From the NCBI GenBank assembly GCA_020055645.1, contig CM034546.1:13454001-13518000 (forward strand): a stretch of 64,000 nt of DNA. The letters run 5' to 3'. Positions 1-64,000 of the stretch are shown one piece after another. The stretch's first letter is position 1. Each line of letters starts with the position of its first letter. Position numbers and translations under genes: made by a program. The stretch is from Tomocerus qinae. Its lineage: Eukaryota > Arthropoda > Collembola > Entomobryomorpha > Tomoceridae. The notes under the pieces were generated by a model. It made no database searches. It saw only the letters and a program-made list of their open reading frames with translations, and was not told where the DNA came from.

Positions 1-238
1 TTGCAAGCATTGGATAAACTTTGGAAATAACAACTGTAATTTTGTTTATTTATTTGCAATGCTACATATTTCTAAAAAGGCATAGGAGCACGGGGAAGAC
101 TAACATGGGGTTTTTCCTACTTTATGCAATGGAATTTTTAAAATTATAATTCCGTTACAATGCAAAACTGCATACTCCATTCTTAATATTTACATTTATA
201 CGTTGCAATTATTTTATAATACTTTGTATAGCATTTAC

Positions 239-3200
239 CTTCTGTGTCGTAATTAAATTTCCTACGTATCTACATACGTAGCTTCCTTCTGGAATATCGT
301 GTAAAGTACGTACTCCCCAGCCCTTACTTGGCGTCTTAAACATTTGAAGTTGGACCGTTCTCTCCAATTGAACTACTCTGTTCATACAGGTTTCTCTGCA
401 TTTACACCTAAAAATAATAGTCGAGATTAGTCTTATCGTTTATCAGTATCCTGAAGAAATATTTAAAAAATGTACTCACAATCTGTTACATTCATAAATT
501 CCTGAGAGAAGCCGATTTTTAAGAAGCTTGTTTGCGTAGCCTAACTCCGAAATCTCGAAACTAGTTTTTGTTTGTGGGTCACAATTCTGTAATGTCAACT
601 GAAAACAAGGGCATTGTTGCTTATCCTGTATAAAAACAAGCCGAAATTAAGATTAAGAGTAAATTAATGAAGTAACAATAACGAATACCTTGCAGTCATC
701 GGGACAGTCACAACATACAAGAAAATGAGTATCGTTATTTCTTTTGACGCTTTCGTCATATTTGTAGTCATTGATGTATCTAGTTGCCAACCCTTTTGTA
801 CTAGAATCGTAGGCGTTAATTACATTAATGGGAAAGATTTCATCTCCTTCCGTTATGTCCTGCAAAATAATGACAGCTATTAAAATAAGATGAAGGACCT
901 TACATTTCTTCCCTATAAAACCCCAGCCGATAATTTGTAACCCTAGATAATGGATAAAGTGGTCTATCTAAAGTTCCTATTGTTCAGAGAAGCGAAAAAA
1001 TACATCACTGTTGTTCCGTAGAAAATTTCATGATAAAAGGTTGATATTTAAAGCAAAATAAAATTTCGAAATTCAAAAATTGGACCATTTTACTACGCCA
1101 ACACAGATGAGCAATGATCCATCCGTGGACAAAGATTGTTTCATAACCCCTGATTCCATGGGTGGACCACGTTATTCTATCAATCAGTTCAAGGGTGCTG
1201 TTAATGGTAAAAAGGCAAAATAGCACAGTACAAACCGAAATTTAGTCTAAGCTGAACCCTGTATTACATTTCGACGCAACAAAGGCTCTGCTCTGCCTTT
1301 TTCTAATTTGTTAATCAAACATTAAAGGTAAAAACCTTAAAAACGCATAGGGAGACGCAAGGAAAACCAGAAAACAAGGAAAAATGAATTTTCTGGATAA
1401 TCAAAATAGGGTGTAATTTAATAAAAAAGATGCCCCAGTCTCCCGGTTGAAATTGCTTTTGGATCATTGTGAAATTGGTTTTCAATTTGCAATCTTACCA
1501 TGTAATAAGTGGTAGTTAGAAGTATTTACTATTACCAACCATAGAGTAGCATGTTCTTTCAGTAGCAGAGATTTTGGAGAAAAATTATTTTAGGTGGGAA
1601 GAAATAGTGTGGGTGTTGCAATTTGGTCGTTATCAAGATCAAGATGTCTTAAATCTCAACGACCCCACTTCCATATGATATATTAGGTGGGGACAAATGT
1701 AAGTCTCAAACTGCAAATAGTATAGCATCGTAATCATGACAATGTGCTAATTCGCTGTAAACAATTAACTGGTTGTTGAAGGCCAAATTTCCGATTGTCA
1801 CCACCTGGTATCTGTCAAAGTCAACCTGATCCTGATGCATTCCCAGGCACCTATTTTACTTCTACTAGGGTAAAAGCATTGTCATGTCAAATCAAAGTAT
1901 TGTCATTTAGATAATTTTCAGACAATACAATCACGACTCACGACAAGCATTTTATGTTTATTTGAAAGATATCCATTTTCTTTCTTATGCAGTCTGATAT
2001 TTTCGTAATTTTAATCCATTCTAGGAGTACCTTTTTGAATCAGCCCAAATAATTTTCAATATAATATTTATAGTTTAGGGGAGACTGGGGATAGTGTACG
2101 AACTTTTCGTTTAGACGGTCCTATAAAATCACGTTGAGGGATATAAATTCATTTCATTATTTGCATATAATGTCTACATACATAGGCTCAGTTATCCTAT
2201 TTTTACACATAATTTAAATTACTATCAAAACCAACAGAAAATATTTTATGGATGTCACTTTTTTCGTACACTATACCCAGGACTGGGTATAGTGTACGAA
2301 TACCCTGGGGATAGTGTACCAATACTATTATTTCGATGTTCTCTTCCCAAATCTGGCGGTTCCATTTCTTAGGATGCTGCCACGGATGCTGATAGTGATA
2401 TCTCTATTGTTTCATGATCATCGTAATAGTTGTTAGTTTTCTAAAATTATTTTTCCCTGATGTATCAAATGAGGTATTTTATTAGGCATTTTCTATGGTT
2501 AAAAAACAACCACCCAGTAATTTGGGAAATATTTGCAGATGTAACTTGTGCAATTAATGGGGGGCATTCAGTAATGTTTAACGCATCACGTATGGTTGAA
2601 AAATAAATGTCATTAGCCAAAAGAGGTCATTCCAATGTTCGTACACTATACCCATTTGATTTCTCGTACACTATACCCATTTGATTTCTCGTACACTATC
2701 CCCATCATGGCTTTTTCGACCTAAATATGTTTCTATAAAAAACTTTCAAAATGATAGCCTAAATGAGCATCGGATATCATTTATGAGAGCTTTTTCACTT
2801 AGTCAAAAAATTTGTATCACTAGATTGTTTTGAAAAGAGTCTGTGTGCAAAATGTTGTAAAGTGGCAAAAGTTTACTTTTGGGCATTTTTGGCATCAGAA
2901 AAGTTAATTTTATTTTTAGAAAACGGAGTTAGAGCCTGAAGTTAACAAATTTTTGTTAACTAGTCCTCCAAACCATACTTCAAATTTTGAAAATTTTGCC
3001 GACCACAAAAAATCACAGATTCTATAAAAACTCTTAACTTCGTACACTATACCCATTCGTACACTATACCCAGTCTCCCCTACTTATTTATTAATTGAAG
3101 GGCCGTATATAAGAACCTGGTATCTCCATACTAAAATTTTGAAACTAAAGTGGCAGTTATTGGTAACCAACGTGTTTTATATAGGGAATATGTTAAAATT

Positions 3201-6200
3201 TTAATTGTATTTGAGGTCAATTTGAGACACCAAGTTCTTATACACTGCCCCTCAATTATCGTGAAAAGATGATTTGGAATATGTGATTTCAACCGGGAGA
3301 CTGGGGCATCTTTTTTATTAAATTACACCCTATTTTGATTATCCAGAAAATTCATTTTTCCTTGTTTTCTGGTTTTCCTTGCGTCTCCCTATGCGTTTTT
3401 AAGGTTTTTACCTGTAATGTTTTTTTATTTTTTAGTTTTTATTGTTTATAAATAGTTTATATATAATGTAGTGCTGTATTGAAAGTTAGGTAAAATATTC
3501 TCAGTGAAGTAAGAATATTTTAGGTCTGTTATACGCAAAAAAATATTTTTTATTCCTGAAATATTTCTTTTTCTCTTTTTTAAAACTATTTTATACTCCT
3601 GGAATATTTCCCTATTTCTAAAATTATTTTCGATCCCTAGATTTTTTTCCCATTGCTGGAATTCGTAAAATGTATATTATCATTTATTCTCAAAATCTTT
3701 AATAAAATACTCTATCGAATGATATCAGAATTTGGTTTATGGGGGGCTCTGCCCCCAACCCCCGTCAGGGGAATGATTGGTTGGTTCTGTGGTTGCACCT
3801 AATGGTAACACCTGGTAATTCAAATCCTGCACCTAGTACTAGGCGACGGCGACGGGATTCAGTCACCTTGTGTATTACTATGCCAAAGTAGAGTGAGTGG
3901 ACGTAAGACACGTAATGACAGTGATTTGAAAGAATATACTGCCACTATAGACTATGTATCTAGGGAAACTTAAGTTGACAATTGCATTATGATGACCAAA
4001 CAATGGGACAACCGAATCTTCGGTGTCTAGCGGGAGAACCGGCCCTCCGACAGAGTTGCTGAATTCACGCAACGTAGTTCGAAGAATAATCTATCCGTTT
4101 TGTATCTATAATTTTTCCCCAAAAGTTTCAGGTTTTTGAGCTATCCTTTCTGACTATTTTTCAACCAAAAGGGAAAAGGATACATAGGGATTGACAAATC
4201 CTGAGGACAGTTAGCATGCCTCGAATGTCTCCCTATGAAAAATTTAGAAAAATCGGAGCAGTAAATTGGCAACTAGATTCCGCTGTCTAAATTCAACTTT
4301 ACATATTTTTAAGACATTTAAGTAATAGTCAAAACAGAATTATGGGCTATTAATGAATAGTTTATAATGAAAGTGAATAGTTCTTACATAAACAATTGGT
4401 TCACTTTCCGACACGAATACTTCTCTTATATTTATATCTTCTGTGAAACAGAAGAAATTTATTGGTAAGTTGCACTTTGTTGAAACCAAGTATTGGTGAA
4501 GAGTTTGGAAATTCCAAAATGTTTCCCTTTGACAAGGACTTAAGTATGCCACCGGTTTTGGGAAGCCTTGTCCATTGCCCACTCTTACTCTAAAAAATAT
4601 AAATTTTTTAAAATACAACAGTAAAATATCTTTCTTGACCATACCGAATAATTTTTGACACTTTCAAATACTTTTAAAAAGGTTATACAGACCTTTGCCA
4701 TACTAAAATCATTGGAGCTGCTAAGTAAGAAATGTTCTTTTCTTTTACTATTTTCAGTACAGAAGAATGGTTAGAATTAGCAAAGATGCATTGAAGGTTA
4801 CATAAATGTGCAACGTCGTCAATGTTATCCTTAAAACAAAAAAAAAACAAAAATTAAACTCCGCTTATTGGTATAGGTATAAATAATTAAGGAAAGATTG
4901 CAAAGCGGAATATAATAGGAAAGTATCCTTGGTTTTTTACATACTTCTCCCATTCAAATAGGTTAAATTAATTCGGTCAAAGTTTGTGGTTGTTTACTAT
5001 GTCCACTACCTCGACATTTGTGCCACAAAAATACTGACACTATAATATAGTTATAATAATTTTTAAAATATTTGAAAGGGAGGCATTTACAGCTTTTAAC
5101 TGGGCGGTATTTGGTCTCGGGATGGCACTGTCTCCCTCCTTGGCAAATTCTTTCTTGCGCCTCTTCTCCCGACGGGCTCTTTGCTGTTCCGTAGCTATCT
5201 TCATAATCAAAAACCGTTGGTCATCTGTCAAACATGCTCGATACCTCCGCTTTCTATTCTTCTTCCTTTTCAGTTTCATTTCCTTGGACAGTTTTCTTTT
5301 AGGAGGCTTTCTTGGGACTTTTTTGTACATCTCCAACTAAAAAACAAAGTACCATCAGTAAAGTTGCATAAATCAGTATAAAAGTTCTATTGGCTTGGCC
5401 GATGACTACTATTAGATAAACGGCAAAAGTGTGTAAATGTGTGAATGAAATGAGTGAATGAGCACAGAGTAATTAGGAGCGAATATTTATTTGACCAGGA
5501 CTTTGTCTCCTGGTCAGATTCGGAATGAATGTAATTCCTGGATGCATGTGTAATACATCAATTGTGTGTTTGTGTTGTATGGGTGGAAATAGGTAAGTAC
5601 ACAGGTAAGTTATAGTTAAGATGTGTGTAGTAATTAGGGATAGGTATTAGGAATAGATAGGTAGGATGAGGATGGCGACATGCAGATCGCCTAGGATAAA
5701 GAATGGAGATAAGCTGCAGAGACATGGGCATGCATGGCTCCTGCATACTTCCGTGTGTTGATTTTCCGCAATTCTAAAACGCCAAGCACCAAGCACAATA
5801 GCCCACTTAAAGTGGCACATCCCTACAAGTCCGAACCAGAAGAAACTTTGATATGCCAGTGTATATATCAAAACGTACTTTGCGATCAATAATTTCATAA
5901 AGGTCATGTTTCTGCGCACTTAAGCCTGGTCAGTGCTGTAAGGTTAGTCGGGGTCTTTTCCCTCATTTTCATTCAGTTGCCCCTCTCTTTTATCAGAATA
6001 AATTGACACACTACAGCATTCTCCCAAATAATAGCGATTAGTGATGAACACTATGGACCACTTAGGGCATATACAGTTATTATTAGTAAGATTACTTTTT
6101 TTAATTTGACTCCGACTCTTGCTTCTCTTATTATGAAATAATAAGGATAGAATACATGAAGTCTTGATTACTGTGTGGTGTGATAATGAAAACGTCGTGA

Positions 6201-8498
6201 ATTTTGCTGGTGACAGATTTTATTTGATATAGGTAAATGGTTTTCCCGATGGCTTCCAAAAGGATATTTTCTTCTCTCTACATGTGGGGAATGACAATAG
6301 AAACAAACAACTTTAAGGGAAAAAAATATTTTTGACCCTGTCAGTAGTTATATGAAAAAGACCTCTTAAAACTGAAAGCAAAATAACTTTTGAATCCCTA
6401 AACGGATTTTGATAAAAGTTGGTGTAGACGGTGTCCGGATATAAGTGCCAAAATAAAAGTGCCAATTGGCACTCTCAATGTCCATAAGTGTCAATTTCAA
6501 AAGTGCCAAAAATTTAAGTGCCAAAGCATTTAATGCCAAAATCCCAAAAGTTTGCTTTGGATGATATATTCTAAAATATTTATGCTTTTCTAGCAATTCT
6601 ATTTGTAGTTCATAGTAAATGGAAGACTAACGAACTTAGATCAATCAAGAAAGCCTTGTGTAATTTGAATACGCTGATATGTAAACGCTAAGCTGATAAG
6701 CTAAAGTCCTAGCTTAGGGAACAAGTATCCTACATTTATTTCTGTTTATCATTTGCCTTGGCCCCAGTAGTTGAAAAGAAACACCTGCACAGGTATTCCT
6801 ATATAAAACATGTGTTGTTAAAAACGTAAGATATTGGAAACATGTACAAGAAGATGTACTAAGAACAACAAATTGCTTGGAAGTTGGCATCATGGTTTTA
6901 ATTATTATCTAGAGTGAATAAACCGCATCCATCAATTTAGATGTTATTGTCCCATTTCCAAAGCGAATAAAGTAATTGTTCGCTTATGATCGTTTACTTT
7001 AACAGCGGAATGGCAACACCTCAAAAGAAAAGGTACAGGGAGCTTGATGAAAAGATTTCTTTTCAGGTTGTACAGTATCTCACAAAACCTAATATTATTA
7101 TCGATTATTTAAATGCATGTACACATTTAGTGGGACGGAATAATCAAGGATGAAAGACTTAAACTCACATAGGATTATAATTTACAAAGTAATACCCTTG
7201 TACATAACATGAGACTTAACAATGACTAATTAAACTTGCATTGGCATTTAATTTCATTGGCACTTTTGTTTTTGGCACTTCTCAAAATCTCTGAAAAAAA
7301 TAATTGGCACATTTGACCGTTGGCACATATATCCGGGAACCGGTGTAGACACCCGCCATAAGTATATCTCCAGCGGTTTTTTGAAAGAGCTGTAACATTT
7401 CAGTTTTTCGATTTCAAAAGACCCGGCTAAATTTCTAAACGTGGGTTTTACCAAAATAAAAATATTTTTTTGAAAGTATGTTCGGCTCAAATTAAAGATA
7501 TTATAAAATCACGCTTTGTTGGCATATCAAGTATTTCACTTTCGGTGACCCCTGCTGGGTGTCAAAGGTCAATACTTGGGAGTTTAAGGGTCATATAATG
7601 CAATAAAACGAAAACATTGACGCATATGAACACTCACAAAATCCCGAGATAATTCCGAAAAAATTTGCATATTAAAGGCTACCATGTCACATCTTATATG
7701 TTCATGGATGTATAATGGTGGTTCAGAATACCATAAACTCTTAGCCAAGTGATTATGGTGGGTGACCGGAGTAAGTTGCCAATGCCCACATTTCAATTTA
7801 AAAACAAAATTTGAAGTAAGACATGGGTGGTACAAATACCTATATCACAAACACTCTTTTACTTCAACCCAAAAAGTTGATTCGGTAAGGCGAAGTCTTA
7901 GTTTTTGACTCTCTCTCTATCAATGTTAAATCTCTACCCCTGGCCCACTAAATTAGAAATCGCGAAAAGGTCATTTGGAATTAATATAAAAAATCTTTGC
8001 ATCTGAATTACATTCTACTTATCCTACAAAACTGCCCCTGAATACACACTAGCTTTATTTATAACAGGTCCTGGGCCCTATGACCGCCTTATTATATAAT
8101 TGTCATAAATAATGTATTACCATAGGGTCTAGGGTGTATAAGCTAAGGACAAAATAGGAACAGGTCGAACAATATTGCACATGTAAACAAAATTTTGAAA
8201 ACAGGATTTTGATTGTTTGCTTTAACTGTAGGCTACTCTATCTACTTATAATAGTACGCATACTAACTTTTCTTTGTACGTTTAAATATCTATCTATGTA
8301 TGGAACATAATTAATTTTTTCGATAATGTACCCCAACGCATACCTCTATGTACTAAATTTAGCACATGAGGGTATGCGTTGGGGTACATTATTGAAAATA
8401 TCAATTTGAAATAACAAAATAATACGAGCAATAATTCTCACCTCAATCGATCCTTGTTCTTTATTTTCACAAATACCCGCATACTTCTTTGATACCAT
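239..8498 (-). CDS. SETDB-like histone-lysine N-methyltransferase, 5' portion (runs off the left edge)
   Basis: I read seven minus-strand exons: 8498-8442, 5336-5091, 4829-4693, 4589-4388, 859-689, 625-480 and 407-239. All junctions are GT-AG and the phases agree, giving 376 codons before the window edge. Exon 2 is a polybasic, nuclear-signal-like stretch (PKRK, KRKKNRKRR). Exons 3-4 look like the SETDB methyl-CpG-binding-like domain (YLSPC, then a YLxxTxC-like helix). Exon 5 opens the pre-SET domain with DITEGDE and CCDCPDDC. Exon 6 has CPC and YECN. Exon 7 starts with CKCRETCMNRVVQ and enters the SET domain (LQMFKT, GWGVRTLHDIPEGSYVC). Enzymes of this family methylate histone H3 lysine 9 in heterochromatin. 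I see no Tudor exons, which fits a SETDB2-type layout better than SETDB1, but the 3.1-kb first intron could hide some. The catalytic end of SET lies outside the window. The join of exon 1 to exon 2 is the weakest step. Confidence 0.8.
1326..3412. mobile_element. Inverted-repeat element (127-bp arms) in an intron of the SETDB-like gene
   Basis: Bases 1326-1452 and 3286-3412 are nearly perfect reverse complements. The outer ends read AGGTAAAAACC and the inner ends carry CCCAGTCTCCCGG. The interior has no convincing reading frame and contains a second element at 2078-3080. The inner end of each arm resembles the terminal repeat of that nested element. The pair may therefore be two oppositely oriented copies of one miniature family rather than one long element. 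Confidence 0.7.
2078..3080. mobile_element. Nested TA-flanked miniature inverted-repeat element
   Basis: The ends read GGGGAGACTGGG and CCCAGTCTCCCC, and TA dinucleotides flank both sides (2076-2077 and 3081-3082). This fits the Tc1/mariner superfamily target preference. Just inside, the motif ATAGTGTACGAA and its reverse complement recur many times (about 2091, 2270-2325, 2637-2705 and 3040-3070). No transposase is visible, so it is non-autonomous. Confidence 0.75.
6212..7715. mobile_element. Half copy of the GACAGATTTTATTTG foldback family, split by an insertion
   Basis: Bases 6212-6429 and 7351 to about 7715 match, in order, one arm of the foldback at 34731-36339, including the terminal GACAGATTTTATTTG. 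The opposite arm is missing. A separate 912-bp element interrupts the copy. It lies within the first intron of the SETDB-like gene. Confidence 0.75.
6430..7341. mobile_element. 912-bp inverted-repeat element with 9-bp target duplication
   Basis: The ends are GGTGTCCGGATATAAGTGCC and, reverse-complemented, GGTTCCCGGATATATGTGCC. The 9-bp sequence GGTGTAGAC is repeated directly on both sides (6421-6429 and 7342-7350). GTGCCA/TGGCAC motifs are clustered near both termini. A 9-bp duplication is typical of Mutator-like elements; an 8-bp reading (hAT) leaves the terminal repeats slightly misaligned. No transposase frame is visible. Confidence 0.75.
8327..8396. repeat. Short perfect-stem hairpin
   Basis: AATGTACCCCAACGCATACC and its reverse complement are separated by about 30 bases, forming a strong stem. 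It lies just downstream of the first coding exon of the SETDB-like gene, inside intron 1. It is most likely a tiny foldback element. Confidence 0.6.
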
Positions 8499-8860
8499 AA
8501 TAGTTAGGTTACTGCTCACTTTAATCCTTTAATATCTGCAAGTTAAAATAAAAGTAATTATCAAAAAGATTATAAGCATTCATTGTAATATGTAATATGA
8601 AAACAAACTAAAAAAAATCTGAGCATACCTCTAACCTTTGACCTGTTTCTAAGAAAAGCCAACCCTAACAAGAAACACCAATAACCAAAAACACAAACAA
8701 ATAATATTGTACTTTATACTCCTAACCTAGATGGAATGGTCCAATTCAACTTTAGCGCAACCAAATCACAAACGATAAGTCTGGATTTGCGACAAAAGAC
8801 AAGCGATTGAGATGAGACTATGAGACAGACATTTCATTTCCCGTCGTCAGACAGTGTTCC
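8499..8860 (-). promoter_or_regulatory. Probable 5' UTR and promoter-side region of the SETDB-like gene
   Basis: Upstream of the ATG at 8498 a splice acceptor (CTTGCAG) ends at 8536, so 8535-8499 would be UTR. A matching donor (GAG followed by GTATGC) sits at 8629/8628, so a noncoding first exon would lie just above it. I see no convincing TATA box, and the transcription start cannot be placed from sequence alone. Confidence 0.35.
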
Positions 8861-8865
8861 ATTTT

Positions 8866-9103
8866 AGCCGAGTGAAAATGATTTTGACCAGCCAGCCGGC
8901 TAAAATGGCTAGTGGCCAAAATGGCCAAAATCATGTTTTTTAAATTTCGCGCCAAACCAAGGATGATTTTCTCAGTTCACATAGCCCCATTTTGCTATTT
9001 TTGGCCAATTTAGCCACTGGCTAACAAAGAATTTCAACCAGACGGTCGGCAAATGCCGCCAGCCATTTTAGCCGACCAGCCGGTTGGTCACTGAACACTG
9101 GTT
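8866..9103. mobile_element. Degenerate miniature inverted-repeat element (CAGTGTTC ends)
   Basis: The left end CAGTGTTC and the right end GAACACTG are reverse complements. AGCCGGCTAAAATGGCT-like inner sequence repeats in both orientations. I could not find a clean target duplication. The rest of 8.7-10.4 kb not listed separately shows no gene. Confidence 0.5.
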
Positions 9104-9199
9104 AGGCAGCTGTTTGATCTTTCACATTGATTTTGAAAAATTGAATTAACTTTTCTTAAATCCTTGTGACTTAAAAAAATTGCCAAAATATGTGGCCAT

Positions 9200-9625
9200 C
9201 AAGGTGTCGAGTGTGCCATAAATGCCGCATGCCGTAAATGCCGTAAATAGAATTTACGGCATTTGGTATTTGGCGGCATGCCGTAAATGCCGTAAATTAT
9301 TTTTTACGTTTTTAGCTGATTTTATACATAAATTGATGTGGTAAGTTAGTAAAAAAACGCTAAAAGTGATTTTATATATCAATATTGTGTATTAACATCA
9401 TTATATGCCACTCCTTGTGGCAGAAAAGCTTTGAAAAGTGAAAACTCATTTTATAACTTATGACAGTTGTCATTTATTATAAAATGATCAAAATTATATT
9501 TTTTGTTCTTCCAGTATTTGAATATAACTGCCAATGCCGTGTATTTTGTATTTTACGGCATTAACGGCTTTTACGGCATTTACGGCATCTGAAAATAATT
9601 TACGGCATGCCGACTTTATACTCTG
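9200..9625. mobile_element. hAT-type miniature element, copy A, with 8-bp target duplication
   Basis: The element runs from CAAGGTGTCGAGTG to ATACTCTG. It is flanked by the perfect 8-bp repeat GTGGCCAT (9192-9199 and 9626-9633). TACGGCAT and ATGCCGTAAAT motifs are repeated near both ends in both orientations. A second full copy sits at 49842-50300. An 8-bp duplication and end-clustered short repeats are hallmarks of the hAT superfamily. No transposase is encoded. Confidence 0.85.
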
Positions 9626-10019
9626 GTGGCCATGTTTTAATAAAATTATTCAATACATTCATTATAAATATAACTGTGCTATTCCTTGCTAAAGTGAAAT
9701 TTATAGTTTAGTTTTCTCCAAGTTATCGTGAAGTTAGAGTGAATGAAAATTGTCACTTTAAAAATTTATAGTTTGGGTTATGCCAACTTATGTTGATGAT
9801 AAAATAAAGTTCCTCATTTAATTAATATAGATTACTAGCTGGAGTAGTTATTTTGACTAAACCCAATGGAAAATGGTACATTTACATCAACACATCCTAT
9901 ATTCGCTTTTTCCACTACTAAACAAAAAAATGGGCTGTTTCGTTTCATAAAGGACGAAATATTGAACACAAATATTATGGCCGCGACATACAAATATTTA
10001 TTTGTTTCAAAATTGCAAA

Positions 10020-10135
10020 CATTTATTTGTTCCCTCTTTTCACCCTACGACACATAGTTGCATACATAGATATATAGGCTGGTAAATTTATTGCTCTATC
10101 TATCTAATACGGTGGTTATAATATAGAATTACGGC
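10020..10135 (+). repeat. Dispersed repeat fragment (also at about 40.4 and 51.7 kb)
   Basis: The stretch with CACATAGTTGCATACATA and ATTGCTCTATCTA, ending near GGTGGTTATAATATAG, matches about 51660-51735 in the same orientation and about 40370-40450 in the opposite orientation. No coding sense is apparent. Confidence 0.6.
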
Positions 10136-10409
10136 ACATACAGACATACAAAAATCCATACATATTATAATACAAACATTCAATTATACAGTCATATGCA
10201 AAAATCCATACGTGTTACTTTCTTGAATTATACATATGAATTCACGTACATGTACAACGTATAGACATTATTATACTTGTGCCAATTTCCTCTTCGGCGT
10301 CGGTTACAGTTGGCCAAAACGGGAAACATCCAGTTATCGATACTTCCTTCATTCCCATAAAAACTGGTACAGGTAGGGGTTAAGTGCTACAATTAGTTTG
10401 TGTTTGAAG

Positions 10410-13400
10410 AAAATCAGAGGATTAGCGATTGCCGGTGGGCTAATTTCCATTTCACTTTCTACTTAAAAATGTTATCAGTCGCTGCAAATGGATATACTCG
10501 ATCTGCGCTTAGAAAACAATTAGCAACATTTTGGAGTTTGTTTAAAATATTAAGGACACATACTTTCAACAACAATTTATGGTTCCACAAGCGTTCTAGA
10601 AAAAGAGTAAGAAAACAGCCAAATATGCAGTATCCACAAACGAAGAATATGGTATGTACTTTCACTGTAAGTTTATAGGCACAGCTTCAGATTCTTTATA
10701 CTTGAGTTTTGCGTTAAATATTATATCCTCTAAAATTGTCCAAAAATTCCAGTGTTGTCGGTAATATAATAGAAAACCTCTTTCTTGCATGAATTGAAAA
10801 TAAGATGGAAATGCTTGACGACAACAGTTATCGAATTCATAAGAATACGGTTCCAAGATATCTGTTTGCTTTACAGTCATGCAGACTCCACTAGCAGACA
10901 TTTCTGATGGTATTAATGGCACGCTGAACTCACCTTCCTCTTTGGGAATTAGACTAAATAGTTTTTCCCTATATGAGGTTAATAATTTCCATTTAAATTT
11001 CCAAATTTTCATTATTTTGTCCTCAGATGTTGCATTGGTTTCAAAATTAAATTTGTATACACTCGAATTCATTTTATCAAGAATTTTATATTTTTCAAAA
11101 ACTTCTTTTCTGTCTTCATCTAAACCTCGGTTTTTATCTTTCAGCCACACTAGCTTAAAATTATGTTTTATGAGGTCTTTAAAATCCACAAATTGTTTTC
11201 TATCGGGAGGTGCAATAATCTCACTTGTTATCCACGTTTCATATTGAATAGCAATTATAAATCCAGTAGACACAATAATTAAGTACAAAATGTTTTTCCC
11301 TTTGTTGAAAACATCCTGATTGAAAAGGACTGCTATAGTATGTATAATAATGTACTCGAATCTCTTGTATAAAGATGGAATTCTGAAGCTCAAAACATAA
11401 AATGAAATGGGGAATAGTGAGAAAATCAGCCACCAGCAATAATCATCAAATGTATTTTGAATCAGAACTGTCAAAGGGATGTCAAAGAAACGAAGATTAG
11501 GTTCACAGTAATACGGAATATACTCTTCAAAGTATTCAACAAAAAAAGACTCATTCCAACTCATTTTATAAGTTTCCATTTTGTTACTCAGCAATCCTAT
11601 GGTTCCGCAGCGTTTGTGTTTCTTTTCAAGAAATTTATACCTTCTAGCATAAACAACAGTAACGTTAAACCTTTCGGCTAATAATTCAACGGCCCTTACT
11701 GTGCTAAGACAAACATAATTTATTTTTCTTGTTAAGTACAACGATTTCCTGCATTCTGACATTTGTTTAACACCACTATGTCGTACTCGTGAATAATAAC
11801 CACCAATTTGTATCCCATTAAGATTACCGTTCAATGTTTTCCAAATCCTTTCCCATTCCTTTTCGGAGCCATGCGTGTCAATTTGATGCAGTACTAAAGA
11901 CTTATTACTATCATCAGGATTGTACAAAATTGGCATGTAAATTGTATATTTATTCTCAATGTCCATTGCGAATATAAATAGAGGAGCTACCAAATTGTGG
12001 ATGAGGTTTGATTTCCACGTAGGATTCATTTGCTTCAATTTATCTTCGATGATAATTATAAATCTCGAGTCATGACGATTTAATTCTCTTCCAAAAGGAA
12101 TATATTCCAAAGTAGGATCTGGTTCCATTAGAATATTTACAGAACAAAGATTTTTTGAAAAATCTCGGGGATTATTATAATGTCTACCAAAGTCGGATAG
12201 TTTATATCCTGATCTTGCCAGTGTCCAGGTTTGGCCATTCTGATTGGATAGCATAAACTCTGTCTGCCACTTGGATTGATTAAAAGTGACAATGTTAAAA
12301 TCACAATCACTATAAAATGACAAATTTCGAAAACATTGGACATCGGTGATTATGATATTAATTAGAAGTACTTTTAATAGATACCTGAAATCCTTTTTAA
12401 TATGCATTGTTTTACTATGCATATATATCTCAGTCCATAGACATGGAGATCACTTTTCTAAAAACTAAACTTAACTTGCCTAGAATTTAAAAATCAATAA
12501 ATATGGCTGATATATTATGATGTAAATATTAATAATGCGCAGATTTAAAACTTTTGGTTACCTAAACCATTCAGATATTCCGCACATACCCAAACTTCAA
12601 AATTAATTGCTACAGTATCATATATATTTGCTTGTATTCTTATCTCGTTGATTAATTTGAGTCCGCAGTGGTCTATAATATAATGGTAGTGGTGTTTTAA
12701 ATGTATTTTAATGTATAGGTGTAGTTGCCTGGCCCAAACATAAGTTATACAAATAAACTGGCCGCGAGAGCTATTTCCGGAATTGTGAGCTATAGGTTAA
12801 ATGTGCCAAATGTTTCAAACTTCGAATCGATATGGACAGCTCAGAGTCCAAGTCAGACTAACTGTGGTAACCACGGATTTAAATATTTTAGAGGAGCACG
12901 ACGAACGAATAATATTATGTTTAAGACAAGGAAGGACGAATGTGACCAACAGTGTTTGATTATCCATCGGGTAATGGCTTAAATGGTAGTTGCTAATATG
13001 GTTTTTAACTTGGCTAAAACTAAAACCCAAATAAAGTTGTCCATTTACTTTATTTATGTAGCAAATTTAGCCACTCTAGCTAATAAAAATGGCCTCCTGG
13101 CTGGCTAAAATGTAAAAAAAAAGTGTAGACTATAGGCTATCATTATCTAGCATTTAAGGCACTATAAAACTGAAAATATATAAAATTACAAGTATGTGTT
13201 ACAAAAATAGGGGTCATTCACTGCGTTGGCCAAGTAGAAATGGGCATTTACCTGCCTTTTCGGGCTTCAGCTATAATTTATAATGTGATCATTATTAATA
13301 CCTAAGTATTTAGAGTTATCCGGAAAGGAAGGATTTGACGAACTAAATAAAGTACCTCATTGAAAATTCTGAGAACAGGTGTATATGATTCAATGATTCA

Positions 13401-15363
13401 GATTTTATTGGCCCAGCAACTTTTGTTTCTACATAAGATAGTAAGATAGACAGTGTTCAATAATGATATTTTTATCTGTGGTGAATAAAATTGGATGTAG
13501 AATCGGATGAAATTAAAACATATATTGATTTTAATATTGGACATATATAGACTTTTTAAATATGGCTAATTGTAGATAATATTAACTCATGTTAACATAA
13601 GTGAGGAGTTGCATGCCTTGGCTTATTTGGGCCTACATAAAATATTTACTGTCCTCGTGAGTTTCATGTCTTAGCTATTGGGATATGGGAGTACAAAGTC
13701 TACAAACAGGAAAGGTTTTAATATAGTATGGTCTTGCGGTGAACTGAATATATGGACAGAGAAATTATACTTTATACTTCTTTCCATGCTTTTGTATTGT
13801 TAGTATGACTTACGACCAATTTTTTAATGCTAAAATGTGTTTGTAGATTTCAATGCCTGCCTGTTAAATAAATACCACGAGTAAACTGTTTGCAAACATA
13901 TATGCCAAAGATCAAAGGTTGATAATTTATGTAAATTTTGACACTGAGAAGTACGACAGCAAAATATGACCACAGACACAGATGACCTCTTTGTATTACC
14001 CATTAATATGTCTTTATGCTTTTTTCAATCTTGAAAGTGAGTTGGAACTTAAAAAAGAATTTTTCACTTCTGATAAATTACCCCTGCATATCGCCATTAA
14101 GGACAAAAGTTTGTGCGGATTACGATAGTCATATCAGGAAGACTATATGCAATCTAGTAACAAGAATAAAGTCATGAATATTATACTAAATTATCGTTGA
14201 TAATCAGTACAACCAATGTACATATTCTAGTTTTATTCAATCAGGCATAATATCCGTATTAACACTTCCTATGCTAACATTTAAAAAAATATTTATAATG
14301 TCATACTCTTTTTATTTTCTGTAAGGAACAAATTGTCATTGAAATTGGATATTGTCTAGTCTTACTACCGCTTGTCGGTACTTAAATAACGTAATGCAAT
14401 GCAATTTCTGTTTGCTAGAAATTCCGTTAACTTACTTTTTACCGTGTAATACATTAATTAACTACCTAGTTAACATTATGAGCCAAATAATATTCCTCTT
14501 AGCTTTGAAGATACATTTTATCTAATAAAGGAATTAAAGACGTATTGATTAATTAAATTGGATAACATATAGGTATCTTATTATTATGCAAATTACTTTT
14601 CACTTATTTTTATTTTGATAAAATAATTTATTGTAAAATTACTTTTTCCTTAAGACTATAAAATAGCAGCATGTTTAAATTTAAAAAGTATAATTCTACC
14701 GGTACCTACTGTTAGTTTTATCGGACACAGCCTAAGCATAAATTCAGGACACATTGATTTTAATACATATTGGCCATACTATACTAAGAAATTCTCCTTC
14801 GGACGACATTAAGATAATTATAAACCCCACATTTCAAAGGCTTCGTAGTGCGTGGTGGAGTAATGGTTTGTGCTTATCCTTTTGGATTTCATGTCAATCA
14901 TGTCTTGGCTGGGATTGCAAAGTCAACAGAACTGGCACGAATATTTATTAGCCTACCCAGAACGACTGATTTGAATACAGAGAAATTGAGGTTCTTTCCA
15001 TGCTTTGATAAATTGTTAATACGGCCAAGCAATCGGTCAGTACGTTTACATATATTGTTTAAGGTTTTGATTAGATTATTGTTAAATTAGGTATATAAGG
15101 CTTGTAATGGCTTTTAGCATACCCGGAAGTTGAAGATTATTACCCTGCAAAACCATTAAGCCTTCATTATTTCTGAGAAAATATGGTTGATTTACGGTTT
15201 ATCTAAGTATATTTATGATGTACATGTATATTAACTCATGACTTTGTGCTTCGGGAAAACGAAGAACTTTGCTAGCTTTGCATTAATTTTTCGTGATATA
15301 CTTTTATATGTGTATACTTATGTATGTTTTCAGGTAGGATCTACCAAAAGTATAATATGGATT
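10410..15363. repeat. Tandem segmental duplication, copy 1
   Basis: This segment matches 16157-21510 in the same orientation. The match covers the IR gene, 12475-13525 (with 19400-20410), 14400-15090 (with 20430-20975) and 15100-15363 (with 20980-21510). Bases 13525-14400 have no partner in copy 2. Outside the IR gene I see no credible coding sequence between 12.5 and 15.7 kb. The open stretch starting near 14848 is partly shared with copy 2 but has no splice context or recognisable domain. Confidence 0.85.
10459..12422 (-). CDS. Divergent ionotropic receptor (IR), copy 1, with a C-terminal frameshift
   Basis: An intronless frame of 586 codons (12422-10662) has the layout of arthropod ionotropic receptors. 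It has a hydrophobic leader at residues 14-26, an extracellular ligand-binding half, TM1 at about 329-346 (WWLIFSLFPISFYVLSF), a pore-loop-like segment at about 357-370 and TM3 at about 377-394 followed by ITSEIIAPP. The second ligand-binding lobe comes next. The frame stops after VPIN-LQ, yet the next frame (10665-10459) continues with the expected last membrane helix (TIFFVCGY onward). The tandem copy reads straight through here, and copy 1 lacks one T at about 10668-10672. It is either a young pseudogene or carries a sequence error. The expected role is a ligand-gated chemosensory channel; the ligand is unknown. Confidence 0.75.
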
Positions 15364-15714
15364 AAGGGTGAAATCGTATCAACCGTGCAGAGATTCATAG
15401 AGTTGATTTGGAAGCAGTCTAGGATATCTAAATGACTATTTTCAAACGACGAGGTTTTAAAATCCAAGGCTTTTAAAAAAACCAGAATGTTTTAGGTGCT
15501 ATACTTTAGGAAAAACAAGGATTTGAAATTCTTCCCAAGAATTTTTTTGAAAATCTTGTTTACAGCTACAAAAACGGTGACTTTACATTGCTAAAAGTAA
15601 GACAGGGGTACACGTAAAAACATAATCGACTTTCAATGGATAAAAAAGATTCCTATGTTGAACTTATCATCTCTTTTCCAGACGTAAGCGGATTTAGTAG
15701 AGGATTTTTTTTAG

Positions 15715-16063
15715 ACAATTTGATGATTTCTCAAACACAGTTTTCGTTTGGTTAACAATTCTGTCTTTGATTGACATAATTATGATTTTGTACTTGGTCA
15801 AATCTGCCTGCACTCTAGCAATATTCCCTAAAGGAATTTCTCCAACTTTTGTGGGTATGGTGGGATTTTTACCTGCCGTTTTGGCAGAAGATAGATCCAA
15901 CAATTTGACAGTTGGAAAAGCGATTTTGCAGTTAATGAATGCCATCGAGATTATGAACGTTATTATCATCATTATTGGCCTTATTAATGCTGCAGGATTG
16001 ATTGTGGTTTGGAAAATATACCATTCGTACGAGCCACCTATACCTTTACCAAATATTTGGTAA
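15715..16063 (+). CDS. Unrecognised membrane-protein exon (partial)
   Basis: After an acceptor-like TTTTTTTAG (ends 15714), 115 codons run to a TAA at 16061. They encode two strongly hydrophobic segments (LTILSLIDIIMILYLV and IMNVIIIIIGLINAAGLIVV) around a loop with FPKGISPTFVGMVGFLP. It lies in the spacer between the two IR duplication units. I do not recognise the family; the motifs do not match the GR gene at 58.2 kb. A possible small upstream exon near 15564-15594 is not phase-compatible. It may be a last exon or a relic. Confidence 0.4.
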
Positions 16064-16201
16064 CTGACTCGGAATTACATGATCGTCGACGTTTAGTATC
16101 CGCCCACTAGCCACTTTTACCCCCTAGCCACCTAGCCACTACCCACCGGCTAGTTGAACTCTGATTAGCGTTTGCCGGTGGTCTAATTTCCATTTCACTT
16201 T

Positions 16202-19200
16202 CTACTTTTCATTAGTTGCTGCAAATGGATATATTCGATCTGCGCTTAGAAAACAATTAGCAACATTTTGGAGTTTGTTTAAATTATTAAGGACACATAC
16301 TTTCAACAACAATTTATGGTTCCACAAGCGTTCTAGAAAAAGAGTAAGAAAACAACCAAGTATGGAGTACCCACAAACGAAGAATATGGTATGTACTTTC
16401 ATTGTAAGATTTATAGGCACAGCTTCAGATTCTTTATACTTGAGTTTTGCATGAAATATTATATCCTCCAAAGTTATCAAAAAATTCCAGTGTTGTCGGA
16501 AATATAATAGAAAACCTCTTTCTTGCATGAATTGAAAATAAGATGGAAATGCTTGACGACAACAGTTATCGAATTCATAAGAATACGGTTCCAAGATATC
16601 TGTTTGCTTTACAGTCATGCAGACTCCACTAGCAGACATTTCTGATGGTATTAATGGCACGCTGAACTCACCTTCCTCTTTGGGAATTAGACTAAATAGT
16701 TTTTCCCTATATGAGGTTAATAATTTCCATTTAAATTTCCAAATTTTCATTTTTTTTGTCCTCAGATGTTGCATTTGTTTTAAAATTAAATCTGTACACA
16801 CTCGAATTCATTTTCTCTAGAATTTTATATTTTTCAAAAACTTCTGTTCGGTCTTCATTTAAACTTCGACTGGAATCTTTCAGCCACACCAGCTGATATT
16901 TATTTTCTATGAGGTCTTTAAAATCCACAAATTGTTTTCTATCGGGAGGTGCAATAATTTCGCTTGTTATCCACTCCTCATATAGAGTAGCAATGAAAAA
17001 TCCCATGGCCACAATCACCAAGTATAAAATGTTTCTCCCTTTGTTGAAAACATCCTGATTGAAAAGGACCGCTATAGTATGTATAATAATATACTCGATC
17101 CTCTTGTATAAAGATGGAATTCGTAAGCTCAAAACATAAAATGAAATCAGCCACCAGGAATAATCATCAAATGTATTTTGAATCAGAACTGTCAAAGGGA
17201 TGTCAAAGAAACGAAGATTAGGTTCACAGTAATACGGAATATACTCTTCAAAGTATTCAACAAAAAGAGACTCATCCCAACTTATTTTATAAGTTTCCAT
17301 TCTGTTTCTCAGCAATCCTATGGTTCCACAGCGTTTGTGTCTCTTTTCAAGAAGTTTATATCGTCTAGCATAACCAACAGTAAAGTTAAACCTTTCGGCT
17401 AATAATTCAACGGCACTTACTGCGCTACGACAAATATAATTTATTTTTCTTGTTAAGTACAACGATTTCCTGCATTCTGACATTTGTTTAACACCACTAT
17501 GTCGTAGTCGTGACTAATAACCACCAATTATTATCCCATTAAAATTCCCGTTCAATATTTTCCAAATCCTTTCCCATTCCTTTTCGGAGTCATGAGTGTC
17601 AATTTGATGCAGTACTGAAGACTGATTACTATCAGGATTGTACAAAATTGGCATGTAAATTGTATATTTATTCTCAATGTCCATTGCGAATATAAATAGG
17701 GGAGCTACCAAATTGTGGATGAGGTTTGATTTCCACGTAGGATTCATTTGCTTCAATTTATCTTCGATGATGATCATACGTCGGAATTTTATTTATTTAA
17801 AATCGCAAAAAATTTACACGAAAATTTACCAAAAAATGGTAAAAATTTTTCATAAAATTTTACCAAAAATGGCAAAAAATTTTTTATAAAAATTTACCAA
17901 CATGGCAAAAATTTTCTCTAAACAGTTTTTTTGATTTCGGCTAAAATATTATCTATAATATAACATTGAAAAATCAAAATCCAGAAACTCTACCTACCTA
18001 AATAATCAGGTGGTAAATAAGAACTGCATGTATTATATCATTTCATTATTGTACATTTAATCTTCAATTTTAAAATTCAAACTTAACATCTTAAAACATA
18101 TATATATTGCAATATTAAAATGTTGTCCAAGCTTGCCATCATAACATCATATACATTTTAATATTAAAATGTTGTCCAAGCTTGCCATCTTAACATCATA
18201 TACATTTTAATATTAAAATTTAATCTAAACTTAATATCGAATCTTAACTTCCTAAATTCCAGGCCAATTTAAAATCGGATATTAATACGTTAAAATGCAA
18301 TTCAAACGTAATATCCTCCATAGTATCTTAATTCTTAAATTTAATTTTTAAAATTGAAATTAAATAAAGTCAACAAAACGGGCAAAATTACACCCATGGC
18401 AAAATCATATGGATAAATAATAAGGTGAAACCATTGACATTTCAATATTTTCCATACTCATTTTTTGTCGCCGTGGACTCAAAAATGCCTGGTGCATACC
18501 AAAACATTACAACAATAATTGGTATGATAAAATAAATTCAATCGACAAGAAATAAAGGCGGAAATTGTCAGTTTTACTTTCTGCATATTGCATTTTTTCT
18601 TGTAATTCAAGTCTAACTACAGCCACCCTAAAGTAATGCTTGAACGCCCCACTTAACCTTGGTCACTGTAGACTTATTGAAAAGATAATTTATGCAAATG
18701 CATTTATTTTATTGCAACATTTTCATTTTGAGAATTTTGAAAAATAATTTGAACATACAATATTCTGGAAATTGCCAAAATATTTTCTTAAGATTTTTTT
18801 ATGCCGAAAATTTTATGTAAACTTTTTTTATATAAAAAAAATTTACTAAAACTTTAAATTTTTTTATAACTCAAAAGTGTAAAAAAGTTTACTAACACTT
18901 TTATATTTTTGAAATCCTCAGTGCATGATTCGTGTAGATACGAAGTCTCAGAACTCTATGAGAAGGCTGTAAAAATTTTACTTAAATAAAATTCAGACGT
19001 CTGATGATGATTATAAATCTCGAGTCATGACGATTTAATTCTCTTCCAAAAGGAATATATTCCAAAGTAGGATCTGGTTCCATTAGAATATTTACAGAAC
19101 AAAGATTTTTTGACAAATCTCGGGGATTATTATAATGTCTACCAAAGTCGGATAGTTTATATCCTGATCTTGCCAGTGTCCAGGTTTGGCCATTCTGATT

Positions 19201-19380
19201 AGACAGCATAAACTCTGTCTGCCACTCAGATTGATTAAAATTTAAAAGTGACAATGTTAAAATCACAATCACTATAAAATGACAAATTTCGAAAACATTG
19301 GACATCGGTGATTATGGTATTAATTAGAAATAGTTTTAATAGATACGTGAAATCCTTTTTAATATGCATTGTTTTATTAT
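16202..19380 (-). pseudogene. Divergent ionotropic receptor (IR), copy 2, disrupted
   Basis: This is the tandem partner of the IR at 10459-12422, very similar over its whole length. Three lesions are visible. The codon at 17514 became TAG where copy 1 reads TAT. A run of T at about 16746-16754 shifts the frame relative to copy 1. A 1.2-kb element is inserted at 17775-19002. The C-terminal membrane helix that is out of frame in copy 1 is in frame here (16202-16801). The N-terminus differs by a 5-bp indel that puts a different leader (MSNVFEICHFIVIVILTLSL) in frame. It is not functional as it stands. Confidence 0.85.
17775..19002. mobile_element. 1.2-kb AT-rich inverted-repeat insertion in the IR pseudogene
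   Basis: The terminal repeats share ACGTCxGAATTTTATTTA in inverted orientation. GATGATGAT occurs on both sides (17766-17774 and 19003-19011), a target duplication of about 9 bp. The uninterrupted site is seen in IR copy 1 near 12046. The interior is very AT-rich and holds two tandem copies of an approximately 57-bp unit at 18108-18220 (TGTTGTCCAAGCTTGCCATC). No transposase is visible. Confidence 0.75.
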
Positions 19381-21108
19381 GCATATCTCAGTCAGTAGAC
19401 ATGGAGAACACTTTTCTAAAATCTTAACTTTACTAGAATTCAATAAAACTAAATATGAATTCATTTAACATATACTAGAATTTTTGGCTACCTAAATGCT
19501 TCTGATATTTCGCACATACCCAAACTTTAAAATTAATTTATACAGGATCAAATATATTTGCTTGTATTCTTATCTGGTTCATAAATTTGAGTTCGCAATG
19601 GTCCATATTATGGTAATGGTGTATTAAATGTATGGGTTTAGTTGCCTGTCCCAAATATAAAAAGTTATACAAATAAGCTGGCCGCGAGAGCTATTTCCGG
19701 AAATGTGTGCTAAAGGTTAAATGTGCCAAATGTTTCAAGCTTCAAATCGATATGGACAGCTCAGAGTCCAAGTCAGACTAACTGTGCTAAACACGGATTT
19801 AAATATTTTAGAGGAGTACGACGAACGTATAATATTATGTTTAAGACAAGGAAGAAAGTGACTAACAGTGTTTGATTATCCATCGTATCGGATGGGTAGT
19901 GGCTTAAATGGTAGTAGCTAATATGGTTTTTAACTTGGCTAAAACTGAAACTCAAATAAATTTGATCATTTACTTTATCTGTAGTAAATTTAGCCACTCT
20001 GGCTAATAAATGGCTTCCTAGCTGGCTAAAATGTAAAAAAAAAAGTGTATCATATAGTGCTATCACTATCACTAGCATTTAATAAGGCACTGCCAAATTG
20101 AAAATATAAGATTACATAAGTATATGTGAAATTAAAATAGGAGTTATTTCCTGTCTTGGACAGCATTAGAAATGGTCGCTTATCTGCCTTTTCGGGCGTC
20201 AGCTATAATTTATAATGTGATCATTATTAATACCTAAGTATTTAGATTTATCCGGAAAGGAAGGATATGATGAACTAAATAAAGTACCTCTTGAGAATTC
20301 TGAGAACAGGTATATATAATTCCATGATTCAGATTTTATTGGCCCAGTGTTCAATGGTGAGATTTTTATCTGTGGTGAATACAGTTGGATGTAGTATTGA
20401 ATAAAATTAAAACATACCGATATTTCTGTTTGCTAGAAAGTCCATGAACTTAATTTTTACTGTGTAATACGTTAGTAATTAACTACCTAGTTAATATTAT
20501 GAGCCAAATAATATTTCTCTTCAGCTTTGAAGATACATCTTTATCTAATAAAGGAATTAAATACGTATTGATTGGTTATTGCATTGGTTAAATTGGAAAA
20601 CGTTTAAATTTAGCTCGCCTAAACACAAATTCAGGACTTATTGATTTTAATATGCTGGCCATACTACTAAGATACTCTCCTTCGGACGACATTGAAGACA
20701 ATATAAACCCATAATGTTTCAAATGCTTTGTATCACACGTGGTGGAGTAATGGTTTGTGCTTATCCTTGTGGCTTTCATGTCAATGTCAATCATGTCTTG
20801 GCTGGGAGCACAAAGTCAACAGAACTGGTACGAATATTTATTAGCCTACCGAGAACGACTGATTTGAATACAGAGAAATTGAGGTTCTTTCCATGCTTTG
20901 ATATTGTTAATACGGCCAAGCAATCGGTCAGTACGTTTACATATTGTTTAGGGTTTGGATTAGATTAAATTGTTAAATTAGGTAAGAATTATAATGGCTT
21001 TTTAGCCTACCCGGAAATTAAAGACTATTACCCTGTAAAACCATTAAGCCTTCATTATTTCTGAGAAAATATGACTGATATACGTCATCAAATATTTATA
21101 ATGCATAT

Positions 21109-21381
21109 ATCGTCTGCTTAATATTACAAGGTAACAAGCCATTTTATCATGACTGCTACAAAGTAACAAACCATTTTATCATGGCTGAGACAAAGTAACA
21201 AACCATTTTATCATGACCGCGACAAAGTAACAAACCACTGTATCAGGAGTTAGGTTTGTTACCTTGTCGCAGCCATGATAAAATGGTTTGTTACTTTGTC
21301 TCAACCATGATAAAATGGTTTGTTACTTTGTAGCAGTCATGATAAAATGGCTTGTTACCTTGTAATATTAAGCAGACGATA
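21109..21381. mobile_element. Hairpin element with internal repeats, inserted after the duplication
   Basis: The ends are ATCGTCTGCTTAATATTAC and its reverse complement. Each arm holds about three copies of an approximately 40-bp unit containing AAAGTAACAAACCATTTTAT. Copy 1 of the duplication is uninterrupted at this point (near 15225), so the insertion is younger than the duplication. Confidence 0.75.
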
Positions 21382-22455
21382 TGTATATTAACTCATGACT
21401 TTGAGTTTCGGGAAAACGAAGGACTTTGCTAGCTTTGCTTTAATTTTTCGTGATATCTTTCCATTTAATATTTTCAGGCACGATCTTCTAAAAGTATAAT
21501 ATGGATTAATTGATTATTTGGGCAACAGTCCAACAGCTAATGTGACAGTTTGATGCAATTGAATGTATTTGGGTTTCTTATAATGGCAAACATATCTACT
21601 TTTATCGATTGATAAAATCCATAAAGAATCAAGAGCAGTAAGGAGGCTACTTTATTACCTGACTAAAAAGCCATGGTTTCTGTGGGTTTTGTGTTATTTA
21701 CAATGCTGACGATAATGTGTACTAAAAGCTCCATTTAAATGATGCAAAGTCTAAAAATTATCTTCTTTTAATTTATTAGAATATGGATTGTGAAAATGTA
21801 AGCCTATATAATAGCTAATTGTGAATAAAATGAATTTATTCTTTCCCCAAGGCTCTAATCGAGAAAATTTCTAACATACTACTACGAAGCGAAGAAAGTT
21901 CGGAATTTGTTTGTGACGTAGTAATGGTACATAACGTAAAAATGTCACAGAGGTGCGTTTTCACTATTACTTTTAATAAGACTGGTGCAATTTATAAGTT
22001 CTGTGTACGTGCTTGGTCTATAGTGATGATGGAGGTCAAGAAAATAGAAATAATAAAATACGAAACAAATTAACATTATGCTGCTTAAATAGAGAATAAA
22101 TAATTTGGAACAAAAATAAAAATTTGAAATCTTTAACCATGACAATTGGATTTAATTCGAATTTTATCAAAACTAACACTGGGAGATATCACACAACTGT
22201 ACATACTAATTAATTCACTAATTATATTATAGCACATTCCCACCACCATGCAGATGTCATGGTATAAGTTACGATGTCCTATTAAGCACAATTTATTTGG
22301 AGACAATGGCAGGGACATTAACCCGTGAATAAGACTAGGCAATACAAATTTAAACAATGAATTACATAAATGATGAACTATTTGAATAATAAAACTGAAT
22401 AATACTGTGATGAGATTTAATTACACCTGAAATAAATAAATAGCTTTCTAAATAA

Positions 22456-25400
22456 TTATTTATGCCGTTTCAAATGATTGACCAATGCCTGAGGGCTCCA
22501 ACAGGTGACAAAGCACAAATGGCATTGATTCTCATTGGTAACTTCGAACACTTTTTTATTTTCCTGACTGTGCTCCAATCTCACGTGGTCGTTTAAATCC
22601 TCCTGGCATGAGTATTTAACTCCACAGCGTTTACACTCTAAAATTGCATCAGAATTTCCAACTTTTTCCATTTCTTTGGTTTGAGGTTGAATATGGACAC
22701 TATTATTATTGTCATTGATATCAAGACGAGATTCAGGAGTGAGGCAAGGCATATCATGGTAGACTGATGAGATAGCATTCTGTTCCGGAGTAATACCCGA
22801 CTTTTTTGGTGATGTGCATGAGTGCATTTTTCGTTCTTGTTTGGAAGGGAAAGTCGATTGACATTTGGAGCAAAAGAAGATCGGCTTCAATTTGTGAACA
22901 TTTGTACGGTGTCGATTAATCCTCCACTGATCGCTGCTGTGGTATTCGCACATTTCACAGCTTAACATAACAGGAGGTTCAGTATATTGGTGCTCTGCCT
23001 TCAAATGCCGACGAAGATTAATTTCTGGGGCCTTGTAGTCACAAAAATGGCACTCGTGGATACCCTGTTCATTAAAATGCATCTTCAAATGACGAGAGAG
23101 TTGAGTTTTATCGCGAGCCTTGTAGGAGCAGAAGGAGCAGTCATGCATTTGTTGACCCAAATTGTGAACCACTTTCATATGAATTGGCATCCGATATGCC
23201 TTGCCTCGGAAGTCGCACATTATACACTTTTCAAGTTCCCTATTTTCTTCTTCTTTTGACGGAAACAAAAGTGCCTTGACCTCTTTTCTCTTCTCAACAG
23301 TTGGAAACTGCGGAGGAAACCACACTACTGGGTCCTCTTCACTTATATCGTACACTCTGAAAATATTAATTATTATATTGCTAACCCAACCCAAGTAATA
23401 ATATTAACGATCTAGTAACTAAACATAAAATAAGTAATTGTCTGGGTAATTACGGAGGAGAAGGAGGAATATCTCGAGCGAATTCCAGTGTATTTGGGAC
23501 TTCTGTCGTCTCAAGAGACGTTGGTAATTGCAGGGTATCCCACTCTTGGTCTTCATCACTGACGTCATATATTCTGAAATAATTAATTGTATACTATATT
23601 ATATACTATTAAAATCCACATTACCAAGAATATACAATTCTGATGGGGGCTAGATTCTATATGACGGAAGGAAATAATTCTTTCGGCATTACCACCGTTC
23701 TTAAAGTGAATGAGGCATGACTGTTTTTACTTTTGTTACCAATTGACGCGAATGAATTTCGTAAAATTAATTTCACTTTACGAAAAACATACTCAAAATT
23801 GAAGTCTAAGGAAAAAAGTTTCGAAAAATGTCAAAAATTTAGCTTCCTTATAATAATTGAGAGAGAAATACAAGTTGGAAAACTCTTATGGGATTTAATA
23901 CGCATCATTCGTCTGGTAAAATCTAGCTTCTAGATGACCTGCTATTTAAATCACGAGAAAAGCTAAAAACACGTAGCAAGAATATTTAACGGTTGGTGAA
24001 TATAACTATTTCTTCTTTGTATAGTCATTTATGAAAAGAATCATTTAATAACAATAAAAACCCCAAAATGATACTTACAAAGGAAAACTGTCCTGTTGAA
24101 ACTGACTTATATTTTCCATTGCCTCACAATTAATTGGACCTTGTAGAAGATTCGGTTGCAATTTATCTTCGCCGGTATGGTAGTTACTGTAATAATACAA
24201 ATTTTGTGAAAACTTGCTCAACAAAAATATTGTTTTAGTAAACTTACTGTGGAGTAGGAAGATTTTCCCCTGGGTGAAGTTTTCTAACGTGTCGCTTCAG
24301 GTTATTACAATATTTCGTTCCGAAATTACAATATTGGCATTGATAAGTTTCAGGTCGTTGAGGATGCATTTCAAATTCCATGATTTGACTCTCTTCTTTT
24401 ACATTCATATTATATGGATGCTGGGGACTCATTCTCATCAGTTCATTCTCATACACACTAGGCGATTGCGAAACATTTGGCACTGAGTCATCCATACTGT
24501 CATCTCTGAAATACCAAATGCAACTTAGATAAAACTCAAAATGTCAGAACATAAAATATCACAAAATCTAAAGGAATTTATGATACAAACATAAAATCCC
24601 ATTTTCAAACAATTCATTTTTAGTTAGGATTTTCAAATCACAAAATGTATTTTGAATTTCTTTTACTCTAATATGTACCCATCTGTTTACCAATATTAAT
24701 TTTACATCGTGGAAATTTACACGAAATAGAGTATCAATATTAGACAGACAGAGAGAAATAGTATTTGTATACAGAGAAGATGAACTTTTCTGAATAATTA
24801 AGAAAAAATAGCAGTATCGTCACTTACAGTTCTATAACGTCTAATGGCTCGTGTCCCTTTGCATGTTTTTTAAAGCTGGACTTATCACTGGTCACGTACT
24901 CACACAAATTGCATTGCCAAAGAACCGTAGAAGTTTTTATCGCCTCCATGGTTGGAATATCAGTTCCAGTTTGTTCGTCTTCTGACGAAAATGAAGATGA
25001 AACACTCATCCCTATCTCCGAAGTCCCACTTCCGATTGATATATGTGAATTCGTTTCTGACTCTTCATCGTAATTAAAAACCCTGAAATACCGTTTGAAA
25101 AATTGTGGTTATTATTTTCTGGTAATGCGAGATTTTACAATTGGGCTTTTAAAAGATTAAGGGGATTTTACGAGAACCAGGACCACAAAAATATATCCAA
25201 AATTATAAGAGTAAAATCGAATGTGTGGGGACAAATCTAATTAATTTTATAATTCGTGATTGATACTTACGGCATATAAGTAAGATCCGTCGGATCGTGC
25301 CGTTTCTCATGCCTTTTAAAATTGTACTTGTCATTTGTTGCAAATTCACAGAAATTGCACTGCCAAAGAAGTGTCGCAATCTCAAGTTTGCTTCTTGAGT

Positions 25401-28400
25401 ACTTTAATTTACTTTCCTCTTCTGAATGTACCTCGTAATCATATCTTTCGTAAGTAGGCTCATCTTCTGACAGAGATAAGAAAGAACTCAATCCATCCAT
25501 TTCTATTTCTGTGTCCTCACAAACAAGTGACAATTGTGGAGGATACATTTTTAGTTGCCGATCTTCGGGAAAATCGCCAATACTAAAACAAACGTAGTTT
25601 TAAATGCAATAATTGGATTTTCAGGCACTATAGACAAATAATTAATTAATTAAAGATAATTACCGAACATCATCAGGCTCATTTGGATGATGACTCTTAA
25701 CATGTCTACTTATGTTGGACGGATAATTTGTCACATAATCGCAAAAGTTGCATTTGGTTTTCATATTGACAAAAGAATTATATTTGCTTTTCAACTTTTT
25801 TACTTGCGTCTGCTTTCTTTTTAGAGGAGAGTAGGCTACTGACGACAAAGTATTCTGAGGACTCATTCCCTCTGAAGTAATATCATCGTTCATTGATGAA
25901 ACTTGCGATTGTGCTGCAGTTGAATATTGTAATATGCTATCAACTCTGAAATATCAAGAAGTTGCTCATTATTCAGTTTAGCATGATACAATAAAATACA
26001 CTATGCATGTTGGATTGGAATTGGAGCAAATGGCAAACCCCACGATTATATATTTATACATTTCCCCCTCCCAATGTTTCATCCGATCTTAACCTGACGT
26101 GGCCAGGAGGTCAATATAGGGTGGGGATTAGGGAACAAATGCAATTTTAACAGATTTTGATAGATATCGACCTTCTGAAAAAACCCCACCCATCGAAAGC
26201 TCCTTTCCCCTAAGGGAAGTTCTTTAAAAATAGATTAGGCTAGGATTAGGTCTCCGTTATAATTATAATGAATTAATATAGAACTAGCGGTCCATATTTT
26301 GTGGGTATAAACAATAAAGCCGGTGGGATGTGTATGCCCCTAACACTTTTAACAGGGATGGGAATGAGGAGTGAGTGAGGAGTCCCTTGAGCCATTTCCA
26401 CCTGTCAATGTACGATATAAATGCATAATATGCTAATTTTTTCAAAGAACCCTTTTATGGAGTGTAAGAGGGTGAGGATGGGTGGGATTTCATTCAAGGA
26501 GTCGATATCTATCAAAATCTGGGAAAATCTCATTTTGCCCCAGACCCTCTCTGGGGGTGTGAAGTGGCCTTCAGGTCATGCCCAGTAAGTATCCGATGAA
26601 GATATAGTGATGCTGTGGGACTCGGCCATTTGGGACCCGTTTGCTCCAATCCAACTCATTATTGCAAGAAATTAAAAACATTTAAATATTTAGCATAGTC
26701 CTTACGGAGGAGTTGCAGAATGACCTGGATGTACTTTTAGCTTGTGTTTTCTTAAATTTCTTTTGTAGACTGTCACGAATTTGCATAGCTCACAAGGCCA
26801 AGATTTTAATGATGCCTTACTTATACGTGGCTTTTTAAATTTAATTTGATTCTGTACTTCTTGTTCTTTCAACTCCCTTTCAGCGGTTGCTGTCTTCTTC
26901 TCCGGAACAGTAAAAGGATATTCTGGGTGTTTACTTTGAATGTGACTCTTCAAATGGTACTCATGTATTGTATTGTATGAGCATAACTCACACTGCATTT
27001 TTAATTCAATTTTATTTTCTACTTCTTGCCCTTCCAACTCATTTTTGACCGTGTTTGTGTTTTCAGGAAGTGTGAATAGATATTTTGGGTGTTTACGTTT
27101 AATATGCCTCTTGAAATGGTACTTATTTTTTGTGTTGTATGTGCAGCATTCACATTGCAACAATATTTCAGGTTTTGCAGGTTTCTTTTGTTTATTTTTC
27201 GTTGGTTTCCCAATCCATTCTAATTCTCCAAAATCAGCTGTTGTCCCATTTTGCCAGTCTGAACACTGGGAACTTGACCCTTCCCCATTTCCTGTTGCTG
27301 AATTATCAAATTTCACTACCGGAAGATTTGACCCTGAATCGCTATTAGAGATATCCTCACTGAAATAATGATTACAAAATATTACATATTCCAACAATAA
27401 CCGATGTACTATTGATTGGGCCTTAGTAATAATTGTTAATATAAATACTTACGGCATGATAAAAGGAAAGTCATAATGCTGATTTTTGACATGATTCCTT
27501 AAATTGCGTTGATTATTTGTGACAAATTCACAGAACTCACAATCCCAAAACATTTTAGCTTCTTCCTCAATGCTTCGTTTGCTTTTCTTCCCCTTTCCTT
27601 GCCCCTCACCATGTTTTACATAGGATGTCTCCTCGTCTGACGAGTATGATGATTGGAAATTTAACATTTCGTCCACTTCCGCCTCATTAAGAAATGAAAA
27701 CTCGGGAGGATCTGTGTCTTCGACATTTAACCCTTGAAACGTGTGCTGTTGTGATCTGAAATAATAGTTAATAAACACTTGCATACGTTATTTAACAAAA
27801 AGTGGCAGGAATACAAGCGCGAGGTATTTACTACTTGGTTGCACTAGTTTAACCTCAGCTGTGAAATTAAAAATTAAGCCAAAATTTCATAATGTGAAGT
27901 GTCAACGAACTCAAATTGTGTACTGGTACACTCGTCTAATAAAATTTGAGTAAACTGTTGGCCATTTCTTAAACTGACAACTGTACTACAAATGGAAAAC
28001 CCAAACTTACGAGATTGATTCGGTATCGCCAGGATGAAATTTATCGACATGCATTTGGAGGTTTAGTTGGTTATTCGTCTCATATACACAGAAAGGGCAG
28101 TGTAAAAATATATTTGGAATATTTGATTGGCTTCGCGGAAATGACTTCTTTCTGCTCTTTGACTTTCTGCGCTGTCTTTCACCGTTTTCTTTTAAGCTAT
28201 TGTCAATCATGGGCGAAAACGGAGACTGGCTATTCTTTCGCAGTTTTCTTATCCCATGCATAATTGACAGCTGGGGAGGATTTGAGTCTTCACTTGCGTT
28301 ATCCGCTCTGAAAGAAATTACGAATTGAAAACATAAACTAGTTATTTACTATATATCTGTAACTATTGGAAATTTTAATAAATATTAATTGAATGCTTAC

Positions 28401-30603
28401 GAAGAATTGACTTTATGGACTCTTTTGACATGTCTTGTGAGTCGGTGCCCCACATTTGTCTCGTAGTTGCAATACTCGCAACGGTGAAACGTTTTTAATT
28501 GGTTTTCTTTCCTACGGATTCTGGCTAACTTCTTTTTTCTCAAATACGAGTACAAATAATGCATTCCCACAACTTTCTTTCCAAGTACATCATTTGAACC
28601 TGAAGCCTCGTTCCCATTTCTGTCCCAAAAACACATCAATTTAAATAAACATTTTCATGCCTTGTGGTAAGCATTTTTATAAATGAATTCTATTTACGAA
28701 GGAATTATCTCTGGATGGAGTCTTTCAACATGTTTCTTTAAGTTACGCTCTTCTTTCGTAACGTGGTCACAAAAATTGCACTGCCAAAGTACTTTGGCAT
28801 ACTTTCCTTTATTCCTTTTGGTTAATACTTTCACTTTAGTATCTTCTTTTTCTTTCATTTCCATTTTTAATGTCGGTATGACTTTTTGTTCTACTTGATT
28901 CGTATCAACTGCACTTTCCAATTCTAATTGAGGAAAGCCGTTTTCTTCAATTTGGTTAGTATCTTCTTCTTTAACTCCCTGTTCCAATTTTGGAGACACA
29001 TTCTTATTTAATGTCTTGCTGTTTCGTTCTCGACTCTTAGATTTGACCTTTGGTTTGACAGGGCTTTTACTTTTCGCTCTGCAATGTTCAAACGATTATT
29101 AAGTTAATTTTGGTATACTTTTCATATAAAATAATCTTAAAATTTAAAGTACATTGCAAATTATTTTTGAAGGGGGTTATGCTATAAAAAAATTTAAATT
29201 AAATTAATATTTTTGTATATCATTTTTTAAATTCAAATTACCGCATTTGAAATGAAAACAGTGATCTAGTGATCTAATACTTGAGAGATAACGGAAAAAA
29301 ATTTTTTTTTGGTAAATACATAAATAAAGTATCCGTTATTGCATTAAATATTTGTATAACTAAAAATTAGATTGCTTTCTAATTTAGATGTGACTAGCTT
29401 TTCATTTAAATAAAATAATAATAGGGTAGAAAATATTATAACCGTTCAGGGTGGAGGCGACTTAGATGTCTACTCAGATTGTATTCGTACAGAGTCTCGA
29501 AATCGCAAAGTGGGCACTCTAAAGCATTTTCCAGCCTATTTTTAGACTCCATTTTCTCAGAAAATTTGTTTTTAGGCTTCTTTTTCTTAACTTTTCCTTT
29601 CTTTCCTTTGACTGCACTCACTTTAATCTTTTTGCATTTTTTACTATCAGGTTTAACATCCACAATATCGAAATTTTGATCGTCTTCGTCAAAATCTTCA
29701 TCAATATCAACATCTTCCATATGGTCAATCCTATAGAAAAAATGTTCATGTTCCATTTTAACAATTTTAGTAGTTTATATTTTTGAAAATATTTTACAAT
29801 TTTAAGGTAGACGTCGAGAACATAACCCAACATATGTTACTTATTGCTGTATACTACACTTTACTATACTACTGTATAATAGAAAGAGTAAATTCTTACT
29901 CTGGAGCTTGGTCACCATCGTCAGCATGTCTTCGAATGTGTTTGACGAGAACAGACACGGTTACAAATTGAACATTGCAAAAGGGACATGGAAATTTATT
30001 GGCAGCAGGTGTGAACCCAAAAAGGTACAATTTATTTTCTTTGTCACAACTGGAGATATGGGTAAGTGCCTTGGCTCTGGAGATGAATCCTCTCTGACAA
30101 ACATAACATTGGAACGGTCGAATGGTCGTGTGATGCATTAGAATGTGTCCATTGAGCGTTTGCGAAGTGTTGTGTTTCTTATTACAGATCCAGCATTTGA
30201 AAGAATTTGGATTTTCATGGATCCATTTCATGTGGTTAGAAAGACTAATGTTGCGTGAAAATTTCTTTCCACAAATTTTGCAAATTGCCAGAGATCCTTT
30301 TTTCTTCGTTGGAGAACTTTCTTCTGCTTGAACACGTTCATGTTTCACCATCACTATTGGGGACAAGATGGGTTCCTGTTCCACATGACGATCATTTGTT
30401 CTTAATTTATTCATTACCTGTTGACAACCTTCTTTTTCGTGGTTTTTGAGTTCAAAATATTTCCCGAACATTTGATTGCAATTATTACACGGGTAAATCT
30501 TTGGATCCACCACCTTGTGCACAGTTTTTAGATGTCGTGCTAGACACCAAGAGCTGCTCGAATTGTAAGTGCACCCGGCCTCCAAACATTTGAAAACTTT
30601 CAT
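22456..30603 (-). CDS. Large multi-exon C2H2 zinc-finger protein (about 1,693 aa)
   Basis: Fourteen exons read on the minus strand: 30603-29900, 29730-29443, 29078-28698, 28619-28401, 28307-28011, 27755-27453, 27359-26706, 25945-25664, 25582-25271, 25082-24828, 24505-24248, 24186-24079, 23573-23454 and 23356-22456. Every intron is GT-AG and every junction is in phase 2, giving 5,082 nt. Exon 1 has six fingers (CKIC, CWIC, CYVC and CPFC types; two are C2HC-like). Exons 2-6 and 8-11 carry one finger each near their 3' end, exon 7 has three and the last exon about seven, roughly 25 in all. Linkers are acidic or Ser-rich (SEDE, SDEE). Exons 12-13 carry no finger. The expected role is nuclear nucleic-acid binding; the target is unknown. 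Exon 2 uses a GTTATA donor, and the shorter copy at 37.6 kb has GTTGTA at the same place. Alternatively some exons could be skipped in mature transcripts. Confidence 0.85.
26010..26654. mobile_element. Inverted-repeat element in an intron of the zinc-finger gene
   Basis: The left end TGTTGGATTGGA plus TTGGAGCAAATGG is matched in reverse complement by the right end (GTTGGATTGGAGCAAACGG). It occupies nearly all of the intron between exons 7 and 8. The interior has no coding frame. No clear target duplication was found. Confidence 0.6.
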
Positions 30604-31800
30604 ATTGACTTCCTGCTTTCGAAAACCAATTAGTATTACAATATGATCATTGTCAATTGTAGAAAAGGGTATTTTATGAAATCTTCAAAAGTATTTTAGT
30701 TACTGGTGAATGGTACTCCACTCGAGACCTAATTATTTACTGTTTACAAGTCACAAGTGGTCGAATTCTTCCCAGCTGATGGGCAATAGTCTGCTACAGT
30801 ACCTAAATGTCATAGGAATATTGTGCTAGAGATTGACGAATTGAAGTCTTGTGTGTGAAGTCAGTCATTAAAAGCTGCAATCAACAATCTACAAGAATAA
30901 CAAACACATTAATTACCGTAGCCATAATTGTAGCAATAAGGAAGTATAGCTGTTTTATATAAACAGTGAACAGTTAAGCTTATGACACGTATCGCCTTTA
31001 TAAACGTTGTTCATTTTTGTTTATGCTTACAACTTATGGTGAATGAAGAATGAATGGTATTTTCATCTACGATCGAGATTTTTCCACTTGCTACATACTT
31101 TCGGTAAGATAATAGAGGCCGAGTTTGAATTTAAATATGGTAACTTCAATATATCAACATTTAATTATAGTTTACCATTCGGGTAACTATCCATTGCCAG
31201 TCTAAATGTCGTCTGACGACCTGACCTGGTTTGTTTTTATTTTCTCCTATCTTCATCTTTAGAACAACATTTGAATATTTTGCCTTTAGCGCTAATGTTA
31301 ATCGCAGGCTGTATTGGCACATTATAGCGTAGTATTCCCATCAAACAACAATAACAAACAGCCGGCGGCACAGCCCTTTTCATTGAAGGTTGATGATCTC
31401 AGCATGGAAGTTAGACATAAAAATGAAACTAAAAAATATGGATATAAAATATCAATAACATATAAAAAATTAAGGTATAATCGGATGTAGCAAACTAAAA
31501 TAACATAAATATGCACATAGTAAAGTAAACACAATTACTAGTTTCTAAGCACGGTTTGTGGAATTTTATTGCGTCTTATCAATAATATTTTTCACTATGT
31601 GTATATTACAATTAGTTTCATAATAATTTCATCATTCATTCATAATTCATTTCATAATAATATATTCACAAGCAGGACAGTTTGGGAATGAATGTAAATA
31701 TATTTAAATATAATGATCTCTTTTAACTAACGATAAAATAGTAATATTTAAACTTACTTAATAATTACATTTCACAATGCTAAAAAGTATAGATCGTGTT
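30604..31800. other. Intergenic: zinc-finger gene 5' flank and UGT 3' flank
   Basis: No coding region was found. The 5' UTR of the zinc-finger gene probably starts here; an acceptor-like AAGCAG precedes its ATG. A possible AATAAA signal for the UGT gene is at about 31563-31568 on the minus strand. Confidence 0.4.
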
Positions 31801-33635
31801 TTAATTTTGTTTCTTCGTGATGTTAATTTGATTGCTAGTCCTGCAGAATTTACGGAAAATAAATAGTAAAACAGCGAAAGTAGCATAAAAAATTGCAAAA
31901 GTAATTACTGCAACCAGACCAAACACATCTAAGGAATAATACTGGAACACATTAAGATCTCGTGCTGCAGAACGGAGATGTATAGCTCCTTTATGCTTCA
32001 TTATGTATTCCGTCCAAAACAGAGCCGTTTCCAAAGGTTTTTGAGGTCGGTCTCTGAATAATTTCGACAATGCTTTGGCTCTTAGAGTATATCTACAAAT
32101 TAAAACATTTTGTAAAAATTGAAGAAGGAAATTGAACTACTGAAACTATTCTGTAACGAATAAGTATATTTACTTTGGTGTATTCAGTATTCTGGTAACA
32201 GTCGCTATGATTTTTTCCTCTGTAAGTTCAGTAAATTCCATTTTAAGGGCAAATCCATTTATCTCCGACTGTTTCATATTCCAATCTGAAAATAATAATC
32301 AATATGTCAGAAAAATATAACTAGAGAAATTAAAAAGTCAATCTTATAGATTTCCCATTTTTTGAAGCAGAGGCGTTAATTTGGATTCTATTGTAATACC
32401 TTGATCTCCATACATTGGAATTCCAATTAAAGGTACTCCATGATAGACTGCTTCCTGGGTGCTCAAGAGACCTCCATGTGTTATAAATAAACGAACATTG
32501 GGATGAGCCAAAACATCTTGTTGGGGTACCCATTTACTCAATTTAACATTTTTGGGTAAATCGTCCATTTGTTCAGTTTCCCATTTCCACAAAATTCGTT
32601 GTTTCAAACGGGAAAACGCATTGACAAAAGTTTTCCTAAATTTTTCGGGCATAGTTTTGCCTTTAATAATCGACCCCATGCTGAAGTAAATGAATCCATC
32701 TTTTCCAGAGCCATTTAGAAATTCTGCTAACTCCTAAAAATGAATTACAAGGTAATTGGGCTAATGTAATTCCATTTTCAATAATTAATTATGAATAATT
32801 AGGATTTTCTTACTTGTGGCAATTCCTTACCGGGTCGACAATGCATTCCTCCAACTTCAACCACATCAGGCATGAACGGACGAGGGAAGTTCATGGAAAA
32901 GTGACTGTTTGTCATAAGCAGACTGATATTCCTTTCAATTTCAGAAATCGAAGGTGTATTTTCTCCTAAATGTTCTCTGTATATGGCTTCTAATTTTGGG
33001 AAATAAAACATCTTGGTGTAAATAGGGTAGCCGATTTGTGCCAAAAAGTTCATTGTTCTTTGCTTGAAGGTCATTCGATCACTGCAACCCAAAAATGCGG
33101 AAGGGACAAACGACGACGGAGAAGGACTTCCAGTAATAAAAGCTGTTGAAGGCATTGCAGGAATCGGATTGATCAGCATAGATGTTGTATTTAAATGGTG
33201 GACCAGTCCGTAAGTACATTCGTTCATGAAGGAGCTAGCAATCACTAAATCGAACTTTTGGGTCAGCAATGCCTTCACTTCTGGCATTCCGTAGTAGCTC
33301 TTGCACATTACTTGGAAAAGGTCTAAGAATTTAAATATATTCATTTTGTCCTTCTTCAGTCTCATTTCGAACATGTTCAGATCTGGCAATATTTCGTCTA
33401 TTTCTTTATCGCCCATTCCGACAATCTCTTTGATATTTTCGTGACTTCTTGCAGACTTAATAGGAGTTACAATAGTAATTGAGTGACCTCGGTCGGCCAA
33501 CTCGAAAAGAAGAGGCTCGTACACATTTTTATGGCTTTGGCTAGAGAAAAACGAAACTACGAGAATCTTCTCGGGATTTGTCAAAGGCCATAATGATAAT
33601 AACAATATCAAGCAGCTGACATACTGAGACATCAT
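31801..33635 (-). CDS. UDP-glycosyltransferase (UGT), membrane-anchored
   Basis: Four minus-strand exons are read: 33635-32814, 32733 to about 32349 (or 32400), 32285-32174 and 32092-31801. The protein starts with a signal peptide (ILLLSLWPLTNPEKILVV). A variable substrate-binding half follows. The UGT signature is clear in exon 2: FIYFSMGS, WVPQQDVLAHP, FITHGGLLSTQEAVYHGVP and GIPMYGDQ. The C-terminus has one membrane helix (residues around VAVITFAIFYATFAVLLF) and ends KKQN, a KKxx-type ER-retrieval signal. Enzymes of this family transfer a sugar from a UDP-sugar to lipophilic compounds in the ER lumen. The end of exon 2 is odd: where family length predicts a donor (after 32349) the DNA reads TATAAG, without GT. 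An upstream phase-correct donor (CAAG/GTATTA after 32400) would drop 17 residues. With the full exon the protein would be about 536 aa. Confidence 0.85.
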
Positions 33636-34719
33636 TTTACAGTATTAGCTTTGGACAATTCTTCCGTGATGTCACTTGATCTGTATATTCAATTAAGAAA
33701 AAAATTTAAAATTAATATGGCAGATAACAATAAAAGAATGTCCTTTACTAAGCGACTTATTACAACTTTAAATTACTACTTAAACTGTTTAAAATTTTAA
33801 CTATAGATATATATTACTACCCACTTACTATTAAAACTGCAGTATGTGATTTTAGAATAGTAGTTGATTAGTTAGCCAAAGTGCATCTCTTTTATACATC
33901 CCTTCCGAAGATTATTCGTGTCAAGTAAACCCTGCTGAAGTATATCAATGAAGTACGCAAACTTCTAAACTTTTAACAAATAAAGACATGCGGTATCAAA
34001 ATGGTGATATAGGTACAATGTATAAAATGTGAGGGTTATATATAATGATCAATTACGTTTTACGAATCGGACACTCATAGTTATATAACTATCACGGGGT
34101 CTGAAGTTCACTTTGCACGTTGTACAGCTGCAATAGACGTCACCACCGTCACAGATAATCTGTGTAATAACATTTTACAAATTATATAATCGGGCTTCGA
34201 GACACACCATACATTAATAAGTTTAATATTGTATGTAAATTCGTGTAATTATATTACCTTACGTAGCCATAAGCTTTGTTGTTACTCAGGTTGTTAAACA
34301 ACATCTAACCCAACCAACAATATATTTTGAATGTGAACCTGTTGAACCAATGTGTGATGTACTGGAATTTTTTAAGGGTTACTAAAAACTATGTGTAATA
34401 CCATATATATCTCACTAGAAGAGTAAAAGTTGCAGCTGTTATGGTTGAAGGTCATTTTTACATAACCGCCTATATGTACTAGGAATGACAGATAATAGTT
34501 GCATGCAGCATATATTATGGTATAGGTAAGTAATAATATATTATACAGCTTACAGCTTTAATGACAGACTAAGTATGGACAAGATATTACAGAACGGACA
34601 GATAAAATATTATGACTCTCAAGATAAGAGTCCAGCAATTCTCATACTAGTAAAGCACTACTTCAGAGCCAGCTGGCATTTATTCCTGCTCGTGTATTTA
34701 AATATTATACAATACATGA
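33636..34719. other. Intergenic, upstream of the UGT gene
   Basis: The UGT promoter should lie here, but no core element can be named. No coding sequence, RNA gene or repeat structure was recognised. Confidence 0.4.
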
Positions 34720-36874
34720 TGACCCTTTCAGACAGATTTTATTTGATATAGGTAAATGTTTTTCCCGATGGCTTCCAAAATACCATTTTCCTGTCTCTAC
34801 ATGTGGGGAATGTCAATGGCAACAAACAACTTTCAGGAAAAAAATCATTTTTGACCCTGTCAGTAGTTATATGAAAAAAACCTCTTAAAAAGGAAAGCAA
34901 AATAACTTTTGAATCCCTGGACGGATTTTGATGAAACTTGGTATGGAGAACCGCCATAAGTATATCTCCAGAGGTATTTTGAAAGAGCAATAACGTTCCA
35001 GTTTTTCGATTTCAAAAGACCCGGCAGAGTTTAAAAAAGTGGGTTTTTTCGGGTTTTTACCAGAAATAAAAAGTTTTTTCGAACATCTGCTCGGTTCAAA
35101 TTAAAGAGATTATCAAACTACACATTGAGGGTATATCAAGTATTTCACTGTCAATGACCCCCGCCCGGTGTCAAATGTCAAAACTTGGTATTGTGAAGAA
35201 TTTCACCGTCTGAGGTATCAATCGAAAGCTAACAAGGACCCTGATGTCGCTAAAGCCATTATTTTGGCTAATAATGACCTCTAAAAGAGTTTACGGGTCA
35301 TATAATGCAACCATACTTAAACATAGATGTATCTGAATACTCACAAAATTGCGACATAATTCCGAAAAAACATGCACATTTCTGCATATTAAAGACTTCC
35401 ATGTGTCGTCTAACATGCTTTTGGATGTCATTCGGACATGAGAAAAGCGCAGGTAACAATTACGAATTCACAAACTAGGGTTATTAGTCACCATTAATTG
35501 TACAGTAACTCGTACTCAGAATCCAATTTAATGCATAGGCCCGTGCCCGGCCATGTGTGTACTTAATGCATGGAAGGAAATGATATTATGAATCGTCATT
35601 ATATATTGAAATTTCACTTACCTCCGACCCGGATTGGCATGTTAACGTGACAAATGACATTTAACGATATGTTAGATGACAGATTGTTGCGTTTAGTATG
35701 CAGAAATGTGTTATGTCGCAATTTTGTGAGTATTCAGATACATCTATGTTTAAGTATGGTTGCATTATATGACCCGTAAACTCTTTTAGTGGTCATTATT
35801 AGCCAAAATAATGGCTTTAGCGACATCAGGGTCCTTGTTAGCTTTCGATTGATACCTCAGACGGTGAAATTCTTCACAATACCAAGTTTTGACCTTTGAC
35901 ACCGGGCGGGGGTCATTGACAGTGAAATACTTGATACACCCTCAAAGTGTAGTTTGATAATCTCTTTAATTTGAACCGAGCAGATGTTCGAAAAAACTTT
36001 TTATTTCTGGTAAAAACCCGAAAAAACCCACTTTTTTAAACTCTGCCGGGTCTTTTGAAATCGAAAAACTGGAACGTTATTGCTCTTTCAAAATACCTCT
36101 GGAGATATACTTATGGCGGTTCTCCATACCAAGTTTCATCAAAATCCGTCCAGGGATTCAAAAGTTATTTTGCTTTCCTTTTTAAGAGGTTTTTTTCATA
36201 TAACTACTGACAGGGTCAAAAATGATTTTTTTCCTGAAAGTTGTTTGTTGCCATTGACATTCCCCACATGTAGAGACAGGAAAATGGTATTTTGGAAGCC
36301 ATCGGGAAAAACATTTACCTATATCAAATAAAATCTGTCTTCAGAGAAACTCGTTTGGGCGGAAAATTGTAGGAATTTACATTGAAAGAGTACGGAATTT
36401 TTAGAAAACTGCCTGTAACTTTTGATCTAAAAGAGTAAAGTAGCATATGTCAGCGAGTGGAAGTTGGCAAATTTAATCAGCTTTGCAAATCTGTAAAGCA
36501 CAAATTTCTACAATGTCTACAACTCAAATTATGGTCATTTTACCAAAACACCTTTTTCGACATGGGGGGAAAACAGTCAAATTTGTATTATTCATAAGTG
36601 TCGCTTCCCATCTTATTAAATCTAATGGCTATATTCTCCCCCCATATCGAAAAAGGTGCTTTGGAAAAATGACCATAATTTGAGTTGTAGACATTGTAGA
36701 AATTTGTGCTTTACAGATTTGCAAAGCTGATTAAATTTGCCAACTTCCACTCGCTGACATATGCCACTTTACTCTTTTAGATCAAAAGTTACAGGCAATT
36801 TTCTAAAAAATCCGTACTCTTTCAATGTAATTTCCTACAATTTTCCGCCCAAATGAGTTTCTCTGAAAGGGTCA
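34720..36874. mobile_element. Foldback element (about 540 bp) interrupted by a second foldback
   Basis: The ends are TGACCCTTTCAGA and TCTGAAAGGGTCA. Excluding the insertion at 34731-36339, the remaining sequence (34720-34730 plus 36344-36874) is an almost perfect palindrome with arms of about 250 bp. It is centred on CATGGGGGGAAAA and its partner near 36555-36650. There is no coding content. Confidence 0.8.
34731..36339. mobile_element. 1.6-kb foldback element with 4-bp target duplication
   Basis: The ends are GACAGATTTTATTTG and CAAATAAAATCTGTC. The arms are about 630-650 bp (34731 to about 35375, and about 35700-36339) and virtually identical, around a unique centre of roughly 330 bp. The 4-bp sequence TTCA flanks both sides (34727-34730 and 36340-36343). 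It landed inside the left terminal repeat of the 34720-36874 element. A related half copy lies at 6212-7715. Identical small open frames in both arms are a consequence of the palindrome. Confidence 0.85.
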
Positions 36875-37638
36875 AGCATGCATTATAATCGTGTTAGGCT
36901 CGATTAACTCGTACAATGTGCAAATGCGAAAAACTGAACTACCTACATTGAATACGTAATGTAAAGATGATAAATGCGATCACAGAAAATATTTGATTGG
37001 TGTCCTATCCCTAATTCTGATTCTCGTGTTAAAGATATTCTGGCTTTCCATTAAAAATAATGTGTAGAGTATACTGAGCATATATTAATTACCATATTAT
37101 CATATTATTCAAAATTAATTGGGTTACAAAACAATTTACATAAATATTAGTCAAAGTTCATTAAAAATATATTCCACAAATATGTGCGTCAAAATCAATT
37201 GGTCATCATAGTCATTAATAATAAAATGCATATTGTAAATCTAAAATTCATTATTATATATATTAGTTCAGCCTGACACAGAAGAAAAGATAGGCAGAAG
37301 TATCAAATAGTCCACCCCACAATTCGAAATACTGAAACAATATTTTACCATCCAATATGAGTTATGGATTTTTGTTTTTTACATCTACATCACTCACATC
37401 ATATTACAATTATAAATAGAAATTGAGGCATTTACCTATATTGTTTCCTTTTGATCGCTCTTTGAGCCATTAATCTTCATTGTAAATTGATAGAGTGTTT
37501 CGGCTTCTTCATTTTCAACTTGCAATACTGTGTGCTATTTTCTTCAACCAACTTTGGTCTAGAATGCAATTCTAATTAATTATATTATTAATAAAATAAT
37601 CTTACTGTGAAGCCTCAAGAATTATATTAGTTAGTTAA
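36875..37638. other. Intergenic, downstream of the short zinc-finger gene
   Basis: At 37569-37490 (minus strand), after an acceptor-like ATTCTAG, about 26 codons remain open to a TGA. Joined to the last exon of the neighbouring gene they would create an immediate stop, so this may be a relic of a further exon. Nothing else was recognised. Confidence 0.35.
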
Positions 37639-39111
37639 TTACCAAGCGTCTGCAGGTAGGTGGTGTCTAATGATATGTTTACTTATGTTGAACACGAAAC
37701 TTGATGCGAACGGGCATAACTTGCATTTGAGTTTCATCAGCTGAAATTTATTATATCTGTCTTTCAGTTTCTTTAGTGATTTCTGCTGCTTCTTTAGAAC
37801 TTGGTTACTGTCCAATAAAGACAAGGAACTTTTTTGGGGAACTATTTTGCCTTTTGTAATTTTGTTCTGGGTTGAAAAGTGCTGATCAGCTGTTGAAGCT
37901 GAAACTTTGTTCAATTTTGTGGAAGGATCCCAGAGACTCGTACTCACGGATCCGTCTTTATGCAAAATGGTCAATTTTGGAAATATTGAGTTTTCACCAA
38001 TACTCACATTTACTTTAATATCACTTTGCTCAATTTTTGTTTTTGGAGACATATCCTTTAGCTTTTCTATTTTGACTCTGCGAAAAATAAAAGGCTTAAT
38101 ATTTTTAAATATACATTATTACGAGTTATACAACTAAGATACTAGGATGTTAGAAAATATTTACAACCTTTCATAACCATGAAGCCGTTCCACATGTCTT
38201 GTCAAATTGCCCTCATAAAAAGTTTTAAAATCACAAAGTGGACACTTTACAGCTACACAAGATTTACTTTTTTCTTGCCTTTTCTCAGTTTTAGTTTTGC
38301 TTTTCTTGGCATTGGTGTTGTCTTTGTTGTCATTATTTTTATTATCCAATTTATTTTGGTCTTCAATACTTTCATTCCTAATAATCCAAATGCATTTATT
38401 TTACGGTTTTGGAAATTTCAATTCAATTAGATATAGTATGACTTACTTATTTAATACATCTTGGCGGCCTTCAGCATGTCTTCCAATGTGTTTGGCGAGA
38501 ACAAAGATGTTTGTAGAGCGAAGATCGCAAAAGGGACATGGAAATTCGTTGGCCACTGGTGCGAGGTCAATTTGCTGTTTATTTTCTTTGTCACAACTGG
38601 AGATATGGGCAAGTGCCTTGGCTCTGAAAAGGAATCCTCTCTGACAAACATAACATTGGAAGGGTCGAATGGTCGTGTGATGCATTAGAATGTGTCCATT
38701 GAGCGTTTGCGAAGTGTTGTATTTCTTATTACAGATCCAGCATTTGAAAGAATTTGGATTTTCATGGATCCATTTCATGTGGTTGGAAAGACTAATGTTG
38801 CGTGAAAATTTCTTTCCACAAATTTTGCAAATTGCCAGAGATCTTTTTTTCTTCGTTGGAGAAATGGCTTCTGCATGAACACGTTCCACATGACCTTTAT
38901 TTGATTTTAATTTATTCATCATTTGTGGACAATCGTATTTTTCTTGGTATTTGAGTTCCAAATATTTTCCGAACATTTCATTGCAATTTTTACGTGGGTA
39001 AATCTTTGGATCCATCACCTTCTGGTGCACATTTTTTAGATGTAGTCCTAGACTCCAAGAATTGTTCGAATTGTAACTGCATGATGCCTCCAAGCATCTG
39101 AAAACTGTCAT
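37639..39111 (-). CDS. Short paralogue of the large zinc-finger gene (about 437 aa)
   Basis: Three minus-strand exons: 39111-38447, 38377-38168 and 38077-37639, with all junctions in phase 2 as in the large gene. Exon 1 is closely similar to exon 1 of the large gene, including long identical stretches around CKICGKKFSRNISLSNH. It lacks a linker segment, and the first Cys of finger 2 is lost (KIYPC became KIYPR). Exon 2 pairs with exon 2 of the large gene and shares its unusual donor (GTTGTA here, GTTATA there). Exon 3 most resembles exon 8 of the large gene (KKLKxxYNxF, then a finger ending NISKHIIRHH). It runs through a GTAATT donor-like site into TAA after ADAW. It is probably a partial duplicate with an internal deletion and may still be expressed. 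Confidence 0.75.
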
Positions 39112-40970
39112 TGTTTTCCTGCTGTGAAACAATATTTAAAAGTATGTTATTGCATATTATAAATACGTGCTAATTGCTGGTTCTTTTTGCAAAGAAAAGT
39201 TGTTCTGTAACTGGACTGGTGATTGGAAACGTACCTTAAAAACAGAAATGATATTAATTCGTCACAGCTTAAAATATGTCTCTTCGTGCATCGTATGTTA
39301 TAGTAGGACCACTGACGACGGGTATCTTACAGTCATATCAATTCACCTGTAGAAAAGGAAAAGTCTTGTTATATATGATATATGACTTTTATTATATACT
39401 TTTTAACTTGAAACATTCATTATAACTTAACACGCATTCAGCATTCGTATTTGAAGAGCTTTAAATCATAAATGGTCTTGCTCTTTCTCACCCTTGATGG
39501 CATTGAGATTTTTTGAAACAAAAATCGAAAACTATATAGTGAAATTGTTCTTTTCATTAGTGATTATTGCGATAGTTAGCGAATCGTTGTGAGCGTTGAG
39601 TAGTGTAGTCAGTCAGTACTCAGTACTAGAGTCCTGAATGAGTGAAACGAATAGGGTTTAACTTTGTTTACATCGAAATATTTAAATGAACCCCATTTCG
39701 CGCACAAACATATGTCGCATTTAGTACAGACGGACGAGAAAATGTTTCACACAGGGTTGCAAATTGCAAAGGTCGACCGAGAACACTACAATAGAGGAGC
39801 ATTCAGGACTCAGGACCACTCGACCCATTGATTTTTTGTGCCATTTCAAAACCCCAGTAAATTTGGTTCCATAAAAAGAAGAAATTGAAATAAAGTTAGC
39901 ATAAATAGTTTTTTGCTGAAAATAAAATGTAGATGTAGTTAGCGATAAGTCGGATTTCCTTTCCTATTTGCAAGTCTTCAACACCGCGTCTTTAAAATGG
40001 AAAGTCGAGAACGCTGTTGATGCTGGAGAACAGAGCGCAGAGTAGCGGTGGATGAAATTAGATGGATGGTTAAAATTGAAAAAAATCAATTTCTTCGTGG
40101 ATAAAATTAATTCCGTCCAGGATAAAAGTGGACAAAATTAATTTCGTCCATAGGCAAAACTCAAAGGCAAAGGCATCCAGGACAATTTTCATTTCGTCCG
40201 GACAATATACAACCCGGTGGAGACAGAATTTGCTTTTCCGGTGACAGTTTTTGGGGCAGAGTCTTTTGATTCAAGAACATTTAACTGCTTTACAACGTGA
40301 AGCACAAAGTTCGAATGAGTATAAATATTTTAATTACTTTAATAATTATATCTATTTACTTGTATCTCTTTATTATATAATCACCGTTTTAGATAGAGCA
40401 ATATTATATTTACCTGCCTATATATGTATGTAACTATGTGTGGTACTGGTAGGGCGACCTCCGATGTCTACCTTTCGAAATTTAGTCACATATCCTGAGG
40501 GCTACTAGTTATTTATTTATAAATAGAATTGCTTTTAAAGTATGCGCCTACACTTTCACACGCGCGTGGCAGTAAAATACTATTAAGTATCAATCAATGA
40601 CCCGCACCCTTCTAACTACACTGTCACGTGGAATATGAAACCCTGCATGGTTATACGCAATGCAGAATATTGATTCCCATCCGGTGAAAGATTTTCGTTT
40701 TTCACTCTCCTAAGTCTCCTATACTCTGAAATATTTTCCTTCGCCTTTATAGTTATTCTGCCCTGAAAATTAAAAATAGTTGAAAATACATGCACATTTT
40801 TAATTAGCCTATCTATGGATCTAACGTTTATTTTTAAGGAGTCTTTTCTTTTAAACGGCATACGATTACTAGACAATAGACAGGTCTAGCATGTCTCAGG
40901 CTCAGGATTCGACCACAAGAACTGGGGATAGGATTGATGGGAAGGGGAAAATGTAAAAATTAAATTGAAG
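39112..40970. other. Intergenic with repeat fragments
   Basis: No gene was found. About 40085-40205 holds repeated TTCGTCC/AATTAATTTCGTCC sequence. About 40370-40515 is an inverted copy of the dispersed repeat also present at 10.0 kb and 51.3-51.7 kb. The promoter of the F-box gene at 40971 is expected at the right end. Confidence 0.5.
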
Positions 40971-42768
40971 ATGGATATTCAAAGTCACGCTGACAAATTT
41001 CTCCAGGTAATACAAGCAGTAATTATAATTTTTTTGCGGACAGGTAAATACATTTTTTTTGATAAATTTGTTTTTCTTTTTCCCCAAGTACTGCAATAGA
41101 AATGAAACTGCAAAAGCTGTGTCGTATCGGTTGAAAAATGTACTATCAGAAATATGGAAAAGTGACGATGACCCGGAGGATTCTTTTAACCCACTTCTTA
41201 TTCACCTGGTAAAAACTACATTAATATTCATCACTTGTTGTTACTTACTTAGTAGTATTGGATTAGAATGATTGTAGTTGTAAATTCTCAAACTAATTAC
41301 TTTGAAAAATCTATTTAATTTTTTAGAGCGATATCATTTAACAAAAACTGGCCTTCTTACGAATATCCTACAGGTGGTGAAAAACGTGGTCAAGTATCTG
41401 TCAGTGGAGGATTGTCGTAAATGTCGTCGTATTTGTCGGTTGTGGAATGCGGAGGCGGGTGCAAAGTTCAGACAGCAGACGAAAATCACCTTTTTTCCCG
41501 AATCCACAAAGAAGATGCGAGATTTCCTTTCGATGGCAGATGGAGAGAGAAAAGTCAGAGTAATAGGGAGTGACAATAATAATAGGCTGCCACCCTTTCG
41601 TGCCTTCTCGTTCACAGCTCAATTCGCAGGGACGGAATTTCCGAGGGAAATGCTGAAAGCCTTTGTATCCCTCTACGGGCACAACGTTAAGAGTCTGCAG
41701 ATCTTTTATCCTAATGACGGAATCCTCAGCGGCCAAGATTTTTATTGTTTTTTCGTCTTAGGGATGCCAAATCTGGAAAATATTCATTTCGTCAACCTCC
41801 CTCTTCTACTTACTTCACGTTCGTTTTTAAATAACATAAAGTCTGATGATAACAGCAATAATAAATGGGAGAGTGGAAGAAGATTAAGAATTGACCGATC
41901 ATGGGAGGTCGGGAATGGGTGGAAAGGCGACTTTGTGAGGGATTTGTTAAGCTTGACGCCCAAGTTGGAGGATTACGAGGTGTGGACGTGGAACTCGACG
42001 GAAGACAAGCACTCAGAGCCTTATTTATCCAATTTACCCTTATCAGTTAGGCAGTCCCTCAGGACTCTTCGACCAGGAGACGTGGGGGAGGAGTTAGGAG
42101 CGTTGCTCTCAGAAATGGACCTTCAACTTAGTAAACTTTTCTTACCTGTGCTCAATAAAGAGATTTCTCCAAAGACGCTGGAGACGCTGCTACGTAGCCA
42201 AAGTACCACTCTAAAGGAATTCCAGGTCAATGTGTCCTCTTTGCAAGATGCGAGATTCATTCAGTTCCCAATCCTTCCACGATTGACGCGCCTCCATCTC
42301 ACTATTACTTTCCCCTGGAATAATTCCCCAGTAGTATTTTCCCCTTGCCTTGACTACGCTGCACAACTCCCTGCTCTACGTCTACTCAAATTGGAACTGG
42401 CAGTACAAGAAGATGCAGAATTTGTCAAGTTTTTCTTTGACCCATCTTCAGTGTGCAAATCCCTGGAAGAACTGGACTTGAGTTTCACTGGATTCCGGGA
42501 GGATTCTTTCGTCCTCCGTCTCTCAAAGATGTTTCCAAATCTCGTAAGGTTAAGACTGGACGGCTATGGCCATCGCATCTTCTCATCTATCTTTTGTCAC
42601 CTGGAAAAGCTACAGGAATTAGAATTGGACCTTGTTTATGGATTCAACATTGACGATCAGCTGATCGGCATTCCCCGCGACTCACTCTCCAAATGTAAAA
42701 TTACAGACAGAGGAAAGTGCGAGCGGAAATTCCCTTCTCTCTCCGATCTCAGAAGTTGGTTGATATAA
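40971..42768 (+). CDS. F-box/leucine-rich-repeat protein (about 516 aa)
   Basis: Three exons, 40971-41006, 41089-41208 and 41374-42768, are joined by GT-AG introns in phase 0. The start ATG at 40971 gives MDIQSHADKFLQ and then a donor. Exon 2 ends in NPLLIHL and exon 3 opens with VVKNVVKYLSVEDCRKC, so the intron splits the F-box helix region (residues about 45-85, ending CRLWNAEA). The rest is a series of irregular leucine-rich repeats (LRLLKLELAV, LEELDLSFTGF, LVRLRLDGYG, LQELELDLVYG). Such proteins usually recruit substrates to SCF ubiquitin ligases through Skp1, with LRRs choosing the substrate; the substrate here is unknown. A second family member is at 55 kb. Confidence 0.8.
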
Positions 42769-42973
42769 TTTAATACATCAGTTATACGCAAATTTTGATA
42801 AAATGTTTGAAAGCAGTGCAACTAGAACATAAATAATTTAATTTCTAGCATGCACCTACTCACTTTATTTAACCAAACAATCTACCATTTGTGTTCAATA
42901 TTAAATATATTATAAGCATCAGGAATTTGCAAACTTTCGAATCTTTATTTAATTTTAAATATTTTCTGTACAG

Positions 42974-43266
42974 GCCTGGAAACTTTAATAATTAGGCAAA
43001 AGGAATGCCAAGGAAAGTTGCTGCCTCAGTGTCACTGCATTACAGAACTGGTCGTTTATTTTGAGTTCGTCGAGATGAAACATCTAAAACTTCTCAGAAT
43101 CGAGAACATCAAGGTAGAGTATTAAATTATTTCTAACAAACGTTCTCATACGTATATAAGTGCAAAATAAATACTTAAAATAATTGTTTGGTATTTTTAG
43201 TTTCCTGAAGAATGTCTGAAACATCTTCGTCAGTCATTACGAGATTGTTGGTTGGACTACCTGTGA
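42974..43266 (+). pseudogene. C-terminal fragment of an F-box/LRR gene (two exons)
   Basis: After the acceptor TTCTGTACAG, 42974-43113 reads LETLIIRQK, then CITELVVYFEF and MKHLKLLRIENIK. A GTAGAG donor follows. A second exon, 43201-43266, reads FPEECLKHLRQSL and stops at TGA. Phases agree. It has LRR character but no F-box start, and lies 0.2 kb after the complete F-box gene. It is either the tail of a deleted paralogue or an alternative 3' end of the upstream gene. Confidence 0.5.
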
Positions 43267-44046
43267 TATATTACCAATACTACGCATTACTAACGTCAAA
43301 ATAGGATCGCATTATTGTTAAATTATTCATCGTTAAAAAGATAATAATACTCATAGTGATAACCAAAAGATACGTAAACAAAAAGACAACATAAAAACAA
43401 GACATTTATCTCAATACTCAATTAATTTCTAGTTCTTCCTAATTGCCAATTGATATGAAATTGTTTTTCTGCCTTTAACTTCGACTAAAGACAATGAGGG
43501 TCAAATATTACTAACTAATGTGCCTTTTCGGCAATAACGATTAATTCAAATTCACTGTAGTTTTATAGACGCACTTCTATTTCAACTTTGAGCACTTAAT
43601 AATATAACATTTTTAATGACAAACTTCTGGCGACCTGACGATGATAATAACATATGTTCGATTTGTTCGTGTTTATAATAAGTATTACACATGCATAAAA
43701 ACGCAAAGGAAAGTTCTTGGACAAAAAATGGCCATACTATCTTGATTAAAGAATGTTGACTATTAGGTATTGCTTTGACGGTCATAAAAAGTGCCGGGGG
43801 AAGAGTTTTTGTCTAAGAATTTGTTTTATTGATGAAATTAAAGTGATGAAATTTTGCTCACTCGGAAAATGTAAACACAAATTAACCTAATGACGTTTGT
43901 TCTAGTTTTTAGGTAAAAGTAAATAAAGTTTGGTTTATACGTATCGTTGAACGACAGTGTATCACGAGCGACATTCTAATTTATTCGGCAAAATGTAAAT
44001 AAAGTTAGTGGAATATTAAAGTATAGTGATAATGACTATGACAATT

Positions 44047-46230
44047 TTAATCTGAAAAATTTTCTGCTTCTTCCTTAATCCAACTGTTATCTTCGGTTTT
44101 AATTTCAACAGTTATTTCTTCATAATCGCTGTTACCACAGTCTTCTCCAAAAGTGGAATCCTCGCTTTCTTCTGACTCTTCTTTGATAACGTGCCTTTTT
44201 TTGTTTGTAGTCCTACCACTTCTCCTAAGATTTGTACTTGAATGGGGTTTCAAATCAGAGTAAACTTTTTCATCAGTCTCACTGTAATCTGATTCACTGT
44301 TGCTATCTGGCCTTACCCTATCTGGATTTTTTGCTTTCTTCTTTTTACCTTTTCCATATACGCGTTTTACAGTACATTCATTTCGTATATGGCGATGTAA
44401 TTCTTTTCTTCCTAAATACGCTTTTTTACATAAACATTTGAAAGGATATTCTGACTCGGTGTGATTCCTGGTGAAATGGCAAATCATTTCGCATCGTGTA
44501 CGGAAACGTAGATCGCAAATTAAACATTGCATCCTAAAATTTCTAGTCTTGGTTGGGAAGACCTTTAAATGATTGCGAAATTCAACATGATCTGGATAAA
44601 CTTTCTCACAAATGTCACAAACCATATTGATGCCTGTAGATACAGAATGCATAGTTCTCTGATGGGTTTCTAAAGCATATTTTCTTGAGTAGGATCGACC
44701 ACAAACTACACATTTGAAACTATTCGGGATATCTCCACCTCTTGCAGCATATTTTGCATGGTAACGCCTATGCGTTTTGAATTCTAATAAGGTTTTGTAC
44801 AGTTTTCCACAAATGTCACAAGTAAAATCACTTTCATCAACATGTTTTAGTTTCATATGAAAATTCAGCCGGGCCTGAGTGCGGTAACTAGCCCCGCACA
44901 CATCGCATTGATAGTCTTTCTCCACATGAGTCAATTCGTGAGATCGTAAGTTTTTTTCCCCCACAAAAGTTTTCCAACAATGGGAACATTTGAATTTCTT
45001 TTCTCCGGAATGAATTGCTTCGTGCAGCCGAAGAGCATGATTTGTTTCACAAGCTTTTCCACAGACTGAACAGGTGTACAAAGTCCCGATTAAATGAACA
45101 GTTCTCATATGCCTTTTCAAGGTCGAATACAAACTAAAACATTTCGAACAAATCTCGCAGGTGTATCGGCGTCTTTCGTTTTCATCAGTACTATGTTGTC
45201 TCTTGTGTTTTACTAAATAACTCTTTTCTCTAAAGTTTTTCTTGCAAATATCGCATCCATACAGTTTTTCGTCACTATGAGTCGCCAAGTGCAGTCTTAA
45301 ATGATGAGGTAAAGAAAAACTCTTCCCGCAAATATCACATTTGTGTGGCTTTTCTCCAGTGTGAATTCGATTATGGGTATTTAATGAACCTTGACTCGAA
45401 AATGAATTTCCACAAGTCTCGCACTCAAATGTTTGTTGTTCGCAGTCATGCCGTTTTAAAATGTCTATCCTGGTGAACTTTTTATTGCATTTTGGACACG
45501 CATATCCGCCACTGTCACTTTGCAGCTGAAAATCTGAACTTGTCACTATTCCTTGGATAGGACCTGTTCAAAATAAATAATATTCAATGAAAATTTTATT
45601 CTGTATTCAAATTACGTCTAGAAAAATAATTAGCTTTTGAAACTAAAACTTACCACCACGACTCGATTTTCCATTTTTTAGTTTTCTTGTTGAGGTGTTC
45701 GGAATTTTCTTCGTCGTTTGCAGGGTAGTTTCTTTAGTGACATTTTGTCCTGGTTCAGTTAAGGTGGCATCCGGTAATGAGTCACGACTTTCGTTACTGC
45801 TACTTTGGAAATTCCAATCATCCAAATTTCCATCCACTGGTTTTGCTGTTTCCTGTCGTTGTTTATTTACATTAAGCAGTTTTCCATCTCCTTGCAAAAT
45901 ATTATCAGAAACCTGGGTATTTATCGGATGATAATTTACAAAGGTGCTTTGAAATTTTTCTTTTATTCGTGCAGTCAGCTGTTTAATTTCCATGTTGATT
46001 TGTTCCAGTTTTAAATCTAATTGAACTAATTGCTGAGCATTTTCTTCGCACTCTTCACAAAATGTATCTCCGTCAAATGGTAGATTCCAATGTATGATTG
46101 GAATATCTTGGGACAAGTACTTGTTACATTTTGATATAATTTCTTGCAATCCGAAAGCACTATTATAGGCCTTGTCTCGGTTAGGTAACCGGTGGATTGG
46201 GTTGGTACGGCAGAGCAGGCAGTGTCCCAT
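44047..46230 (-). CDS. ZAD-type C2H2 zinc-finger protein (about 697 aa, 13 fingers)
   Basis: Two exons, 46230-45654 and 45563-44047, are joined in phase 1 (GGTG/GTAAGT donor, TTTGAACAG acceptor). The N-terminus has paired cysteines CLLC and FCEEC with the spacing of a zinc-finger-associated domain (ZAD), which dimerises arthropod zinc-finger proteins. A polar linker follows. Thirteen tandem C2H2 fingers run from CPKCNKKF to CLCKKAY, with a classical TGEKPHKCDIC linker between fingers 2 and 3. The acidic tail has VEIKTED and WIKEEAE, matching the sumoylation consensus. The expected role is a DNA-binding nuclear regulator. It is unrelated in exon structure to the large zinc-finger gene at 22-30 kb. 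Confidence 0.9.
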
Positions 46231-47091
46231 GGCTATTTTCTTCTGCTAATTATATGGAAGGAAATAAAAATATTTTTGAATTAATATTAAAACAAACAAT
46301 TATTTACTGGATATAAAAAGTGTATTAAAAATATTTACAGTACATAATAAATATTAATTATTACAACCAAACAAACCATTAATATACTACATACTATGTT
46401 CTCAATCATCAAATGTTTTTTTCTTACATCGCATGAGACATATTAACTATGGTAAAATATGTAATCTATTTTTTGTCTAAAATTGACTAAGAGATTGAAA
46501 AACTATACATTATTAAGTATACGTATTAAAGAAAAAAAACTAACTCAGGTGCTTTCGTATTTACCACTGCAGTGTGCACTGGCTGAATCTGAAATGACAA
46601 CTTACAGTCACAATGGATCAAAAGTAACATTTGAGATAAGAGTAACTAGTTATAAATAAATCATCTTCAAATTTCCACCATCTTAATTATTAAAAACTGA
46701 CAATATTTAAAAACACAAAAGTTGTGAGTAAAATAAGTTTATTTCTAAATTGAACACCACCATTTACGCGGCTGAATGACGGCTCATATTTGGTTGATGT
46801 GGTACAGACTGTAGTCTGTCGTAAGCGGTAGTGTATATCGATTTTATCGCTTAGTAAAAAGCTAGGTAAAAGTGAAAGGGAATGAAAGTGAAACCGAAAC
46901 CCATAATAATCAAAATTGAACATAAGGAACAAACAATGAATTATGAATTCCCCATATTTTATTCACTATATAATAAATCACTAGTTACAATCTATCAGTA
47001 CGTCGTTAATTCACTTTAAAATGATAAAGATTCAATAATTCCGAAAATATTAATATTACTAAAAATAAGCCCGTCCTACGGACGGGGAGTA
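46231..47091. other. Intergenic, 5' side of the ZAD zinc-finger gene
   Basis: No gene was recognised. The sequence CCCGTCCTACGGACGGG at about 47070 is a small perfect stem next to the start of the large palindrome. Confidence 0.4.
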
Positions 47092-48548
47092 ATATGTGGG
47101 AGTGCAGAGAAGGATGAGTCTCTCGTTAGTCGTAGCCTCTCAGTATTATAAAAGGCCAAAGGCAGTGCACACTACCCGAATTTCCATTGTAATTACACCC
47201 TACAACCCACATAAATTCGATGAATCATTTTGGAAAAAATCATTATGTATGTAAATTAGCCTACAGATTTCAAAATCGAACACTATGCTTGTGCCCCTAC
47301 AACCGCTATAGCGGAATGGGGTCATCCACTATATCGGAAACTTTAAACTTTGTAATTAAATTCTATAAAAGCGGATTCAGATGTTATTGAGTATACTGAT
47401 TTCAAAATTGGACACCAATTTCATATCCCATCAACCGCTATAGCGGAATGGGGTCATCCACTATATCGGAAACTTTAAACTTTGTAATTAAATTCTATAA
47501 AAGCGGATTTAGATGTAATTGAGTATGCTGATTTCAAAATTGGACACCAATTTTATATCCCATCAACCGCTATAGCGGAATGGGGTCATCCACTATATCG
47601 GAAACTTTAAACTTTGTAATTAAATTCTATAAAAGCGGATTTAGATGTAATTGAGTATGCTGATTTCAAAATTGGACACCAACTTCATATCCCATCAACC
47701 GCTATAGCGGAATGGGGTCATCCACTATATCGGAAACTTTAAACTTTGTAATTAAATTCTATAAAAGCGGATTTAGACGTAATTAAGTATGCTGATTTCA
47801 AAATAGCGGTTGATGGGATATGAAATTGGTGTCCAAATTTGAAATCAGCATACTCAATAACATCTAAATCCGCTTTTTTAGAATTTAATTACAAAGTTTA
47901 AAGTTTCCGATATAGTGGATGACCCCATTCCGCTATAGCGGTTGATGGGATATGAAGTTGGTGTCCAATTTTGAAATCAGCATACTCAATTACGTCTAAA
48001 TCCGCTTTTATAGAATTTAATTACAAAGTTTAAAGTTTCCGATATAGTGGATGACCCCATTCCGCTATAGCGGTTGATGGGATATGAAGTTGGTGTCCAA
48101 TTTTGAAATCAGCATACTCAATTACATCTAAATCCGCTTTTATAGAATTTAATTACAAAGTTTAAAGTTTCCGATATAGTGGATGACCCCATTCCGCTAT
48201 AGCGGTTGATGGGATATGAAATTGGTGTCCAATTTTGAAATCAGTATACTCAATAACATCTGAATCCGCTTTTATAGAATTTAATTACAAAGTTTAAAGT
48301 TTCCGATATAGTGGATGACCCCATTCCGCTATAGCGGTTGTAGGGGCACAAGCATAGTGTTCGATTTTGAAATCTGTAGGCTAATTTACATACATAATGA
48401 TTTTTTCCAAAATGATTCATCGAATTTATGTGGGTTGCAGGGTGTAATTACAATGGAAATTCGGGTAGTGTGCACTGCCTTTGGCCTTTTATAATACTGA
48501 GAGGCTACGACTAACGAGAGACTCATCCTTCTCTGCACTCCCACATAT
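47092..48548. mobile_element. 1.46-kb foldback element with about 132-bp internal tandem repeats
   Basis: The ends are ATATGTGGGAGTGCAGAG and its reverse complement. Each arm (about 47092-47805 and 47810-48548) has a unique outer part of roughly 200 bp and then four copies of an approximately 132-bp unit. Each unit carries the 12-bp palindrome CCGCTATAGCGG, then GGGGTCATCCACTATATCGG. There is no coding frame and no clear target duplication. Confidence 0.85.
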
Positions 48549-48699
48549 AGTTATCAAATCAACCTAATAATAGTGTACAAAATTCAACAACATTTAACAA
48601 AACAGTGATATTTTGCTGCCGCTAATGTTTGAAGTCGTTTCATCAGCGCCAGATTGTCATAATATCATTGATTTCATGTACGTAACAACCCCGTAAGAC

Positions 48700-49065
48700 G
48701 TAAGGTTAAATGACCATGTTATTTTAAATAACTTCGTCATTTTAATAACTTTGTCATTTTAATAACCCCGTAATTTTAATAACCCATAATTTTAATAACA
48801 CTGTCATTTTAATAACACCGCCATTTTATTAACACCGCCATTTTAACAACACCGTCATTTTATATCACTTCATCAGTTTCGTCCAATCCAACCCAACAGC
48901 AATCGTTAGTAATAATTTTTAGTAATCTCATAATTAATTAAAATTAACCCGATCACTTTAAATAACCTCAGTCATTTAAATAACCTCGTCATTTTAACTA
49001 ACCACGCTGTTTAGTCCCCTTGGGTTTTAATTAATCTTGATGTTTTAAATAACCTCCTATATGTT
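48700..49065 (+). repeat. Degenerate short tandem repeat (CATTTTAATAAC)
   Basis: The phrase CATTTTAATAAC followed by a variable CCGT, TCGT or ACCG spacer recurs about a dozen times at roughly 17-19-bp spacing. It decays towards the right. No coding potential is seen. Confidence 0.65.
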
Positions 49066-49326
49066 AATTGACGAATTATTTTAAGTCATGAATGATTTGA
49101 CAGACACTCAGACATGAAAGCTACCAAAAAATCTATTTTAGTTTCACTTCATGTTTATTGACACTACTACTGCCCATTTTTATGCTCTCCGCTACACCAA
49201 CGGAGCACTACAGTCTTCAGTCTACAGTACCATATTGCACCATTCCTTCGGTTTTTAACCAAACTTCGTATAATAATAATTAAGCATTTATTTAGGTTTT
49301 ACCAAACTTTGAGTTCATCACATTTG

Positions 49327-49735
49327 TAAGGTTGTAAAACTACCGTATGCGGTTGTAAAACTTCAGTAACTGGTTGTAAAACTGCAGTACATGATTGTAA
49401 AACTTCATGTAGTAGCTGGTTGTAAAACTGCAGTACATGATTGTAAAACTTCATGTAGTAGCTGGTTGTAAAACTGCAGTACATGATTGTAAAACTTCAT
49501 GTAGTAGCTGGTTGTAAAACTGCAGTACATGATTGTAAAATTGCAGTGCATGGTTGTAAAACTGCAGTACATGATTGTAAAATTGCAGTGCATGGTTGTA
49601 AAACTGCAGTACATGATTGTAAAATTGCAGTGCATGGTTGTAAAACTGCAGTACATGATTGTAAAATTGCAGTGCATGGTTGTAAAACTGCAGTACATGA
49701 TTGTAAAATTGCAGTGCATGGTTGTAAAACGTCAC
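49327..49735 (+). repeat. Minisatellite of 21-bp units in a 42-bp alternation
   Basis: From about 49505 the units TGGTTGTAAAACTGCAGTACA and TGATTGTAAAATTGCAGTGCA-like (21 bp each) alternate about five times. To the left (49370-49505) a longer unit containing CTTCATGTAGTAGCTGG repeats three times. Because 21 is a multiple of 3, several frames stay open on both strands; these are a by-product and I do not call them genes. Confidence 0.85.
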
Positions 49736-49841
49736 TTACCCAGGATGTAAAACTTTAGATGTGAAAATTCCCAATACCATTTGCAGTGGATATTGTTTAG
49801 AATGAATACATGCAAGGAACAGGAGATGAAAGGAAAGCCAA

Positions 49842-50300
49842 CAAGGTGTCGAGTGTGCCGTAAATGCCGCATGCCGTAAATGCCGTAAATTGAATTTACG
49901 GCATTTGGTATTTGACGGCATGCCGTAAATGCCGCCAATGCCGTAAATTATTTTTTAAGTTTTTAGCTGTTTATATACATAAATTGATGTGGGAAGTGAG
50001 TAATAACCTGCTAAAAGTGCTTTTATACATCAATATTGTGTATTAACATCATTATATGCAACTTATATTGGCTGAAAAGCTTTGAAAAGGGAAAACTCAT
50101 TTTATAACTTATAACCGTTATCATTTATTGTAAAATGATCGAAATTATATTTTTTGTTCTCCCATTAGTTGAAAATTACCATTAAACTGTCTATGACGTG
50201 TATTATGTATTTTACGGCATTTACGGCTTTTACGGCATTTACGGCATTTACGGCATGCGGCATCTGAAAATAATTTACGGCATGCCGACTTTATACTCTG
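49842..50300. mobile_element. hAT-type miniature element, copy B, with 8-bp target duplication
   Basis: This is the same family as 9200-9625: it starts CAAGGTGTCGAGTG, ends ATACTCTG, and is rich in TACGGCATTTACGGC motifs. It is flanked by the perfect 8-bp direct repeat AAAGCCAA (49834-49841 and 50301-50308). Confidence 0.85.
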
Positions 50301-50742
50301 AAAGCCAAGTATTGTGGGAAGCCGGTGGCAAAGCTTATAATTTATTTCATGAACTACCTATTTACAAAAGTAAACAGCATTTCTCTTCCAATGACTTCAA
50401 TTGGTTCGATATCAGTTTAGTATTATGAGAAATGGATTAGTTCGCAGTCCTCAATTTTCTCTTATTGTCACAATAATGGAAGATTTCCACAATTTTATCT
50501 CATGTGACGTTTTGGAAAATGAGAGTTTATCCTTGTACATGCATCTTCATTACATATACATTCGACCTTTTGCCACTATGTGGGCTGGATATTCTCAACG
50601 TGCGCTTGTACTTTATTTATGTTTCCATAAGTTGTCAAGTCCCATTGTTAATAACTCAGAAACTATTGGACGTAAAAAAGTGAAATTAACAACACCAAAA
50701 ATCTTGAAATGTCAGCTGTTTGGTGATGTATCACATTACTAG
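50301..50742 (+). other. Two overlapping open stretches of unknown nature
   Basis: One frame (about 50305-50428) reads SQVLWEAGGKAYNLF and stops. A second (from about 50425) reads MRNGLVRSPQFSLIV and runs on to 50742. A one-base shift near 50425 would join them. The region directly abuts the hAT insertion. I recognise no domain; it could be a broken gene or chance. Confidence 0.25.
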
Positions 50743-51314
50743 GATTATCATAAAATGTCAAGGTCAAAAATTCCATTTAGCTCCGATTTCATAACTTTCC
50801 GAAAGTTTTACGATGCTTGCGCGCGGAAATGTATAACGTAACTTATTGTTTACAGATGAGTTAGTTTATTTATGATTTATGATAAAAGTACAAATCTCAT
50901 AAACAAAGTATAGATTAGATTTGCGATTATCAACTAAATTGCACTCACAAAATACACTTTACGGTTACTTTTGAGCTTTATACACTTAAAAATAATGACA
51001 ACTAAGATAATTGTAACACTTAGACTAATAAAATATTTTATTGTAACCTAATCTCTAAAATTTAAGTCCTACTCTATCGAGTAATCATGTCGTTTAAATC
51101 CTGACAGTGAAGCATAATCTTACAAAGCAGGGCAAACGAAGGAAATCTATAGCTCTGCGTCACTTGCTTGGCCAGCTACACAAGCCATCAAAGCAGGAAT
51201 GAATAGTTAGAAAGGAATGGAAGTAGCAAAGCTTTGTATGATTTGGCTCCGGGGTAATGTGGTCATTTTTATTGTAGGATATGAGTTATGATTATGCTTT
51301 ATTATTATATTACA

Positions 51315-51740
51315 AGTAGCCCCCAGCATATGTGATTAAATTTCGAAAGGTAGGCATCCAGCGTATTGGATATTGTGGCCAAGAACGTACCCAGAAGATG
51401 GTAGAGGAAGAGGACCCCCTACTCTGCTCAGCCCAGATTTTGCCGCAACTATTTGTAGGGACCTCCCTTCAGGCACGTATCTAGTAATTTGTTCAAGGGG
51501 GGGGCGGAAAAAATTTTTGCAATTTTAGGCCATTTTTGAGAAAAAAATCCTCTTTTCCTCAGATTTAGGGGGGGGGGCGCTGCGCCCCCCCCCCGCTACC
51601 CTACTAAATACGTGCTTGCCTCCCTTACCCAAATTCCTGGATACGTGCCTGAGCACGCCCTACCGCACATAGTTACATACATATATAGACAGGTAAATAT
51701 ATTGCTCTATCTAAAACGGTGATTATAATATAGATATTTC
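51315..51740 (+). repeat. Dispersed repeat, third copy, interrupted by a small palindromic element
   Basis: GTAGCCCCCAGCATATG to TTCGAAAGGTAG and CGCACATAGTTACATACATA to GATTATAATATAG match 40370-40515 in inverse orientation. The second part also matches 10020-10135. Confidence 0.6.
51470..51651. mobile_element. 182-bp miniature inverted-repeat element
   Basis: The ends read CAGGCACGTATCTAGTAATT and, in reverse complement, CAGGCACGTATCCAGGAATT. The centre holds G-rich and C-rich homopolymer runs able to pair with each other (about 51499-51595). It is inserted in the dispersed repeat above. Confidence 0.7.
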
Positions 51741-51769
51741 TTTGTACGTCATAAATATTTCTAATCTTG

Positions 51770-54700
51770 TTATGCTGTCTGTCACTCCGATCATATAGCA
51801 ACAGACACAATAACTTCGGAATGTGTTGATAATTGAGGTTGAGTTAATACAATAAAATTAGAATTTATTGCAATAATCTTGTAAAACCATGATAATATGT
51901 TGCCAAAATAAATATGAAAAAATCTATTGTTCGTGAAAACAGATTGAGATAAATACTTATTTCATTATTGTAATTTTTAAATATTAAAACACCATTAAAT
52001 CAACTACAAACAAATGTGAAATCAAGTTACTAATTGTCTACGTAGTTGCTTTACTAAACTTCAATAAGACCAGATTAGATTTTAAAAATCAGTACAGTGT
52101 CAACTATATAAATGGATTTGATTCAGTATGCATAAAAATATACCTAAAGGTGGGTAGTGTTGGTGTTTTTAAAATAAACCTTTACTTCAGGCAGTTTCAA
52201 CGAAAATATTTCTACTGTTTCAGTTTATAAACTTTACTCGCATATCTTATAAACGGGTAACTCATTTTTTTACAAAACATCTTGCATTTTAACATATTAA
52301 GCAACAAACGCAATAAGAGTTAAGCCAAAAAAACTTTCACAGATGGTTTCGTTTATTTAAAACAATACAGGGGGCAGCTGCAAAAACCTCATTCATGGGT
52401 ATATTAACTAGATTTTTTCTGGGTTTCAAGAATGAATTTGAACATTTCTATTGAGTAAATTCTTCTTGGTTTGTATAACGATGAAAAATGTACTCATTTA
52501 AGACTACTGGTTGTATATACTACCAAGTCGCAAGTGAACAGTAAGAGTAAGATTTTATTTTAAAAAATTTATTCCGGTGGTCAATATAGTGTAAATTTAC
52601 ATAAACTGGTGAACAAAATTTCCCACTTCAACACCCAATTAATGCACATATACATAAAAAGCCACGTAGTCAGTTAACGTTAAAATGATCAAGTACTATT
52701 ACAATTTTTGAATAAAACAGAATTAAATTCTGTCTGTGAATAAATAGTAAAGGGAGGATGAGGGGTCAAAACGTATTGTAGCCACATTATTATCCGATAC
52801 AAAGGTTTTTTAATAACGGCTGGAAGTTTATCGTGAACCCATTATCAAAAATGTTCTGAAAAGGGAAACATTCCGCTGGAGTTTGATATGCTCATTCATA
52901 GTTGGGAACGAGGTTATCTCATTTTTCTAAAAATTTTGATTAATCATTGATTGACGGTTGTGGTTATGTTAGCGGTTGCATTATGTCTGTCTAAATAAAC
53001 CACACTCTCAAAAATATAGTGTGTATATGTGGTGCACAGATAAAATACCGGAATTCCAATCCAATTAACAATTTGACATTCAAATCGGCTGAATTGATGA
53101 TGAGGGTATTGGAGTCATTGTTTTTATAAAGTGTATTACCGCTCAACTCCCAAATATTTAGTAAATCTGTAAATACATTAGATTAAAACTATTAAAAGGG
53201 ATGTATTAAATAGAAAATGCTAATTTATTTAATCCATTTGGTATATGAATGCCCCATTTTACTTGCAATGGTAATGTAAGATTTCTATGTTTTAATCCGG
53301 TTGATATTGAAATAATGGAAGCATTTTGGGTAAGTAAATAAATGCCATTTTAGCTTGGATACGAGTAAATCAATTTTGTATTCATGTTTTTGAGTTACTT
53401 GGAGAGGATATGAGCTTTAAATTGTAATTGTAAATTATAAATACCTTGTTAATGTTAGGGGCAAAAGGAATAGTGGGCAAAAGGAACTATGCCTAAAATT
53501 CAAAAATTTGTGCCAATTTTTTAATCCTTTCGTGTATTATTTAGCCCCATTTCGACTTTTGCCCACAAGCCACCTCGCAATTTACCCGACCAGTAGCCAC
53601 TTTTGCTCCCTATAGCCACTACCCACCGCTTAGTTGAACTCTGTGTGGTATGCTCTCTTCCGAACCACGACAGTACATGAATAATGTAAAGTGAGATGTA
53701 TTTCTGCCTTCTGTGCCATTTCCCATTCCATTTTGATGCCCACAGTTCCTAGTGGGAAATGGGAAGGTGGCATTTTGCAGTCGAAACCTTAATCGGAGGG
53801 TTAATTCTTAGCTAGAGTTAGAGCCGGCATTCTTATACGTCATCTTTTCTTATTTCTTATTTACTAAGATTGCAATGCTGTTGACTTCGGTTTTCTTTTC
53901 CCCAAATGAGATAGATTAATATTTCAAGTTTTCTAGCCGTACTATTGAACAGATTGTAAATGCCATTTACTAGCCTATATAGCCCTATTAGTTTGCGAAT
54001 TTTGTCCACTAACCATTTATTATGCCTGTTATGCCCAGGTAAGTAGCTTAATTGTATTTTAGCAAGCTAAAATTGATCTTGTTTCATACAAGTACAGATA
54101 TGACAATATTTACATATTATTATATTATGTGAAATGACAATGCACTTCACTTCACACGTATTCTAATACCAATTTAAAAAAATCTTATTTTTAAAACATT
54201 GAGTATTCCTCCTACTTTATTAATTGCTGTTGATTTTTTAAGGCTGTCTCCCTGAACATGTATAAATGTCGGATGACGCAATAACTTCGGATGAGTTGAG
54301 ATAAGTTGTAAAAAATTGAGAACATGTTGTAGATATGAACTGCGACTAAGTTTACATTTTGATTTTGGAGAAAAAAATCTATTGTCAGGGAAAACAGACT
54401 GAGATAAATCTTCTGTTCATTATTAATTGTTAATTGTTATTAAAGTACCACTTTATCAACTACAAGTAATTATGAAACAAGTTAAGGCTATCTACATAAT
54501 TGCTTTATTATATAAACGAAATTTTTACCTAAATAGCCACTAAAAGTCTATAAATAGATTTAGTATGCATATAAAATTAAAAGATAAATCTCGTAGCACC
54601 CAATATCGTCTTCCATCTAAAAGGCAAGGCATTAAGATTGTCATAAAATTCTATTATTTTAATTTAATTACGATTGGTGTTTCGATAGTAAAATTCCAAA

Positions 54701-54770
54701 ATTTAATTCAAAGAAATTGGTTGTTTTTACTACCATTTCAGTTTTTCTGGCAAGCATAGTACTGTCTCAT
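51770..54770 (+). repeat. Pair of diverged duplicated segments upstream of the second F-box gene
   Basis: Bases about 51770-52160 and 54230-54560 share ordered, diverged blocks (ATAACTTCGGA; ACAGAxTGAGATAAAT; ATCAACTACAA). The DNA between holds no gene I can support, only a repeat at about 53560-53642 related to 16090-16150. Confidence 0.5.
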
Positions 54771-54951
54771 CTCGTACACATAATAAATAATTTGTATAAT
54801 TGCTAACAACCAGCATTTTGTGATTTAATTCTTGTTTTTCTAAACATCAAAAGAATTAAAGGCTGTATATTAAGTTCAAAACCTAACAAGTTATATACCA
54901 CCAGTATATATCAGTAATAAGTCAAGGGTTGCTTGATTTTGATTAATTAAT

Positions 54952-56808
54952 ATGAACTTCTCTGCAATTACATTTACGTTCTGCACAATAGTTTATTATA
55001 TTGTTATGAATATGATAGATAAACTGAGCCATATAAGAAGGCAATGCTTAACAATGAAGATTATCGGCAAAATCATCAATGGAAGCAATGATAGTAGTAA
55101 CGAAAATATACCCGAAGGAAATAATTTGATAAATCCTACTTTATTCGGTCAGGTATGTTTGTTTTATTGTGTTTTATGACCTTGGTATTTAATTGGTCGT
55201 GTCATAATAGTTATTTCAATTGGAAGAAATTGATACAAATTTCTCAAAACTACCTAAAACTATTTTTAATGAGTATCAGTTTAAATGATTTATATTACAG
55301 CTGCAAATTTTTATTTCAAGGATATCGAAAATAGAGATCAAACAAGTATGATAAACCCTGTGCTACTTAGTCCGGTATGTTTTCTAATGCATTCAAAGTC
55401 AAACCATTATTTACTGTATAAATAGGAAGGTAAAACATACGTATAACCATTTTTTGATCATTTTAAACATGCAATTATTTATAATTAAAGCATGAATATT
55501 TTTAATAAGGTTTTAAGTGACATTTACCGATATCTGAATTTTCAAGATTTAAAAAACGGTCGTCTTGTGGCCTGGCAATGGAATGAAGAATCAAAGCTAC
55601 CTTTTAGAGATCGGTCGAAGATTGTCATAAAAAATTATAGGGAAGGGGACGTTAACAGCTTCACACTTTCCAAGTTTTCCAAAGATTTTCCGGGTCCATC
55701 AAATATTCCTTCATGTGCATTCAAACTTACAGATTGCAGAAGACCATTGCATGATGTAACAGAATTAACAGGTTGGAAAGTTAATGAGTTGAATGTATTC
55801 TTTGACAGAATACGAGGAAATTTAAAGGAATTAGAGCTAGATTGTATCTGTATGGAGTTGGAGAATGATAGGCACAATAGAATTAACCATTACGATATTA
55901 CTCCATGGATCTTAAGATCCCCCATGACAAATCCAAATACTGGAGACAATACCAAACTGACGGTAGTTTGCCTTCACTATGACAGTCGTACATATCTATC
56001 GGTTTCACTGTCTGCTCTAGTTGTTATAAAGGATATTTCATTGAGACATGTTTTGGTTAATTTTGACGATGCAGGCGAGTCTAAAATGAATCCTATTAAG
56101 TTAAAGCTAGAAGAAACCAGGTTTTGTTCAGGTAAAGAGGAAAGCAGTGGAGTTTGTATCAATGATGTTGTAGATTTTTCTAAGTGTAAAAGTGTTTATT
56201 TGAGAAATGGAGACAATGGGGAGACCAAAATCACGCTTGATTTGGGAAGAGACAAATCTGTAAGTCTTGACAAGCTCGAATTGGTAAATGAGATTGAGGT
56301 AGTCAATTGGGAGAAATCATCATGGAAAGTTAACGAATTAAATTTAGAGAAAGTACCACTTTTAGAAAAGTCCGGATTGCAAATTGTTAAACTAACTTGT
56401 AACGATTCTAAAATTGAGCTATCCTCTTTGCCACAATCAATTGAAGTTTTAAATTTGAAATTCGCGTGCATGGAATTTGTGAGATGTAGTAGCCCAATTT
56501 CATTACCGAATCTTGAGCATTTGCATCTAATTATCTTTGAGTCTTCAGCGTGCTGTCTTCTGTCTCACTTCCTACATTGCCCCAAACTATTTGAAACACA
56601 TATAACAGCACATCCCAGGTTATTGTCGGATGAAATAAGAATCAAATTTGATTGGGTTCCAAAAAGCGTTAGACTTCTGAAACTAGCTGACATGGACTCT
56701 ATTAAGTGGGAAGCAATAGAGGAAGGACAGCTGTCTCAAGACCAACTTCGGGTTTTGTCACTTTGCAAATTTGATCGTACCAGGCGCATTTGCGTTACGT
56801 CGAGTTAA
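54952..56808 (+). CDS. F-box/leucine-rich-repeat protein with duplicated 5' exons
   Basis: Exon 1 is 54952-55152 (67 codons, ending INPTLFGQ before GTATGT). Exon 1b is 55321-55374 (18 codons, ending INPVLLSP before GTATGT). The main exon is 55510-56808, opening VLSDIYRYLNFQDLKNGRLV, an F-box, and continuing through irregular leucine-rich repeats (LDKLELVNEIEV, LPNLEHLHLIIF). All junctions are phase 0. Including both small exons gives about 517 aa with a repeated NPxL motif; skipping exon 1b gives about 499 aa. The hydrophobic start (AITFTFCTIVYYIV) is unusual for this family. The expected role is SCF ubiquitin-ligase substrate recruitment. It is a paralogue of the gene at 40971-42768 with the same intron position in the F-box. 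Confidence 0.75.
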
Positions 56809-58205
56809 TACCATTATTTTTGACATATATATCAGTACTACCTTTCATTTGCAGTAACCCTAATATGTAGCATGCATTTCCTACTCTTAGCATTGAGGAA
56901 TTATAACATTTATTTTTACATGCTTAGATATCTTACGGCGAGGTTAATCTTAAGTAAATTGAATTTTAGAGGGTTATAAAGTCTCAGTTTATAAAAGTTG
57001 TTTTTCGTTTCGGGTTATTTAACTTATGGATTGATTATTTTAAAGCCAATGTTGCTTTGTTGCTTAGCTTAGCTAAACTTTAAGCCTGACTAATGCCAGG
57101 CTTTAAGTCAATCGTTTTTCCTCTAGCCTATAGCGATTATTTTCTCTGGTGTACCATGTCGAATAAGCGAATTGGTATTTGCCAATTGTCCTTAGCAAAC
57201 ATTTTGGGGTATCGATTAATGGATTCCGTATTAATTCAATGACATTGGCACAATACTAGAGGCTATTCAATTCCTGGAATTAAAATCAGCATTATACGAA
57301 TTCAAAGTATGGTATGGTATGTACATATAAAAGTACATGGCTTTCATAGGATTGTTCTGTGACTGCCCATCTGTCAAAAACATAATGTTTCACGAGCACG
57401 AGTAAATGGTAACAGTAAAAGGCGTTCCTAAATTAAAAGCTATTGTTTGAATTAAAGTTTCCTATGGGCAACGGATATCAAACGAAGTAGAGTAGAGTAA
57501 AAAAGATTTATATAAATCAAACAAATGCACTATGTCTGTTTCTTTGTTCACTTTTGACATAATCTCAAAAGTAATTTAACGTTTACTTGAATCATTTTCT
57601 TTTCAAACGGCAAAAAATCTCTGACCTAAAATAATATGCAATTTCAGTAACCCCATAGTCACAAATAAATATCAATTTCTCTCTAAGACACATTTGTGCG
57701 GAATTTCACTTTCACATGAAGTTTTATTATGATTAATCTCAAACTCATTGTGAAACTATATTTTATTAAAATTAGTCGTCACAGCTAAGTCACAATTAAA
57801 TAGTCCCAGACATGGAAATTGATTACATTGCACAAAATATCCAATAATTACTTATACTTATGGGCTAACATTAACACACCAAACCAAACAAATTGTTTCA
57901 CATCATTGTATTAGAGATTCCTTCGTGTGGGACTTTATCATTCAGCTCTGTCAAGTCGTTGTTAGTCGCCAACTGAATAGGATTATTGATGTAAAAGTTC
58001 TATCAGTCTCAACTTACCATTTTTAAACAAACTGAATGGAAATGGACATAGTGAAACAATCAATTGTAAACGTGACTAACATATAAATAATAAATGCTCA
58101 TGCTTTACAATTCCCTACTTTAATATTATTTACATTTCCTTTACTGTTCCTTACCTGACATTTTGGGTTCTTGTATTCCTCATTTCCTCTGGGTGCGGTT
58201 CAGAT
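56809..58205. other. Intergenic between F-box and gustatory-receptor genes
   Basis: No gene was found. A small hairpin (TTAAGCCTG, loop, CCAGGCTTTAA) lies at about 57080-57107. An acceptor-like GGTTCAG ends just before the receptor ATG, so a noncoding first exon may exist here. Confidence 0.4.
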
Positions 58206-59756
58206 ATGGCAACCAAAGCTGCAATGAAAGCACTGACAAGATATTTTACAGCATACAGATTCTTAAGATGGTGTCCCTTCAAATGGGACTCCAAAGCCAG
58301 ATTGGCTGGCTTGCAAACAGATACTTTAACTAAACTTCATTGTTACGCGGTCAACTATTTCGGCTGGTCTATGACCATTTTCATGCCACTTCGCCTTCTG
58401 AAGGAAATCTTTGTTCGGGATCCTAATTTCCTGCCGCATCAAATCATCATGTACATTTTTTATTTTTCCATCATCTTCGCATCAACAGCCATAGGCACCT
58501 GCTTGCTGTTGCAAACTCAAGACTTCGTGGATGCAATGAATGCTGCAATTCATTGGGACATTCGCTGGAAAGGTACGAAGTTTGTATGAATATTTAATGT
58601 TTCAGTATTCAATAAATATTTGGAAATTCACTACTTTGTAATTAAAAGTATATAAGATGCTATAAATCCTCTAATTGTGCTGGCCCACCAATCTGCACTC
58701 AAATTTATCGATTTTTAACCAGCAGAGGACAAGCAAAATTTCAAATAATGAAATTTAAATGTCGTTCATTCCACAATTGGCTTTTGGAGAAAATTATTAT
58801 TTCACTTTGCTATTGCTATAGCCTCAGTCGTTGATGAATTTATTTAGAATCTTGATTTGAATGGATCCGCTTGTGGAAAAGATTTATTTTCTTCAAGCAT
58901 TTGAACTAGTAATACAACGATTACTTTGATTCTATTATAACAGCTCGTCTCTGTCGTCTACCGAAAGGCAAAATGGAAAAGGTGCGTACATACGAAAGGG
59001 TGATGCTAATGTTCCTCCCCATAGGTGCGGCGACGACAATCTTCGCTGCATTTCTGTCATTCTTCTCCCCACTGGATCCACTACAAAGGTTTGTCATCGA
59101 TTTTCTTCCTGAAATTTACGACAACTACACCCTTTTTGTCAAAGCAGCCAGTTTCTACGCGATCAGCGTTTGTGGAATCTACATTTGGGGCCCCCTGCTC
59201 TTATATAGCAATCACAATATTCTTGATCTACATCAATGGAACAAATTTTTGGCTGACGGTACTGAACCAGACAAATACCTTGGAGAACGGTCAAAAGGCG
59301 ATACTTAAACTCAAAAGGAATAAGAAACTCAGGCTGCAATTGTACCAATCAACCAAGTTGGTTAATAACATGGTTATGGCTGTCGGCTTCTACGCGGTAC
59401 CAATCATGCTCTTTATCCCGTCCATGGTCAGTGTCATCTGCAATTTTGCGACAATCAAAATGTACGAGATCATTCCAATGCCCGGGTATTTTCTAATGCC
59501 TTCGGTTTCTGCGATGGTGATCACGTGTCTAATGATGTACATACCAGATGCGGTTCTAACTCAAGGTCTCTCTAGATCATTCATTCGGCGATGCACAAAA
59601 TCCCATAAAGTCGAGTTAAGGAAGGTAGGACGCTCCTTGATGCCCAACAAAATACAAATAGGTCCTTTCTTTGCAATTGGCGACGGCACTACGTTAGAGC
59701 TCACAAGCATAATCGTTAACTTTTCCATTGATATGATCATGTCTGTTGAATTGTAA
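58206..59756 (+). CDS. Gustatory-receptor-like 7TM protein, with an internal frameshift
   Basis: Exon 1 is 58206-58572 (phase 1, donor GTACGA) and exon 2 is 58944-59756. Hydrophobic segments appear in order: FGWSMTIFMPLRLL, IIMYIFYFSIIFAST, VMLMFLPIGAATTIFAAFL, VKAASFYAISVCGIYIW, YIAITIFLIYI, VMAVGFYAVPIMLFIP and MVITCLMMYIP. The C-terminal LELTSIIVNFSIDMIM resembles the end of arthropod GR proteins, which are chemosensory ligand-gated channels. Near 59187-59203 (GGGGCCCCC, then TGCTCTTATATAG) the frame must shift by one base: the first frame dies at 59308, while the second continues as a proper receptor to 59756. It is either a young pseudogene or a homopolymer sequence error. AATAAA signals lie at 60300 and 60309. 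Confidence 0.75.
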
Positions 59757-62128
59757 CTGCACATTAAGTAGATCTAGAACGACATGGAGAAAAGATCAAA
59801 TTCATAAAAGAGCCGTAATCGCCGTACGAAGCAAAAACATAATCACTGCGAATATCAACATTCACTTAAGCATTGTTTTTGAAAACATTGTTCAGCTGTT
59901 CCGCAAAAGTAGTATTTAACACCTGAAATTAAAGGAACATAATATACTGTAGCTATATGCAGATAGGGCTAAGTCTAACACAGTGTTAGTACAAAAATGC
60001 CTTCTTCTGGTATTCCTTCTTTATTATTTATGGTATCTGAATCATTGATAAATAATTACCTATGCCAGTTTTCATGTTATGTTATTATTGGTTTATATGT
60101 CCCGTTTTAACATCATTTGATATCATTATTGTGATAATGTACATACTAGTACCTCCATACATGTTTCATACATTGCTAAGTAACAAAACGTAATTCCGGA
60201 AGGGGGTAAATGTTAACCTCATATAGAATGTAATGAAACTGTTAAATATTAATGAGTGTGCAATGAGTTAACTTTGTGATACCACAAAATTGAAATCACA
60301 ATAAAGATAATAAACGTTTAACGCAATCAATTGTTCTTGTAAATCACTCTTGAAAAGGCACCAGAATTCTAATAAATGTTATGCGTATATTTCCATAAGT
60401 TATTATAGTCGTTTTGTACCTGCATCCGCCTAGATACCAAATATGAAAATGAGACAAAACGTAAATTGAGTATAATAAAGTTAATAAAATAATTATTCAT
60501 TTTAATGTTGTAATTTGAATATTGATTCCACAAAACACACTTTGGCTAAATACTTATATCTGTATTTTGCATTTGTTATTCCAGTATACCACTACTATCG
60601 ATTTAAATCACTCTAACCTCCTCATTGTCAATTTCAGATGTGATATTCTCCATCTCGGTAGTCTCTAATACATATTATATGCACTAGTATGTAACTTTGT
60701 GCTAAATGCATAACATTTATGATTAATGTGAGGAGTTGTATCTCAAAGCTGAAATTCAGTTATTAAAGTCTTTTATTACTTCAGCATAGAGGTATTTATA
60801 GACTTGTAGGTCGCCAATAAATTCAACTTGATTATTATCGCGCTACTCATTTTATGTAAGTGAACTGCCAAAAGTGACATCCCGTGCATGTGAAACTTTT
60901 GTTGCAAAAATCGTCCAAATTATTCATAAGATGCTCATAATTAAATATGTCCATCGGAATAATGAAGTGACCTTTAGGCAAGAGCGTAGAATAATAATAA
61001 TAATGGATGTCCTATTTATATTGTAGAACTATAGCTTATAATAATCAGCTATCTAAATGTAGTGATTAGAATGACTAATAAAAATATATGCGTTCAGGTT
61101 TGACAAATATTAACTCATTGTCCAATGAGACTATTATTAAATGAAGCTTTGGAGTTTTGAGAAGGATTAATAATTCTTGATATGTCGTGATGCAATGCGA
61201 CAGGTCAGGTATACTTGTTTGAAGCTTTTTATTTATTTATAAGGAAATATTTGAAATGCACTATTCATAGAAAAGGGTATCAACCCATTTTCTCCCGTAT
61301 TGTACCTGCTCCTCTTTGGCATCTGCTCCCAATGACACCTTCTTCCTATGATATCTGCTCCCTTTTGCACTTCCCTGTTATACTAGCTTCCAGTACGAAA
61401 AATAAGGAGAAAAGACTCTTTTTTTACATTTTTCTATTTAAATGTACAATATTTTTGTAATTTTGATGTATTGGCGTATTTACTTATGGAACTGCTGTAC
61501 TTTTGTTAACGAAGCCTGCCCGCTTGGTCACATTATTAATAACAATTAAAGGCACATATTATTATGAATTTATCAAGTAATTAATAGTAGTGACCAAGGT
61601 ACCCAGATATGGGTAGCCAATCGTGTTTTCCAAAGAGGTTTATTAGTTATCAGTTATAATATCGATTGGAATAGTTAGAATGATGTCTTGACCTTCGAAA
61701 CAAGAAACATGCAGACATGCTTGTGTTGGTAAATAAATTATTATTGGGGCAAGGTGAATATTCACTCCAACATTATTCGTGCCAAGCAAATGAGATAATC
61801 TCCTAAATAAGAAATAGATTATCAGGTACTATTTTAATAACTGTGTATGAATATATTTTGCACGGTATAAGTGTAATTTGTTTCAGCTGTCTTATATAGT
61901 AGTATGGTTGTTGTTGCTCTATTTAAAGTTGGTTTTGAGTACGATGGGTTCAAATTTTATGACATATTCCAATGTTGCAGCTTTTGTTTCAATTTGCTAA
62001 AGTTTATTTTATAATAGTTTATTGACATCAAAAATTAGGTATTATCTATAGCATATAACTGATAAAAATTGTCAAACTATATATTGTCATTCCAACTAAT
62101 AGATTTCCATGATTATCAATTATAATAT
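59757..62128. other. Intergenic, right of the gustatory-receptor gene
   Basis: The receptor 3' flank has AATAAA at 60300-60305 and 60309-60314. No further gene, RNA or clear repeat was recognised; the open stretch at 61215-61460 has no domain or splice context. Confidence 0.4.
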
Positions 62129-62130
62129 TA

Positions 62131-63269
62131 CCGTATTTATCGAATTAGCACCTCGGGGGAATTATAGTTTCATGGCTACTTTTAGTCCAAGAAAAATCGA
62201 TGTAGTTCCCCGGATGGGGAATTAATTCGAATAGGGGAATTATAGTTTCAAAGTCAATATTTATTAGATTATCAATGCATTATTTAAAAATAAAATTAAA
62301 GTTTTATTAAAATGTAATTAATTTTCTTCGTCAGAGGACAGTAATGCTTTCATAAGTTCCGTGATATCCACATCCATATCATCATCGTCCAAGGGCAGCA
62401 AAATGTCATCCTTGTTAATCAACGGCTGTTCCATTTGTGAAAATTTCTGCTTTAAACTTTCCAGTCTTTCACTGCATCTTTGCCTGGCTTAAAGGCGGTG
62501 ATCAAATGATTCTCACTTCCATCCACAGCATTAAGAATTCCGCAAAAATAAAAAGAATTTTTTATTACGTCTGTATCCCAGGCTACCTTGATCCAATTGC
62601 AGACAATAAGTAATGGGGGTGGCTTGGGGTTTCCTCCTTTGGTTAATTCAATGCTTCCAGGTGTTGCACCCTTTCATTGTATTGTACCCGGATGGAGTCC
62701 TTGAAAGGTTTGTTCCAACACACATCAGCCGCTTGTACATATTTAGTGCAACCTCCAGGAATGACAGCAGTATCGACATGTAATTTGCGCAATTCTTTTT
62801 TAGTGGACTCACTCAAAGTGACATTTGAAACTGTTACCTTCGTCGGCCAATTTTTTCCGTTTCCATGATCTTATGCTTTTTTGGTCAACTTGTAACTTTT
62901 TACTGGCGCTGTTAATGGAAGTTTCCTCACTTAATTTGATAGCTTTCAATTTGAAAGTTAAACTAGATATGTATGAACTGGGTTTTCTTGGAGTCAAATA
63001 TAATCGTTTTCCTCCTTCTGCCATTTCAGACTTACTGTGGACTGCAACTATTCAATACCTTTCAATACCAATGTTCTTGCTTCCTTTCTCTTTTAGTACA
63101 CATGTGCTTATTGTAAGTGTACACGTACCAAATGCCCTAAATTTTGACCGGGGAATTAATTCGAATAGGGGAATTATAGTTTCGAATGCTGAAATTTACG
63201 GACAAAAATCGATATAGTTCCCCGGTAGGGGAACTATCTCGATGAGGGGAATTATATCGATAAATACGG
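62131..63269 (-). mobile_element. Decayed pogo/Tigger-like DNA transposon
   Basis: The terminal repeats are CCGTATTTATCGA and its reverse complement, each flanked by TA (62129-62130 and 63270-63271), as in Tc1/mariner/pogo elements. Subterminal GGGGAATTATAGTTT and GTTCCCCGG motifs recur at both ends. The minus strand keeps both ends of a transposase. Near 63024-62830 is a helix-turn-helix start (FKLKAIKLSEE, KSIRSWKRKK). About 62815-62318 carries the C-terminal part (VIPGGCTKYVQAADVCWNKP, GGNPKPPPLL, CGILNAVDGSENH, acidic tail SSDEEN). The central catalytic DDE region is deleted and frames are broken, so it is inactive. Confidence 0.85.
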
Positions 63270-63271
63270 TA

Positions 63272-64000
63272 AGTGGCATTGAGCTCCTATGCCAAATTTA
63301 ATGGCTTAGGATTAGAGTAGCTTAGAAAATAAATAATATTCAGACAGTGCTTATAGTTAGCATATTTTATACAGTTTTATATAACTATGAGTAATAATAC
63401 CATAAGTGAGTATTATAATAAACTCAAACTGCAACTTGATCATTCATTTCTATTTTCTTACAATAATGCAGGTAAGACTTGTCCTGTATGCTATATATCC
63501 TATGTGTCTTTCCTCATTTAATATATATTGACTTTTATAAACAGCAATGTATATAAATTATTCAGCATTCCCTTTTCCACGAAACAAAATAAATATATAA
63601 GGAAGGATAAGCCAATTGTAACCACAAATATATTCGTGATACTCTCCTTTGGTATTGAGTTCAGGGAGACATCGTGTTGAGGTCCTACACAATACCGACA
63701 GTGGACAATGACAACTTACAAGTTGCAAGTATGCAAAAAATTGCCTAAATTTAATGCTATACAAAATAATAAATGGTAATATGGTGTATACTATATTAAC
63801 ACACTAATTTACTACTACAGATTATATTATTACTTGTATATACTACTATAAAAGTTATTGCGTCTTAGAAGGCCTGTTAGAAAGAAAGGGAATATGCAAG
63901 TTGATTTAATAAGTATTAATTCGGTTAGTCTAACATACAGAGTTATAATAATTAAGGATTATTTCTAGGGCGCAGAAATTGGTTACATTTGTATTTGTAT
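63272..64000. other. Right-edge intergenic DNA
   Basis: AT-rich; I see no supported gene, RNA or repeat. Confidence 0.4.

What the first reader, a model, noticed from the sequence alone, without database searches (positions are those of the whole stretch)
22456..30603. Zinc-finger gene built from interchangeable single-finger exons, all in phase 2
I placed 13 introns by hand, and every one interrupts the codon after its second base. Each internal exon is therefore a multiple of three and could be duplicated, lost or skipped without breaking the frame. Most internal exons have the same plan: an acidic or Ser-rich linker followed by one C2H2 finger close to the 3' end. This differs from the usual single long finger exon in arthropod C2H2 genes. 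It looks like a modular cassette grown by exon duplication, and it could yield many finger combinations by exon skipping.
Basis: partly seen in the sequence, partly recalled or inferred. Interest (0 to 1): 0.75.

Follow-up and report, generated by a model that had tools for sequence, protein, structure and literature searches.

The report
Springtail zinc-finger gene of repeated exons
A gene, probably from a springtail, carries a row of small exons, most encoding one zinc finger each and all cut at the same point in the codon, which looks like growth by copying one exon; whether cells mix and match the exons is unknown.

Summary
On the minus strand, 30603 to 22456, 14 exons join into one frame of 1693 residues with 24 C2H2-like motifs. 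All 13 introns are phase 2. Nine of 12 internal exons carry exactly one finger near the 3' end; E7 carries three, E12 and E13 none. A neighbouring UGT gene has introns of phases 0, 1 and 2.

Growth by exon duplication is supported: 7 of 78 linker pairs in the gene (fingers removed) are alike at p<=0.01, and E13 matches the start of E14 at DNA level through the acceptor. Uniform phase follows from copying a 2-2 exon, so it is not 13 independent coincidences.

New here: a three-exon tandem paralogue (39111-37643), also phase 2; and a second copy of the locus on another contig that keeps all 13 donors and acceptors, with pN/pS 0.25 for E2-E14 (0.38 with E1). E12 shows no constraint.

Skipping is permitted (0 of 91 pairings makes a stop) but untested; no RNA was available. 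In zebrafish piccolo b, the best precedent, copied exons are nearly all included. Two protein searches gave only distant C2H2 hits. A variant of a known kind.

The parts
29900..30603 (-). E1, start exon: six finger-like motifs, ends phase 2
   Evidence: Pfam zf-C2H2 2.2e-18
29443..29730 (-). E2, acidic then Lys-rich linker plus one finger; weak donor GTTATA
   Evidence: like exon in paralogue P2
28698..29078 (-). E3, linker plus one finger
28401..28619 (-). E4, linker plus one finger
28011..28307 (-). E5, linker plus one finger; linker like E6
27453..27755 (-). E6, linker plus one finger; linker like E5 and E9
26706..27359 (-). E7, linker plus three fingers; internal 168-nt repeat at 74%
25664..25945 (-). 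E8, linker plus one finger; counterpart of P2 exon 3
25271..25582 (-). E9, linker plus one finger; predicted folded finger, low-confidence linker
24828..25082 (-). E10, linker plus one finger; finger region 73% DNA identity to E9
24248..24505 (-). E11, linker plus one finger
24079..24186 (-). E12, 108 nt, no finger, doubtful or relaxed exon
   Evidence: good splice sites but pN 0.127, pS 0.161 against the C16 copy
23454..23573 (-). E13, 120 nt, no finger; resembles start of E14
   Evidence: 6 synonymous and 1 nonsynonymous change against the C16 copy
22456..23356 (-). E14, last exon: cassette-like start, six finger-like motifs, stop
38447..39111 (-). P2 exon 1, tandem paralogue of E1
   Evidence: 82% DNA identity over 700 nt
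38168..38377 (-). P2 exon 2, like E2
37643..38077 (-). P2 exon 3, 3' part like E8; reading on gives TGG TAA at the donor-like GTAATTA; no Pfam family at E<=0.01

Best explanation
This is one C2H2 zinc-finger gene, probably of a springtail, whose middle grew mainly by repeated duplication of a symmetric phase 2-2 exon that encodes a flexible linker followed by one finger. Because every copy begins and ends after the second codon base, each new copy kept the frame, which explains the uniform phase. Later events added fingers inside E7 and left E13, and E12 if it is real, without a finger. The most likely product is a single long, constitutively spliced protein: a finger cluster at each end and isolated fingers spaced along a disordered chain between them. 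Shown: anatomy, phase, similarity between some cassettes, the paralogue, and conservation in a second copy. Inferred: one transcript, inclusion of all exons, nuclear role.
For: Frame and phase. Linkers with fingers removed (E2-E13, first 45 aa of E14, two P2 exons): 8 of 105 pairs at p<=0.01 and 11 of 105 at p<=0.05 by 300 shuffles; 7 of the 8 are inside the gene: E5/E6, E6/E9, E13/E14, E2/E9, E5/E9, E3/E9, E12/E13; the eighth is E8/P2E3. DNA matches E9/E10 and E13/E14, the latter reaching 15 nt into the intron; repeat inside E7. Neighbours somewhat more alike, permutation p 0.048, driven by 3 of 12 pairs. All 12 fingers of E2-E11 fall in one group of the finger tree, local support 0.97, apart from those of the 44-45 kb gene; the group also holds E1_1, E14_1 to E14_4 and P2's two. 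P2 has E1-, E2- and E8-like exons, both introns phase 2. Copy on contig C16: 13 of 13 donors GT and acceptors AG; E2-E14 pN/pS 0.25; exon substitutions 52 of 3069 against intron 131 of 2313 in one block. Structure of E9: 22 of 103 residues at pLDDT >=90, in the finger; linker about 50-60.
Confidence: 0.7

Rival explanations
1. Combinatorial finger gene: exons are skipped in regulated ways, giving proteins with different sets of single fingers.
For: Every internal exon is symmetric and 0 of 91 forward exon pairings makes a stop. Ikaros isoforms differ in finger number by alternative splicing or deletion (PMC10813044, passages).
Against: No RNA evidence. In zebrafish piccolo b each copied exon was found in transcripts and skipping of only one was seen (PMC3484663, passages). 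Symmetry follows from duplication alone.
Confidence: 0.12
2. Truncation ladder: retained introns or early poly(A) end the protein after any chosen finger, because the phase 2 donor itself reads as a stop.
For: In 12 of 13 introns the donor gives a stop after one completed codon; in the thirteenth after two. P2 appears to end at the donor-like site matching the E8 donor.
Against: A phase 2 intron with a GTAA donor always does this, so it is a by-product. Of the AATAAA/ATTAAA hits, only three fall in introns (28379, 24049, 23899), all ATTAAA. P2 may be a truncated copy.
Confidence: 0.08
3. Two or more adjacent genes, for example E1 with a few cassettes and E14 as another, read here as one.
For: Frame cannot test inclusion because all internal exons are symmetric. 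E2 has a weak donor. An E14-like fragment lies apart from the rest left of the window.
Against: P2 links E1-, E2- and E8-like exons. The start of E14 resembles E13 through the acceptor. All junctions suit one frame.
Confidence: 0.1

Closest known systems
Teleost piccolo b zinc-finger exon amplification (PMC3484663, passages including the abstract seen)
   Same: One symmetric exon carrying zinc-finger sequence amplified 8 to 16 times in different teleosts; the author puts changes down to unequal crossover
   Different: Different finger type, split across the exon border; exons start and end in frame 0; 702-1350 bp in zebrafish; synaptic protein
Ikaros family (PMC10813044, passages seen)
   Same: C2H2 fingers spread over several exons, with isoforms that differ in finger number
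   Different: Four N-terminal fingers in exons 4-6 and two in exon 8, not a duplicated cassette array (the last point recalled); isoforms are documented there and not here
Drosophila lola and mod(mdg4) (recalled; only a search listing seen)
   Same: Arthropod zinc-finger genes with alternative exons of compatible phase (recalled)
   Different: BTB domain and alternative 3' exons (recalled); no BTB hit in the four G1 exons scanned
CTCF and ZFAT fingers (solved structures)
   Same: Best sequence matches of the cassette profile (CTCF 3.8e-9, ZFAT 2.2e-8)
   Different: Those are close tandem arrays (recalled); here the fingers of E2-E11 are separated by long linkers

Membership tests
C2H2 zinc-finger protein | CxxC...HxxxH motifs matching the Pfam C2H2 models | tested here: met
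   24 motifs; E1 zf-C2H2 2.2e-18 above cut-off; E7 and E14 each pass another finger model's cut-off; E10 passes none (four of 14 G1 exons scanned)
C2H2 zinc-finger protein | Folded finger | tested here: met
   E9 model: pLDDT above 90 in the finger; only E9 was modelled
ZAD or BTB zinc-finger proteins | N-terminal ZAD or BTB domain | tested here: not met
   No such hit at E<=0.01 in E1, E7, E10 or E14; an extra exon upstream of E1 was not sought
Gene grown by exon duplication (piccolo b kind) | Homologous exons in tandem, same phase at both ends | tested here: met
   Phase for 12 of 12 internal exons; homology beyond fingers for some pairs only
Gene grown by exon duplication (piccolo b kind) | Copy number differs between related species | not testable with these tools
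   No relative with the gene was found; only a short paralogue in the same genome
Alternative finger-exon genes (Ikaros, lola kind) | Isoforms with different fingers | not testable with these tools
   No RNA data

The most novel reading that the evidence does not exclude
A springtail gene that makes many zinc-finger proteins from one locus by choosing among about ten finger-bearing exons, with donors that double as stop codons giving shorter forms: a combinatorial regulator with isolated fingers on a flexible chain.
Probability: 0.1. Interest if true: 0.75.

Novelty: new variant of a known kind. Interest (0 to 1): 0.42.

Why it matters
It gives a clear case, probably in an early-branching hexapod, of a transcription-factor-like gene growing by copying a one-finger exon, where the window's other C2H2 gene has its fingers in one long ORF. 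With a short paralogue and a second copy at hand, exon gain and loss can be dated, and one long-read RNA data set would settle whether such symmetric exon sets are used combinatorially or are only a by-product of duplication.

Full report
WHAT IS THERE. The window is animal DNA, 29-38% G+C in 2-kb steps. A UDP-glycosyltransferase gene at 31.8-33.6 kb was searched: 1122 proteins at E<=1e-60, 120 listed. The first row is the springtail Allacma fusca (46% identity), and by my count 27 of the 120 rows bear springtail names (Allacma, Orchesella, Folsomia). Unnamed metagenome proteins are closer (75% over 72% of the query; 56% over 95%). Insects also appear, for example Hermetia in the second row at 38% and Bradysia at 46%. 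Allacma is a collembolan. A springtail source is therefore likely, not proved. The window lies on a 140-Mb contig of a 334-Mb genome.

THE GENE. On the minus strand, 30603 to 22456, 14 exons give one frame of 1693 residues. Introns are 61 to 760 nt. All 13 are phase 2 and all 12 internal exons are multiples of three. Nine internal exons have one finger near the 3' end, E7 has three, E12 and E13 none; E1 and E14 have six finger-like motifs each. Poly(A)-like hexamers follow the stop at 22421 (ATTAAA) and 22297 (AATAAA).

IS THE PHASE REAL. Generic recalled splice matrices were used. With both fingers kept, phase 2 gave the best pair in 10 of 11 finger-to-finger junctions, in two of them as the only phase possible; E7 to E8 had a higher phase 1 pair. 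A scan for symmetric exon-like units, its thresholds set after I had seen the model's scores, found 10 of 10 finger-bearing internal exons as 2-2 units. Ignoring fingers, the gene region (6.7 kb) held 5, 33 and 21 units of phase 0, 1 and 2 on the minus strand and 3, 6 and 4 on the plus strand. Control minus-strand stretches held 16, 31 and 41 in 22.0 kb and 4, 3 and 5 in 17.5 kb. No control 2-2 unit reached a score of 7, although three 0-0 and four 1-1 units in the first stretch did; in the gene region five modelled exons (E5, E6, E8, E11, E12) reached it. The UGT gene next door has one intron of each phase, read by eye.

WHY ONE PHASE. If one exon with phase 2 at both ends is copied, all copies share that phase, so the 13 are not independent. 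Similarity beyond the fingers supports copying: of 105 linker pairs (E2-E13, the first 45 residues of E14 and two P2 exons), 8 had shuffle p<=0.01 and 11 p<=0.05, led by E8/P2E3, E5/E6, E6/E9 and E13/E14; 7 of the 8 are among the 78 pairs inside the gene. About one of 105 would be expected at 0.01. Most pairs show nothing. At DNA level E9/E10 (73% of 79 nt) and E13/E14 (72% of 92 columns) match, the latter from 15 nt inside the intron, and E7 has an internal repeat. Adjacent linkers are slightly more alike than distant ones, p 0.048, through 3 of 12 pairs. In a tree of short finger sequences, all 12 fingers of E2-E11, P2's two cassette fingers, E1_1 and E14_1 to E14_4 group apart from the fingers of the 44-45 kb gene (local support 0.97), and E9/E10 and E7_1/E7_2 pair (0.90, 0.92). 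As non-cassette fingers are in that group, it may reflect finger type.

PARALOGUE. At 39111-37643 lies P2: a copy of E1 (82% over 700 nt), an E2-like exon and an E8-like exon, with both introns phase 2. Its reading ends at TGG TAA, at the site matching E8's donor. Two finger ligands of the second E1 motif are lost in P2 (aligned), and P2 exon 3 gave no Pfam family. dN and dS between the two E1 exons are 0.147 and 0.168 over 219 codons, so E1 evolves fast or P2 is relaxed.

SECOND COPY. The end of contig C16 (184 kb) is colinear with window 15.5-43.3 kb apart from insertions and deletions; matches of window 10.4-15.4 kb fall on the same C16 stretch and are repeats. All 13 donors and acceptors of G1 are kept there, and E3 and E5-E13 keep their lengths; E1, E2, E4 and E14 have indels, and E1 is broken in frame. 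Summed over E2-E14, changes are 34 synonymous and 36 nonsynonymous, pN/pS 0.25; over E3-E13, 30 and 28, 0.23. E1, left out of those sums because its alignment is full of indels, has 12 and 37; with it the ratio is 0.38. Exon substitutions are 52 of 3069 and intron 131 of 2313 in the block 23946-29356. E12 has 3 and 11, no sign of constraint; E2 has 1 and 6; E13 has 6 and 1. P2 is intact in frame in C16, with 34 and 61, ratio 0.43. In several stretches of C16 outside the gene, indels cluster where substitutions are almost absent, which looks like sequence error, but decay is possible. Leftwards C16 matches C1:13506112-13558000 (the end of what I fetched) at 99.4% in the opposite orientation, so it may be an allele, an inverted segmental duplicate or a misassembly.

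HOW IT MOST LIKELY WORKS. AlphaFold2 on E9, with eight other cassettes of the gene (E7 left out) and two of P2 as alignment, gives a confident finger and a low-confidence linker. The cassette profile matches fingers of CTCF and ZFAT best among solved structures. I infer a nuclear protein with two finger clusters and isolated fingers between them on a flexible chain. Single fingers so far apart should not read DNA as a close array; they may bind partners or add weak contacts. None of this was tested.

SKIPPING. Any forward exon pairing keeps the frame, and 0 of 91 makes a stop. Each retained intron would stop the protein within one or two codons, a property of phase 2 GTAA donors. These permit but do not show isoforms. 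In zebrafish piccolo b (PMC3484663, passages) each copied exon was found in transcripts and skipping of one only was seen. In Ikaros (PMC10813044, passages) finger-number isoforms are real.

RELATIVES. Two searches of 5.8 billion proteins gave 3 and 27 distant C2H2 hits. Springtail proteins are in that database, so a close homologue of similar length would probably have shown, but the word filter and length limits leave room for misses. In its own genome the E1-end plus E2 stretch matched only this locus, P2 and C16; searches with E1, E9 and E14 did not complete. An E14-like fragment lies about 1 kb left of the window.

VERDICT. Observation confirmed; duplication supported; combinatorial use unproven. 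A new variant of a known kind.

Noticed in passing
window 37643-39111, minus: Three-exon tandem paralogue of the gene (E1-, E2- and E8-like), both introns phase 2, ending at a donor-like stop.
   Followed up: yes
G000 contig C16:104520-184321: C16 matches C1:13506112-13558000 inverted at 99.4%, then switches to C1:13469507 onwards forward at about 85-99%: inverted duplicate, allele or misassembly.
   Followed up: partly
C1:13452652-13453145, about 1 kb left of the window, minus: Fragment 77% like part of E14 with a frame break, next to a reading that looks SET-domain-like by eye (recalled).
   Followed up: partly
window 34750-36350: Two long inverted arms, seen by eye, between P2 and the UGT gene; probably a transposable element.
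   Followed up: no
window 26137-26535: Inverted repeat, about 59 nt arms at 81%, inside intron 7.
   Followed up: no
window 21120-21370: Short direct and inverted repeats of a unit around gtaacaaaccattttatcatg, seen by eye.
   Followed up: no
window 10662-12449 and 16202-17513, minus: Similar long ORFs that look like ionotropic receptors (recalled); no Pfam hit for the first at E<=0.01.
   Followed up: partly
window 41284-42768 and 55489-56808, plus: Long ORFs that look F-box/LRR-like (recalled); the first has only a weak LRR_4 hit, the second was not scanned.
   Followed up: partly
window 44047-45567, minus: C2H2 ORF with ten fingers by pattern in one long open frame, a contrast to the gene studied.
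   Followed up: partly
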